From a virus, in the IMG/VR virus record IMGVR_UViG_3300012000_000035, positions 1-45,030 of that record: a stretch of 45,030 nt of DNA; one strand, 5' to 3'. The notes beneath the pieces are model-generated. The model worked only from the letters and a program-made list of their open reading frames with translations, searched no databases and was not told the DNA's origin. A program made the translations under genes and the position numbers. This document shows, one piece after another, positions 1-45,030 of this stretch; position 1 is the first letter of the stretch, and each line of letters starts with the position of its first letter.

Positions 1-204
1 GTTTCGGTTTCTGTAACCATAACCGTCACCGAAACCGAAACCGTTACCGAAACCGATACTGAAACCATAACCGGAACCGAAACCGTTACCGAAACCGATA
101 CTGAAACCATAACCGGAACCGAAACCGAAACCGTCACCGAAACCACAACCGTCACCGAAACCGCAACCGTCACCGGAACCAACGGGATAGAAGTATTCAG
201 TCAT
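1..204 (-). CDS. Glycine-rich repeat protein, copy 2 (3' end cut by window edge)
   Basis: The reading frame opens at ATG 204 and runs off the left edge without a stop. It begins MTEYFYPVGSG, almost the same as the gene just upstream, and then consists of alternating Gly with Phe, Tyr, Asp, Ser or Cys, encoded by GGT plus one variable codon. An AGGAGA ribosome site lies directly before the ATG and overlaps the end of the upstream copy. At the very edge the hexamer array switches orientation (codons AGA AAC CGA AAC), so the end of the protein is unknown. Function is not recognised. The tandem duplication is seen directly; a structural or adhesive role is only a guess from composition. Confidence 0.75.
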   Translation of the reverse strand, partial: MTEYFYPVGSGDGCGFGDGCGFGDGFGFGSGYGFSIGFGNGFGSGYGFSIGFGNGFGFGDGYGYRNRN

Positions 205-205
205 A

Positions 206-463
206 TTAGGTTCTCCTACGAGTTCTTGTGGATATTGTACCGTAACCATAACCGTCACCGGAACCATAACCGTCACCGTAACCGTAACCGTTATCGAAAC
301 TGTAACCGAAACTGTAACCATAACCGTCACCGAAACCGAAACCGTTACCGAAACCGATACTGAAACCATAACCGTAACCGTTACCGTTACCGTAACCGTC
401 ACCGTAACCGTAACCGTCACCATAACCGTAACCGTTACCAACGGGATAGAAGTATTCAGTCAT
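206..463 (-). CDS. Glycine-rich repeat protein, copy 1
   Basis: An 85-aa protein starting MTEYFYPVGNG and then made of Gly-Tyr, Gly-Phe, Gly-Asp and Gly-Asn dipeptides, ending in a basic tail (TISTRTRRRT). The DNA is a degenerate hexanucleotide array (GGTTAY, GGTTTC, GGTGAC). Its stop codon lies 2 nt before the start of copy 2, so the pair is a tandem duplication in one transcript. No signal peptide or known domain is visible. Gly-rich segments of this kind can pack as polyglycine-type sheets in phage adhesins, but this protein lacks the flanking domains that would prove that. Its own array could change length by slippage. Confidence 0.75.
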   Translation of the reverse strand: MTEYFYPVGNGYGYGDGYGYGDGYGNGNGYGYGFSIGFGNGFGFGDGYGYSFGYSFDNGYGYGDGYGSGDGYGYGTISTRTRRRT

Positions 464-475
464 AAAACCTCCAAT

Positions 476-500
476 AAAAAAAGGGAGGGATTAACCCTCC
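476..500 (-). terminator. Rho-independent terminator after the HNH gene
   Basis: On the minus strand GGAGGG and CCCTCC form a perfect 6-bp stem around a 5-nt loop, followed by a C and seven T residues. It lies between the HNH endonuclease and the glycine-rich pair, so it would end the HNH transcript; no clear new promoter is visible before copy 1. Confidence 0.85.
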
Positions 501-523
501 TAGGAAAAATAATTGTTTATATG

Positions 524-1132
524 TTATGGTTTTTTATATAAACCCAAATTCAAAGCATCGGTTGGTTCTCTTCCTAATTTTTGAACTCGTGCTTTTATTG
601 TATCAGCAGAAATCTCAACATTTTCTGCCCAGTCGTGAATGGATTTTGTTTCACCATCTATAGTTAGTTTGACTGAGCAACGTTTGTTTCTTGCTTGTTC
701 AGATGGAGAAGACCATTTACAATTTTGTGGTTCATAGTTGCCATCAACATCAATCCGGTCGAGAGAATAATCGGGAAATGGGCATATACCCATATCAGAA
801 AAAAAGTTTTCAAAGGAATTAACCCACCTGTCGCAAACTGAAATCCCCCTACCACCATAAGATTGGTAGTCAAAATTTGATTTGTTCAAGCATCTTTGTT
901 TCATATGCATCCATGCATTATACTCCTTTGTTTTGCTTTTTCCATGTGTTTTGTTTTTTGTCTCCCTTTGTAAACACCCACAAGATTGAATTTTCTTGCT
1001 TGTAACATGGTCTGCTCTAACTGTTTTTTGATTTCCACAAGAACAAATGCAACTGAGATAAGTTCTCTTACCAACCTTAGTTGCATCTATTATGGTAAGA
1101 CGACCATAACATTTGTTCTTGTAATCCTTCAT
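524..1132 (-). CDS. HNH homing endonuclease with N-terminal zinc motif
   Basis: A 202-aa protein of the phage HNH family. The N-terminus has a cysteine cluster (C28, C30, C32, then C51 and C53 in SCGC) like a small zinc ribbon. The catalytic region carries YGGRGI near residues 92-97 and LDRIDVDGNYEP near 124-135, the typical signature of this HNH subgroup. The last 45 residues (IDGETKSIHDWAEN onward) look like a small helix-turn-helix DNA-binding domain. Such proteins nick or cut DNA to promote spread of their own gene. The start codon overlaps the stop of the upstream gene (ATGA), so translation is probably coupled, and a strong terminator follows. No intron is evident, so it looks free-standing. 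Confidence 0.85.
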   Translation of the reverse strand: MKDYKNKCYGRLTIIDATKVGKRTYLSCICSCGNQKTVRADHVTSKKIQSCGCLQRETKNKTHGKSKTKEYNAWMHMKQRCLNKSNFDYQSYGGRGISVCDRWVNSFENFFSDMGICPFPDYSLDRIDVDGNYEPQNCKWSSPSEQARNKRCSVKLTIDGETKSIHDWAENVEISADTIKARVQKLGREPTDALNLGLYKKP

Positions 1133-1467
1133 TCACTCCATCCGTCAGGCACAGGAACAGTGAAGATTACGGAACCAGAAGGAACACGAATGGGATACGG
1201 AGAAGTTTTCAGGGTTACTTTGCTATCTTTGGGATTTGCAAGAACACCAGTGAAACCAATGCTTTCCCAACGGAAAACGTGAATGGCATTGTGAATGATG
1301 AGGTCTTTGGTGACTTCATCAGTCTCAACATCACCGGCAAAAATCCATCCTCGATCTACGACGACCACGGCACGATTACCGGAAGGAACAGAAGGAGCAG
1401 ACCCAACTGGTGCATACTGAACACCATTGATTTCGATGGTCGAAAGAGAAGCGTTAACAGAATTCAT
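1129..1467 (-). CDS. Conserved small phage protein, unknown function
   Basis: A 112-aa protein, MNSVNASLSTIEINGVQYAP at the start, rich in Val, Ser and Pro with predicted beta character. The stretch IEINGVQYAPVG resembles short phage proteins of unknown role; I do not recognise a named family. It is the first gene behind a TATAAT box at 1493-1498. Its 3' end overlaps the start of the HNH gene by ATGA, so the HNH gene sits exactly at its end. Confidence 0.7.
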   Translation of the reverse strand: MNSVNASLSTIEINGVQYAPVGSAPSVPSGNRAVVVVDRGWIFAGDVETDEVTKDLIIHNAIHVFRWESIGFTGVLANPKDSKVTLKTSPYPIRVPSGSVIFTVPVPDGWSE

Positions 1468-1492
1468 AATGTGTTTGTTTGTTTACTAGAGT

Positions 1493-1550
1493 ATTATAGG
1501 GTAAATTGGTTAGGAGTGGGGGAGGTCTTGTGCCAGTTGTTCAAGTGTCT
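1493..1550 (-). promoter_or_regulatory. Composite intergenic module 1 (box plus TATAAT)
   Basis: The minus strand reads CACTTGAACAACTGGCACAAG at 1550-1530, then about 30 nt, then TATAAT at 1498-1493 ahead of the gene starting at 1467. This copy has kept the box and the -10 but lost the clear hairpin seen in other copies, so it is a degenerate member. Confidence 0.6.
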
Positions 1551-1553
1551 TTT

Positions 1554-1730
1554 TTAGTCATTTTTTATACTGCGAAGTTTTTCATATCGTTTCCGAACAT
1601 CATCGTATCTTTTCCGAACATCCTCATAAGATTTAATAGTATGCTGATGATTGAAGGAGTTTGCAATTGTATGAAATCCTTCTCCAATAGTAGCAAATCC
1701 CATAGAAATGTATTTGAAGAAGTTAGTCAT
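1554..1730 (-). CDS. Small charged protein, unknown function (58 aa)
   Basis: The frame runs from ATG 1730 to TAA 1554 and encodes 58 residues. A strong GGAGG ribosome site lies 7 nt before the start, which also overlaps the stop of the upstream gene. The C-terminal half contains two near repeats, YEDVRKRYDD and VRKRYEK, that should form an amphipathic helix. Nothing identifies a function. It is the last gene before the module at 1493-1550. Confidence 0.7.
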   Translation of the reverse strand: MTNFFKYISMGFATIGEGFHTIANSFNHQHTIKSYEDVRKRYDDVRKRYEKLRSIKND

Positions 1731-2005
1731 TTATTTCCTCCCTCCCAACAGTTGTTCTCACAATTCCAATGCCGACTATCATAAAATCTATAGTCAATAT
1801 TCCAACCAAAAAGTCCAATATCAAAACCAAAACCTGCGTGGTCTTGTCTCATAGTATAATCAAAGGTAAATCCAATAATGGAACTGGTTTTACAAATACT
1901 CAAATCCCAAAACTTATGAGGATTCCAAGTTTTTCCAGTTTTCTCATAAACAGCAGAGAACCTGTTTGAGAATGGATTTGATAGTGACAGTGAAAGATAA
2001 ATCAT
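1727..2005 (-). CDS. Conserved cyanophage-type protein, unknown function
   Basis: A 92-aa protein with a hydrophilic N-terminus and a conserved-looking aromatic core (MRQDHAGFGFDIGLFGWNID), followed by a Cys/Trp-rich tail (HWNCENNCWEGG). The core resembles small conserved proteins I associate with T4-like cyanophages, but no function is known to me. It sits between two small genes with 4-nt overlap downstream and a 3-nt gap upstream, so all three are probably one operon. Confidence 0.7.
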   Translation of the reverse strand: MIYLSLSLSNPFSNRFSAVYEKTGKTWNPHKFWDLSICKTSSIIGFTFDYTMRQDHAGFGFDIGLFGWNIDYRFYDSRHWNCENNCWEGGNK

Positions 2006-2008
2006 TCT

Positions 2009-2236
2009 TCATTCTCCACAAAGTTTAAGTGCCGAAACTTTTTCGTGAGTTGTATTCATACCATAAGGATCTACCTCTTCGTGTTTCCCGTACCACCAAG
2101 AACTGTTATAGTTCAAATAAATTTCCATTTCTTCAAAACAACTAACATCATCTACTCCACCTTCATAACCACGAACAACTACTCTCAAATCTTGTGGATA
2201 CTCTTTAAGTTTTTCAATCAGTTCAGCAATAGTCAT
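2009..2236 (-). CDS. Small conserved phage protein, unknown function (75 aa)
   Basis: Begins MTIAELIEKLKEYPQDLRV, a motif common in small phage and bacterial proteins in which an N-terminal helix precedes a beta-rich body. The middle has WWYGKHEEVDPYG. No catalytic motif is visible. It is the first gene behind the strong promoter module at 2267-2320 and leads the operon 2236-1554. Confidence 0.75.
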   Translation of the reverse strand: MTIAELIEKLKEYPQDLRVVVRGYEGGVDDVSCFEEMEIYLNYNSSWWYGKHEEVDPYGMNTTHEKVSALKLCGE

Positions 2237-2266
2237 TTTTCATAAGGAGTTTTGTATCATAAGGTC

Positions 2267-2320
2267 ATTATACTACAAAGAGCACCTGAGTTCAAGTGCT
2301 CTTGTGCCAGTTCGTCAGGT
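2267..2320 (-). promoter_or_regulatory. Composite intergenic module 2 (terminator hairpin plus sigma70 promoter)
   Basis: The minus strand carries the box CTGACGAACTGGCACA, then an AGAGCAC/GTGCTCT hairpin followed by TTTG, and TATAAT at 2272-2267. TTGAAC (2295-2290) lies in the hairpin loop region exactly 17 bp from the -10. It can end the RTX gene transcript and start the 2236 operon. Confidence 0.85.
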
Positions 2321-2331
2321 GGTTTTACACA

Positions 2332-4341
2332 TCAAATTACAGTAAGATTTGAAAGATTTCCAGAATATCCAGTAATTTCAATCACACAATCTTTGTCTTT
2401 ATTGTATCCAGAAATTCCATCGTCAACTCCAAGAAAAGTTCTTTTTCCATATGTAAACACAAATACACTATCCTTTGTAAATTTTGAATTCAATGCAGAA
2501 ATAACATTATCATATGAAAATGAATTATAGGCAACTGACAATTTACCAATATTTGTTGCTTTTCTAACTGTATTTCCACAAACATCAATAGTATCCGTAC
2601 CAATTTCAAGTCCAGTTATTTTATCAAACATAGGGTCAGTGTGAGTTTTTCCATTCACTGCATAAGTGTTTTTATTAATAGATGCAGATCCAATATCAAA
2701 TACAAAAGTATCTCTTCCCAATCCTCCATCTAAAACATCATTTCCACCATTACCAATAAGAATGTCATCTCCCTCTTTTCCTTCAATTACATTATTACAA
2801 TTGTTTCCAATAAGAACATTATTCAAACTATTTCCAATTGCATAATATTCTGATGATTGATTTTGAAAATATGAAATCAAAGTAAGATTTTCAACATTTG
2901 AAGGCAAAATATATCCAGAATTGGAATATACAGTATCATTTCCTTCATTTTCCAATTCCACTACAACATCATCATCTGATTGCACATAATAGGTATCATC
3001 ACCCTTTCCACCAATCAAACGATCACTATAGATATAAATGTTATTTTGATCAAAAGAAGAAGGTCCAGAATACTTAAAACTACAACCACCATTCAAAATA
3101 TTATTTCCCGAGTTTCCTATCAATACATTACTTTTGTAATTTCCGGTTGCATTTAGATTTGAATTTCCAGTTAAAGTAATGTTTTCAATTTCATAACGAT
3201 ATTTGGAAGTTAGGTAATAATTTACACTAGAAATTACAGTATCATTTCCTCCATTTACATATTCTAATACATCGTCATTCAGATTATCAACAATGTAAGT
3301 ATCGTTACCAAGTCCACCGATCATTGTGTCGGAACCTTGTTTTCCATCAATAATATTATTTCCAGAATTTCCGGTAATTTTATTATTCAAAGAATTTCCA
3401 GTTCCATTTAAATTTGACGATCCAGTTAGAGTTAGATTTTCAAGATAATCCCCCAAAATCCAATCAATACTGGATTCAACTAAATCGATACTTGTATCTA
3501 AAGAATTTTTATTTTTATTTTCCCTTTCAATAATAATATCTTTTACATTATCAACAATATAAGTGTTGCTTCTTCCAACTGTTCCGATTAATGTATCTTC
3601 ACCAACCCCACCATCCAAAATATAAGAATATGCACCGTCAATAACATTATTCAGTGAGTTGCCAATTAATTTGTTAACACCAAATGACGTTGAAACTACA
3701 TTTTCGACATTATCAGGCAAAGTATAAAGATTTAAATTCACATTAACAATTATAGTATCAATACCCTCATTTACATTTTCAACTACAATATCATAAGTTG
3801 AATCGACAGTATAGGTATCATTTCCTTTACCTCCAAACATAGCATCATTACCCTTTCCCCCATCAATTTTATTATCAAAGGAATTTCCGACCAATGTATT
3901 ATTTCCAGTGTTTCCAAACAAATCAATTTTACTCAGATATAGAGAAGCACTGGCATTCGTGTTTGAAGAACCGTCTAAAATAACACTATTAATTTTGTAA
4001 TCATCAGAATATAGATAAAAAGTATCTTCAGAAATTGAAGAATTGAAAACAATTATCGAATCATAAGAAGCATTAATTCTAATATTTTTTCTTTGATTTG
4101 AATTATCAAAATAATATACCGTAGGAGCAGAAGTGCCAGTTATACTAAGCAATTTATTCTTGGAAATTTCCTCTACATAACTTCCAGGAATATATCTACC
4201 ATAAGTAGAACTGAATTTTGCATTATAATCATCTACTTCACTCCAGATATAAGAAATAAAACCAGAATACTGATATGGAGTTGGTTTTATCGGATAAAGA
4301 ATTTCTACAGTGTAGAAATTGTTGGTGTAGGAGATTTTCAT
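2332..4341 (-). CDS. RTX-type calcium-binding repeat protein
   Basis: A 669-aa protein with clusters of hemolysin-type Ca2+-binding nonapeptides (GGKGNDTYTVD, GGLGNDTYIVD, GGKGDDTYYV, GGLGRDTFVFD) alternating with segments of the form ENLTLTGSSNLNGTGN and LIGNSGNN. The arrangement resembles bacterial secreted RTX proteins and the C-terminal half of serralysins. The final ~130 residues after GGLGRDTFVFD (DKITGLEIGTDTIDV) match the usual RTX C-terminal cap. The first ~100 residues show no protease, lipase or phage-fibre domain and no signal peptide. Calcium binding is well supported by the motifs; the role in a phage is unknown, with adhesin, tail appendage or acquired host gene all possible. 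It has its own promoter (4377-4431) and a terminator module behind it. Confidence 0.88.
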   Translation of the reverse strand: MKISYTNNFYTVEILYPIKPTPYQYSGFISYIWSEVDDYNAKFSSTYGRYIPGSYVEEISKNKLLSITGTSAPTVYYFDNSNQRKNIRINASYDSIIVFNSSISEDTFYLYSDDYKINSVILDGSSNTNASASLYLSKIDLFGNTGNNTLVGNSFDNKIDGGKGNDAMFGGKGNDTYTVDSTYDIVVENVNEGIDTIIVNVNLNLYTLPDNVENVVSTSFGVNKLIGNSLNNVIDGAYSYILDGGVGEDTLIGTVGRSNTYIVDNVKDIIIERENKNKNSLDTSIDLVESSIDWILGDYLENLTLTGSSNLNGTGNSLNNKITGNSGNNIIDGKQGSDTMIGGLGNDTYIVDNLNDDVLEYVNGGNDTVISSVNYYLTSKYRYEIENITLTGNSNLNATGNYKSNVLIGNSGNNILNGGCSFKYSGPSSFDQNNIYIYSDRLIGGKGDDTYYVQSDDDVVVELENEGNDTVYSNSGYILPSNVENLTLISYFQNQSSEYYAIGNSLNNVLIGNNCNNVIEGKEGDDILIGNGGNDVLDGGLGRDTFVFDIGSASINKNTYAVNGKTHTDPMFDKITGLEIGTDTIDVCGNTVRKATNIGKLSVAYNSFSYDNVISALNSKFTKDSVFVFTYGKRTFLGVDDGISGYNKDKDCVIEITGYSGNLSNLTVI

Positions 4342-4376
4342 TGATTTTAGGAATTTGAGTTTTTACCTATGAGGTC

Positions 4377-4431
4377 ATTATACGGCAAAGAGCACCTGAG
4401 TTCAAGTGCTCTTGTGCCAGTTCGTCAAGTG
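4377..4431 (-). promoter_or_regulatory. Composite intergenic module 3 (terminator hairpin plus sigma70 promoter)
   Basis: The same layout as module 2, almost base for base. The ACTTGA of the box supplies the stop codon of the upstream gene. An AGAGCAC/GTGCTCT hairpin follows, then TTGAAC (4405-4400), a 17-bp spacer and TATAAT (4382-4377), 36 nt before the RTX start codon. Confidence 0.85.
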
Positions 4432-4961
4432 GATTTCCATTCAAGGTTCAAAAGTAATTTTGAAAAATATCTCACAATACGATTTGGTTTCTTATCAAGA
4501 TAATACCTGAAGGTTCCCACAGCATAATATCCTGCACTATTACTCATAGAATTAATCGCAAAATTGCTACTACAAATATCACTGTTAATTTTAATTTCTG
4601 ACCCTTTAAGTGCAGAGTAATTTAATGTAATTTTTTTTCTGAAACTGCCGTGTTCCTTCGCATACTCAAAATCATCTTCTTGTTGTTTGCAGAATTGATT
4701 ATAACGATACTCAGCACCACATCTAGACATATCAAAATTTTTCTTAGTTTTCACCAAGAGTTTATCAAACTTCTTATCAAGTTCTTTCTGGTAATATTCA
4801 ATACCTTTGGGTTCTTCTGGAAAATCCAGATAAGGTTTGATTACATCAAAATACTCATAATTTTCAATATAATAAAAGGCACCACAAACATAAGGAAGAA
4901 TACTTTGAGGTGCTTTTTTAAGTTTGTTTGGATTGAGTTTGTATCCTATTTTTTCGGTCAT
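4425..4961 (-). CDS. Hypothetical protein (178 aa)
   Basis: A Lys/Tyr-rich soluble protein starting MTEKIGYKLNPNKLKKAP. Residues around 33-50 read NYEYFDVIKPYLDFPEE, and a closely similar stretch recurs in the tiny ORF at 5768-5842 on the other side of the GIY-YIG gene. No known domain is recognised. Its stop codon lies inside the module that starts the RTX gene, and module 4 lies before its own start. Confidence 0.7.
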   Translation of the reverse strand: MTEKIGYKLNPNKLKKAPQSILPYVCGAFYYIENYEYFDVIKPYLDFPEEPKGIEYYQKELDKKFDKLLVKTKKNFDMSRCGAEYRYNQFCKQQEDDFEYAKEHGSFRKKITLNYSALKGSEIKINSDICSSNFAINSMSNSAGYYAVGTFRYYLDKKPNRIVRYFSKLLLNLEWKST

Positions 4962-4984
4962 AAGGTTTCTATGGTTATGAAGTC

Positions 4985-5041
4985 ATTATACAAGAAAAGG
5001 CACCTGATTTCAAGTGCCCTTATGCCAGTTCTTGAAGTGTC
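4985..5041 (-). promoter_or_regulatory. Composite intergenic module 4 (terminator hairpin plus sigma70 promoter)
   Basis: The box AAGAACTGGCATAAG is followed by GGCACTTGA/TCAGGTGCC, a 9-bp stem with TTTTC behind it. TTGAAA (5013-5008), a 17-bp spacer and TATAAT (4990-4985) overlap that hairpin. It follows GIY-YIG gene 1 and drives the gene starting at 4961. Confidence 0.87.
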
Positions 5042-5666
5042 ATTTTTTCATCCTTCCAGGAAACCAACCATTGCCAGGACATTCTACGACAAATTTTGTA
5101 TTACCACAACCATCGTTCCACCATTTTTTACCGTAAGCAGGAGATTCTTTACCTCTTTTACCATATTGTGGATGATTTTTTCCCGCACATTTACCTTTCT
5201 GTGCCTCACTCATTTTTCTTTTGGTTTCTTCAGATAAAGTTTTACCTTTATGTGCTTCACTCATTTTCTTTTTGGTTTCTTGTGAATGAGTTCTGCCTTT
5301 ACTTGCTTTCCCTATTTTCTTTCTGGTTTCTTCTGATGGGTTTTTCTTTGTTTCACTCATCTTTCTTCTTGTTTCTTCACTTCTAACAACACCAGAAGAA
5401 CCTTCACCTCCATTAGTTTTATTATGAAGAATACCAGTTCCTAAATCCTTTCTACCAAAGACAGCAATCATATAGACCTCGTGTCTAAATGCTTCTTCCT
5501 CGGTTAAGTTTTGTTTTAGAATAAGTATTCTTGATTTATTCTTTGGGGGTCTTATTTCACTTTTATTTTTATAATATGCCCGATTACCTCCCCCCTTACC
5601 AACATAGTAAGGTGTTTTATCTACCCGCAAATATGCGTAGGTATAAAATCTGTATGGATTTACCAT
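5040..5666 (-). CDS. GIY-YIG homing endonuclease 1 with NUMOD3 repeats
   Basis: A 208-aa protein. The GIY-YIG nuclease domain spans about residues 6-95: FYTYAYLR at 7-14, YYVGKG at 20-25, Arg29, HE at 62-63 and Asn85 in NKTNGGEG are the expected active-site elements. It is followed by at least four NUMOD3-type DNA-contact repeats (SEETRRKMSE, SQETKKKMSE, SEETKRKMSE) and a C-terminal KKWWNDG...CPGNGW motif shared with copies 3 and 4. The start at MVNPYRF matches copy 2. A late promoter inside an inverted-repeat leader lies upstream. It is free-standing, not in an intron. Confidence 0.92.
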   Translation of the reverse strand: MVNPYRFYTYAYLRVDKTPYYVGKGGGNRAYYKNKSEIRPPKNKSRILILKQNLTEEEAFRHEVYMIAVFGRKDLGTGILHNKTNGGEGSSGVVRSEETRRKMSETKKNPSEETRKKIGKASKGRTHSQETKKKMSEAHKGKTLSEETKRKMSEAQKGKCAGKNHPQYGKRGKESPAYGKKWWNDGCGNTKFVVECPGNGWFPGRMKK

Positions 5667-5676
5667 TTCTATTCTA

Positions 5677-5770
5677 TTAAGACGGCATTATTATTTATAA
5701 TAGAAAAGGTGCCCAAAGAGCACCTAATCTTATCTGTAGAGATTGCCGTCTTAACAGATATTATTATTTA
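5677..5770 (-). promoter_or_regulatory. Nested inverted-repeat leader of GIY-YIG 1
   Basis: The arms TTAAGACGGCA (5754-5744) and TGCCGTCTTAA (5687-5677) are perfect over 11 bp. They enclose a GGTGC/GCACC hairpin with TTTTC (5724-5704), which looks like a terminator, and a T4-type late promoter TATAAATA at 5699-5692. The 3' arm ends about 10 nt before the start codon, so it could mask the ribosome site in long transcripts but not in late ones. Confidence 0.7.
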
Positions 5771-5842
5771 TGCTTCAATCTCTTCGTAATTTACATAATG
5801 TTTAATTACATCAAAATACTTATAATCTTTTCTTTTAGTCAT
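5768..5842 (-). CDS. Tiny ORF, probable fragment related to the 178-aa gene
   Basis: A 24-residue frame (ATG 5842 to TAA 5768) reading DYKYFDVIKHYVNYEE in its centre. This aligns with NYEYFDVIKPYLDFPEE near the N-terminus of the gene at 4425-4961, at DNA level too. It overlaps the preceding gene by 8 nt and its stop codon is formed by the ATAAATAAT sequence that starts the GIY-YIG leader. It looks like a broken duplicate left beside the endonuclease; whether it is translated is unknown. Confidence 0.5.
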   Translation of the reverse strand: MTKRKDYKYFDVIKHYVNYEEIEA

Positions 5843-6029
5843 CTTTCGTTACCACAAATTTAAAGGCAATATGTTCTACTGATTTGTAAGGCATAATCGT
5901 AATATTCACCACACCATTTTCAATATCTTCTGATGTGTTATTGGTCTCATCACAGATTATTCTATTTACTGGTATATTCTGATATTGTACTCTTATTTCT
6001 TCAAGAAGTATTTTTTGTTCATCAGTCAT
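5835..6029 (-). CDS. Small hypothetical protein (64 aa)
   Basis: Begins MTDEQKILLEEIRVQYQN with an N-terminal helix, then a beta-rich half ending FKFVVTKDD. No known domain. Its start codon lies 3 nt past the upstream stop, and its end overlaps the tiny fragment ORF, consistent with a tightly packed operon. Confidence 0.65.
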   Translation of the reverse strand: MTDEQKILLEEIRVQYQNIPVNRIICDETNNTSEDIENGVVNITIMPYKSVEHIAFKFVVTKDD

Positions 6030-6032
6030 CTT

Positions 6033-6470
6033 TCAAATACTCCTCATCAATAAAAACGATAATTCAGATGTATTAGGATGCATTTCTACATACTTTCTAA
6101 TACTCAGTCTTAATGTAGCAATTTCACCAACTCTATTCGGATGAGTGATATGTGAAAGTTTTTCAAGAACTTTCAAAGAAGTATTTGGGTGAACTACAAG
6201 AGCATCCTGAACGATAAACATATGACCTTCTTTCTCATATATTTCATCAAGAACATCAGTAGAAATGTGTTGATTATTCAAAGGAATTTTTACATTCTTT
6301 TGATATAATTTTCTCAAGATTTCTGGGTATTGTGTATGCCTTGCCAAAGTTCGTTGAATATCACTGCTAGTTTCATCTGCTAACATTTCTTGAATTTCTA
6401 AAGAAGGATTAAAATAAATCAGTTCTTTCTTTGAGTTTGAAGATTGTTCTCTTGTGTAAGTTTCAGTCAT
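6033..6470 (-). CDS. Protein with LRV/HEAT-like repeats (145 aa)
   Basis: Contains repeated helical units of the form ARHTQYPEILRKLYQ, VVHPNTSLKVLEKLS and EMHPNTSELSFLL, resembling leucine-rich-repeat-variant motifs (HPNTxxxVLxxLA). Such repeats normally form a protein-binding solenoid. The C-terminal bases show a second frame matching the end of a neighbouring fossil sequence at 6476-6527, so the extreme C-terminus may have shifted frame. A partner protein is not known. Confidence 0.65.
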   Translation of the reverse strand: MTETYTREQSSNSKKELIYFNPSLEIQEMLADETSSDIQRTLARHTQYPEILRKLYQKNVKIPLNNQHISTDVLDEIYEKEGHMFIVQDALVVHPNTSLKVLEKLSHITHPNRVGEIATLRLSIRKYVEMHPNTSELSFLLMRSI

Positions 6471-6523
6471 TTTTCAAATCCTTCTCATCAATAAGAATAA
6501 CAGTTTCATTAGAGTGTAGTCAG

Positions 6524-6676
6524 TCATTTGTTTTTTTCAATTACAGAAATTACTTTACGATTTGGATACTTTTCTTTCATTATATCACGAGCATTCTCAT
6601 AATCAATAGCATCCTTTACAATCTCATAATACACAGTGTTATCTGTAGTATCATAAGTTTGAACTTCATAAGTCAT
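6524..6676 (-). CDS. Small hypothetical protein (50 aa)
   Basis: The frame from ATG 6676 to TGA 6524 begins MTYEVQTYDTTDNTVYYEI and ends RKVISVIEKNK. The pattern of a short beta-rich start, a central helix (DYENARDIMKEKYP) and a final strand resembles small phage proteins such as the one at 22530-22667. It overlaps the upstream gene stop by 4 nt (ATGA). Confidence 0.6.
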   Translation of the reverse strand: MTYEVQTYDTTDNTVYYEIVKDAIDYENARDIMKEKYPNRKVISVIEKNK

Positions 6677-6879
6677 AATCCTCTGCGTGATACTTCTTCA
6701 TTTAGTTCCCAACCAGCATCGTGCCCTACTTTGAAACCTTTAGTATAACCCTCATCATAAAGTTCTCGGGCAAACTTTGCAAAGGCATCAAAGTTTCCAG
6801 AATACTCCCAACCATCATTTTCATCCCAATCTTCTTCAAAGTGTTCTTTCACAAGTTTTAGGATTTGTTCGTCAGTCAT
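6673..6879 (-). CDS. Small phage protein, MTDEQI family (68 aa)
   Basis: Starts MTDEQILKLVKEHF and has WEYSGNFDAFAKFAREL followed by DEGYTKGFKVGHDAG. The pattern (helix, W-x-Y-S-G-N, FAR, then a GY repeat) is shared with the genes at 8302-8565 and 8565-8735, so they are probably paralogues. Function is unknown. It is followed by a 4-nt overlap with the next gene. Confidence 0.7.
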   Translation of the reverse strand: MTDEQILKLVKEHFEEDWDENDGWEYSGNFDAFAKFARELYDEGYTKGFKVGHDAGWELNEEVSRRGL

Positions 6880-7170
6880 TTACCACTCCAATTCAACATC
6901 AATATAACACCCCAAATCATCAGGAAGGTGTTTTTGTAAGTATTCTTTCATATACTGATATAAATCCCCAGCACTTGGAGAACACTGCTCAATTGTAATA
7001 CCATAATACTCACGACTATCACCAAGAGAATACCTTACCCATACATCAACCACTCGCAGGTCAGCATAATTTACACCACTAAATCGTTCGGTGGAGTTCT
7101 TATGAAGTTCCAGGGATTTATTCGCAACCTCTTGAATTTGGAATAGATTGTCTTTGATGGTGTCGTTCAT
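6880..7170 (-). CDS. Hypothetical protein (96 aa)
   Basis: An acidic, apparently soluble protein with an N-terminal helical segment (IQEVANKSLELHKN) and a beta-rich centre (LRVVDVWVRYSLGDS). It lacks recognised motifs. It abuts the next gene with no gap and overlaps the upstream stop by 4 nt, so it belongs to the operon running from about 8735 to 5768. Confidence 0.65.
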   Translation of the reverse strand: MNDTIKDNLFQIQEVANKSLELHKNSTERFSGVNYADLRVVDVWVRYSLGDSREYYGITIEQCSPSAGDLYQYMKEYLQKHLPDDLGCYIDVELEW

Positions 7171-7445
7171 TTTGTCCCATCACAATAGATGTAGGGATAA
7201 GTATCAGGATATTTCACAGGTGGTTTTGAGATTACGGGAGAAACACAAGGAATAGTTTGAGGAGGAGTGAGAGGAGTATAAGGATGACCAATATGCATAT
7301 TATATGGAGTTTTACTCAAATACTCTTCAATAACATTACATTCCCATCCATCCATATAATTTTCCTTACCATAGTCAATAGCAGTTTCCTTTTTCGAAAA
7401 AGAAGCAATATAAGTATCGTTTTGATAAAGGGAATAAACTTTCAT
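7167..7445 (-). CDS. Hypothetical protein (92 aa)
   Basis: Begins MKVYSLYQNDTYIASFSKKE. The second half is Pro-rich (TPLTPPQTIP, KPPVKYPDTYP), suggesting an extended, poorly folded tail. I chose ATG 7445, which overlaps the upstream stop (ATGA), over the in-frame TTG two codons earlier. No function is recognised. Confidence 0.65.
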   Translation of the reverse strand: MKVYSLYQNDTYIASFSKKETAIDYGKENYMDGWECNVIEEYLSKTPYNMHIGHPYTPLTPPQTIPCVSPVISKPPVKYPDTYPYIYCDGTK

Positions 7446-7735
7446 TTGCAATCTCGATTGGGGTCAAAGTCAATAAATTCTACCACAGATTTCTTTAAAT
7501 ATGAACAAAGTTTTTCCTGTGCTTCTTCAAGTGTCGAAAATCCACCATCATCATAAGTATAAGTATAAGGAATGGAATAAATGAGATTATGCCACCAAAA
7601 CAAATGCTTTACTTGTGGAAAATACCTTGTGCCGTCTTCATCAGTTACTTTTTTAATGCGATAGTTTTTCATTGGTTCATATGGTAGAAAATCTTCACGA
7701 ATCAGTCTGGGTTTTGGAAATTCTGGTTTGATCAT
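7442..7735 (-). CDS. Hypothetical protein (97 aa)
   Basis: A basic N-terminus (MIKPEFPKPRLIREDFLPY) precedes an aromatic beta-rich body (HLFWWHNLIYSIPYTYTYDD) and a helix with EEAQEKLCSYLK. The last part resembles the helical end of small proteins in this array that modify or cover other proteins, but no family can be named. Overlaps of 4 nt occur at both ends. Confidence 0.65.
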   Translation of the reverse strand: MIKPEFPKPRLIREDFLPYEPMKNYRIKKVTDEDGTRYFPQVKHLFWWHNLIYSIPYTYTYDDGGFSTLEEAQEKLCSYLKKSVVEFIDFDPNRDCK

Positions 7736-7908
7736 TTAAAACCTTTCCTTTCTATTTTTTCCGCATGGTGAAAGCAATAAACAATCAATACACAAATAGG
7801 AATTGACCAAAACACAGAAAGTCCAGTAAGTCCAGTAATTTTTATAATTCCTTGAAATAAAAAATAATACAAAGGATATCGAAGTAGAGTAGAGATAATG
7901 TATTTCAT
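7732..7908 (-). CDS. Small membrane protein (58 aa), paralogue of the next gene upstream
   Basis: The frame ATG 7908 to TGA 7732 encodes MKYIISTLLRYPLYYFLF followed by a second hydrophobic stretch (SVFWSIPICVLIVYCF) and a basic tail. Two membrane-spanning segments are likely. It closely resembles the product of 7905-8069, so the two are tandem duplicates. ATGA overlaps occur at both ends. Confidence 0.7.
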   Translation of the reverse strand: MKYIISTLLRYPLYYFLFQGIIKITGLTGLSVFWSIPICVLIVYCFHHAEKIERKGFK

Positions 7909-8069
7909 AAGTCTCCTCTCCTCATCATTTCACCAATACCATAAAAGAAAACAATCACAACATAAATTGGAAAACACCACCAGATGTTGATACCCGTGAG
8001 TGCTACAAGACCATTTAGTAACACATAATAAAGTGGAAATTGAATTAGGTAAGAAATAAAGATTTTCAT
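7905..8069 (-). CDS. Small membrane protein (54 aa)
   Basis: Begins MKIFISYLIQFPLYYVLL and has a second hydrophobic segment (FPIYVVIVFFYGIG), so two transmembrane helices are expected in the host membrane. The arrangement Y-P/F-LYY, then G-L-T/V-G, is shared with the neighbouring 58-aa gene. Function is unknown. Confidence 0.7.
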   Translation of the reverse strand: MKIFISYLIQFPLYYVLLNGLVALTGINIWWCFPIYVVIVFFYGIGEMMRRGDL

Positions 8070-8305
8070 CTGATTCCACTATCAAAAAGTTGTTTTAGTT
8101 CGTGATAAACAAGCACCAGTTCTTTATCAGGTGTTAGACATCCACTATCTCTTTCAGTTCGTAGAAGTTGGTAGAGTTCTTTTGCTTGGTTTTCAGTCAA
8201 TTCTACCACATACGATTTTTTTACTTCAATCATTTTACTTTCTCCATAAACAGTGGGATTTTTGCCGAATAGTGGATCCCAATAAGACCAATAAGATACA
8301 TTCAT
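8066..8305 (-). CDS. Hypothetical protein (79 aa or 55 aa)
   Basis: The long form starts at ATG 8305, overlapping the upstream stop. An inner ATG at 8233 (MIEVKKSYVVELTENQ) has a much better ribosome site (GGAGAAAGT), so the shorter product is possible. The C-terminal part, VVELTENQAKELYQLLRTE, looks like a compact helical unit. No named family. Confidence 0.6.
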   Translation of the reverse strand: MNVSYWSYWDPLFGKNPTVYGESKMIEVKKSYVVELTENQAKELYQLLRTERDSGCLTPDKELVLVYHELKQLFDSGIR

Positions 8306-8565
8306 CGTTCTACTCGGTTGATAGATTGTTTAATTGGTGCTGGTTTAGTTGGATTAGTAATCACTTGATAATCTTCGCAACGTGCTTTGGATGAGTTTAG
8401 GTATTCGGCATCAGCACGACTTTCCCAACCATCATCATTGCCCATTTCGTAGATTGCTCGGGCAAAGTTCAAAATGTCTTCACTGTTTCCAGACCATTCT
8501 ACAACTGACATATTACAATAAAGATGTTCAGACGCAATTTGAAGGATTTGTTCGGTAGTAATCAT
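8302..8565 (-). CDS. Small phage protein, MTDEQI family (87 aa)
   Basis: MITTEQILQIASEHL at the start, then VVEWSGNSEDILNFARAIYEMG and DDGWESRADAEYL. The same order of motifs occurs in the 68-aa gene at 6673-6879. The C-terminal 30 residues (NPTKPAPIKQSINR) are Pro-rich and unlike the paralogue. Function is unknown. Confidence 0.7.
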   Translation of the reverse strand: MITTEQILQIASEHLYCNMSVVEWSGNSEDILNFARAIYEMGNDDGWESRADAEYLNSSKARCEDYQVITNPTKPAPIKQSINRVER

Positions 8566-8735
8566 CAGAAATAACCTCCATTGATCATAGCACTTTCTTC
8601 ATAACCTCGTTCATAAGCAATCTTAGCAACTTTCATAGCAAACTCCATACGAGAAGGTTCAAAAGGAAGTTTTCGTGCTACTTTTCGTTCTTCCCGCATA
8701 TCCAGAAAGATTTGGTAGATTTCGTCTTCAGTCAT
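8565..8735 (-). CDS. Small phage protein, MTDEQI family (56 aa)
   Basis: I chose the start MTEDEIYQIFLDM at 8735. An in-frame ATG 39 nt upstream lies inside the TATAAT module and would be upstream of the transcript start. The product ends FAMKVAKIAYERGYEESAMINGG, the same helix-GY layout as its downstream paralogues. It leads the operon behind module 5; its stop overlaps the next start (TGATG). Confidence 0.7.
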   Translation of the reverse strand: MTEDEIYQIFLDMREERKVARKLPFEPSRMEFAMKVAKIAYERGYEESAMINGGYF

Positions 8736-8759
8736 TGGAGTTTCTGTGTGTATGAAAGT

Positions 8760-8816
8760 ATTATAAGGCATCACAGACCACTCTGGATGCCCTATTGTGC
8801 CAGTTCTTCAAGTGTC
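8760..8816 (-). promoter_or_regulatory. Composite intergenic module 5
   Basis: CACTTGAAGAACTGGCACAA lies over the stop codon of the 45-aa gene. An imperfect hairpin follows, then TATAAT at 8765-8760 and the conserved downstream stretch ACTTTCATACACACAGA. The -35 position (ATCCAG) is poor, so activity may depend on the box or on a phage factor. Confidence 0.7.
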
Positions 8817-8945
8817 ATCTGCTTTTATAAATGTTTGTTCTGGAAGATTGGAACCAACACGATTGAAAAAGTATTCACTCATATGTGGATTATATTTATT
8901 TTTTATAATCCACAACCAAGTTCTAAAATCTTCAAGAATACTCAT
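8808..8945 (-). CDS. Small hypothetical protein (45 aa)
   Basis: The frame ATG 8945 to TGA 8808 encodes MSILEDFRTWLWIIKNKYN and ends EQTFIKADDT. The stop codon is part of the module 5 box, which fixes the boundary of the gene. The C-terminal half contains MSEYFFNRVGSN, similar in form to the first residues of other proteins here. Function unknown. Confidence 0.6.
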   Translation of the reverse strand: MSILEDFRTWLWIIKNKYNPHMSEYFFNRVGSNLPEQTFIKADDT

Positions 8946-9114
8946 TTTTAATATCCTCTGCATTTACATAAGGTGCAGTTTTCCATTCACTCCAAATAAA
9001 TTCGGGTGCTAATGGACATAATGCTCCACTCGCATTAAATCCAAACTGATGATGACGATACTGGATTTCTGGTTTTACTCCCAGTTCGTGTTCTACAATT
9101 CTCATTTCAATCAT
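8932..9114 (-). CDS. Hypothetical protein (60 aa)
   Basis: Begins MIEMRIVEHELGVKPEIQYR, with HHQFGFNASGALCPLAPEF in the middle. No domain is recognised. The start overlaps the upstream stop (ATGA) and the end overlaps the next gene by 14 nt, so the frame is well constrained by its neighbours. Confidence 0.65.
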   Translation of the reverse strand: MIEMRIVEHELGVKPEIQYRHHQFGFNASGALCPLAPEFIWSEWKTAPYVNAEDIKNEYS

Positions 9115-9272
9115 TTTTCAAGTTCCTTTTGAATACGATACTCACACCATTCTGTATGATTTTTAAGTTCTCCGTTGATTTGTGGGTCACTTATCTTACA
9201 ATAAGAACAGCAGTAATAAGGATTACCATCACCAATAGGTTCTTTTGGATAGTCGTTATAATATTGGTTCAT
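9111..9272 (-). CDS. Small Cys/His protein, possible zinc finger (53 aa)
   Basis: The frame ATG 9272 to TGA 9111 starts MNQYYNDYPKEP. Residues 21-43 contain CCSYC, then His39 and Cys43 in HTEWC, which could form a single zinc site of the CxxC-HxxxC type. Binding of zinc is inference. Overlaps of 4 nt occur at both ends. Confidence 0.65.
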   Translation of the reverse strand: MNQYYNDYPKEPIGDGNPYYCCSYCKISDPQINGELKNHTEWCEYRIQKELEK

Positions 9273-9556
9273 TTTAAGAATAAACTAATTAGAACATTTA
9301 CTTCTTCATCAGTCAAAGTGATGATTTGGTTTGTGAGAACATCTTTTCTATGAGAAAGAAATGAGGAGATTGCTTCTTGCTCTTTATAGTTTATAATAAT
9401 AAATTTATAGAACCAACCTTCAGCAAAAGAATGATAAATTGCTTTGACATAAGAGTGCCTCAAATCAGTTAAGAGTTTATCAAACTCATTCACTACATCA
9501 CCATAAAATACATTAACCAGTAAGCATTGATTTCTGTTAGTATAATATTGGTTCAT
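9269..9556 (-). CDS. Hypothetical protein (95 aa)
   Basis: Starts MNQYYTNRNQCLLVNVF and has a mixed helix-strand pattern, ending LTDEEVNVLISLFLK. The first five residues match those of the next gene downstream, but the rest does not. No known domain is visible; overlaps at both ends support translation as part of the operon. Confidence 0.6.
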   Translation of the reverse strand: MNQYYTNRNQCLLVNVFYGDVVNEFDKLLTDLRHSYVKAIYHSFAEGWFYKFIIINYKEQEAISSFLSHRKDVLTNQIITLTDEEVNVLISLFLK

Positions 9557-9771
9557 TTCTTGTTCTCTTGAAGTTTCAGGTAATCATAAGAAATTTTGCA
9601 TTCTTTGGGTTGTTGCATACAATATACAATACCTTCGTTCTTTCCTTCTACCCTACCAGTTCCAGTTCCACTGTTTTCACCAGCACCATAACCAATAGCA
9701 AAGAAGCTACAAAGAATAACAGTTACAGATAATATTGCAATAAAAATAGGCACAAAATCGTCATCATTCAT
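9553..9771 (-). CDS. Small membrane protein with CxxxPxxCK motif (72 aa)
   Basis: One transmembrane helix near residues 8-28 (IFIAILSVTVILCSFFAIG), a Gly/Thr-rich linker, and a tail CMQQPKECKISYDYLKLQE. The tail is shared with the 64-aa gene upstream, so they are tandem paralogues. The two Cys could form a disulphide or bind metal. Function is unknown. Confidence 0.7.
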   Translation of the reverse strand: MNDDDFVPIFIAILSVTVILCSFFAIGYGAGENSGTGTGRVEGKNEGIVYCMQQPKECKISYDYLKLQENKK

Positions 9772-9962
9772 TTCTGTTTCTCCTGGAGTTTAATGTAATC
9801 ATACTTAATTTTACAATCTTGTGGTTTTTCTATACAAAGAATAGCAGTTTCTTTTACTCCTGTTTCATAACCAACGTCATTGAGTTTCACCAAAACAAAG
9901 AGGGTAACTACACCAAAAGCAAGAAGAAGAATAAAACCTAAAAAGTCATTATCGTTATTCAT
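9768..9962 (-). CDS. Small membrane protein with CxxxPxxCK motif (64 aa)
   Basis: A hydrophobic helix near residues 8-26 (LGFILLLAFGVVTLFVLV) followed by CIEKPQDCKIKYDYIKLQE. It has the same design as the next gene downstream, but lacks its Gly/Thr-rich linker. Such short membrane proteins are common in large phages; none has a role I can name. Confidence 0.7.
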   Translation of the reverse strand: MNNDNDFLGFILLLAFGVVTLFVLVKLNDVGYETGVKETAILCIEKPQDCKIKYDYIKLQEKQK

Positions 9963-10184
9963 TTAGTTTACCTTATCAGAAAATGAGGGAACATTACCAC
10001 AAATCTTAGTTATCACACTATCATTCACACCATAAGATTTCCTACATTCTATCACAATCTCATAAGATTTCAAGAACATCTCTCTGTCCTTTTGAGTATT
10101 GTAAGTGTTTAGTAGTTCCATAGAAAGGAAATATCCAGTAACGATGAGAAGTGGAATAATGAGAGTGAAGATAAAGAGTTTCAT
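9963..10184 (-). CDS. Small membrane-anchored or secreted protein (73 aa)
   Basis: The N-terminus MKLFIFTLIIPLLIVTGYF is a hydrophobic segment that could be an uncleaved anchor or a signal peptide. The remaining ~50 residues contain two Cys (IVIECRKSYGV and KICGNVPS), fit for a disulphide outside the cytoplasm. It ends directly before the next gene. Function unknown. Confidence 0.65.
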   Translation of the reverse strand: MKLFIFTLIIPLLIVTGYFLSMELLNTYNTQKDREMFLKSYEIVIECRKSYGVNDSVITKICGNVPSFSDKVN

Positions 10185-10345
10185 AGTGCCTCCAGTTCCT
10201 CATATTCACTAGTGATACTATCAATCACATAATCACCTTTGGTTAGAAGAAGAGTAGCAACTGCAAGTGCCATTTGCATTGTATCGTGTTTTTGATACTT
10301 TTTTTCCATATCATTTTTGTAGTAATAACTGATAAGGTATTTCAT
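10181..10345 (-). CDS. Small hypothetical protein (54 aa)
   Basis: The frame ATG 10345 to TGA 10181 begins MKYLISYYYKNDMEKKYQK and contains a helical middle (MQMALAVATLLLT). It looks like the one-domain proteins that follow a start strand with a long helix. ATGA overlaps occur at both ends, so it is coupled to its neighbours. Confidence 0.65.
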   Translation of the reverse strand: MKYLISYYYKNDMEKKYQKHDTMQMALAVATLLLTKGDYVIDSITSEYEELEAL

Positions 10346-10509
10346 TCCAGTACACCAAGAGTATAAAGTTGTCGTTCAATTCTTTCACTTGGAGTTCCAG
10401 TAAAGGCACCAGTAAGTTCAGGATTTAGATAATCAAGTTTTTGAGCAAGTTCCCAACATTTCTCAATTTCTTCTTGATATGATTTGAGAATTTCTTCTTG
10501 TTCAGTCAT
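10342..10509 (-). CDS. Small helical protein (55 aa)
   Basis: The frame ATG 10509 to TGA 10342 starts MTEQEEILKSYQEEIEKCWE, a long acidic helix, followed by LNPELTGAFTGTPSERIERQ. It is the first gene behind module 6, with an AAACCTT ribosome site of modest strength. Nothing identifies a function. Confidence 0.65.
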   Translation of the reverse strand: MTEQEEILKSYQEEIEKCWELAQKLDYLNPELTGAFTGTPSERIERQLYTLGVLE

Positions 10510-10532
10510 AAGGTTTCTGTGTGTATGAGAAT

Positions 10533-10590
10533 ATTATAATGCATCAAGAGGCATCAGTGGGATGCTCCTGTGCCAGTTTAGAGAGTGCCA
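10533..10590 (-). promoter_or_regulatory. Composite intergenic module 6
   Basis: A variant box (CTCTAAACTGGCACAGGAG) is followed by GCATC/GATGC stem elements and TATAAT at 10538-10533, then CATACACACAGAAACC. The -35 position reads CCCACT, a weak match. It separates the 123-aa gene from the 10509 operon. Confidence 0.65.
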
Positions 10591-10962
10591 TCACCCATAA
10601 TGAACAACAGGAAATAAGGAATCAAGATAATCCGCAAATTGTCTTTCTATTTCGTGTTTAATATCAACTGTTACTTGTTTTTCTGGTGGAAGTGAACGAT
10701 GATATCTATAAAATTGATTTTGTTTATTGTAATATTCTTCCCACAAATGTCTAAAGTGTTCCACATCTTCTTTATTTACAGAAATCTTAAATTCAAGATT
10801 TGGAATAAGAGTATCCGAATTTACATAGGAAGTATGTTCAATTTGAATTGATTTGTGAAGATGAAAATTGGGTTCTTTTATTTTTATATTTCGAATATAA
10901 TCATTAATATCATTTCGATGTTGAAGTAACTCTTCGTCTGTAAGTTTTGTAAAGTCAATCAT
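10591..10962 (-). CDS. Hypothetical protein (123 aa)
   Basis: Begins MIDFTKLTDEELLQHRNDIN and is largely helical, with a beta stretch in the middle (LIPNLEFKISVNKEDVEHF). The opening (M-I-D-x-x-x-L-T-x-E-x-L) resembles the gene at 13983-14312, so the two may share an N-terminal helix. No domain is named. It is followed directly by module 6. Confidence 0.65.
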   Translation of the reverse strand: MIDFTKLTDEELLQHRNDINDYIRNIKIKEPNFHLHKSIQIEHTSYVNSDTLIPNLEFKISVNKEDVEHFRHLWEEYYNKQNQFYRYHRSLPPEKQVTVDIKHEIERQFADYLDSLFPVVHYG

Positions 10963-10967
10963 AATGT

Positions 10968-11153
10968 TTAAATGTAACCTAATGCAGTGCTGATTTTTTG
11001 AAGAGTTTCTCTTTTCAAGATGTCTTCTTCAAGTTCTTCTGGAGTAGCAAACTCAAGAAAAAGTTCATATGCTTCATCCCAGAAATCTTGAGAAGGAATA
11101 CGACCAAGATAAGACTTTTTGCGTTTATCCATATAAATCCAAAAGTCATCCAT
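10968..11153 (-). CDS. Hypothetical protein (61 aa)
   Basis: From ATG 11153 the product starts MDDFWIYMDKRKKSYLGR and ends LQKISTALGYI. An in-frame TTG at 11180 would add nine residues and overlap the upstream gene; I see no strong ribosome site for either start. The middle is acidic (ATPEELEEDILKRE). Function unknown. Confidence 0.55.
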   Translation of the reverse strand: MDDFWIYMDKRKKSYLGRIPSQDFWDEAYELFLEFATPEELEEDILKRETLQKISTALGYI

Positions 11154-11167
11154 ATTGATGTTCACAA

Positions 11168-11443
11168 TCAAAACATCCAATTCTTTGTGAAAAATCCTTT
11201 GAAGTATTCCCAGAATGACATATATTCTTCCTCCTCTTCTACAACTTCTTTTTGCTCAAAGTTTTTTCCTTCGTGTCCGCAGAGATCTTTATTTTTTCTG
11301 ATATCCACACAAAAAGGATTTATTTTATAAACAATACCAGATACATAATCTGGTTTCTCGATATAGTGAAGAGTACACACAGGAAAATCCATTTCTTCGT
11401 CGTAGTGCTTACACTCTTTACAAGCAGGAATAGTGGTAGTCAT
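11168..11443 (-). CDS. Cys-rich small protein, paralogue of 18043-18306
   Basis: A 91-aa protein with a likely metal site: C8xxC11 in PACKECKHYD, C23 in PVCTLH, then C45 and C55 in LCGHEGKNF. A hydrophobic-aromatic C-terminus (YMSFWEYFKGFF) may touch a membrane or partner. About 75 of the first ~80 residues align with the gene at 18043-18306 with few changes. Function is unknown; the pair is a clear duplication within the array. Confidence 0.75.
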   Translation of the reverse strand: MTTTIPACKECKHYDEEMDFPVCTLHYIEKPDYVSGIVYKINPFCVDIRKNKDLCGHEGKNFEQKEVVEEEEEYMSFWEYFKGFFTKNWMF

Positions 11444-11637
11444 TTTACCACCTCAAATACAGATTGATGAACGATACCTTTGGAAAAATAAACCTCCCCA
11501 GATTCAGTATCGAATGAGAAGTAATCAAGATTGCCGATCCTGGTCATAAGATTAGTAAGACGTAAATGCTCCTCTTTTGTATATGGAGTATCTACACTTT
11601 CAAACTTTCCTTGTGGAGTGTATGCGATGATTTTCAT
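11440..11637 (-). CDS. Small hypothetical protein (65 aa)
   Basis: Begins MKIIAYTPQGKFESVDTPYT and reads as a small beta-rich protein with a helix after residue 20 (TKEEHLRLTNLMTRIG). It leads the operon behind module 7, with ATG preceded by a CACCTG stretch rather than a clear ribosome site. No family is recognised. Confidence 0.65.
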   Translation of the reverse strand: MKIIAYTPQGKFESVDTPYTKEEHLRLTNLMTRIGNLDYFSFDTESGEVYFSKGIVHQSVFEVVK

Positions 11638-11660
11638 CAGGTGTTTTTGTTTACAAAACT

Positions 11661-11717
11661 ATTATAGAGCATCAGGAGGCATCTGTGGGATGCTCCTGTG
11701 CCAGTTCTTCAGGTGTC
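11661..11717 (-). promoter_or_regulatory. Composite intergenic module 7
   Basis: CACCTGAAGAACTGGCACAGG is followed by GAGCATC...GATGCTC, a 7-bp stem, and directly by TATAAT at 11666-11661. The segment at -35 is CCCACA. The hairpin ends at the -10 itself, with no T run, so a terminator function is doubtful in this copy. Confidence 0.7.
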
Positions 11718-11907
11718 ACTGTTTAGTATAATACATATCTTCTTCGTAGGCAACATAATCTGAGCAAATATGACAGAAGAAATCTCCACCATTATCTTCT
11801 GGGTGTGTCATACAATAAATCCACTCACTCAAACATTCACCAAACCAATAATATCCACAATGAAGTTTCTCAAAAAAGTTCATAGGACGATTGTAGAGTT
11901 TAGTCAT
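11716..11907 (-). CDS. Small Cys/His protein (63 aa)
   Basis: MTKLYNRPMNFFEKLHCGYYW at the start, then CLSEW, CMTH and FFCHICSDYV. The CxxC pair (CHIC) plus Cys16, Cys24 and His could hold zinc. An alternative start at MNFFEKLH removes eight residues. Zinc binding is inference from spacing; no family is named. Confidence 0.65.
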   Translation of the reverse strand: MTKLYNRPMNFFEKLHCGYYWFGECLSEWIYCMTHPEDNGGDFFCHICSDYVAYEEDMYYTKQ

Positions 11908-12077
11908 TTATCGTGAAACCAATTGTAAGCAACCATCCATAAAACTCCCCAAGCAGTTCCAAACATAAACCACAAAACATACTGCGGAAAGAACAAAGCA
12001 ACTAACAAAACACCAAACCAAAGTGAAGGAACATAGATTGTTTTTAGAGATTTGATGTGTTTTAGTATTTTAGTCAT
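11904..12077 (-). CDS. Small membrane protein (57 aa)
   Basis: From ATG 12077 the product starts MTKILKHIKSLKTIYVP and has two hydrophobic stretches (LWFGVLLVALFFP and YVLWFMFGTAWGVLWMV), consistent with a helical hairpin in the membrane. A GTG at 12089 would add four residues; ATG with upstream GTGAAGAA is preferred. Function unknown. Confidence 0.7.
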   Translation of the reverse strand: MTKILKHIKSLKTIYVPSLWFGVLLVALFFPQYVLWFMFGTAWGVLWMVAYNWFHDK

Positions 12078-12081
12078 TTCT

Positions 12082-12282
12082 TCACTCACAATAATGATAA
12101 ATTGGTTCTTTGTATTTCCTCAACATATTAATTGCTGCTTTTGCTTGCATAAATTCTGGAAATCGTTTAGGTGAATAAAGAACATATTCTTGCTGAGAAA
12201 CACTATATTTTTGAATTGTGTAATAGGTGCTCATCTCATCAAAGTCAAAGCACTCTGCAATTCGGTAATCATAAACTTTCAT
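12082..12282 (-). CDS. Small hypothetical protein (66 aa)
   Basis: MKVYDYRIAECFDFDEMSTYY at the start, then YVLYSPKRFPEFMQAKAAI and a helical end. It has the strand-helix plan of many small proteins in this array (compare 6524-6676). It overlaps the upstream gene by 14 nt. No role is known. Confidence 0.6.
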   Translation of the reverse strand: MKVYDYRIAECFDFDEMSTYYTIQKYSVSQQEYVLYSPKRFPEFMQAKAAINMLRKYKEPIYHYCE

Positions 12283-12460
12283 TCTTCATCCTCATCAATC
12301 GTGCGTAAGAGTAATTCCAAGTGCTAGGGTCTTCTGGGTCAAAAAGGTTCTTGTATTCTTTTGGTTTATAAGGTTCTGGTGTATACTGGAAGAGTTTAGT
12401 AGCAAGATAAGAACCAAGGCAAGGAAGAAGAAACCAAAGAAAGGCAGATGCAATAGTCAT
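12269..12460 (-). CDS. Small membrane-anchored protein (63 aa)
   Basis: An N-terminal hydrophobic segment (IASAFLWFLLPCLGSYLAT) is followed by a Pro/Tyr-rich soluble tail (YTPEPYKPKEYKNLFDPED). The segment may be an uncleaved signal anchor. Start overlaps the upstream stop (ATGA). Function unknown. Confidence 0.65.
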   Translation of the reverse strand: MTIASAFLWFLLPCLGSYLATKLFQYTPEPYKPKEYKNLFDPEDPSTWNYSYARLMRMKNESL

Positions 12461-12651
12461 AGGTTTTCCAATTCCTCACACAATTCTAACACATCATAAC
12501 ACATAATCACACCAGGAGACACTTGAAGAACATTAATCGTCTCACGGAGAACAGCAACTGCAATGGTATGAGGATGGGATGGTTGCATAGTTTCCCAATC
12601 CCAACTAACTTCTTTGATTGCTTGTGAAAGTTTTTCTGCTCGTTTAGTCAT
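12457..12651 (-). CDS. Small helical protein (64 aa)
   Basis: Begins MTKRAEKLSQAIKEVSWDWE and ends LELCEELENL. The second half (HTIAVAVLRETINVLQ) resembles that of the two following genes (ALAAAIRVIADEL in 12832-13068), suggesting one small helical family that has duplicated. No function is assigned. Confidence 0.65.
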   Translation of the reverse strand: MTKRAEKLSQAIKEVSWDWETMQPSHPHTIAVAVLRETINVLQVSPGVIMCYDVLELCEELENL

Positions 12652-12839
12652 TTTAACTCCTGTTTAAGTTTCCAAAGGATAAAATCAATATCACCATCAT
12701 TAACTTTTTCAATCCAATCAGCAATTTCTTCAAGTGCTGCCTTTGCTTCGTTGTTTCGACAATCCTCATAAGTTTCTCCTTGTGGAGCAGTAGAGATTGC
12801 CGTTGCGATGCGTTGGAGTAGGGTTTTAGTGTCAGACAT
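12648..12839 (-). CDS. Small helical protein (63 aa)
   Basis: MSDTKTLLQRIATAISTAPQ at the start, with CRNNEAKAALEEIADWIEKV forming a long helix. It is coupled by 4-nt overlap to the next gene and by 8 nt to the upstream one. The layout parallels its neighbours. No motif allows a function call. Confidence 0.65.
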   Translation of the reverse strand: MSDTKTLLQRIATAISTAPQGETYEDCRNNEAKAALEEIADWIEKVNDGDIDFILWKLKQELK

Positions 12840-13068
12840 TTAGGTTCTCCAGTTCATTAGCAAGTTCATAAAGTGATTGTGTCTCAACTACCCTTACATC
12901 ATTATTTGGCATAAAAATTGTGTATGATAGTTCATCCGCAATTACACGAATAGCAGCAGCAAGGGCACGGTGTTCATAGAAATGTTTTTGTAGGTAATAC
13001 TCATCTTCCCAAGCATCATAGATTTGTCGTGCTTTTTCTTTATTATCCAAGGGGTTCTCCAAAAACAC
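12832..13068 (-). CDS. Small helical protein (78 or 72 aa), non-ATG start
   Basis: No ATG opens this frame. GTG at 13068 gives VFLENPLDNKEKARQIYD; TTG at 13050 gives LDNKEKARQIYD and has GGAG 6 nt upstream, a better-placed ribosome site. The body contains YEHRALAAAIRVIADELS, like its downstream neighbours. The end overlaps the next gene by 8 nt. Which start is used is open. Confidence 0.6.
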   Translation of the reverse strand: MFLENPLDNKEKARQIYDAWEDEYYLQKHFYEHRALAAAIRVIADELSYTIFMPNNDVRVVETQSLYELANELENLNV

Positions 13069-13135
13069 CAGACCTTACACTATTCACACCATCCTTCCAA
13101 CCATTATCATAACCTTCTTGATACTCAATTTCCAT
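13043..13135 (-). CDS. Very small ORF with GYxxGWxxG motif (30 aa)
   Basis: The frame ATG 13135 to TAA 13043 encodes MEIEYQEGYDNGWKDGVNS and then RSGVFGEPLG. The EGYDNGWKDG stretch resembles the DEGYTKGFKVG end of the MTDEQI family (6673-6879), so this may be a remnant of such a gene. It overlaps its neighbours on both sides. Translation is uncertain. Confidence 0.45.
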   Translation of the reverse strand: MEIEYQEGYDNGWKDGVNSVRSGVFGEPLG

Positions 13136-13313
13136 AACTATAGCACCACTTTCTCAAATCTACAATTTCATACCAATCATACCTATACTCTAATTTTGAT
13201 ATTTCCTTCCATTTTTCTTGTGCTTTTTCTTTAGTTTCATAACAAGCAATCCAATCTCCAGTATAGGCAGAAGGATAGTACCGATCACCCGCAATCAAAA
13301 GATAAGGTTTCAT
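13125..13313 (-). CDS. Small hypothetical protein (62 aa)
   Basis: Starts MKPYLLIAGDRYYPSAYTGD and continues ACYETKEKAQEKWKEISK, a strand-helix unit, ending with an aromatic tail (LRKWCYSYGN). The pattern of a beta hairpin followed by one long helix recurs in this array. Start overlaps the upstream stop (ATGA). Function unknown. Confidence 0.65.
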   Translation of the reverse strand: MKPYLLIAGDRYYPSAYTGDWIACYETKEKAQEKWKEISKLEYRYDWYEIVDLRKWCYSYGN

Positions 13314-13516
13314 TTCATTTCCCCTAAAACTGAAATAAATTGTTCCAGAACATCTTTTGGAATATGAAGAGTATGACCTGTTTTGGTTTCTTCAATTCCG
13401 TTAGTTTCATAAACAGAAACTTCAATGCATCCTTCACCATCATCAATAAATTGGTAGAACCAATTCTCCTCATTATGGTGAATACGAATTTCTTTTGTGA
13501 TTGTGTAAGTAGGCAT
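13310..13516 (-). CDS. Hypothetical protein (68 aa)
   Basis: Start chosen at MPTYTITKEIRIHHNEEN (ATG 13516). The longer frame would run through the end of the upstream gene, and the same AGAACTGAAATG context occurs before the start of that neighbour. The product is mostly beta-strand with a final helix (PKDVLEQFISVLGEMK). No family is recognised. Confidence 0.65.
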   Translation of the reverse strand: MPTYTITKEIRIHHNEENWFYQFIDDGEGCIEVSVYETNGIEETKTGHTLHIPKDVLEQFISVLGEMK

Positions 13517-13517
13517 T

Positions 13518-13691
13518 TCAGTTCTGGTGGTTTTTAAGATAAATTTTGATAATATCCAATACATCGTCAAGAGTTGGAGCACTACCATCATAGTAGTAAT
13601 CCATATTCATCACATCTGTGACCCTGAGAGTAAAATAAACAGTGCTATTAGAAGAATACTGTTTAATGTCGATGTAAGTTTCGTAATCCAT
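13518..13691 (-). CDS. Hypothetical protein (57 aa)
   Basis: Start chosen at MDYETYIDIKQYSSNS (ATG 13691), 1 nt past the stop of the upstream gene and behind AGAACTGAA. A longer in-frame opening overlaps that gene completely and is unlikely. The product has three strands and a helix (LDDVLDIIKIYLKNH), a plan shared with the gene at 13310-13516. Confidence 0.65.
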   Translation of the reverse strand: MDYETYIDIKQYSSNSTVYFTLRVTDVMNMDYYYDGSAPTLDDVLDIIKIYLKNHQN

Positions 13692-13692
13692 T

Positions 13693-13896
13693 TCAGTTCT
13701 TGAAGAGTTTGTAGATTGCAGATGCAATAGCAAGTGCTTCTTCAGGTTCCATCGTAATGTGAGTATGTCGTTTTCCATCTTGCCAATAAGAAATAGTGCA
13801 ACCACCCATACTGGTGACAACATTCTGGTCTTCAACAGTATAATACCATTCTTCATCAGGAAGGATGTTGATACAGGTGCTGGTGTCGATTGCCAT
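13693..13896 (-). CDS. Hypothetical protein (67 aa)
   Basis: Begins MAIDTSTCINILPDEEWYYT and ends EALAIASAIYKLFKN. The fold looks like strands plus one helix, as in the two genes after it, so this triplet may be divergent copies of one ancestor. It leads the operon behind module 8. Confidence 0.65.
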   Translation of the reverse strand: MAIDTSTCINILPDEEWYYTVEDQNVVTSMGGCTISYWQDGKRHTHITMEPEEALAIASAIYKLFKN

Positions 13897-13924
13897 AAGA
13901 GTTCTTCTTTGTGTGTATGAAAGT

Positions 13925-13980
13925 ATTATAAGGCATCAAGAGACATAAGTGGAATGCTCTTGTGCCAGTTGTTCAGGTGG
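13925..13980 (-). promoter_or_regulatory. Composite intergenic module 8
   Basis: CACCTGAACAACTGGCACAAG is followed by stem elements (GAGCATTCC, then TGATGCC) and TATAAT at 13930-13925, then ACTTTCATACACACAAAG. The -35 position is weak. It separates the 109-aa gene from the 13896 operon. Confidence 0.7.
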
Positions 13981-13982
13981 TC

Positions 13983-14312
13983 TCAAAATTGGTGTTTAAT
14001 TTCGTCTTTTGTTGCTATCTCAACAATAGGATAACTCCATCCTTCATAATCACCAAAATCAAAATCAATACTCAACTTTGTGGCAACATTATCGCACAGA
14101 TAATCAGCAAAAATTCCTGGGTCAAGTGCTCCACCATCTGTAAGCAAATCATCATCCTTATGCTTTTCGGGGTAAAACCTCACATAAAAAGTTACTTTAT
14201 AACCTTTTAGATTTTCCAAAACATCATTTACCTTCTGCTGTTGCTTATGCTGTTGAATTTGAAGTTCAAGTTCGTTGAGTTGTTCTTTGGTCAGTTGGGA
14301 AAGGTCAATCAT
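13983..14312 (-). CDS. Hypothetical protein (109 aa)
   Basis: Starts MIDLSQLTKEQLNELELQIQ, a Gln-rich coiled-coil-like helix, followed by a beta-rich half (KGYKVTFYVRFYPEK and KLSIDFDFGDYEGW). The opening is like that of the gene at 10591-10962. It is the only gene between modules 9 and 8, so it is a single-gene transcription unit. No function is known. Confidence 0.65.
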   Translation of the reverse strand: MIDLSQLTKEQLNELELQIQQHKQQQKVNDVLENLKGYKVTFYVRFYPEKHKDDDLLTDGGALDPGIFADYLCDNVATKLSIDFDFGDYEGWSYPIVEIATKDEIKHQF

Positions 14313-14337
14313 CAGGTTTCTGTGTGTTTACAATAGT

Positions 14338-14392
14338 ATTATAAGGCATTAAGAGGCATCAGTGGGATGCTCTTGTGCCAGTTGTTCAGGTG
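14338..14392 (-). promoter_or_regulatory. Composite intergenic module 9
   Basis: CACCTGAACAACTGGCACAAG is followed by GAGCATCCCACTGATGCCTC, a GCATC/GATGC stem, and TATAAT at 14343-14338. It drives the single gene starting at 14312. The -35 position reads CCCACT. Confidence 0.7.
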
Positions 14393-14577
14393 GTCTCAAG
14401 TATCTTTGGTTGCTGCGGATCTTTATACCACACTTTACTATAACACAGGTGTGGTTCAGTCTTATGTTCCATTTGTGCCATCCAATGAATACCTTCATTC
14501 GAAATAGCATCAAGATAATGGATACCTGTCTTGTGGTCAATTGTTCTGGTGATTGATACAAACTTTACTGGTGTCAT
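14386..14577 (-). CDS. Hypothetical protein (63 aa)
   Basis: Start chosen at MTPVKFVSITRTIDHKTG (ATG 14577), preceded by AGAGGCAAAG, a good ribosome site. The longer frame starts inside the promoter's conserved transcript-start region. The protein is beta-rich (HYLDAISNEGIHWMAQM) and stands alone between two modules. No domain recognised. Confidence 0.65.
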   Translation of the reverse strand: MTPVKFVSITRTIDHKTGIHYLDAISNEGIHWMAQMEHKTEPHLCYSKVWYKDPQQPKILETT

Positions 14578-14602
14578 TCTTTGCCTCTGTGTGTATGAAG
14601 TC

Positions 14603-14651
14603 ATTATAAGGCATCAGAAGGCACCTGTGGGATGCTCCTGTGCCAGTTGCT
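14603..14651 (-). promoter_or_regulatory. Composite intergenic module 10 (truncated box)
   Basis: The minus strand reads CAACTGGCACAGGAGCATCCC, then hairpin bases and TATAAT at 14608-14603. The CACTTGA half of the box is missing because the end of GIY-YIG gene 2 (GATTTAG) runs straight into AACTGGCACA. That marks a likely insertion boundary of the endonuclease. Confidence 0.7.
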
Positions 14652-15531
14652 AAATCGGCACACTCCACCCCTTATGTTGGTGCAATTCTCCTTTTATTAC
14701 TTTTGATATTTCCGTTCTATTCAAATTGTATTTTTCACAAAATTTGCGAATTGTGGTTATTTCTTCCACAATCTCACCAGAAGGAGATAGAAGACGCAAA
14801 AATTTATTATGGGAAGAAGATATTTTTTGTTTTAGTTCTTCAGAGCAAGATTTTCCTTTCCTTGCTTTACTTATTTTATCTCTTGCTTCTTGTGAATGAG
14901 TTTTTCCATAAAAAGGATTATTCTCACCTTTTATTTTTTCACTTATTTTTCTTCTTGTTTCTAATGAATGTGATCTTCCGGTATTTGCTTCACTTATTTT
15001 ATCTCTTGTTTCTTGTGAATGAGTTTTTCCAAACATAGGATTTTTATCTCCTACATATTTTCCTTTCTTTGCTTTACTTATTTTATCTCTTGCTTCTTGT
15101 GAATGAGTTTTACCAAGAAATACACTAACCATTCCTTTTTTATTTTGACTCAATCTTATTATTGTTTCTGGTAAATGTTTTTTACCATAAAAGGGATTAT
15201 TTTCACCTTTTCTTTTTTTACTCATTTCATTTTTAGATTTTTTGCTATGTCTAAATCCACTTATCCCATCACCACCATTAGTTTTATTTCGCAATATCCC
15301 AGTTCCCAAATCTTTTCTACCAAACACAGCAATCATATAGATTTCGTGTTTGAATGCTTCTTCTTCGGTTAGGTTTTGTTTTAAAATAATGATTCTGGAT
15401 TTATCTTGTGGTGAATTGACTTCACCTTTATACTTTCTATATGCTCTATCTTTTTGCCCCTTTCCTATGTAATAAGGAGTTCTATCCTCACGCAAATAGG
15501 CATAGGTATAAAACCTGTTAGGATTTACCAT
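14650..15531 (-). CDS. GIY-YIG homing endonuclease 2 with NUMOD3 and NUMOD1
   Basis: A 293-aa protein. I start it at MVNPNRFYTYAYLRED (ATG 15531), as in copy 1; an in-frame TTG at 15555 adds eight residues inside the leader stem and is not credible. The nuclease domain has FYTYAYLR, YYIGKG, HE and NKTNGG. It is followed by about seven NUMOD3 units (SQEARDKISKA, SLETRRKISE, GENNPFYGKTH) and a C-terminal NUMOD1-like helix-turn-helix (LLSPSGEIVEE and IRKFCEKYNLNRTEISKV), which copies 1, 3 and 4 lack. Known relatives bind a long site through these modules and cut with the N-terminal domain. It abuts module 10. Confidence 0.92.
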   Translation of the reverse strand: MVNPNRFYTYAYLREDRTPYYIGKGQKDRAYRKYKGEVNSPQDKSRIIILKQNLTEEEAFKHEIYMIAVFGRKDLGTGILRNKTNGGDGISGFRHSKKSKNEMSKKRKGENNPFYGKKHLPETIIRLSQNKKGMVSVFLGKTHSQEARDKISKAKKGKYVGDKNPMFGKTHSQETRDKISEANTGRSHSLETRRKISEKIKGENNPFYGKTHSQEARDKISKARKGKSCSEELKQKISSSHNKFLRLLSPSGEIVEEITTIRKFCEKYNLNRTEISKVIKGELHQHKGWSVPI

Positions 15532-15542
15532 TTCTACTCTTA

Positions 15543-15630
15543 AATTGGTTCGCAATACTATTTATACAAGAAAAGAGGCATTTCTGCCTCTCCTCTACCT
15601 TAAAGATGCGAACCAATTAAGGCATTATTA
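15543..15630 (-). promoter_or_regulatory. Nested inverted-repeat leader of GIY-YIG 2
   Basis: The arms AATTGGTTCGCA (15618-15607) and TGCGAACCAATT (15554-15543) are perfect over 12 bp, different in sequence from leader 1. Between them lie GAGGCA-GAAA-TGCCTC with TTTTC (15590-15571) and the late promoter TATAAATA (15566-15559). The 3' arm ends 11 nt before the ATG, next to the probable ribosome site AAGAGTAGAA. Confidence 0.75.
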
Positions 15631-15879
15631 TTTATTCTCCCTCAAATTCTTCCAGTTGTAACCCCATATCTCTGCGCAGAAACCAACTTTCCAAAAATAG
15701 ACCAGAATATCCACTAAACGATTTCCCCCAAATGAAATTGCAAGATAAGGAAACTCTGGTGTATGATACCAATCAAAACTCAATTGAAGAAATGATCGGT
15801 GTTTTCCTTTGAGTAGTACGAAGACGTGTTCTGTTCCGAAATCTTTATTTTTATAGTAATCAAAAATACGATAAGTCAT
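15628..15879 (-). CDS. Hypothetical protein (83 aa)
   Basis: Start chosen at MTYRIFDYYKNKDFG (ATG 15879), which has GGAG 7 nt upstream; an earlier ATG at 15900 overlaps the preceding gene and is possible. The product is aromatic and beta-rich (FLQLSFDWYHTPEF, YFWKVGFCAEIWGYNW). Its last codon and TAA stop are formed by AATAAATAAT, the start of the GIY-YIG leader, so the true end may have been replaced. Function unknown. Confidence 0.6.
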   Translation of the reverse strand: MTYRIFDYYKNKDFGTEHVFVLLKGKHRSFLQLSFDWYHTPEFPYLAISFGGNRLVDILVYFWKVGFCAEIWGYNWKNLRENK

Positions 15880-15896
15880 TTCAGTTGCTCCTTCAG

Positions 15897-16223
15897 TCAA
15901 TCTTTTTCTCGCAAACTATCCAATACATCCATAATAAGAGCAATAGAGTTAGCATATTCTCTTACATCTTGCCCACCCATTACAAGATAAGCAATTTCTT
16001 TTTCAGCAAGATCAATTCTTTCATTCCGTGTGAGATCTTTAAGTTCAGGTCGATACCAGTTACCATTCTCATCTTCTTTGAATCCAGCATTCAGTTTCTC
16101 ACGACGATGTGCTTTTTCGGCAGCAGCAAAAAATTCGTCAGGATATGGTTCTTGATTTTGCATAAGATCCAAAACTTTTTGAAAATCTTCGTCAGATACT
16201 TTTACTTTAATTGGTTCAGTCAT
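15897..16223 (-). CDS. Protein with DUF1778/TacA-like segment (108 aa)
   Basis: Start chosen at MTEPIKVKVSDEDFQKVL (ATG 16223), preceded by GAGGCAGACAAAA. Residues 8-40 (VSDEDFQKVLDLM, then PYPDEFFAAAEKAH) resemble the C-terminal toxin-binding part of DUF1778 antitoxins, where LSEEDFxxFLELL-PPxPN is typical. The usual N-terminal ribbon-helix-helix DNA-binding part is absent. The C-terminal 60 residues (LTRNERIDLAEKEIAYLV) are helical. No toxin gene lies beside it, so it may neutralise or mimic a host component; this is inference. Confidence 0.6.
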   Translation of the reverse strand: MTEPIKVKVSDEDFQKVLDLMQNQEPYPDEFFAAAEKAHRREKLNAGFKEDENGNWYRPELKDLTRNERIDLAEKEIAYLVMGGQDVREYANSIALIMDVLDSLREKD

Positions 16224-16401
16224 TTTTGTCTGCCTCATCACAGGATTTCCAAATTTCTTCACATATTTTATCAATTGTTGGTCGATCCTTGTAAAACGTG
16301 TAGTTACGCATTAACCAACCAGCAACCTCTTGAAGAATGTCATCAACCTCATCGTGAGGTAAAGGATGGTTCTTTAGAATTTTATGAAGTGATTCGGTCA
16401 T
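16216..16401 (-). CDS. Small helical protein (61 aa)
   Basis: Begins MTESLHKILKNHPLPHDEVD and ends EIWKSCDEADKND; largely helical and acidic. It is the first gene behind promoter module 11 and overlaps the start of the DUF1778-like gene by 8 nt, so the two are cotranslated. It is not similar to any toxin that I recognise. Confidence 0.65.
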   Translation of the reverse strand: MTESLHKILKNHPLPHDEVDDILQEVAGWLMRNYTFYKDRPTIDKICEEIWKSCDEADKND

Positions 16402-16424
16402 TGTAGTTTCCTTTGATTTCTCTT

Positions 16425-16481
16425 ATTATACAGCAAAAGGCACCTGTTTTCAAGTGCCATTGTGCCAGTTCGTCAGGTGTC
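16425..16481 (-). promoter_or_regulatory. Composite intergenic module 11 (strong sigma70 promoter)
   Basis: CACCTGACGAACTGGCACAAT precedes the stem GGCACTTG/CAGGTGCC with TTTTG. TTGAAA (16453-16448), a 17-bp spacer and TATAAT (16430-16425) give 11 of 12 consensus positions. It faces the operon starting at 16401. Confidence 0.87.
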
Positions 16482-16491
16482 ATCTCTCAAA

Positions 16492-16839
16492 TTAAAAAAA
16501 GTATTCAATCAATTCAGCAGTTTCCGTGATAAGTTCTTGTGTGATATAAGAGCAATCAAATTCTTTGGGAAGAAATTTATTATACATTGAACCAAAAGGC
16601 AACCATCCACGATTAAATTTCTTTTCCAAATACACTATACATTCTTCGCCTTCATCTGTGAATGGTTTTTGCGACAAATAGTGAAGAGCATCGTGCTCAT
16701 ACCAGGCAGTCATTGCTTGGTCGATAGTGAATGGCAAATTATATTTTTTAATTTCTTCTACAATAAAATCACGAGATGGTTTGTGTGGTATTTGATACTC
16801 TACAAAACATTGCAAATCATCAAATAGAGTTTTAGTCAT
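16492..16839 (-). CDS. Hypothetical protein (115 aa)
   Basis: Starts MTKTLFDDLQCFVEYQIPHK and is mostly helical, with RGWLPFGSMYNKFLPKEF in the second half and a helical end (ITETAELIEYFF). It is the last gene before module 11. I know of no function or family. Confidence 0.65.
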   Translation of the reverse strand: MTKTLFDDLQCFVEYQIPHKPSRDFIVEEIKKYNLPFTIDQAMTAWYEHDALHYLSQKPFTDEGEECIVYLEKKFNRGWLPFGSMYNKFLPKEFDCSYITQELITETAELIEYFF

Positions 16840-16850
16840 AAGTTTCAGGT

Positions 16851-16997
16851 TTATAATTCAGTATCTCGTTTTTCTTTGAGTTCTTGAAGTTTTTGTTTAG
16901 CATATTGAGTGAGTTGAAATTTTTTAGTTTTCAACTCATTTATTTCACTTTCAGAAAGAAAGAACCCATCTGGAATGTGTCCATATTCTTCACTCAT
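16851..16997 (-). CDS. Small coiled-coil-like protein (48 aa)
   Basis: The frame ATG 16997 to TAA 16851 encodes MSEEYGHIPDGFFLSESEI and a long charged helix (LTQYAKQKLQELKEKRDTEL). The start shares one base with the TAA of the upstream gene (TAATG). Function unknown. Confidence 0.6.
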   Translation of the reverse strand: MSEEYGHIPDGFFLSESEINELKTKKFQLTQYAKQKLQELKEKRDTEL

Positions 16998-17224
16998 TAG
17001 AAATAGTCCTTCCTCACACATTCTGTTTCAAGGTCTTCTACTCGGTCTTGCAAATCCATAATAATCTCAAGGATTTTCAAAGCATCAAGATTTCCATTCT
17101 CATCAGTAATAGTTGAGAGATATGATTGATTTATAATCTCTCGTTCTTCTTCATATGGTTTGAGATAGAACTCTTCTCTTTGTTTTGAAGAATAGGTGCC
17201 CCAATCTGCTGGTTTGTGTCTCAT
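16997..17224 (-). CDS. Small helical protein (75 aa)
   Basis: MRHKPADWGTYSSKQREEFYL is followed by a helical second half (ALKILEIIMDLQDRVEDLETE) with a heptad pattern that may form a coiled coil. Coupled by ATGA to the upstream gene and by TAATG to the next. No named family. Confidence 0.65.
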   Translation of the reverse strand: MRHKPADWGTYSSKQREEFYLKPYEEEREIINQSYLSTITDENGNLDALKILEIIMDLQDRVEDLETECVRKDYF

Positions 17225-17952
17225 CTCAACATCTCCTTCATTTTGCGTATTGCGTCATTAAATCCCTCCACAAGAAGTTCAGTGTTCACATTCTGCGAAC
17301 CAGAAGCACTTTGTTCATCTAAAATCCATTCCTCAACAATATCTACAATATCATCACAAACCATAACATCGTAATTAAGTTGAACTTTTAGCATATTGTG
17401 AAGTTTTTTAGATTTGTGTTCCTCTACCATTTTATCAATAATCTTTTGAAGATTTGGATTGTCTTTCTCATCCCACTCTACTTCATCATAATACTCTGGT
17501 TCATCAGGACAATAAGGTTCATCAGGACCATACTTCCCCTTCTTCACCTCATTAAACCATAATCCTTCAAGCAGACGATGAGTTTCACCATCAGTAATAT
17601 GAACCAACATCATACCATCAGCAAACCTATACTTTCTCTTATACCAATAAACCTCATCAGTAAATTCAAGACGATAATAAACCATCCCATTATAAGAGAC
17701 AACCTCAAACTTACCACCAAAATCAAACTCCATTTTTGGTTGAGATTTATGTGCCTCAATCTCTTTGAGGAGGTCAAGTTTTGCTTGAAGCACTTTGATT
17801 TCTGCTTCTGTTTTTTCAATATCGGAATTAAAAGTCATTTGTGATTTAAAATAGGGGCAACATTCAGGGTGAATACATTCTCCTTGACTATTATTAGTTT
17901 TTACTCCAGTGGGAGCATAACACCAACCACAGTCCAAGTATTTACAAGTCAT
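17221..17952 (-). CDS. Protein with N-terminal Cys cluster (243 aa)
   Basis: Start chosen at MTCKYLDCGWCYAPTG (ATG 17952); the longer frame begins within TATAAT of the promoter. The first 35 residues contain seven Cys (C3, C8, C11, then CIHPECCPYF) and could form a zinc-binding module. A coiled-coil stretch follows (KTEAEIKVLQAKLDLLKE), then a beta-rich domain and an acidic segment (GPDEPYCPDEPEYYDE). The C-terminal ~50 residues (VEGFNDAIRKMKEML) are helical. Function unknown; it is the largest protein of this operon. Confidence 0.7.
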   Translation of the reverse strand: MTCKYLDCGWCYAPTGVKTNNSQGECIHPECCPYFKSQMTFNSDIEKTEAEIKVLQAKLDLLKEIEAHKSQPKMEFDFGGKFEVVSYNGMVYYRLEFTDEVYWYKRKYRFADGMMLVHITDGETHRLLEGLWFNEVKKGKYGPDEPYCPDEPEYYDEVEWDEKDNPNLQKIIDKMVEEHKSKKLHNMLKVQLNYDVMVCDDIVDIVEEWILDEQSASGSQNVNTELLVEGFNDAIRKMKEMLR

Positions 17953-17973
17953 CGGTTTGTTGCGTATGAGAGT

Positions 17974-18031
17974 ATTATAATGCATCCATAGGGGGATTGG
18001 TGGTGTCTTGTGCCATTTGTTAAAGTGTCAT
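17974..18031 (-). promoter_or_regulatory. Composite intergenic module 12 (degenerate)
   Basis: The box is CACTTTAACAAATGGCACAAG, with several changes from the common form. The hairpin is weak, but TATAAT (17979-17974) and the following ACTCTCATACGCA are kept. It drives the 243-aa gene. Confidence 0.6.
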
Positions 18032-18042
18032 CACCCAAGCAT

Positions 18043-18306
18043 TCAACTCTCTGTGAAAAATCCTTTTAACCACTTTCGGTAGGAAAAGGTTTTTTCCTCT
18101 TCTACAACTTCCCGTTGTTCAAAGTTCTTACCTTCGTGTCCACAAAGATCTTGATCTTTTCTCACGTCTGAGCAGAAACGATTGATTTTATAAACAATAC
18201 CAGATACATAATCTGGATTCTCGAAATAGTGAAGAGTACACACGGGAGAATCCATTTCTTCGTCGTAGTGCTTACAATCTTTACAGGCAGGAATTGTGGA
18301 AGTCAT
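18043..18306 (-). CDS. Cys-rich small protein, paralogue of 11168-11443
   Basis: An 87-aa protein with PACKDCKHYDEEMD, SPVCTLHYFENPDYV, RFCSDVRKD and LCGHEGKNFEQREVV in the same order and spacing as the paralogue. The two differ mainly at the C-terminus (FSYRKWLKGFFTES here). The conserved cysteines suggest one metal site. It is followed by module 12 and overlapped by the upstream gene stop. Confidence 0.75.
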   Translation of the reverse strand: MTSTIPACKDCKHYDEEMDSPVCTLHYFENPDYVSGIVYKINRFCSDVRKDQDLCGHEGKNFEQREVVEEEKTFSYRKWLKGFFTES

Positions 18307-18521
18307 TTGGTTTGTTGTTTTTTAAGTGCCTTGAAGTATTCGTATGTGTGAAGTGAAACCACCTCCAACTCAAAGTTGCTTATCAAAAGAGTGAAAGAAC
18401 AGATTGTAATGAGAGCATCAAGTAGTCCAGCAATAGGAGTGAGAAAACGAAGAACCCAACACTTGAAGTTCAGTTCTTTTCGTTTCCACAAAGAGATTTG
18501 TGGTTTGAATTGTCGTTTCAT
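18303..18521 (-). CDS. Small membrane protein (72 aa)
   Basis: A basic N-terminus (MKRQFKPQISLWKRKEL) precedes a hydrophobic segment (FLTPIAGLLDALITICSFTLLI) and a soluble C-terminus. One or two membrane helices are likely. First gene behind module 13. Function unknown. Confidence 0.65.
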   Translation of the reverse strand: MKRQFKPQISLWKRKELNFKCWVLRFLTPIAGLLDALITICSFTLLISNFELEVVSLHTYEYFKALKKQQTK

Positions 18522-18543
18522 CGGTCTTTGTGTGTACTAAGTC

Positions 18544-18601
18544 ATTATACAACGAAAAAGAGCACCTGTGGAGATGCCCTGTGACAGTTCTTCAAGTGTC
18601 A
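18544..18601 (-). promoter_or_regulatory. Composite intergenic module 13
   Basis: CACTTGAAGAACTGTCACAGG is followed by GGGCATCTCCACAGGTGCTC and TATAAT at 18549-18544. At the 17-bp position lies TCCACA, 4 of 6 matches to the -35 consensus. The GACTTAGTACACACA tail is close to the common form. Confidence 0.7.
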
Positions 18602-18939
18602 TCATCCCACGGAGAACGACGATTTAGTATGTCACGAAATCTTTTTTGTGCTTCAGGATCTGGTGGTTCATTTATTCTTTCCAGCAGAGCATCAAAATCT
18701 TTTGCAGGCAATACAATCTTTTCAGGTTTTGCTCCTTTGCCCCAATACTTTTGAAATTCCCATTTGTAATTCAGATCTAACCATCCACCATTCAAAGAAC
18801 TCCAGAATGATCCCCAGATATGATAATCATCAAATCGAAACCCCTTGTGGTTCATCAAATGAACCCACCACCATATGGGATGATAACGAAGAAATCTATT
18901 GGAAAGTATCCACTTGTTTATAAATGTTGGAAGGTTCAT
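18592..18939 (-). CDS. Protein with DUF1778/TacA-like C-terminus (115 aa)
   Basis: The N-terminal ~65 residues are Trp/Tyr-rich (YHPIWWWVHLMN, WGSFWSSLNGGWLDL). Residues 72-110 read EKIVLPAKDFDALLERI, PPDPEAQKRFRDIL and RRSPWDD, a close match to the toxin-facing segment of DUF1778 antitoxins (VxLSxEDFDxLLxxLxxPPxPN...RxSPW). The ribbon-helix-helix DNA-binding part is missing and is replaced by the aromatic N-terminus. No acetyltransferase toxin is nearby. It may act against a host toxin, but this is inference. It ends on module 13. Confidence 0.65.
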   Translation of the reverse strand: MNLPTFINKWILSNRFLRYHPIWWWVHLMNHKGFRFDDYHIWGSFWSSLNGGWLDLNYKWEFQKYWGKGAKPEKIVLPAKDFDALLERINEPPDPEAQKRFRDILNRRSPWDDDT

Positions 18940-18952
18940 TTTTCCTTGTCAG

Positions 18953-19234
18953 TCATGATTTTACAGTTTGAAAAAGAATTCTTTCTTTAGTTGTATCCCT
19001 TGCTTTGGCAAGTCGTTCGATTGCTTCTTGCTGATGTTTTGGAAGTTGATCCCATTCTACAAATTTTGTTTCATATGCATCAGGAATTATGTTATCTAAT
19101 TTTGTACAGACTCTTTCAAGTTTTGTGGCAATAAAATTGAAAATATGGTAAACAAGGAAAATTGGAGAACAAACAATCAAACGAAGTGCAAAAAAATGCG
19201 GAATTGGTTTTTCGTATGGATAGGTTTTAATCAT
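18953..19234 (-). CDS. Hypothetical protein with membrane segment (93 aa)
   Basis: Start chosen at MIKTYPYEKPIPHFFALR (ATG 19234), which overlaps the stop of the upstream gene; a longer GTG-started frame runs through that gene. Residues 14-38 (FFALRLIVCSPIFLVYHIFNFIA) look membrane-associated. The C-terminal part is a soluble helical region (LPKHQQEAIERLAKARD). Function unknown. Confidence 0.65.
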   Translation of the reverse strand: MIKTYPYEKPIPHFFALRLIVCSPIFLVYHIFNFIATKLERVCTKLDNIIPDAYETKFVEWDQLPKHQQEAIERLAKARDTTKERILFQTVKS

Positions 19235-19404
19235 TTGTTTGAAAGTTGATTGAGATCGTTTGTGATGCGTTGTGCTTCTTGTGGTGATTGACACTCAGAA
19301 ACAATGTAACTAAAACCGTTGGAAAATGTGCGACGGATCTTGTTTTCTTGTGTGCTATAAGATCCATATTTAACTGATATGAGATTCAATAGAAACCGAA
19401 TCAT
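19231..19404 (-). CDS. Small hypothetical protein (57 aa)
   Basis: The frame ATG 19404 to TGA 19231 encodes MIRFLLNLISVKYGSYSTQ, then a beta stretch (GFSYIVSECQSPQEA) and a helix (QRITNDLNQLSNK). The strand-helix half has the form of other small proteins in this array. ATGA overlaps on both sides. Confidence 0.65.
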   Translation of the reverse strand: MIRFLLNLISVKYGSYSTQENKIRRTFSNGFSYIVSECQSPQEAQRITNDLNQLSNK

Positions 19405-19577
19405 TCTTCTCCCTCACTATAAAGAATGTCACACATTTTTTGGTGATAGTTGTCTGCCTCAATCTCGCAATTATGAGATTGGGTGGCATCTTCAATCTCA
19501 TATTGTTTCATATTAAGAGAGTGCATTACATCTACAAGAAGATTGGTGAGTGCTTCAATCTTTTGTAAGTCAGTCAT
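19401..19577 (-). CDS. Small helical protein (58 aa)
   Basis: The frame ATG 19577 to TGA 19401 starts MTDLQKIEALTNLLVDVMHS and ends CDILYSEGEE, largely helical and acidic. Coupled by ATGA overlaps at both ends. The C-terminal bases GAGGGAGAAGA provide the ribosome site of the next gene. Function unknown. Confidence 0.65.
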   Translation of the reverse strand: MTDLQKIEALTNLLVDVMHSLNMKQYEIEDATQSHNCEIEADNYHQKMCDILYSEGEE

Positions 19578-19786
19578 TTAATAGTCACTTCCGTATGAGG
19601 ATTGTAAGTGCAGTTCCAACTAAAACCATCATCACCAGTGCTCATTCTCTCACTCCAAACTCCACCATTCGCAAGGCATTTTGCTTTGTCGTGATGATAT
19701 GCCATCCCATAAAGAAATGCTGCAAAAAGAAAGATTATAATGCCAATACCAAAAGTAACAATGATTTCTTTAGTTTCCCTATTCAT
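19574..19786 (-). CDS. Small membrane-anchored protein (70 aa)
   Basis: One transmembrane helix near residues 9-29 (IVTFGIGIIIFLFAAFLYGM) followed by a hydrophilic domain with two Cys (AKCLANGGVWSERM and WNCTYNP). The layout (anchor, then CLANGGxW...NC) is familiar from small phage envelope-located proteins. The role is unknown. Confidence 0.7.
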   Translation of the reverse strand: MNRETKEIIVTFGIGIIIFLFAAFLYGMAYHHDKAKCLANGGVWSERMSTGDDGFSWNCTYNPHTEVTIK

Positions 19787-19998
19787 TAGAGCACCTCCCA
19801 GTGTGCATCAGATTTGTCACCGAAACGATTAGTTCCAGTTCGTGTGCTTACCCAAAAAAAGTATTTACGATTTTCGGAAGAAAGAAACAACTCACCACCA
19901 GTATCCTGTTCTACAATACAAACAGGATTGTTTTCCATACTGTTTGCTAATCTATTGACTGCCTTTTTACTTTTAGGTTTGACTGTGACTTTTCTCAT
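19786..19998 (-). CDS. Small basic protein (70 aa)
   Basis: Start given at MRKVTVKPKSKKAVNRL (ATG 19998); ATG 20010 (MVKQMRKV) or 20028 are also in frame, and no start has a clear ribosome site. The N-terminus is Lys-rich and the remainder beta-rich (CIVEQDTGGELFLSSENRKYFFWV). It overlaps the upstream gene and abuts the next. Function unknown. Confidence 0.6.
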   Translation of the reverse strand: MRKVTVKPKSKKAVNRLANSMENNPVCIVEQDTGGELFLSSENRKYFFWVSTRTGTNRFGDKSDAHWEVL

Positions 19999-20671
19999 TT
20001 GTTTTACCATGAAGAGGGCAATCGGCATTCACCCATTTTTTATCATTGGGCATTTCTTGATTATCAAGAATGGGGCATGTGCAAAAATTAGCAACTGCCT
20101 CAGGGGAACCAGGAACCAAACCATTCCAAGCATTCCAAGATGTTCCATCATCCCTTGGATAATCTGGGTCAACATATTCTTCAACATATTGCTCTGGAAG
20201 AACCCTTGTAAGTTTTTCTTTCAACTCACTAACTTCTTTTTCTAATTTATCATAAACTCTGTGATCACGATCAATATAAAGTTGCAGTGTTTCACGAACA
20301 CGATTATCTTCGATTTCATTCCAAGCACTTTCTTTGCCATTCAAAAACTCACAGATTTGTTCGGTTTCTTTATGAGAAAGATAAGAATCTTGCTTATCTT
20401 GCAGTTCATACTCTTCCATCAACTTCTTCATCTGTGCCTCATCGTTACTATCGTTGAAAGCAAGACGGCAAGCACCATCCATAATGTTATATTCAGAAAA
20501 ATCCATAGCACGAAGAAATGACTTGAAGAGTTCAAAGTGCTGATGAACATTCAAATCACCTGCGGGTGCTTCAATTGTAATGGTTTGTCTATCAATGATT
20601 TCAGGAAAATACTTATTCGGAGTTGGTTCAGTGTCGTTGATGTAGGAAAGACGAACAGTTGCGTTATACAT
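19973..20671 (-). CDS. Protein with C-terminal Cys/His cluster (232 aa)
   Basis: A mostly helical acidic protein with a coiled-coil region near residues 125-155 (YDKLEKEVSELKEKLTR). The C-terminus has FCTCPILDN and ADCPLHGK, a CxC...CxxH pattern that probably binds zinc and that recurs in phage proteins. The start at MYNATVRLSYIND lies directly behind module 14. Function is not known. Confidence 0.65.
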   Translation of the reverse strand: MYNATVRLSYINDTEPTPNKYFPEIIDRQTITIEAPAGDLNVHQHFELFKSFLRAMDFSEYNIMDGACRLAFNDSNDEAQMKKLMEEYELQDKQDSYLSHKETEQICEFLNGKESAWNEIEDNRVRETLQLYIDRDHRVYDKLEKEVSELKEKLTRVLPEQYVEEYVDPDYPRDDGTSWNAWNGLVPGSPEAVANFCTCPILDNQEMPNDKKWVNADCPLHGKTNEKSHSQT

Positions 20672-20693
20672 TTGGATTTGTGTGTATGAGAGT

Positions 20694-20750
20694 ATTATAA
20701 TGGCATTTATGGGATTTTAGAGCATCCTTGTGCCACTTGTGAAACTGGAT
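20694..20750 (-). promoter_or_regulatory. Composite intergenic module 14 (partly coding)
   Basis: Here the upstream gene reads through the box region (encoding QVAQGCSKIP) and stops inside the would-be hairpin. The minus strand still has GTGGCACAAGGATGCTC and TATAAT at 20699-20694 with ACTCTCATACACACA. The hairpin is degraded, so this may act as a promoter only. Confidence 0.6.
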
Positions 20751-20925
20751 GAGCATCGTTCCAATGTCTTATCACACCAGCACAAATAAAGATATTCGTA
20801 ATCAAATAAGTCATAAAAATAATGGTTCTTATAAGTGCAATTTTATCGGATTCCCTATCACACTTAGAACCTTTTTCTCCAAGTGACTTTGCCCAGAATC
20901 TCCAAAGATTAGGTTTCTTTTTCAT
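20707..20925 (-). CDS. Small membrane protein (72 aa)
   Basis: A basic N-terminus (MKKKPNLWRFWAKSLG) precedes a hydrophobic segment near residues 30-50 (LIRTIIFMTYLITNIFICAGV). The last 15 residues are encoded within module 14 and so may be a secondary extension. It overlaps the upstream gene by 17 nt. Function unknown. Confidence 0.6.
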   Translation of the reverse strand: MKKKPNLWRFWAKSLGEKGSKCDRESDKIALIRTIIFMTYLITNIFICAGVIRHWNDAHPVSQVAQGCSKIP

Positions 20926-21100
20926 CTTTGCTTCTCTTGAAATACTCCTTATAATACTTTGATTTCATTTGTTCTATGTATTCCAGGTCTTCTGGTTCAT
21001 CCAAACAATCTAGAATATAAGAAACGCCCTCCAACTCAGAAAGAAGGCGGGCGATAGTAATTGAAGATTGTGGATTAGTAATATTCCACTTAGACTTCAT
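20909..21100 (-). CDS. Small helical protein (63 aa)
   Basis: Start chosen at MKSKWNITNPQSSITIARL (ATG 21100) with AAGAAG upstream; a GTG at 21124 would add eight residues. Helical and acidic, with LEGVSYILDCLDEPEDL in the middle and a charged tail. The GIY-YIG gene 3 ends just upstream; TTATAAT at about 21137 may act as a -10. Function unknown. Confidence 0.6.
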   Translation of the reverse strand: MKSKWNITNPQSSITIARLLSELEGVSYILDCLDEPEDLEYIEQMKSKYYKEYFKRSKDEKET

Positions 21101-21130
21101 AATCTTCTTGATAATATTAGACACTACTAA

Positions 21131-21874
21131 TTATAACATTTTTTTGTTCATTTGCCAAGTAATTATTCTTCCAATATTCCATCCTTCTCCAGGGCATTCC
21201 ATACAAAATTTAGTTTCTTTTCCATTATTCCACCATTTAACACCTTTTTTAGATTTACCTATATTTTCACAATGTTCTGGTGGGAGTGATTTTCCAGTCA
21301 TTTTTTGTTTTCTTTTTTCAATAACTTCGGCATTTTTTGATGGATTTTTTTCTCCTTTAAAATTTTCACTTCTTTTTTTTCGAGTTTCATCAGTTATTAT
21401 TCTTTTTTTAAGAGCATCACTAATTTTTTTTCGTGTTTCATTCGAACGAATTTTTCCAAGATTTTTACCTCTTAGTGCTACACTCATTTTTCTTCTTGTT
21501 TCTTCACTTATATTTTTTGATGCCTCACTAATTTTTCTTTTAGTTTCTTCTGAAAGAATTTTACCTTTATTTGCTTCGCTTATTTTTATTTTAGTTTTTT
21601 CACTTAAAATTTTTCCACTTGGACCATCTCCACCATTAGTTCTATTGTGAAGAATACCAGTGCCTAAATCTTTTCTACCAAACACAACAATCATATAGAT
21701 TTCGTGCTTGAATGCTTCTTCTTCTGTAAGATTTTGTTTGAGATAGATTATTCTACTTTTATCTTTTGGTGGATTGTGCCACTTATCTTTTTGATATAAT
21801 CTCTTACCTTTACCTTTACCTATGTAATAAGGTGTTCCATCTTCACGCAAGTAAGCGTAAGTGTAGTATTCCAT
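21131..21874 (-). CDS. GIY-YIG homing endonuclease 3 with NUMOD3 repeats
   Basis: A 247-aa protein starting MEYYTYAYLREDGTPYYIGK. The active-site elements are YTYAYLR, YYIGKGKGKR, KHE and NRTNGGDG. At least six NUMOD3-like units follow (SEETKRKISEAS, SEETRRKMSVAL, SNETRKKISDAL), several shortened, then a spacer with ENIGKSKKGVKWWNNG and CPGEGW as in copies 1 and 4. No NUMOD1 domain is present. The start is fixed by the leader stem. It is free-standing between small genes. Confidence 0.92.
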   Translation of the reverse strand: MEYYTYAYLREDGTPYYIGKGKGKRLYQKDKWHNPPKDKSRIIYLKQNLTEEEAFKHEIYMIVVFGRKDLGTGILHNRTNGGDGPSGKILSEKTKIKISEANKGKILSEETKRKISEASKNISEETRRKMSVALRGKNLGKIRSNETRKKISDALKKRIITDETRKKRSENFKGEKNPSKNAEVIEKRKQKMTGKSLPPEHCENIGKSKKGVKWWNNGKETKFCMECPGEGWNIGRIITWQMNKKML

Positions 21875-21876
21875 CT

Positions 21877-21968
21877 GCTTTAATCGTGGTTATATTTATT
21901 TATATAAGAAAAGAGGCATTTCTGCCTCCAATCTTTTGCTTAAACAACCACGATTAAGCACTATTATT
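21877..21968 (-). promoter_or_regulatory. Nested inverted-repeat leader of GIY-YIG 3
   Basis: The arms GCTTAATCGTGGTT (21959-21946) and AACCACGATTAAAGC (21891-21877) pair over 14 bp with one bulge. They enclose GAGGCA-GAAA-TGCCTC with TTTTC (21928-21909) and the late promoter TATAAATA (21904-21897). The 3' arm ends 2 nt before the ATG, so the start codon itself is in reach of the stem. Confidence 0.75.
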
Positions 21969-22037
21969 TATTCTTCTCCTCAAACTCTTTAATGAGTTCT
22001 AGACATAATGTGTATAGCAAACACAATAGTAATTATA

Positions 22038-22271
22038 TCACCTTTTCAGTTCATCTTCAAGTTCCTTAGCAATTCTCAATGCTCTACGCCACATCATCCA
22101 CTTTACAATCGGATTTCGTGGATTATGAAGCATCCACCACTTCGTTTTTTCATAATGAAATCTTCCCAATTTAGCAATCAGATCCACAAATGCAGCAGCA
22201 CTTGAATCTGTAACTACAAAGTACAGAAAAAATCCAAATATGGTGAGAATGAAAAAGTAGTATTGAGACAT
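22038..22271 (-). CDS. Small membrane-anchored protein (77 aa)
   Basis: An N-terminal hydrophobic segment (FFILTIFGFFLYFVVT) is followed by a basic soluble domain with many Trp and Met (EKTKWWMLHNPRNPIVKW). The C-terminus is a charged helix. Between its stop and the GIY-YIG leader an open stretch encodes LELIKEFEEKNK without a start codon, perhaps a gene remnant. Confidence 0.65.
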   Translation of the reverse strand: MSQYYFFILTIFGFFLYFVVTDSSAAAFVDLIAKLGRFHYEKTKWWMLHNPRNPIVKWMMWRRALRIAKELEDELKR

Positions 22272-22272
22272 A

Positions 22273-22533
22273 TCAATCCTTAAAGAATATTGAGACTGAT
22301 GGTGAACCAGGTTTTGGTTTTGGAAACTTCTTTGCTTTTTTTGGTTTCAGTTGTTTATTAATATAAGATTTGGCAATTGCAAGAGTTCCTACTACATGCA
22401 TCTGCTTTCCATTATGTATAATCATAAACTTTTGACCAAATGGAATCGCTGCCCACATTCCATCTTTGGTTACATAACCAGCAGGTTCTGATGGTTTTGG
22501 ATCTAACAATCCATAATTTTGAATGTCAATCAT
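22273..22533 (-). CDS. Small basic protein (86 aa)
   Basis: Begins MIDIQNYGLLDPKPSEPAGY and has a small beta domain (KFMIIHNGKQMHVVGTL, then AIAKSYINKQL). The C-terminus is Lys/Pro-rich (KPKKAKKFPKPKPGSPS), a likely disordered nucleic-acid or protein-binding tail. Its start overlaps the upstream stop. Function unknown. Confidence 0.65.
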   Translation of the reverse strand: MIDIQNYGLLDPKPSEPAGYVTKDGMWAAIPFGQKFMIIHNGKQMHVVGTLAIAKSYINKQLKPKKAKKFPKPKPGSPSVSIFFKD

Positions 22534-22667
22534 GCTGCATTTACACTGATAATTTTGGCAGTAGGATTACGTGCAAGAGCAATGATTTTTGCATCCTGGT
22601 AATCTCGCGCTTCTACTTGTTCATAAAATACTTTACCAGAAACATAGAGTTGAACTTTGCATTTCAT
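22530..22667 (-). CDS. Small hypothetical protein (45 aa)
   Basis: The frame ATG 22667 to TGA 22530 encodes MKCKVQLYVSGKVFYEQVEA, then a helix (DYQDAKIIALARNP) and a strand (AKIISVNAA). The strand-helix-strand plan matches the 50-aa gene at 6524-6676, which suggests relatedness. It lies 3 nt past the helicase stop. Confidence 0.65.
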   Translation of the reverse strand: MKCKVQLYVSGKVFYEQVEARDYQDAKIIALARNPTAKIISVNAA

Positions 22668-22670
22668 AAT

Positions 22671-23903
22671 TTACTTCTTGATGGTAGAGATTGCAGGTTC
22701 ACCTTGAACAAAAATAGTGTTCACGACTGCCTGCATTTTTTTGGCGGTTGCGATGCCAGTGTTACTATACACGGGAACATGAACAAATCCATAGGACTTG
22801 TGATAGTTTTCCAACTGTCCAGGCACCAGAGTTCCCTCTGAGAGGCGCCTAGCATCGTCTGTATGAAGTCGAATCACACGCCCGATGGTCTGCGCCATAG
22901 CAATGTAATCCATGTTCCTCATGAGCACGCAGGAGGTCAATCCAGGACAATTAATACCTTCGCTCAGAATCGAATAATGAAGAAGAATGAATTTCTTCTC
23001 AGAATCCTTACCCCACTTTGTCAGAGTATCAAAGAACACTTCACGACCAACCTTCTGATTATTGATGAATGCCCCATACTTTGCAGTAATCCACATGACA
23101 TCATAACCATGAGATTGTACCTCAGTCATAAAGTCAGTTTCTGCAAGCATTCGAATCAGAACCTTAGTATTTGGTGCTGCAACCAAGACCTTTTCCATAT
23201 GATCTTCGTTCAAAATTGTATCAAGAAGAGTCATACAATCACGTTCAGCAGCAAACTCCTTGTCACGCTCAATGTTCCTCGAATGCACTTGAACTTGAGG
23301 AGGAAGAATATATCCACCATCAACCAATTCAGGTGCAGAAACTTGACAAATCACCGATCCATACACATGAGAATCATTCATACCAGGTTTGGATGCAACA
23401 CTCGAATGCTTCGGAGTTGCAGTAAAGAAGTAAGAACGGTTTGCATGATCACTGAAATACTTTGTAGGATCAAAGAAATGGCGTTGAACAGAATTGTGTG
23501 CCTCATCAAAGTAAATCGTGTTCACAAGAATATCAGATCGTTGAATCTGAATCAGTGAATGATAAGTTGTAAAGATCAGTTTATGACCATCAACATGATA
23601 GTTCCATGCAAAGATTTTATTTGGATTGGTTGTGCTAAAGTGATGAGTTTCTCCAGAGTGTACATGCATCACAGAGGCATTGGTGATGTGCTCCAAGAAT
23701 TCTGCAGACAACTGCTCCGCAAGCATGATCCTCGGTGCCACCACAACAATCGTCTGAGGAACGCTATTGGAAAACTCTCTGATGGCATCAGCGATCATGG
23801 TCAGAGTCTTGCCACCTCCAGTGGTCATGAGCACTTGACCCTTAGAGTGCTGCTCCATGGCACTGTAAGCACGGTTCTGGTGGGGACGAAGAATCATTGG
23901 GTT
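22671..23903 (-). CDS. uvsW: SF2 DNA/RNA helicase, UvsW-like
   Basis: A 410-aa protein with the expected order of superfamily-2 motifs: a Q-like LRPHQ near residues 6-10, Walker A TTGGGKT at 28-34, DEAH at 134-137, TAT in FFTATP at 162-164, and QTIGRVIR (motif VI) at 339-346. T4 UvsW is about 500 residues and has an extra N-terminal domain, which this protein lacks, as in shorter helicases of cyanophages. UvsW unwinds branched DNA and R-loops and is used to shut down origin-dependent replication. I start it at MNPMILRPHQ (ATG 23903); an ATG 18 nt upstream lies in the transcript-start region. The name is by family; another SF2 helicase is possible. Confidence 0.85.
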   Translation of the reverse strand, partial: NPMILRPHQNRAYSAMEQHSKGQVLMTTGGGKTLTMIADAIREFSNSVPQTIVVVAPRIMLAEQLSAEFLEHITNASVMHVHSGETHHFSTTNPNKIFAWNYHVDGHKLIFTTYHSLIQIQRSDILVNTIYFDEAHNSVQRHFFDPTKYFSDHANRSYFFTATPKHSSVASKPGMNDSHVYGSVICQVSAPELVDGGYILPPQVQVHSRNIERDKEFAAERDCMTLLDTILNEDHMEKVLVAAPNTKVLIRMLAETDFMTEVQSHGYDVMWITAKYGAFINNQKVGREVFFDTLTKWGKDSEKKFILLHYSILSEGINCPGLTSCVLMRNMDYIAMAQTIGRVIRLHTDDARRLSEGTLVPGQLENYHKSYGFVHVPVYSNTGIATAKKMQAVVNTIFVQGEPAISTIKK

Positions 23904-23919
23904 CATTGTGTATGAAGTC

Positions 23920-23980
23920 ATTGTAGCATTAAAAAACCCCCTTGGGGTAGGGGGTAGTGTGACGGTTTTTCAATTGTCTT
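23920..23980 (-). promoter_or_regulatory. Composite intergenic module 15 (diverged)
   Basis: The minus strand has GACAATTGAAAAACCGTCACAC in the place of the usual box, a strong G/C terminator, and TACAATGACTTCATACACA in place of TATAATGACTTCATACACA. The downstream half is therefore a near copy of the common module, but the -10 has one change. Confidence 0.6.
23931..23955 (-). terminator. Strong rho-independent terminator
   Basis: ACCCCC and GGGGGT pair around an 8-nt loop and are followed by a run of six T residues on the minus strand. It would end the tail-fibre transcript and any RNA begun at the promoter at 24019-24048, upstream of the helicase. Confidence 0.88.
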
Positions 23981-24012
23981 TAAGTGGCTTAAAATCTCAT
24001 CTCAACGGGAAC
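23931..24012 (-). ncRNA. Candidate small RNA (about 80 nt)
   Basis: A TTGACA-18-TAGAAT promoter points at this stretch and the strong terminator closes it about 80 nt later. It contains no credible ORF. Before the terminator, TTTTAAGCCACTTAAAGACA offers a short stem (TTTAAG/CTTAAA). The span lies wholly between the stop of the tail fibre and the start of the helicase. It is a prediction from the signals only; leaky read-through would make it a leader of the helicase mRNA. Confidence 0.45.
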
Positions 24013-24018
24013 AAACCT

Positions 24019-24048
24019 ATTCTAGCAATATTATGGGTATGCTGTCAA
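24019..24048 (-). promoter_or_regulatory. Sigma70-type promoter (TTGACA / TAGAAT)
   Basis: TTGACA at 24048-24043 and TAGAAT at 24024-24019 are 18 bp apart, just after the stop codon of the tail-fibre gene. The match to consensus is 11 of 12. It is followed within about 90 nt by a terminator, not by an ORF. Confidence 0.65.
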
Positions 24049-24051
24049 GCC

Positions 24052-25845
24052 TTATGGTACTGTAGCAACACCACACCATCCACTTCCATTATAAACTTCT
24101 AATCTATGTAATGTGATATTATAAATTAATCCCCCTTCAATAGTAGTTAAATTGTCTCTTTGTGTTGTCGTTAATTTGGGAGGAAGCATAAATCGATAAA
24201 GATTTCCAGCAACACCTGCACCGGCATTTGCAAAATCAATATAACAATTTGGAGTAGTTGTTCCAATACCAACACCCTGAAAAACACCAAGACCTTGAGA
24301 AGAATCTACAAGTACAGGATTATTTCCCGATGATGCAATAATATTTGTACCAACTCCAATTCCCCCAAATGAATTAATTATAAATGAATTGCTACCAGTA
24401 TTAACTTGAAGAGGATATGTTAATGCAGTTGTTCCAATACCAACATTTCCAATAAAAGAAGCAGTTGATGTAGATTTAATTTGATAAAAAGTTGAAATGC
24501 CATTCGTAGAATAAACATTCCCCAAAACTGATCCTGTAAATGTTCCACTAATACTTACATTAGAAATGCCTCCATTGGCAATTAAAATTCCCCCAGCAGT
24601 AAGATTATTACCAACTTCTAAATTTCCACCAACATAAGAATTTCCAGTTACCGTAGAAGTTCCGACAACATGTAGATTATTTGTGGGAATCGTAATTCCA
24701 ATCCCAAGTTTTCCACCATAAGTCAAAGTCATTAATGGATTTGAATTATTTTTTCCATAAATCCAATTAAAGTTTCCCGTATTAATTCCAGAAGTTGTTC
24801 CCGAATTAACATAGGTATTGACATTTCCCACATCATAGTTTACAATATCTAAAGAATACTGAGTACTATAAGGATATTGTACATCCGCATTTCCAAATCT
24901 CAATCCACCAATATTCTCAGTTTTACTTAAACTTCTTCCAACTAAAATCAGAGATTCTGCGGTGGTACTTGTTAATTGAAGAGAAGTTCCAGTGGTTTTT
25001 AAAAGATGAAAATCACTTACTGGACTATCAGTATTAAATCCTATAGTGCCGTTTATTCTTAATCTAGAGGTAATCGTGGATATACCAGAAGTAGAAAATC
25101 CAGTATTGATACTTCTGATGCTTATATCTGAAGTTGGTGGTAAACTACTTGCAGTTGCAGCAATTCCACTTAAAGTTCCAAAAAATCCATTCGCTGCAGT
25201 AATAATTCCAGAAATATTAATATTTGCTGGCAATCTATCATTATTGATAACAGGTAACCTAGAATTACTTAATGTTCCAAAACCAATATTATCAGCATTT
25301 AATGAGGTGATTCCTATTCCAGAACCACTAAAACTATTTGCGGTAATAATTCCTGCGGCAACAATACCTCCTATCGAATCAATTCCCACACCATTTCCAG
25401 TATTTGGACTACTGCCAATTTGTAATGGATAGTGTGGCATAGTGGTTGCTATACCAACAAATCCTTGAGCATAAATGCTTGTAAATCCTAAACCAGAATT
25501 TACATCTACCCATTGTGAAGTTGGTAAATTGAGAAGTCTTCCACCATCGCCAAAATATGTAACAACGCCAGTGCTTGAAGTTGCTGTAATGATTCCCCCA
25601 GAAGTAATTGAAACTATGCCAATATTTGCCGTTTTTATTGTTGCAATACCAAGAACATTTAAATATGGTGAATCAATTTCTATTGCAGTTAAAAGACCAA
25701 CAACTTTTGCAGTTCCACGAACGTCAAGGACTTCTGTAGGTACAGAAGTTCCAATGCCCACCAATCCATTTGCATTAACAACTAAATTTTTGTCATCAAC
25801 CTGAACTCCATTTCTAAAATTAAATGACTTATTATAATTTGCCAT
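24052..25845 (-). CDS. Tail-fibre-like structural protein (597 aa)
   Basis: Starts MANYNKSFNFRNGVQVDDKN and consists of many short beta repeats such as GLVGIGTSVPTEVLDVRG, GNVGIGTTALTYPLQVN and GVGIGTTTPNCYID. The motif G-I-G-T-x-x-P at the start of each unit, with Gly/Ser/Thr/Ile dominance, is typical of triple-stranded beta-helical fibres in phage tails. The N-terminal ~30 residues are likely the attachment part. The C-terminal ~60 residues (LPPKLTTTQRDNLTTIEGG, then RLEVYNGSGWCGV) resemble the end domain of other fibre proteins. It belongs to the late tail-fibre block. Confidence 0.8.
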   Translation of the reverse strand: MANYNKSFNFRNGVQVDDKNLVVNANGLVGIGTSVPTEVLDVRGTAKVVGLLTAIEIDSPYLNVLGIATIKTANIGIVSITSGGIITATSSTGVVTYFGDGGRLLNLPTSQWVDVNSGLGFTSIYAQGFVGIATTMPHYPLQIGSSPNTGNGVGIDSIGGIVAAGIITANSFSGSGIGITSLNADNIGFGTLSNSRLPVINNDRLPANINISGIITAANGFFGTLSGIAATASSLPPTSDISIRSINTGFSTSGISTITSRLRINGTIGFNTDSPVSDFHLLKTTGTSLQLTSTTAESLILVGRSLSKTENIGGLRFGNADVQYPYSTQYSLDIVNYDVGNVNTYVNSGTTSGINTGNFNWIYGKNNSNPLMTLTYGGKLGIGITIPTNNLHVVGTSTVTGNSYVGGNLEVGNNLTAGGILIANGGISNVSISGTFTGSVLGNVYSTNGISTFYQIKSTSTASFIGNVGIGTTALTYPLQVNTGSNSFIINSFGGIGVGTNIIASSGNNPVLVDSSQGLGVFQGVGIGTTTPNCYIDFANAGAGVAGNLYRFMLPPKLTTTQRDNLTTIEGGLIYNITLHRLEVYNGSGWCGVATVP

Positions 25846-25868
25846 CTTTTAAATGTATTTTTAGTTAT

Positions 25869-26495
25869 TTATTGTTGGGGATTGGTATAATAAATTTTTG
25901 GAAGATAAGTATCAAGAGTAGATTGTATATTAAAAGTTTTACCCTGTGCAATTTTTAGATATTTGCCAAAATCAAGACTCGTAAAATTTTCTTCCTCAGA
26001 ACTTTTATAAGATATTGTATTTGGTTCAGATTCACATATGGGATTTGCAATGTAAATATCTTTATCTAAATCAACCACAGTTATTGTTTCTCCTGCCGTT
26101 ATCTTTATTTGTTCTCCATTTAGAACTATGGGAGTTTTTGAACATTCCCAACCTGTACCTTTATTTTTATCAATAGTGAATAAAGTATCTGAATGTACAG
26201 CAAAACACCAGTTTGTATTGTCTTCTAATGCTCTTATAAGTATTGATTTTTGTGGTCTTCTGTTAAATGAATCTCCAGCAAAAGCAGTAATTAGTGTATC
26301 ACTATCCATTTCTTGATAAGTAAAACTACCACTAGTTACAAAAGTGCATCCATAATCTTCAATTTGATTGTCATCTCCCAATGGAATATTTAATAAATCG
26401 CAGGTAATAAATATCTCCCCTTTATTCATATTCCAATAAGATAGAAATAATTTATTTTTACTATCTCTAAATTTTTTGAATTCTACTTGTTGCAT
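25869..26495 (-). CDS. Hypothetical protein in the tail-fibre block (208 aa)
   Basis: Begins MQQVEFKKFRDSKNKLFLSY. It is beta-rich and contains FNRRPQKSILIRALEDN and IKITAGETITVVDLDKDI, with Cys at WCFAV and WECSK. Its stop/start junctions are tight (TAATG with the upstream gene), so it is cotranscribed with the fibre genes. A role as chaperone, cap or minor fibre component is plausible from position only. Confidence 0.65.
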   Translation of the reverse strand: MQQVEFKKFRDSKNKLFLSYWNMNKGEIFITCDLLNIPLGDDNQIEDYGCTFVTSGSFTYQEMDSDTLITAFAGDSFNRRPQKSILIRALEDNTNWCFAVHSDTLFTIDKNKGTGWECSKTPIVLNGEQIKITAGETITVVDLDKDIYIANPICESEPNTISYKSSEEENFTSLDFGKYLKIAQGKTFNIQSTLDTYLPKIYYTNPQQ

Positions 26496-27403
26496 TATGC
26501 TAATCCTCCAAGCCTAGTTCCGGTTGTTATCCAAGTTACATAAACACCATTAACTATATAGTTTCCGGCAGCACCTCCAGTACCTCCAGCACCTCCGTTG
26601 CCTCCACCACCAGCGGAACCAGCAAATCCAAGATTTCCACCAGATCCGCCACTTCCAGATGATGCTCGGCCACTACCATATCCTGCTCCACCAACTCCAC
26701 CGGATAAAAATGATCCTGAGGAACCAGCATTTCCACCAGATCCACCAGATCCGGCAATGATTCCAGCACCACCACCTCCTCCGCCACCATTAGCAGTATC
26801 AGTTTGTAGATATTGAGTAAAGCAAGATGTCTGAATATAATAAGATGCATATCCATAACCACCAGCACCGCCACCGCCGCCACCACCCGCAATAGTTCCA
26901 TTGTTTGTTATGTATGTGGGAAGTCTTAATGTTAAAGCAGGTCCTCCTGCACCTCCAGCAGCACCATTAGTATCCCCACCCTTACCACCAGCACCAATAA
27001 TATAATTGCCAGATAATACATTTAAATAAATTGAAGAACCAGAAGGAAAAGTTCCAGTATCAAAAGCAGCAAATCCAGTAGAACTTGCACTGATGGTTCC
27101 ATTCACATCTATAATATATTTTACTGCCTGATTGTTGGAATAAACACTAGATGCGGTTTTCTTTCCACCCACAATAGTAGCATTGGTTTGAAAATCACTG
27201 CGGGCATTAAAATTTTGAGTTAATCCTATTGTTCTAGTTGCATTAAGAATTTTCCCATAAAAGTTTGAAAATTTTATGGAACCACTTGTAGGAATTCCCG
27301 AATCTAATCCATAATATTGAGACATTCTTATTGGATTACTGCCACCAAACTCTGTTTGTATTTGAGAAGAACTAATTGAATTTCCAGAAACTGGTAAAGT
27401 CAT
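26495..27403 (-). CDS. Glycine-rich tail-fibre adhesin, gp38-like (302 aa)
   Basis: The N-terminus MTLPVSGNSISSSQIQTEF with GGSNPIRMSQYYG is a motif common at the start of phage fibre or adhesin proteins. After a beta-rich middle, residues about 135-290 contain blocks of near-pure Gly with Ala and Ser (GAGGKGGDTNGAAGGAGG, GGGGGGGAGGYG), like the polyglycine type-II sandwich of T-even gp38 adhesins. The C-terminus has VTWITTGTRLG, similar to the ends of that family. Its likely role is receptor recognition at the fibre tip, with specificity set by loops between Gly motifs. The function is inferred from architecture. Confidence 0.75.
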   Translation of the reverse strand: MTLPVSGNSISSSQIQTEFGGSNPIRMSQYYGLDSGIPTSGSIKFSNFYGKILNATRTIGLTQNFNARSDFQTNATIVGGKKTASSVYSNNQAVKYIIDVNGTISASSTGFAAFDTGTFPSGSSIYLNVLSGNYIIGAGGKGGDTNGAAGGAGGPALTLRLPTYITNNGTIAGGGGGGGAGGYGYASYYIQTSCFTQYLQTDTANGGGGGGGAGIIAGSGGSGGNAGSSGSFLSGGVGGAGYGSGRASSGSGGSGGNLGFAGSAGGGGNGGAGGTGGAAGNYIVNGVYVTWITTGTRLGGLA

Positions 27404-27407
27404 CTAT

Positions 27408-30400
27408 TTAACCTCTTTTAAGTTCGTCTATTTCTGCTTTAAGATTTTTAATTGCTTCAATTAGAAGTGGAATAATCTTCTCATAACGAACTGCAAGGTA
27501 ACCAGTTTCTCTGGTTGTAACTGCTTCTGGAAGAATTTCCAGAATTTCTTGTGCAATTACACCAACATCAGAACCTTCCTTACCGGAACCCTGAACCCAA
27601 TCAAATGTATTACCACTGATTGAAATTACCTTATCGAGAGCATTTGGAATTGGAGCAATGTTTTCTTTCAGTCTCTGGTCGGAAGTATAGAATGCTGTAA
27701 TGTCACCTGTTGTAATAAGTTCTCCAGTAATTGAAACACCAGTTCCAATTGTCTCAAACTTCTTACTATTATTGTAATAAAGTAATACCGCAGAATCTTG
27801 AGTAAATAATGCAATTTGCTCATCATCTGCAGAATTTCTAAAACTTAAATTATCAGACTTAATTACCAATGAACCAGTTCCTTGATCATCAATATAACTA
27901 TTTGTTCCATTGTGATAGATTCGTAAATCGTTTCCATCACCAAAATAAATGGTGTCACTATCGCCAAGATAAACATTATTTTGGAATGTTGCAACTCCAG
28001 CGACATTAAAAGTTCCACCAACATATAAATTGCTACCAATTCCAACACCACCACGAACAACAACAGATCCAGTGCTAGTACTTATAGAATTTGTTGAATT
28101 TGCAAAAGACGAAATACCTGCAACATTTAAACTAATACCAATTCCAACACCACCAGAAACAACAAGTGCTCCAGATGAAGGACTGGTTGAATTGGTTGTA
28201 TTTGTGATCGTTTCTGTGCTTGTAACTTTTAATTCATCATTAATAGTTACAGGATCATTCATCTTCAATTCTTTATTGAAAGTTACTGGCCCATCAAATT
28301 GCGATAGAATTGTTCCAGAATTTCCTCCTTCAACAAGAATTCTTTCTTTAACAGTAATTTCATCATAAACAACACTCAGTCTATATGGATCTTGTCCAGT
28401 AATTGTTGGGTTAGGAATATTAAAACTCTTTTGTTGTCCACTAGAAGATGAATATTTTGTATTTCCAATAAAGAAATCTCCATCATTATTCATACCAGTA
28501 TAGACAACCAAACCACAAGATCTTTGCTGAGATTGTGCTAAGAATGCTTCTCTTTCAGATAAAGTTTTTACTTGTACTTGTGGAAGACCTGTTGAATAGT
28601 TACCAGGACCATATCCAAGATATTCAAATGTTTGTCCAGAAGCACGAAGAATAGAAGGTCTTCTAAATTCAATAGGAATTGGTTTAATTTTCTTAATTAC
28701 CGCTCCCGCACTATGATTCGATTTAATCGTACCAAAAACTCCACGAATAACTCCCATTTCATTATTACCACTACCAGATAAGGTATTTGTGGTAATTCTC
28801 ATAATCTCATTATCAATTTGGATATAAGATCCGAGAGGGAATCTTTTTGTAGTTGAAATTCCAGCAATTTGATTATATACTTGAATAATTGATCCGTTTG
28901 TAAGAGCAGATGCAAGAATTAGGGTTTCGTTTTCATAGAATGAAATATCCCTAACTCCTACATTTTCTCCACTACTATCAGAGATTGCACTGTTTGAAGA
29001 TAAACCATGTTTTAATACATATGCTGAAGAAATTGATGAATTTGTAATTGCACTAAATGTTGTTGTAGTAACTCCTGCTCTTACAATAAAACTACCAAGA
29101 TTATTATTTGAGGAATCAATAACTTTAAATTGATTTCCGGACAATAACCCATGAGATCTCAAAGATGTAAATGTGGTAATTCCGGTTGCACTATCGTAAG
29201 TTGAACTTGTAATAGGAATTGAAGGTCCTACAACAAGCGCATATTGTCCCACAAAAATTATTGGATCACCAGCAGTTTTGGCAATAGCAATTTGATTTGC
29301 TGCAGGAATTGAAGATATGCGATAATAACCATCAGAAGTCGTTCCAATTCCCGTAATTTGAATTGTGTTTCCAAGGGCACTTGAAATACCAGATGTGGCA
29401 ATTGTAATAGAAGCATTTGCTGTTCCACCAACAACTGAAGTATCAAAATAAAGTGTTTCTCCATTTGTATATCCCGAACCACCAGAGATAATATCAACAG
29501 AAGATACTGCATTTCCAGAAACTGTAACCTTTGCAGTTGCACCATCCCAATTGATTAGACCAGACTCATTGAATAACTTGACATTATAATAAGTTCCATT
29601 TGTTTTTCCAGAACCACCAGTTAAAGTACTATATGTTACAATACCTGCAAGTCCATGAGGTCTATCAAAAGTAAGTACTGAACTAGTTGTGGAATTAAAT
29701 ACTGTTGCAATTCCAAGACCTACACCAAAAGTTTGTACAACATCATCTATAGTTTCTCTAGTGATACTCTTCTTGAGATCATTTGTTACAACATCTCCAA
29801 GTGGAGATCTTTTTGCAAAACTAACTGCAGAAGGTGGATTATCGTCAATATTATCTCGATCAAGTTGTGGATAAAGATCTACAACATTTTGACTATATTT
29901 TAGATTTGTAAATTGATCTGGAATTTGATTTTTTGCATTTAGAACATAAAGATGATAAATTCCATCTTGAGTCCCTTCAATATATGGTTTAATTACTTCA
30001 TTTCTGTAAATGAAATAATTTGATTGCAAATCATTTCGTTGGAATCTTGGTAAGGAACTTGTTCTGGAATTTATATTATTTGTAAATGTTCCTGGAGAAT
30101 GAATTATTCCATTTACATCTGTGGTTGAATAAGTAAATGTCTTATCATCAGTAATCGAAGTAACAGTAAATGTTCCATTATATGAAGAATTTGCAGTTCC
30201 TACTGTATTATTACTATCAGTTACATTAGTAACAATAATTTTATCACCTATTTGTAAATTATGTGGGAGTTCAGAAAGAGCAGTAACTGTGGATGAAGTT
30301 ACAGTACAACTACTGATAAATCTGGGATTTCTGTTATAGAAATAATCAGAAGACCCAATAGATGTAAGTGTAAAATCTCCATCAGTTCTTATTCCAGTTG

Positions 30401-32870
30401 TACTTGATTCTTGAATTACATATCCATCAACTGGAGTTCTTGAATTTGCTACTTCTTTGGGAATAACTACTCTTAGTTTATAAATTTTCTCATCAATACT
30501 TCTTGAGTCACTAATTCTCTTAACATAAGAAATATTAGATCTTTCTCCTAAAGACGCAACTCCTTGGGAAACAAGGAAATTATAAATTTCATTATTTGCA
30601 TTTGTATGAATATACCAATTTTTGTTAGATGGATCATATTGAATTGGTGATCCAACATCTCCAGATATTTTATCAGATACTCTACTTACAACGCTAAGTT
30701 GATTTCCACCATACATTGAAACTGCAATACCAATCGAAGAATTGGTCAATGATGATGCAAGTTGAAGTTGTGTTGATGATGTTGGAATTGCATAATAAAT
30801 GGTATCGGCATCAATATTTTCTGGAAGATCTCCAGTATCACTATATAATCTAATTTTTTCTCCGGTTTGAATTCCAATTGCGGATGCAAACGTTAATGTA
30901 CTATTTGTTGGGCCAGATTGAACATAATATGTTTTCTGAGAACTTGTGGTTCCTAGTGCTGTAGTAAGTCCTGAAGATGATAATGCATTATCAACCATAT
31001 AGATTGATGCCGAATATGTTGTGCCAGATCCAACAACATAAAGTTTATCATTATTTCTTGCACCAATTCGATATCCTTGAATAATTGTTGGAGGAATATC
31101 ATCAGAATTTGTAAACCCATAAAGATATAGATGACTGGAAATTCCTACAGAAATAGTCAGTCCAACATCAATTGCATTCCAATCAATGTTGGTTTCCGTA
31201 GAAGTAATTGCTCTTGGGACTATAATAGATGTAATATATGCAGTATTATCTTTTCCAAAAGATTCTGCTTTGAATCCATCAGAACTTAATGAAATTTGTC
31301 CAAAGTTGGAGTTTGAGTTTGTAATACTTCCATCACCACCACTTTGTGCATCAAAATGCTTATTATATCCAATTGCAAATACTGATACAATTTGTACGAA
31401 GGCGTCATTTGAAATTTTAATATGAGAAGATTCCCATCCTTTTCTATAAATTGCTCCAGAATCTAAGTGATAAACTTTTGCAGTATCTGTAGAAGATGCT
31501 TGTCCAGGTAAATCTGCTCCAGTGACAGTACTAAAATTAATAGTATCATAATATCTTGAGGATTGAAGATATTTTGCAAATGCACGATCATCTTTTTGTA
31601 AAGATACTCCAGTGAACTGTGCAACAACCATTGAACGGAAACCTGATGCTTTGCTACCATCAGCGTGCATTCCATTCATACCCCACACAGAACGCAGAGA
31701 GATGTTGAAAATATAAGGTGATGCACCAGATACTGTGTCAGTCTCAATCGTTACAGTTGCTCCAGATGCACTTGGACTTGCATTTAAATTAATAGGAACA
31801 TAAGGAAGACTATATGTAAACTTGTAAGGACTGACAGGATCTGGAGCATCAACAACTGTGGAGATATTATAGTTAGATACACCAACTCCTTTAATTTTAA
31901 TTGGAGTTCCAGATGTTAATTTGTGAGGAACTGTAGTTGTAACTGTAATCGTTTGACCTGCAGTAAATCCATCATTCGAAATAATTGAAGAAATACTAAT
32001 AGGATCTGTAGCGAATGCTCCAACAATTTCCCATTCTGGTCTTTGTTTTGCAAATCCGAGACCATTATTTGTAGGATATTTTTCATCAATTGGTCTAACT
32101 GCATTATAAGCATTTGAAATCTTATTATAATACATGTCAAGATCAGTTTGATCATAATTAACTCCATTTGCTGCGGCAATATTTGTACCATCAGCATATT
32201 CAAAACATGTAAGTTTATGGTGACTGAATTTTGGAGTTGATTGATTTAATGATGAAAAATCACTCTTATCGGTGTATACTAATCCCGTTGTATCCCCATC
32301 AAAGAACGAAAGTTGCCAAAAATAACATGCTCCAGTAATTCTAAAAATGGCACTATTCGGCACATTTGGATCTGTTGGATTTGGAACATACTTAGGACGA
32401 AGTTTGGTTTTTCTTAAGTCAAGACCAACAATTGAAGTACCCCTTGGTACAATTACACCACCGTAAATACTATTGAACTTATAAAGAATATTATCGTTTT
32501 GTGTTAAATCGAAAACCGTTGTAAGATTTAAAGACAGTACATCACCAGCGTTATATGTAGTTCCTCCACTAGGTGAAATTGCTGTTGCCGTATTATTGAT
32601 ATTTTTAATTCCCCATCCAGGGCGATTATCAATCAAATGCTCCCCAGGACATAGTAAAATTGTAGTTTTTTCTACATAATCATTATCATTTCCTTTTAAA
32701 TATGAAAATCTTGCTGCTTCTAGTAAAGCTCTTTGAACAGTTTTAAAGGGTTGTGTTAAAGAGTTACCTTGATTTGTAATTGAATCCGTTGCATCAAGGT
32801 CACTAGGATTGACATAAAGAATACGACCTTCAGTATTCTTGATGAAATTATCTAATTTATTAAGGCTCAA
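27408..32870 (-). CDS. Large tail-fibre/structural protein with Peptidase_S74 (1820 aa), TTG start
   Basis: The frame opens with TTG at 32870 (product MSLNKLDNFIKNTEGRILYV), behind GAGGTAAAG, which matches the usual N-terminus of these cyanophage proteins; no ATG is nearby. The N-terminal ~120 residues (TQPFKTVQRALLEAARFSY, TTILLCPGEHLIDN) resemble a beta-helix entry domain. Repetitive beta regions follow (GGVGIGISLNVAG, GGVGIGSNLYVGG). Residues about 1730-1820 form the Peptidase_S74 intramolecular chaperone: SDQRLKENI with the Ser-Lys pair and GVIAQEILEILPEAV. That domain assists trimer folding and then cleaves itself off in known relatives. The start overlaps the end of GIY-YIG gene 4 by 11 nt. 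Confidence 0.88.
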   Translation of the reverse strand: MSLNKLDNFIKNTEGRILYVNPSDLDATDSITNQGNSLTQPFKTVQRALLEAARFSYLKGNDNDYVEKTTILLCPGEHLIDNRPGWGIKNINNTATAISPSGGTTYNAGDVLSLNLTTVFDLTQNDNILYKFNSIYGGVIVPRGTSIVGLDLRKTKLRPKYVPNPTDPNVPNSAIFRITGACYFWQLSFFDGDTTGLVYTDKSDFSSLNQSTPKFSHHKLTCFEYADGTNIAAANGVNYDQTDLDMYYNKISNAYNAVRPIDEKYPTNNGLGFAKQRPEWEIVGAFATDPISISSIISNDGFTAGQTITVTTTVPHKLTSGTPIKIKGVGVSNYNISTVVDAPDPVSPYKFTYSLPYVPINLNASPSASGATVTIETDTVSGASPYIFNISLRSVWGMNGMHADGSKASGFRSMVVAQFTGVSLQKDDRAFAKYLQSSRYYDTINFSTVTGADLPGQASSTDTAKVYHLDSGAIYRKGWESSHIKISNDAFVQIVSVFAIGYNKHFDAQSGGDGSITNSNSNFGQISLSSDGFKAESFGKDNTAYITSIIVPRAITSTETNIDWNAIDVGLTISVGISSHLYLYGFTNSDDIPPTIIQGYRIGARNNDKLYVVGSGTTYSASIYMVDNALSSSGLTTALGTTSSQKTYYVQSGPTNSTLTFASAIGIQTGEKIRLYSDTGDLPENIDADTIYYAIPTSSTQLQLASSLTNSSIGIAVSMYGGNQLSVVSRVSDKISGDVGSPIQYDPSNKNWYIHTNANNEIYNFLVSQGVASLGERSNISYVKRISDSRSIDEKIYKLRVVIPKEVANSRTPVDGYVIQESSTTGIRTDGDFTLTSIGSSDYFYNRNPRFISSCTVTSSTVTALSELPHNLQIGDKIIVTNVTDSNNTVGTANSSYNGTFTVTSITDDKTFTYSTTDVNGIIHSPGTFTNNINSRTSSLPRFQRNDLQSNYFIYRNEVIKPYIEGTQDGIYHLYVLNAKNQIPDQFTNLKYSQNVVDLYPQLDRDNIDDNPPSAVSFAKRSPLGDVVTNDLKKSITRETIDDVVQTFGVGLGIATVFNSTTSSVLTFDRPHGLAGIVTYSTLTGGSGKTNGTYYNVKLFNESGLINWDGATAKVTVSGNAVSSVDIISGGSGYTNGETLYFDTSVVGGTANASITIATSGISSALGNTIQITGIGTTSDGYYRISSIPAANQIAIAKTAGDPIIFVGQYALVVGPSIPITSSTYDSATGITTFTSLRSHGLLSGNQFKVIDSSNNNLGSFIVRAGVTTTTFSAITNSSISSAYVLKHGLSSNSAISDSSGENVGVRDISFYENETLILASALTNGSIIQVYNQIAGISTTKRFPLGSYIQIDNEIMRITTNTLSGSGNNEMGVIRGVFGTIKSNHSAGAVIKKIKPIPIEFRRPSILRASGQTFEYLGYGPGNYSTGLPQVQVKTLSEREAFLAQSQQRSCGLVVYTGMNNDGDFFIGNTKYSSSSGQQKSFNIPNPTITGQDPYRLSVVYDEITVKERILVEGGNSGTILSQFDGPVTFNKELKMNDPVTINDELKVTSTETITNTTNSTSPSSGALVVSGGVGIGISLNVAGISSFANSTNSISTSTGSVVVRGGVGIGSNLYVGGTFNVAGVATFQNNVYLGDSDTIYFGDGNDLRIYHNGTNSYIDDQGTGSLVIKSDNLSFRNSADDEQIALFTQDSAVLLYYNNSKKFETIGTGVSITGELITTGDITAFYTSDQRLKENIAPIPNALDKVISISGNTFDWVQGSGKEGSDVGVIAQEILEILPEAVTTRETGYLAVRYEKIIPLLIEAIKNLKAEIDELKRG

Positions 32871-33435
32871 AATCTTTACCTCTTTCTACTTTCTTATATG
32901 CTTTATTTATTAATCTTCCCAAACTAAAATCTTCACCGGGACAATCTTTGGAAAACTTACATTCTACCCCATTATTCCACCACTTTTTACCCCAAGAAGG
33001 ACTTTCTTCTTTTGTATATTTTCCAATCTTTGCAGCACTTACACTTGCTTTCCATTTATCACTTACTACTCTTCTTTTTGCTGCTTCACTTAATGATTTT
33101 CGGTGTGCCTCACTTTTCTTTCTTCCTTTATGTCTATCACTCAATTTCTTTTTTGTTTCTTCACTTAAAACACGACCAGCACAACCTTCTCCACCATTGG
33201 TCATATTTCTTAAAATACCTGTTCCCAAGTCCTTTCTACCTAAAACCGCAATCATATAAATCTCGTGCTTCCTTGCTTCTTCATCCGTAAGATTTTTCTT
33301 CAGGAATATTATCCTTTCTTTTTCTGTTGGAAGATGAATAGTATGTAGAGAACTATTAATCCTTCCAGATTTTCCTTTACCAATATAATAAGGTGTGCCG
33401 TCTTCACGCAAATAAGCGTAAGTGTAGTATTCCAT
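32860..33435 (-). CDS. GIY-YIG homing endonuclease 4 with NUMOD3 repeats
   Basis: A 191-aa protein, MEYYTYAYLREDGTPYYIGK at the start as in copy 3. The nuclease elements are YTYAYLR, YYIGKGKSGR, RKHE and NMTNGGEG. It has about three NUMOD3-like units (SEETKKLSDRHK-like, SEAHRKSLSEAAK, SDKWKASVSAAK) and the C-terminal KKWWNNG/CPGEDF motif. Its last codons and stop contain the ribosome site and TTG start of the 1820-aa tail protein, so both genes are locked together. It carries a late promoter in its leader. Confidence 0.92.
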   Translation of the reverse strand: MEYYTYAYLREDGTPYYIGKGKSGRINSSLHTIHLPTEKERIIFLKKNLTDEEARKHEIYMIAVLGRKDLGTGILRNMTNGGEGCAGRVLSEETKKKLSDRHKGRKKSEAHRKSLSEAAKRRVVSDKWKASVSAAKIGKYTKEESPSWGKKWWNNGVECKFSKDCPGEDFSLGRLINKAYKKVERGKDFEP

Positions 33436-33437
33436 CT

Positions 33438-33530
33438 GCTTTGACTGTGGTTACATCTATTTATACAAGAAGAGAGGCATTTCTGCCTCTCTTCCGCTTG
33501 AATAACCACAGACAAGCATCATTATTTATC
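33438..33530 (-). promoter_or_regulatory. Nested inverted-repeat leader of GIY-YIG 4
   Basis: The arms GCTTGTCTGTGGTTA (33517-33503) and TAACCACAGTCAAAGC (33453-33438) pair through CTGTGGTTA/TAACCACAG and GCTT/AAGC. Inside are GAGAGGCA-GAAA-TGCCTCTC with TTC (33491-33472) and the late promoter TATAAATA (33465-33458). The 3' arm ends 2 nt before the ATG. Confidence 0.75.
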
Positions 33531-33831
33531 CCATCAAATCTTCCTCATTGTACAGATATTCAATATCATCTGGCATGTCTTCTGGATTTTCTAAATCTAC
33601 TGGAAAAAAACAAGGATGTACTTCCTCATCTATTAAATAGAAAGAATTTTTATATAAGTCTTCTGGTTCGAATGATCTTTGCTTATCTGCTAATCTACAC
33701 AATTCTTGATCATACAAGTGCCCATCGGGAAGTTCATCAAATGTGAATGGAACTTGATTGATAAAGTACATCTTCACAATCATAGTGCCATTATTATACC
33801 AACAATATGCATGACTGATTCGATAAGACAT
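33526..33831 (-). CDS. Hypothetical protein (101 aa)
   Basis: Starts MSYRISHAYCWYNNGTMIV, is acidic (PVDLENPEDMPDDIEYLYNE) and rich in Tyr and Phe. Its stop codon lies in the GATAAATAAT sequence that begins the GIY-YIG 4 leader, as in the other three cassettes, so its natural end may have been altered. No family is recognised. Confidence 0.65.
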   Translation of the reverse strand: MSYRISHAYCWYNNGTMIVKMYFINQVPFTFDELPDGHLYDQELCRLADKQRSFEPEDLYKNSFYLIDEEVHPCFFPVDLENPEDMPDDIEYLYNEEDLMG

Positions 33832-33853
33832 AGGGTTTTCCCATATCTTATAT

Positions 33854-34315
33854 TTATTTTTTATTCTTACCCCTGTAAGTATCTGTTTGAGCGTGACAAT
33901 TGGGGCACAAGATACGAAGGTTTTCTAAACGATTGTCGTGGTGATTACCGTTTATGTGGTCAAGTTCAATAGGTGCTGGTTTTCCATTCCATTCAGTTAT
34001 GCCACAGCACTCACATTTGTGTTGTTTGAGACCTTCTGCTATTAATCGTTTTTTAAATTTATGCGATTGGTGATATGAATTTTCAGTCAAATAATATTCA
34101 ATAGGTTTTTTAGTGTAATCGTGTGTTTTTCCTCTTAAGTGTGCTTGCCCAGTAAAATGAGAATCATCAAGATTTAGAGTTTTTATTCTTTTTTGAGCAA
34201 CTTCATAGTTTCCACCTGCTTGTTTTAAATTAAGTTTGGATAAAACTTGTCTAATACTCGTGGAAGTTTTGACTGCCTCTATAAATTGCTCATCAGTATA
34301 TTTACGATTAGACAT
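33854..34315 (-). CDS. HNH endonuclease (153 aa)
   Basis: The C-terminal half is a classical HNH domain: CECCG at 101-105 and CPNC at 137-140 form the zinc site, with ELDHINGNHHDN at 117-128 and ENLRILCPNCHAQT. The N-terminal ~50 residues (TSIRQVLSKLNL, GGNYEVAQKRIKTLNL) look like a helix-turn-helix for target binding. It lies directly after the tRNA cluster, behind a T4-type late promoter. It is most likely a free-standing homing endonuclease. Confidence 0.9.
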   Translation of the reverse strand: MSNRKYTDEQFIEAVKTSTSIRQVLSKLNLKQAGGNYEVAQKRIKTLNLDDSHFTGQAHLRGKTHDYTKKPIEYYLTENSYHQSHKFKKRLIAEGLKQHKCECCGITEWNGKPAPIELDHINGNHHDNRLENLRILCPNCHAQTDTYRGKNKK

Positions 34316-34338
34316 AACTTAAACGGAAAACTCATTAT

Positions 34339-34346
34339 TATTTATA
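34339..34346 (-). promoter_or_regulatory. T4-type late promoter for the HNH gene
   Basis: TATAAATA on the minus strand, 24 nt before the HNH start codon, followed by ATAATG. In T4-like phages this octamer at -10 is read by RNA polymerase carrying gp55. No inverted-repeat arms surround it, unlike the GIY-YIG leaders. Confidence 0.7.
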
Positions 34347-34363
34347 TTGCTATGTCTTTTAAG

Positions 34364-34438
34364 TAGCGGTGGCGAGATTCGAACTCGCACTGTATTGATT
34401 TTAAGTCAACTGCCTGCTGCCGATTGGGCTACACCGCC
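34364..34438 (-). tRNA. tRNA with anticodon TAA (Leu), short variable loop
   Basis: The acceptor stem GGCGGTG/CACCGCT, D-arm with GG in the loop, anticodon arm GTTGA-CTTAAAA-TCAAT, variable loop ACAGT and T-arm GCGAG-TTCGAAT-CTCGC fold well. The anticodon reads TAA, for Leu codon UUA. A bacterial tRNA-Leu should have a long variable arm; this one has 5 nt. The 1-72 pair is G-U. CCA is not encoded; A is at the discriminator. Confidence 0.85.
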
Positions 34439-34476
34439 AATAAGACCATTATAACTCAAAGAATCATAATAGTCAA

Positions 34477-34547
34477 TAGGCGGACCGGGAATTGAACCCA
34501 GATTGAGCCCTTATAAGGAGCCTCTTTTACCATTAAAGTACCCGCCC
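34477..34547 (-). tRNA. tRNA with anticodon TAT (Ile, AUA)
   Basis: A standard cloverleaf: acceptor GGGCGGG/TCCGCCT with G-U ends, D-arm CTTT-AATGGTA-AAAG, anticodon arm GGCTC-CTTATAA-GGGCT, variable loop CAAT and T-arm CTGGG-TTCAATT-CCCGG. The anticodon TAT reads the AUA codon, which is frequent in AT-rich phage genes and rare in many hosts. CCA is not encoded. Confidence 0.85.
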
Positions 34548-34574
34548 ATTCGCTATTCGCAAATAAAGAATAGC

Positions 34575-34662
34575 AATAGTCGCCCAGGGTATCGAACCCT
34601 GCCAAAGGCCCTAATCTGGGGCAAAGGGTTTATAAGACCCCTCTGAACACCTGTTCTGACGA
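34575..34662 (-). tRNA. tRNA-like gene with long variable arm, anticodon loop CTTATAA
   Basis: The acceptor GGTCGTC/GGCGACT, the anticodon stem GGGGT/ACCCT and the T-arm CAGGG-TTCGATA-CCCTG are clear. The variable region forms its own hairpin (GCCC/GGGC), which is normal for Leu, Ser or bacterial Tyr. The anticodon by position is TAT, which belongs to none of those. The D-arm is unusually short. Identity is uncertain and the gene could be a defective or specialised tRNA. Ends are good to within a base or two. Confidence 0.7.
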
Positions 34663-34679
34663 CCATAAAATCCAAATCA

Positions 34680-34708
34680 ATTATAGCAGATTTGGAACTC
34701 TTTGTCAA
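34680..34708 (-). promoter_or_regulatory. Consensus sigma70 promoter of the tRNA cluster
   Basis: TTGACA (34708-34703), a 17-bp spacer and TATAAT (34685-34680) are a perfect match to the bacterial consensus. The -35 overlaps the stop codon of the Phd-like gene. The first tRNA begins about 18 nt downstream of the -10. Confidence 0.88.
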
Positions 34709-34887
34709 CTACCTTCTTCGTGATCCGTATGTATTCGAATCAGATCGTCAACTTCCCTACGCCCACCATAGGGAATTATCACAGCATTTCCATGTTTGCT
34801 AGTGATGATGAAAGACTCCCCCCTCTCAACTCTATTGAAAAGGTTGTCAAAGTCTGCTTGAAATTCTTCTACTGTAAACTTTTCCAT
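34705..34887 (-). CDS. Phd/YefM-family antitoxin-like protein (60 aa)
   Basis: MEKFTVEEFQADFDNLFNRV, then GESFIITSKHGNAVIIPYG, matches the Phd/YefM pattern (FKxxFxxLLxRVxxGExxxITxxGxPVAxLVP). The family binds operator DNA through this N-terminal fold and a partner toxin with its C-terminus; here the C-terminus is short (IRIHTDHEEGS). No toxin gene lies beside it. An anti-toxin defence role or promoter-binding role is possible; neither is proven. It follows the 61-aa gene by 3 nt. Confidence 0.75.
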   Translation of the reverse strand: MEKFTVEEFQADFDNLFNRVERGESFIITSKHGNAVIIPYGGRREVDDLIRIHTDHEEGS

Positions 34888-34890
34888 TCT

Positions 34891-35076
34891 TTAAAAAGGA
34901 TTGCTATATGCTAGGTATTCATCACTTACATGAGTACGGACAACTTCCAATACATTCATAAACTCTTCAACATCTTCACACTGTACAACTTTCTCATTAC
35001 CTTCATTAGAATAAAGATAGAACTTTCGTGCAAGAGTATCGATAACACAACGACTCAGGAACTCTTCAGTTTGCAT
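34891..35076 (-). CDS. Conserved small phage protein (61 aa)
   Basis: MQTEEFLSRCVIDTLARKFY, then VVQCEDVEEFMNVLEVVRT and YLAYSNPF. The sequence looks like a small conserved protein of T4-like cyanophages, but I know no function. It is the first gene behind the TTGACA/TATGAT promoter at 35102-35130 and is cotranscribed with the Phd-like gene. Confidence 0.7.
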   Translation of the reverse strand: MQTEEFLSRCVIDTLARKFYLYSNEGNEKVVQCEDVEEFMNVLEVVRTHVSDEYLAYSNPF

Positions 35077-35101
35077 TCGGTCTTTGATTTATTACTTGAG
35101 T

Positions 35102-35130
35102 ATCATAAGGCATTTGGGCGCGGTTGTCAA
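35102..35130 (-). promoter_or_regulatory. Sigma70-type promoter (TTGACA / TATGAT)
   Basis: TTGACA at 35130-35125 and TATGAT at 35107-35102 are 17 bp apart and face the gene starting at 35076. The stretch between (ACCGCGCCCAAATGCCT) keeps the ATGCCT seen before the -10 of several modules. The remaining bases to 35220 show only a small ATAAG/CTTAT hairpin. Confidence 0.8.
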
Positions 35131-35220
35131 GAGTGCTTATCATAAGAAATACTTATCTGTAACATAAATTTTATTATTAAAAATAAATTCCACTGTCGGC
35201 AATTGATACTCTTTTCATAA

Positions 35221-35577
35221 TTAGTATAATTTAATTTCTTTATATGTTGAATTTGTCAGTTCGTTAATTTCTTTTTTTATTTTTGCTCTCTCGTCATTGT
35301 TTTTATAAACAGAACGTGCAAGTTCAATAAATTCATCATCAAATTCTTTTAGTTTTTCTTTTTCTCTAATTTTATCTTCAATTTTCCAAAGTCTTTCATT
35401 TATTTTTTTTAATTGAACTTCATATTTTAAAGTATATTGAGTAAGTGTTGATTTGATTTGATTTAATTCATCTAGTTCTTTATGTACATATTCATTGTCT
35501 GTAAGGAATGCTTTGATTTCAAGAATAGAAATTTTATCTAATAATTCTCCTACCGATATTGGAATTGTAATTTTCAT
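35221..35577 (-). CDS. DUF6165-like coiled-coil protein (118 aa)
   Basis: The N-terminus ITIPISVGELLDKISILEIK is the signature of the DUF6165 family, which is often found next to glycosyltransferase or TPR genes. The rest is a long charged coiled coil (QLKKINERLWKIEDKI, IREKEKLKEFDDEF). It overlaps the start of the gene upstream by 4 nt and is the last gene of the glycan operon. The function of the family is unknown to me. Confidence 0.75.
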   Translation of the reverse strand: MKITIPISVGELLDKISILEIKAFLTDNEYVHKELDELNQIKSTLTQYTLKYEVQLKKINERLWKIEDKIREKEKLKEFDDEFIELARSVYKNNDERAKIKKEINELTNSTYKEIKLY

Positions 35578-36356
35578 AATACTTCTCTCACCTTTTCTTT
35601 AATATTTCTAATTCTTTGATTCCACCAAGAAGTAACAGATTGACTATCTATTGTGGGTTTGGTACACTCTATGTATGCATCTTCCCAGGAATCGGCAAAA
35701 ATCCAAGGTGGATTTTCTTCGTATTTAAATGTAATTTTTATTTCATCTCTTGAACCTACTACAACAGGAATTGCTCCATTCATAGATGCCTCATATAATC
35801 GAAAGCAATCTAATGAAGAATTACCTCTTCCACAAGGAACAAATAAAGACTTTGAATAAATTTTACACATCAATTCTTTTGTGGTAGAGTTCCCAATAAA
35901 ATGAGGATTCAATTTTTGAAAGGTTGATATCATATCACTTCGGTCAGATTTGATTTCTCCTAGAAAAGACCAGATCAGTTTTTTATTCTCAGAAAAAATT
36001 TTACAACCATTTGTATATCCTAAAGGAATGTGAATAGTATTTGATGTGTATGTATAATTTGGATGATGATATTGTCTTAAAAATAATTCACAATAATTTC
36101 CCAGTTCATTGAAACAAGATAAATCTTCACCAATGAATTCATCAGACAAACAAATAATAATTTTTGGTTTAATTCTTTTTATTGTATTTTTGATATTCGA
36201 AAAACTATGAACCCTGGAAGAAAATGCAAATACATCACAATTTAAATTAATAGTTTCAATTTCTGATGTTGGAATATAATTTACATTTCCTTCTGGTAAA
36301 ATTTCATTTAATAAAAAATCAGTTTCCCATAATCCAGTTTCAACCACATAATTCAT
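35574..36356 (-). CDS. GT47/exostosin-like glycosyltransferase (260 aa)
   Basis: Residues 171-200 (LFVPCGRGNSSLDCFRLYEA and GAIPVVV) match the nucleotide-sugar-binding region of exostosin-family (GT47) glycosyltransferases, where CPRGxxxDTxRxxEAxxxGxIPVVV is typical. The N-terminal half holds ICLSDEFIGEDL and LRQYHHPNY and is likely the acceptor-side domain. GT47 enzymes transfer sugars from UDP-sugars. Donor and acceptor are unknown. It overlaps both neighbours (ATGA). Confidence 0.75.
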   Translation of the reverse strand: MNYVVETGLWETDFLLNEILPEGNVNYIPTSEIETINLNCDVFAFSSRVHSFSNIKNTIKRIKPKIIICLSDEFIGEDLSCFNELGNYCELFLRQYHHPNYTYTSNTIHIPLGYTNGCKIFSENKKLIWSFLGEIKSDRSDMISTFQKLNPHFIGNSTTKELMCKIYSKSLFVPCGRGNSSLDCFRLYEASMNGAIPVVVGSRDEIKITFKYEENPPWIFADSWEDAYIECTKPTIDSQSVTSWWNQRIRNIKEKVREVL

Positions 36357-38500
36357 AAAGGATTGGATAAATCAAAATTATTTTGAATCAACTCGATAAT
36401 ATTTTTATTTTTGGAGACTACACCAAGTCCAAAAGTATGAGTAAAGGTGCATTTGGGGAGATCTATCTCATCAAAAAATTTCTTGACTCCATACTTATTT
36501 CCATTGAGTTCTTCCACGCAAGTATCGTGAAATAAAATAACTCCATCATCATTCACAAATTTACTCCAAGTTTCAAAATCATTTTTCACTGATTCATAAG
36601 AGTGATCTCCATCAATATGTAAAATATCAATCTTTTTATCCCAAGTTTTTGCCACATCATCAAAATATCCTTTAATGAAAGTTATATTATCTTTCAAGTG
36701 TAACTTTTCTTGTTTATGAAGAACTAAATTGTAAACAGAATCATCTCTATGACCAGCATATGGATCACCCTCAAATGAATCAATTCCATATACGTGACCT
36801 ATACGAGGCATAGCAAAACAGAAAGTAGAAAATCCCCAATCAACTCCAAGATCAACAGTAACTTTTGGTTTCAAATAAGAAACTAACCACTCAGCAAAAC
36901 CACGATGCCCTTTCCAACAAGTATGAAGATCTTCTAGATTTGTTAAAAAAAGTTTGTCTATTGCTTGATGTCTTTCTGGAAATCTTAAAGTTTCTGGATT
37001 AAATCCAGTTGCAAATATAGTAATATTTGGATTATTTAAATTTTTAGAAAGTTCGCCAAGATATGAAAATGCCTGAGAAAGATAAGGTTCTCCCATATTC
37101 ATTGCTTCACTTACTGCGTGAAAAGCATAATTTGCTCCCTTAGAAATATTTTGAAGTTGAATTAAGCAAATACTACAACGAATGAAAGCAATAATTCTAA
37201 ATGTATCAAAATATGCCTTGGAGACATTCAAATATTCTTGACCAAATTCAAGTGCCTTTTGATGATTTCCAACATTAAAATAATGATTGAAAATAAACCA
37301 AATATAATACCAGTTTGTTGGATCTTTTTGGTATTCTCTCTCGCAGATATCAAAATAAAAAAGTTCTTTTGAGATTGATTTGTGAATTTTTTTTGTAATT
37401 TTAATCGTAGTATCTACAGAAGATTCTTGAGGAAATTCTTCCGTAGAAACAAAGATAGGCATTTCGTGAACTGCATTTACCCATTTATAATTTTTTGTTC
37501 TATGAAATCTTGTGTGAACTTCATTGGATTGTTGTGGTTCATCTTGACCGTTATCATCAAATCTCAAATGCCTGAATGTCGTAAAGTCTTCCTGAACCAT
37601 ATCCAAACCTTCAAGATAAATCTCATTTACATCTTCATTGAAATCAATTGAAAATGCCCAATCAGTTTTTACATAAGAAAGTGCCTGATTTCTTGCAACA
37701 GAAAAATCAAATTCTTTTTTTGTTTGTGGGTGTTCGTGAACTTCAATACCAGCATCTCTGAGAAGTTGAACTGTGTTATCAGTGCTTCCAGTATCAACGA
37801 CTACAGTATGATAAAACTTTTTGGAATTTTCAATAAACTTATCAATATTATTTTCTTCGTTTTTTGCAATCGCATATAAAGTTACATTCATTTTAATCTC
37901 CTCATTTTTTGGTTTGAAGTGGCACCAATGCCAAATTTTTTGTGAATACTCATAGTTTAAATTACCATTCAGAAAAAATAATGTTTTGTTATTGAAATAC
38001 TCATTGACTGCAGAAATCACACCATTCCAACATAGAGCATAGTCATCTCCAGCAATCAATCCTCCAGGTTTAAGTTTTGGATACCAAGCAGTGATATCTG
38101 CCAAAACATTTTCATAATCGTGAGATGCATCGATGAAAATAAAATCAATACTCTCATCGTCAAATTGAGATGCCACACTCAAACTTGTTCCTTGAATGGG
38201 AACAATAATATCATCAACTTTACATAAAGATATATTATTTTGAAAAAGTTTTAGTAATGAAGTGAAATTATTTTTTATGTTTTTTATGATTTCAGTATGT
38301 TCTTCACTACCTTCAAATGTATCTATCGCATAAACTTTTATATTCTTTTTTGATTTCTTAATTTCCTGCCCCAAACAACAAGTGGATCTTCCCATCCAAG
38401 AACCAATTTCAACAAAAACTGAATCGTCTGAAAATTTACTTGCTGCTAATTTATAAACTAAATCTGAATCAAAAAATCCAGGAACATCTTTCCAATTCAT
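36353..38500 (-). CDS. Methyltransferase - GT2 - TPR - methyltransferase fusion (715 aa)
   Basis: Three enzyme parts are visible. Residues about 1-195 are a class I SAM methyltransferase (FVEIGSWMGRST motif I, FIFIDASHDYENV, LKPGGLIAGDDY). Residues about 205-400 are a family-2 glycosyltransferase (VTLYAIAKNEENNIDKF, VVVDTGSTDNTVQLL). Helical TPR-like repeats follow to about 510. Residues about 540-700 are a second methyltransferase (TVDLGVDWGFSTF, DILHIDGDHSYESV, DGVILFHDT). The start is ATG 38500, preceded by GGAAG and overlapping the upstream stop; a TTG five codons earlier is less likely. The enzyme probably adds and methylates a glycan; substrate unknown. Confidence 0.85.
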   Translation of the reverse strand: MNWKDVPGFFDSDLVYKLAASKFSDDSVFVEIGSWMGRSTCCLGQEIKKSKKNIKVYAIDTFEGSEEHTEIIKNIKNNFTSLLKLFQNNISLCKVDDIIVPIQGTSLSVASQFDDESIDFIFIDASHDYENVLADITAWYPKLKPGGLIAGDDYALCWNGVISAVNEYFNNKTLFFLNGNLNYEYSQKIWHWCHFKPKNEEIKMNVTLYAIAKNEENNIDKFIENSKKFYHTVVVDTGSTDNTVQLLRDAGIEVHEHPQTKKEFDFSVARNQALSYVKTDWAFSIDFNEDVNEIYLEGLDMVQEDFTTFRHLRFDDNGQDEPQQSNEVHTRFHRTKNYKWVNAVHEMPIFVSTEEFPQESSVDTTIKITKKIHKSISKELFYFDICEREYQKDPTNWYYIWFIFNHYFNVGNHQKALEFGQEYLNVSKAYFDTFRIIAFIRCSICLIQLQNISKGANYAFHAVSEAMNMGEPYLSQAFSYLGELSKNLNNPNITIFATGFNPETLRFPERHQAIDKLFLTNLEDLHTCWKGHRGFAEWLVSYLKPKVTVDLGVDWGFSTFCFAMPRIGHVYGIDSFEGDPYAGHRDDSVYNLVLHKQEKLHLKDNITFIKGYFDDVAKTWDKKIDILHIDGDHSYESVKNDFETWSKFVNDDGVILFHDTCVEELNGNKYGVKKFFDEIDLPKCTFTHTFGLGVVSKNKNIIELIQNNFDLSNPL

Positions 38501-39195
38501 AAGTAATTCTTCCAATCAATACAAGGTGAAATCCATTCTTTTACTGCGTGAGTTGAATATCCAGGAAGACAAGAAATCAAATATTTTCCTCTTTGATTCA
38601 AGTCCAAAAATTTTTGATGGTCTGCAGTTGGTTCTACATTGAAAGAATATTGATAATGAATTTTTTTATCTTCTTTTAATGTTTTAAATTTAGTAGCAAA
38701 AGTATTTGTAGTAGAAGGAACTGGTTTCCAATGAGAATTTTCAGTAATTAAAATCTTACTCATTAGATCAGAATACATTTCTGTGTATTTGTCTCTATGA
38801 TCATATAAAGTGACATATGAAACTGGTAGATCAAATCCTTCTTGAAGAATAACATCCCAGTTTGGTCGATGAACATAATCATCTTCCAAAAAATAAATGA
38901 TAGTATCATCATCAAAGTCTTTTTGTAAGACGTATTCTAACGTTCTCAAAAAACTTTTTGCTTCTCCTCCAGCATTGATAATATGAACATTCTCTTCCTG
39001 CGATAAAAATGTATCTTCTATTTTACCATAAAACTCATCATAAAATATAGTATAATTAGTGGTCTCTGAATTATGAGTATTTTTAAAATTTTGAAATACT
39101 TTTTGTTTATTCCACCATTCTGGTCTTTCTTTATTTGGTTGCTCTTGAATCTTTGAATAGTAACAATGTCTTAGAAATACCTCAATTTTTTTCAT
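38497..39195 (-). CDS. Putative GT-A-type glycosyltransferase (232 aa)
   Basis: MKKIEVFLRHCYYSKIQEQP at the start, then TIIYFLEDDYVHRPNW near residue 100: an acidic EDD motif after a hydrophobic strand, as in the metal-binding DXD of GT-A enzymes. The C-terminus (YSTHAVKEWISPCIDW) is aromatic. No closer family is recognised, so the call is moderate. Overlaps of 4 nt link it to both neighbours in the glycan operon. Confidence 0.65.
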   Translation of the reverse strand: MKKIEVFLRHCYYSKIQEQPNKERPEWWNKQKVFQNFKNTHNSETTNYTIFYDEFYGKIEDTFLSQEENVHIINAGGEAKSFLRTLEYVLQKDFDDDTIIYFLEDDYVHRPNWDVILQEGFDLPVSYVTLYDHRDKYTEMYSDLMSKILITENSHWKPVPSTTNTFATKFKTLKEDKKIHYQYSFNVEPTADHQKFLDLNQRGKYLISCLPGYSTHAVKEWISPCIDWKNYL

Positions 39196-39971
39196 ATGTT
39201 AAATTTATCATAAAGTTTTACATTTTCTTCACCAATAATTTCTTCTGGAGGTGGTGAAGTTCTCTGGAGTTTTGGTCTTATTTTATGAAGATTTTCAATA
39301 CCCCAAGCATCATCTTTGTCTTCTGCACAAGTATTTAGAATGTTGGAAAAATCGTGCTGATGAGGTTCTATCTCAAGAAACTCATAGATTTTTTTTATGG
39401 TTTCTTCTGGATTTTGTGTAATATCTTTATAATCTACTAAGTGAATATTTTCTGGATTATGTTCTAATCCATATACTAGACTTTGATATGGATCTGACAC
39501 ATAATTTTTCCAAAGACATTCAATACGATTATCTACAGTAATTTCTTTTCCTTCATTTCTTAAATGTGCATCTACAAAGTTATCAGTTTTATTTTTTTCA
39601 ATAAGAATAATATACGATGCAAGAACTTCTGATATTCTACGATTAGTTGCTACAATTTTTGGTTTTTGATGAAGAAATTTTTCAATTGAAGATACATTTT
39701 TACACCATCCACGATGTTTGTCTAAAATACAAGGTTTATCAATATGGTTGTAAAAGTTTGAAAGAATTGAATGATAAGTATTATAAACAATCTGTTCCTT
39801 ATCGTAAGTGTATTGTAGATCTAATTTTGAAAATCCATCATCAATCCAACATAATAGATCGGCAAGAGGTGATGTTGGAGTTGCCTGAATTTTTGGATGC
39901 TGAGAAAGAATGGAACCTAATAATGTGGAACCACTTCTGGGAAGACCAGAAAGAAAATAAAGAGACTTCAT
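39192..39971 (-). CDS. Sulfotransferase (259 aa)
   Basis: The P-loop LSGLPRSGSTLLGS at residues 7-20 is the 5'-phosphosulfate-binding motif of PAPS-dependent sulfotransferases. Residues near 115-130 (KPKIVATNRRISEVLASYI) fit the 3'-phosphate-binding motif with Arg and Ser. The C-terminal half holds HLVDYKDITQNPEETIKKIY, typical of the family. The enzyme would transfer sulfate from PAPS to a carbohydrate or tyrosine; neighbours favour a glycan. It depends on host PAPS. Confidence 0.85.
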   Translation of the reverse strand: MKSLYFLSGLPRSGSTLLGSILSQHPKIQATPTSPLADLLCWIDDGFSKLDLQYTYDKEQIVYNTYHSILSNFYNHIDKPCILDKHRGWCKNVSSIEKFLHQKPKIVATNRRISEVLASYIILIEKNKTDNFVDAHLRNEGKEITVDNRIECLWKNYVSDPYQSLVYGLEHNPENIHLVDYKDITQNPEETIKKIYEFLEIEPHQHDFSNILNTCAEDKDDAWGIENLHKIRPKLQRTSPPPEEIIGEENVKLYDKFNI

Positions 39972-39987
39972 AGATTTTTGAAATTAT

Positions 39988-41016
39988 TTATGGATCTGGT
40001 GTGTATTGAATTGCTGCTATATGCTGACGCCCACAAAAAGTAAATTTCCATTTATTTGCACCATATAATGTGGTGACTGGTGTGCTTCTAGTTGTAGTAT
40101 CATTGACTCCGAGTTGTCCATAAGAATTACGACCCCAAGTCCATAAAGTTCCATCAGTTGTGAGTGCAACCGTATAATAACCTCCACCAGAAGTAGATTT
40201 CCAGTTAGTTCCACCCAATAGTGTTGTGACTGGTGTGCTTCTAGATGTAATATCATTGACTCCTAGTTGTCCATAAGCATTAAAACCCCAATTCCATAAG
40301 GTTCCATCGGTCTTGGTTGCAATTGTATATAATTGTCCACAAGAAATGGATTTCCAATTGGTTCCGCCTAATAATGTAGTGACTGGAGTAAGAGTTGTAT
40401 TTGTAGTATTGATTCCTAATTGTCCCCTATCATTACGACCCCAAGTCCATAGAGTTCCATCGGTTTTAATTGAGATTGTGTGTAAAGTACCACCATCAGC
40501 AATGGATTTCCAGTTGGTTCCACCTAAGAGTGTGGTGACTGGTGTACTTCTATTTGTAGTATCATTGACTCCTAGTTGTCCATTAGTATTAGAACCCCAA
40601 GTCCAAAGAGTTCCATCGGTTTTAATTGAGATTGTATGAACATAACCACCAGCAACAGATTTCCAGTTAGTTCCACCTAATAATGTAGTGACTGGTGTGC
40701 TTCTAGATGTAGTATCATTGACTCCTAGTTGTCCATTACTATTAAACCCCCAAGACCATAGAGTTCCATCAGTTTTTATTGCAACTGTATAATATTGTCC
40801 ACAAGAAATGGATTTCCAATTGGTTCCGCCTAATAATGTAGTGACTGGTGTTATTCTAGTTGTGATTTGGTCATTGACTCCTAATTGCCCTTCAAAACAA
40901 CGTCCCCAATTCCACAAAGAAGGTTGCCTAAAAATTTCAGCAGGCACAAAGATATCATAAAAATCATAGACAACTCCATTTTCAGTAAATCTATAATTAA
41001 TATCGTCTCTAGGCAT
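39988..41016 (-). CDS. RCC1-repeat beta-propeller protein (342 aa)
   Basis: After an N-terminal motif (YRFTENGVVYDFYDIFVPAE) the protein contains six units of 51 residues: LWTWGxNxxGQLGVND, then TPVTTLLGGTNWKS and CGxxHTxAIKTDGT. These are RCC1 repeats, which close into a beta-propeller. The DNA copies (153 nt each) are nearly identical over long stretches. Similar proteins are frequent in cyanophages near tail genes; a role as surface or fibre component is plausible. A second RCC1 gene sits at the right edge. Confidence 0.88.
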   Translation of the reverse strand: MPRDDINYRFTENGVVYDFYDIFVPAEIFRQPSLWNWGRCFEGQLGVNDQITTRITPVTTLLGGTNWKSISCGQYYTVAIKTDGTLWSWGFNSNGQLGVNDTTSRSTPVTTLLGGTNWKSVAGGYVHTISIKTDGTLWTWGSNTNGQLGVNDTTNRSTPVTTLLGGTNWKSIADGGTLHTISIKTDGTLWTWGRNDRGQLGINTTNTTLTPVTTLLGGTNWKSISCGQLYTIATKTDGTLWNWGFNAYGQLGVNDITSRSTPVTTLLGGTNWKSTSGGGYYTVALTTDGTLWTWGRNSYGQLGVNDTTTRSTPVTTLYGANKWKFTFCGRQHIAAIQYTPDP

Positions 41017-41022
41017 CTTATT

Positions 41023-41379
41023 TTATTGCTGTTTTACTATCACTATTGGAGTATTCATCTTTTGACTCCAGTTATCAAAATACTCTATTATACTCTTATT
41101 TATCGAATCCTTAGTTGTCTCGATGATTTTAAGATATTGTCCTTGTGCATTATTCTCAACTGAAACCAAAAACCCACACTTATCTGGTCTAAATTCATCA
41201 TCAATTAATTCCTGTACCCAAGCACAAAAATAATTTTCACAAGATTTGGGTCTTACTTTATGAACACTGCATCCATCGCAATCTAAAAATTTACAAGATT
41301 TTCCAGCACCAAATTCCCATCCATAAGAATCTCCATATAACCAAGTGCAGCAGACAGTGCAACCATTACAATTTCTCAT
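41023..41379 (-). CDS. CxxCxxCC (YkgJ-like) zinc/iron-binding protein (118 aa)
   Basis: The N-terminus MRNCNGCTVCCTWLYGDS carries CxxCxxCC, followed by CKFLDCDGCSVHKVRPKSCENYFC. This is the pattern of the YkgJ/UPF0153 family, whose clustered cysteines are thought to hold zinc or an iron-sulphur centre. The C-terminal half is beta-rich and less conserved. It ends the operon from 44854 and is coupled by ATGA to the gene before it. The biochemical role is unknown. Confidence 0.8.
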   Translation of the reverse strand: MRNCNGCTVCCTWLYGDSYGWEFGAGKSCKFLDCDGCSVHKVRPKSCENYFCAWVQELIDDEFRPDKCGFLVSVENNAQGQYLKIIETTKDSINKSIIEYFDNWSQKMNTPIVIVKQQ

Positions 41380-42062
41380 TTGATGTAATCCGTTTCCTTA
41401 AAATAATAATTTACCAAATCTATTTCAGCATTATGTAATTTCGAGGAAAATTCTTCATTCCAAGTTTCCAAAGACTTTGCCTTATATTTCTTTCCACTAC
41501 CAATCCAAAACTCTCTATCTAATCTGTAATTTGTTTCCAAATACTTATCATTTAATCTATTAATATAAGAAGCATTTGCCCACCAAAAATTTCCTGGATA
41601 GTGCCCAACATTGTCTATGTTTTTTGTAACTTCACCGTTTCCCCAAATAGTATCACCAAGAATTAACCAAGTTTGCCCAACACAATCATAAGTATTTAAA
41701 TAATTTGCACATTCTTTCCATCGATCAATTACAAAGTATTCCATCATCAGTCTCCAAGATTGAGATTCTAGAGTATTCTTAGAAGATCCTTTTGTGTGAA
41801 AATAAAGAATTTTATAATCAGGATTTTGCTTGCAGAAATCTCGCAATGAAATCAAAGTTTCTGTTTCCTCTTTCCAATTTGTATTTCTCTTTACCACTGT
41901 TTTTTCTGGAACATTAAAAAGTTCTTGATCTCCATTCACACCAAAATGAATATAATCTGCTGCTTGTATCAATCCAGAAGAATACAAACGATGAATTTGT
42001 GATTGGTAAATAAAAGCACCCAATCCAATTTGCCCTATATGATAAAAAATTGCTATCTTCAT
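41376..42062 (-). CDS. Putative glycosyltransferase (228 aa)
   Basis: Begins MKIAIFYHIGQIGLGAFIYQ. Motifs include KILYFHTKGSSKN, YDCVGQTWLI and HYPGNFWWANASYI, which occur in glycosyltransferase-like proteins of phage and bacterial polysaccharide loci. No clear DXD is visible, so the activity call is moderate. It overlaps both neighbours and belongs with the other sugar genes here. Confidence 0.6.
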   Translation of the reverse strand: MKIAIFYHIGQIGLGAFIYQSQIHRLYSSGLIQAADYIHFGVNGDQELFNVPEKTVVKRNTNWKEETETLISLRDFCKQNPDYKILYFHTKGSSKNTLESQSWRLMMEYFVIDRWKECANYLNTYDCVGQTWLILGDTIWGNGEVTKNIDNVGHYPGNFWWANASYINRLNDKYLETNYRLDREFWIGSGKKYKAKSLETWNEEFSSKLHNAEIDLVNYYFKETDYIK

Positions 42063-42844
42063 ATTTGATATGTTGCTTCTTCCATTCCTTTAATTACATT
42101 TAATCCTAAATTTGAAGTTCGCACAATCTTTTTCTTATCAAGATAATAATATAAAGAGTGTTCGATATCAATACCAGTAGTGCATTGAATCATTTTTTCC
42201 ATATACTTAAAACTCTTTTCTAATGCATCTACAGTCTCAACAAATAAAGACCTATCAAAAGACCACAATCCAGTTACCATAGAACCTTTTGATTTGTAAA
42301 CAAAGGCATAAAAATTTTTATAGACAATATCATCCATTATGTCGTTTTCAATTTCTGGATATTCAAATGTTTTAGCAACATAATAATTTTCTAATAATTT
42401 ACTTTCGTAATCTTTGATGTCAAAATAATCATTCAAAGAATATCTTCCAGTTAATTTGAATACTCGTTGAACATCAGTAAATACTTGATTTTTTTTAATA
42501 TATTCTAATGCACATAAGACACCTCTAGTTTCTAATAGAGATTTTCCAAATGTGAATAATGATGGATTTGAATTTAAATTCTCATACAAAACTTTCAATC
42601 CAGAATCATCATAAAATTCTAGAAACAAATCTACTTTTTCTTTTAAAATATCTTTATAATCGTTTGGAATTTTTTTGTACGAACTTTCAAAAAGACAAAT
42701 ATAAGAATTTGGTGCCTTTTTTCGAATTGATTGAATTGTATCTAGTGTTTGAAAAAATCTTTGTTCTGTATTATATCTGCTATAATGTTCTTCCGCAAAA
42801 TGTTCAAGAGACGAACCGACTAAAAATAAAAATTTATAATTCAT
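42059..42844 (-). CDS. Putative glycosyltransferase-like protein (261 aa)
   Basis: The N-terminus YKFLFLVGSSLEHFAEEHYS precedes QRVFKLTGRYSLNDYF near residue 130 and TGLWSFDRSLFVETV, GIDIEHSLYYYL further on. The KLTGRY and later acidic motifs recall GT-A-like proteins seen in phage glycan clusters. The catalytic residues are not certain. Operon position supports a sugar-related role. Confidence 0.55.
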   Translation of the reverse strand: MNYKFLFLVGSSLEHFAEEHYSRYNTEQRFFQTLDTIQSIRKKAPNSYICLFESSYKKIPNDYKDILKEKVDLFLEFYDDSGLKVLYENLNSNPSLFTFGKSLLETRGVLCALEYIKKNQVFTDVQRVFKLTGRYSLNDYFDIKDYESKLLENYYVAKTFEYPEIENDIMDDIVYKNFYAFVYKSKGSMVTGLWSFDRSLFVETVDALEKSFKYMEKMIQCTTGIDIEHSLYYYLDKKKIVRTSNLGLNVIKGMEEATYQI

Positions 42845-43517
42845 AAAAACACGAAGAATGATTTGGAATAATTTTCTGTTGATTCAATACATTATTTATT
42901 CTCTTCGTCCAAAGGTCTGGAAGATTACTCTTAAATTCACTGATTCTAAAATAGTGCCAGGTTGCTGGATATAATGTTCCTGTGCCATAATTTCCATAAG
43001 ATCCAAGCATTCGATGGTTATCTCCATCATAACCAATTGGATACATTAATTGATATGGAAATCCAATTTCGTCTGCTCTTAATGATAAAATTTGAGCAGT
43101 ATCTATTTGAATTCCATCTTGAACAAACCAAGAGAGGTCTGGATTTCCCAAAGTATTCCAGGCGTCTTGAGTTACAATCAAAAAAGATGCAGCAGCATAA
43201 AGACGATTTCTCATTTGTGTATGAGAAATATTTTGAGCATTTCCCACGAAAGATTTATTTTTTACTGCCCAGTCATATGCTGTTTCTATTAATTTTTTAT
43301 TGTGAGGAATACAATCAATATCCAAAAAGCAAGCAACTTTTTCTTGTTGCATCACAGAAGTCATAAACTTTCCGTGAGCAGTATATAAAGTATTATAGTC
43401 ATCAATTGCATCTTCAATGTGATATTGAACTTCTAGTTCTAGTTTATCGCAAATTTTTTGATGATCTGATATTAACTGTTCTGGTAAATTTTTAGTATAA
43501 AAAGTATGAAATTTCAT
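42834..43517 (-). CDS. Putative GT-A-type glycosyltransferase (227 aa)
   Basis: Residues around 60-75 read KVACFLDIDCIPHNK, a hydrophobic strand ending in D-I-D as in the metal-binding DXD motif. Later segments (SFLIVTQDAWNTLGNPDLSW and DTAQILSLRADEIG) suggest a Rossmann-like enzyme. The fold assignment rests mainly on the DXD context. It overlaps the preceding gene by ATGA and the next by 11 nt. Confidence 0.6.
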   Translation of the reverse strand: MKFHTFYTKNLPEQLISDHQKICDKLELEVQYHIEDAIDDYNTLYTAHGKFMTSVMQQEKVACFLDIDCIPHNKKLIETAYDWAVKNKSFVGNAQNISHTQMRNRLYAAASFLIVTQDAWNTLGNPDLSWFVQDGIQIDTAQILSLRADEIGFPYQLMYPIGYDGDNHRMLGSYGNYGTGTLYPATWHYFRISEFKSNLPDLWTKRINNVLNQQKIIPNHSSCFYEL

Positions 43518-44854
43518 AGTGTATTTAAAAACTCCTTCAATTGTTGCAAGGGTTCATTCCAATTTCTTGGTTTCTTTTGTCGAAATAGATGAACATTATC
43601 TCCATACCACCAAGATTTTCCGGTTGAACTTGTCCAAGCATAATACTCCATAATTGGAACAAAAACACAAACTTTTTTACCCATTGCAGCAGCAATATGA
43701 GCAATTGAAGTACAAGAGGTAACAACTAAATCCATTTGATTGATGATGGAAAAGGTATCCGCAAACTCCCTGTCTTTTGAATGAAACTCTTGAATATGAT
43801 TTTTACAAGAATCAGGAACTGGAGTGTCACTCATTTGCAATGAATATAGTGAATATTCTGGTTTTGCTACTACATTCCACAAGTCAAAGAAATCTACACT
43901 TCTAAAATGTGCTTGTTCAAATCCAGAATCAGAATTCCAGAAAATTCCAACTTTAAATTTATCATTTTTTTGAAGATAAGAATATTGAGTTTCTTTTTGT
44001 GGAAGTGGTTTTAAATAAGGTTCTTGTCCCAAATCTTGAACTGAAAGTTGAAGATAATAAGGAAGAGCAAGAGCATATGTCCAACAAGCATCTTCTGGGT
44101 ATTCTGGATTATCCCAAACACAAACTGACTCAAATCCATTATAATTAAAAATTTCTGCAAGATGCTTTCTAGTTGTTGCCCATATTGGTCTCATTCCAAG
44201 ATTCTTTAAGTGCTTCATAAATCTGATGTGCATTATTTCATCACCAGCACCACAATTTCCATCAATCACAATAGTTTGATTTGGTTTTATGATACCATCC
44301 CATTTTGGAATTGAAAATTTAATACTTTTGTATGCTTCTTTTTCCGTTTCAATCAGAAAGTGTGAAAGTGCTGTATTTAAGTCATCTTTGCGAAAATAGT
44401 ATCCAGAAAGATTATGATGAACTTTCTTTTGTATTTCCTCTGGTAAATCTTTTCTTTTTGATAGATTGAATAGTAACTTATGTGCCTTATCTAATTGTCC
44501 TAATTGAGAATAAGAAGTTGTCTCCTCAAATAAAAGTTCTGGATCATTTGGAGTCAGTTTCTTACACTTCTCAATTTGAGTGATTGCTTTCTCTGGAAAA
44601 TTGAATTGATTATATGCATTAATCAGATTTTTGGAAGTAATATATTTTTCTTCTGTTTTCTCTGCAAGTTTTAATGCCTTTTCTCCATATTCAATTGCCT
44701 TTGTAAAATTTTTAAGTTCAAAAAATATCTTTGCTATTTCATCGTATTGTGAAAATATTTCTGCTCTTTTTCCAAATGCTTCTAAGAGTTGATATGTAAG
44801 TTGTTTTTCTTCGAATGAATATAATGTTTTTGCTACCAGTTCAAGTGGGTTCAT
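43514..44854 (-). CDS. TPR protein with GT-B glycosyltransferase domain (446 aa)
   Basis: The N-terminal ~190 residues hold at least four TPR units (AIEYGEKALKLAEK, AITQIEKCKKLTPNDPEL, AHKLLFNLSKR, ALSHFLIE). The C-terminal ~240 residues contain KVGIFWNSDSGFEQ, IINQMDLVVTSCTSIAHIAAAMGK and WWYGDNVHLFRQ, which match GT-B proteins of the GT9/TPR-glycosyltransferase type. Such fusions usually glycosylate proteins or lipid-linked sugars. It is the first gene of the operon 44854-41023. Confidence 0.75.
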   Translation of the reverse strand: MNPLELVAKTLYSFEEKQLTYQLLEAFGKRAEIFSQYDEIAKIFFELKNFTKAIEYGEKALKLAEKTEEKYITSKNLINAYNQFNFPEKAITQIEKCKKLTPNDPELLFEETTSYSQLGQLDKAHKLLFNLSKRKDLPEEIQKKVHHNLSGYYFRKDDLNTALSHFLIETEKEAYKSIKFSIPKWDGIIKPNQTIVIDGNCGAGDEIMHIRFMKHLKNLGMRPIWATTRKHLAEIFNYNGFESVCVWDNPEYPEDACWTYALALPYYLQLSVQDLGQEPYLKPLPQKETQYSYLQKNDKFKVGIFWNSDSGFEQAHFRSVDFFDLWNVVAKPEYSLYSLQMSDTPVPDSCKNHIQEFHSKDREFADTFSIINQMDLVVTSCTSIAHIAAAMGKKVCVFVPIMEYYAWTSSTGKSWWYGDNVHLFRQKKPRNWNEPLQQLKEFLNTL

Positions 44855-44878
44855 ATAAAATAATTTATTTGATATTAT

Positions 44879-45030
44879 TTAGATGTAATCTACTGATTGG
44901 ATTGCAATTGTATGAGACCTCCCACCGGCAATGGATTTCCAATTGGTTCCACCTAATAATGTAGTGACTGGTGTGCTTCTAGATGTAGTATCATTGACTC
45001 CTAGTTGTCCATTAGTATTAAAACCCCCAG
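44879..45030 (-). CDS. Second RCC1-repeat protein (5' end beyond window)
   Basis: About 50 residues before the stop at 44879 are visible: FNTNGQLGVNDTTSRSTP, TTLLGGTNWKSIAGGRSH and the end TIAIQSVDYI. They are RCC1 repeat sequence, and 69 nt (44946-45014) are identical to repeat DNA in the first RCC1 gene. At the first visible unit Trp is replaced by Gly (ACT GGG GGT), a single base change from ACT TGG GGT. It lies 24 nt before the TPR-glycosyltransferase start. Confidence 0.8.
   Translation of the reverse strand, partial: GGFNTNGQLGVNDTTSRSTPVTTLLGGTNWKSIAGGRSHTIAIQSVDYI

Follow-up and report, generated by a model that had tools for sequence, protein, structure and literature searches.

Concerted evolution of blades among three RCC1-type propeller genes in a freshwater cyanophage locus

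The 45,030-nt stretch of DNA analyzed here (the window) represents part of the genome of a freshwater cyanomyovirus related to Synechococcus phage S-SRM01. It covers part of a conserved locus with three RCC1-type propeller genes, R1, R2 and R3, whose repeat units (blades) evolve in concert under ends that keep their position. We consider it probable that the three gene products are propellers of the virion that bind receptors and are diversified through exchange of blades. The cassette of genes lying between R2 and R3 is normally retained.

A locus with three RCC1-type genes

The closest annotated relative of the window is S-SRM01 (Kyanoviridae), with 77% DNA identity over the aligned parts, which make up 36% of the studied region. 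Its genes gp335-gp345 (NC_070963) match the window locus in order and comprise fiber, RCC1 (R1), small gene, RCC1 (R2), TPR, 2OG-Fe(II) oxygenase, three unknown genes, Cys-rich gene, RCC1 (R3) and sulfotransferase. S-SRM01 differs from the window in the additional 2OG-Fe(II) oxygenase in the slot between R2 and R3, and in the blade number of its R3, which has seven; its R1 has six. The same gene order was found repeatedly in IMG/VR contigs. Relatives carry the third RCC1 gene, R1, besides R2 and R3, and their locus is preceded by a fiber gene with an S74 chaperone domain. Our favored explanation is that the window contains the R2-slot-R3 portion of a locus of tail genes, which runs from fiber, R1 and a small gene through R2, a slot of glycan-type genes and R3 to a sulfotransferase. 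Read from its sulfotransferase end, the covered part takes in R3, the slot and the final R2 codons, where the contig stops.

All locus genes in the window lie on the minus strand. R3 (39988-41016) encodes 342 aa with six WxWG blades, the cap ...YRFTENGVVYDFYDIFVPAEIF and the tail AIQYTPDP. Of R2, only the 3' end is present (44878-45030, the last ~50 codons), the contig ending inside the gene; its tail, AIQSVDYI, is the R2 marker in relatives and identifies the partial gene as R2. R3 is followed by the sulfotransferase (39192-39971), which flanks the locus, by the conserved gene g38 (38497-39195) and by a methyltransferase-glycosyltransferase-methyltransferase fusion (36353-38515).

The first-pass annotation had placed five genes between the RCC1 copies, and all five are found there. 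First after R2 comes a TPR protein, a putative TPR-glycosyltransferase (43514-44854). It is followed by two genes of unassigned function, g42b (42834-43517), which has a DxD motif (LDIDC) and occurs in part of the lineages, and g42a (42059-42844), which is kept in the slot of relatives. The last two are g41 (g41376; 41376-42062) and C118 (41023-41379), a small Cys-rich, CxxCxxCC-like protein. The labels hold in part: that of TPR is backed by Pfam, whereas the glycosyltransferase-like labels given to g41, g42a and g42b find no Pfam or PHROG function. g41 has no family match and is modeled as a GT-A/nucleotidyltransferase-like Rossmann fold with a TM of about 0.5 or less; a search of solved structures with it returned nothing useful. 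As to the Cys protein, its S-SRM01 orthologue matches CxxCxxCC (PF03692) at E=0.019, which falls short of the cut-off.

Elsewhere in the window, low-complexity TV/TETVT repeats occupy the left contig end (1-500). Both ends of the window thus lie in repeats, which is consistent with assembly breaks. Between small genes at 1519-23976, a short intergenic repeat (...CTTGTGCCAGTTCTTCAAGTG) recurs about 16 times, often after TATTATA and a GGCATC/GATGCC hairpin, and looks like a repeated regulatory or terminator element. Four related ORFs (5040-5666, 14650-15555, 21131-21874 and 32860-33435) have long DNA repeats in common and, judged by eye, appear to contain homing-endonuclease-like repeats, putatively GIY-YIG-like. 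A 669-aa protein (2332-4341) with GNDxLxGGxGND-like calcium-binding repeats, recognized by eye only, is unusual beside phage genes.

R1, R2 and R3 differ in their non-repeat N-terminal caps and in their tails. Dereplication at 97% TPR identity left 28 genotypes with TPR, R2 and R3. Among these, the nearest neighbor of a cap stood at the same position in 73/73 cases, a count that taken alone is partly circular because the position labels were assigned by cap similarity; cap identity was 66% within position versus 29% between positions. Gene order yields the same labels as the caps, with R2 preceding TPR and R3 preceding the sulfotransferase.

The genes carry from 5 to ~39 WxWG motifs, mostly seven; R3 of the window and R1 of S-SRM01 have six, and R1 of contig L084 has five. 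The window R3 is one blade short of its closest orthologues (390-394 aa, seven blades) and likewise of the seven blades of RCC1 proper. The missing blade could be real or could reflect repeat collapse in the assembly; at its expected site, residues 46-62, the structural model of R3 has a pLDDT below 50. Giant RCC1 genes were seen at position R2 in two contigs (L085:2273-9949, 2,559 aa; L077:3095-9967, 2,291 aa), with about 38-39 WxWG motifs, and are apparently several propellers in tandem behind a normal R2 cap. Whole-gene tandem duplications also occur, of R3 in L122:7628-9980 and of R1 in L207:7562-9980, every copy having the position-specific cap. Every PF00415 match in the two largest contigs that we searched (247 and 258 kb) falls within this one locus, so a second RCC1 locus elsewhere was rejected and there is no store of silent copies in these contigs.

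Shared tracts and blade identity

The shared bases that drew attention to the locus proved to be as described: 69 bp are identical at 40670-40738 in R3 and 44946-45014 in R2, exactly and in the same orientation, with no extension possible either way. The tract sits in the RCC1-type repeat unit, a 153-bp blade, of which the window holds seven in-register copies, six in R3 and one at the contig end. The same blades share further exact repeats of 55 bp inside R3 (40332/40794), 37 bp joining 40555 to 44984, and 31 bp. Only 16 bases of the window remain beyond the 69-bp match; their coding strand reads CTGGGGGTTTT and breaks an otherwise invariant W, probably because of a single-base error where the contig ends.

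Such identity might also arise, with no recent exchange, if the blade protein and its codon choice are strongly conserved. Even across genomes, blade DNA is about 76% identical, and synonymous identity between genomes is 0.65, versus 0.48 expected from codon usage. We simulated this situation in 2000 runs, in which the amino acids stayed fixed and new codons were drawn from the matching blade column in the closest relatives. The longest match was 27 bp on average, with a maximum of 62, and 69 bp was reached in 0/2000 runs. Protein conservation alone is thus insufficient for the 69-bp identity, and chance or codon bias as its source was rejected on the redraws. The 90-105 bp tracts found between paralogues and the higher synonymous identity of blades within genomes (0.729, versus 0.646 between genomes) also speak against conservation as the sole cause, which we regard as very improbable.

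We then compared 420 blade cores of 105 nt from the 28 genotypes. Blades of the same genome were 81.4% identical across different RCC1 genes and 80.6% identical within one gene. Between genomes, identity was 76.4% at the same position and 76.4% at another position, leaving no position signal, and order-based labels alone gave the same outcome (80.8, 81.2 and 75.8%). The longest exact tract had a median of 41.5 bp, and reached up to 105 bp, between paralogues of one genome, versus a median of 32 bp and a maximum of 51 bp between orthologues in the closest relative (p=3e-6). Tracts of 69 bp were reached by 6/52 paralogue pairs and 0/51 orthologue pairs, which puts the window tract in the upper part of the distribution. 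R2 and R3 as a privileged repeat pair were rejected because R1/R2 and R1/R3 tracts are equally long.

Paralogue repeats are therefore more alike within than between genomes and the unique parts are orthologous, the pattern of concerted evolution. These alignments indicate that blades are homogenized among R1, R2 and R3 under fixed caps, and that the 69-bp tract is a footprint of this homogenization. Counting against it, in 8/27 genomes the blades of the nearest relative were at least as close as own-genome ones. Assembly collapse could account for some of the within-genome similarity and of the variation in blade number, with about 20 contig ends lying inside RCC1 genes, and part of the signal could come from repeated re-amplification of one blade, as for other propellers (PMC9218822).

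A further concern is that the short-read assembler copied blades from one of R2 and R3 into the other, or merged them, and so produced a chimeric contig end. The stop of the contig 16 bp past the tract and the apparent one-base error there would fit this, as does the frequent termination of contigs of this family in RCC1 genes. However, TPR adjoins the R2 end, as expected from the gene order, and the tail is the one expected of R2; the 258-kb contigs concur on gene order, and the genome of the isolate S-SRM01 is arranged likewise, with inter-gene tracts of 32-42 bp. We consider an artefact unlikely and retain homogenization of the blades as our reading.

Gene content of the slot between R2 and R3

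The first-pass annotation had proposed that the direct repeats allow homologous recombination between R2 and R3, by which the cassette would be deleted or exchanged and the two propellers fused, possibly as a modular switch that changes surface chemistry and fiber together. The RCC1 genes do recombine, and R2/R3 tracts are long enough for such an event, up to 84 bp in canonical-size genes and up to 123 bp when incomplete genes are included. In contrast, the deletion or exchange of the cassette as a modular switch finds little support, contig L163 (below) being the exception. The two propeller genes are separate, with slot genes between them, in 28/28 genotypes that have TPR, R2 and R3, which speaks against fusion as a switch. 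Other gene sets do occur between the RCC1 genes, in line with the proposal, and the R2-R3 interval differs only between lineages.

The slot holds 0-7 genes depending on the lineage, usually 4-7, with R2 and R3 separate in all. It is empty in L218 and L219, holds a single x166 gene in L011, L016, L022, L027 and L220, consists of C118 only in L183, and contains TPR and C118 in L131/L209. Contigs L076/L097/L105 have a single 21-blade RCC1 gene with another cap and no R3, the cassette still being present, and L099 likewise lacks R3. Marine-type relatives without the cassette retain all three RCC1 genes, which is not what an RCC1 x RCC1 deletion would leave; together with the L076 type, in which one giant RCC1 gene accompanies the cassette, they argue against the switch. 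The slot genes also fail to co-vary as a block. Correlations of identity matrices averaged ~0.35 among slot genes versus ~0.46 between slot and flank (our averages), and the g41 matrix correlated with that of no other gene. Exchange of the slot as a block was rejected because slot genes co-vary no less with flanking genes than among themselves; the comparison points to gene-by-gene mosaicism rather than to block exchange bounded by the RCC1 genes.

A fused RCC1 gene lacking the cassette, the product predicted by the switch, was found as an R2/R3 junction in one contig, L163 (IMGVR_UViG_3300017722_002705, 9,400 bp), where it may be an assembly shortcut. This contig carries fiber, R1, small gene and an RCC1 gene with an R2 cap, with the sulfotransferase directly next. 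The candidate fusion (L163:3501-4274) encodes 258 aa, with four blades only and no cassette. Its tail scores 11.3 bits against the R3 profile, versus -16.1 for R2 and -16.7 for R1, and the spacer ahead of the sulfotransferase resembles R3 spacers. Against a genuine junction, L162, which comes from another sample and is 99.4% identical, carries an additional blade at the point where L163 skips across an exact repeat of 62 bp. Scans with the sulfotransferase and TPR sought a contig from the L163 population that has the cassette: the sulfotransferase closest in sequence was 94% identical and came with a full cassette, and the TPR scan returned no TPR contig from the two L162/L163 samples. We judge misassembly of L163 appreciably likelier than a true deletion. 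The routine modular switch appears improbable, and we keep to blade exchange with a normally retained cassette.

Fold, variable face and proposed function

R3 matches PF00415 (RCC1 repeat) at 195.8 bits (cut-off 21.7) with six repeats, and the phrog_4219 profile at E=4.6e-57. Its AlphaFold2 model has a pLDDT of 79.7, and the best PDB matches are the RCC1 domains of UVR8, HERC2 and RPGR (TM up to 0.80), so the predicted fold is that of an RCC1-type propeller. Each blade in the model has four strands, in the order STPVTT, WKSxxx, HTxAIK and LWxWG. We scored within-genome variation in 213 blades of 19 genomes. It is concentrated in two loops, at blade columns 17, 19-21 and 23 and at columns 36, 38, 39, 41 and 46-51, with near-invariance of the strands and of the other two loops, LLGGTN/FAGGTN and TDGT. 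Judged from meander topology rather than from coordinates, both variable loops would point to the same face, an arrangement that fits ligand binding better than DNA packing.

R1, R2 and R3 encode RCC1/BLIP-II-type beta-propellers, most likely virion adhesins placed differently by their distinct N-terminal caps. The nearly fixed scaffold DNA common to the blades would most likely allow blade-sized tracts to be moved within and between the three genes, either by the phage's own RecA/UvsX-type recombinase or through copying errors at repeats (copy-choice). This would homogenize the scaffold, alter blade number and reassort the variable loops of one face, and selection would presumably favor the resulting diversity. 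Caps, tails and the R2-R3 cassette normally stay, presumably because loss products are eliminated or because exchange is mostly non-crossover. A RecA-family gene is present in S-SRM01 and in two large relatives (247-258 kb). No reverse transcriptase (RVT_1) was found in the window, in S-SRM01 or in five large related contigs (two of 247-258 kb), and the locus as a target of a diversity-generating retroelement was rejected on this ground. More speculatively, the three propellers could form a reverse-transcriptase-free, self-diversifying receptor-binding set in which the recombinase shuffles blades of the hypervariable face and rare R2 x R3 crossovers, such as the candidate in L163, also delete the glycan cassette; we regard this extended version as doubtful.

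Adjacent RCC1-like genes are also found in the W70_237-239, GAP32_001, 121Q and phAPEC6 arrays of jumbo and Vequintavirinae-type coliphages, which share phrog_4219 with the window but differ from its locus in host and surrounding genes. We know of no report of blade exchange between the RCC1 copies of those coliphages. Three adjacent phrog_4219 RCC1 proteins were identified by mass spectrometry in W70 virions (PMC11370258), and the RCC1-like GAP32_001 was detected in the virion by the same method (PMC5259590); by analogy with both, we infer a virion location for the RCC1 proteins of the window. DNA packing has been suggested for phage RCC1 proteins (PMC7247149; PMC11370258), the phAPEC6 paper proposing a DNA-ordering role for its own (PMC7247149). 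The literature yielded nothing relevant on cyanophage RCC1 or propeller adhesins and no proteomics of these cyanophages, and the S-SRM01 paper is silent on chromosome-condensation proteins.

Highly repetitive beta-propellers of the RCC1/BLIP-II group are known to have near-identical blades, varying blade number and ongoing amplification (Pereira and Lupas 2022, PMC9218822). There, repetition lies within single proteins, whereas in the window locus three anchored genes, with other genes lying between them, have blades in common. Propeller blade amplification is thus known, and exchange among three anchored phage genes was not found described. In practical terms, short-read assemblies of this locus are untrustworthy for blade number or fusions. 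If our reading is true, phage RCC1 proteins, read as DNA-condensing in published virion studies, would gain a concrete role. If the blades form a shared recombining pool, they would provide a simple, homology-driven renewal of the binding surface, with an outcome comparable to that of diversity-generating retroelements and requiring only repeats and a recombinase.
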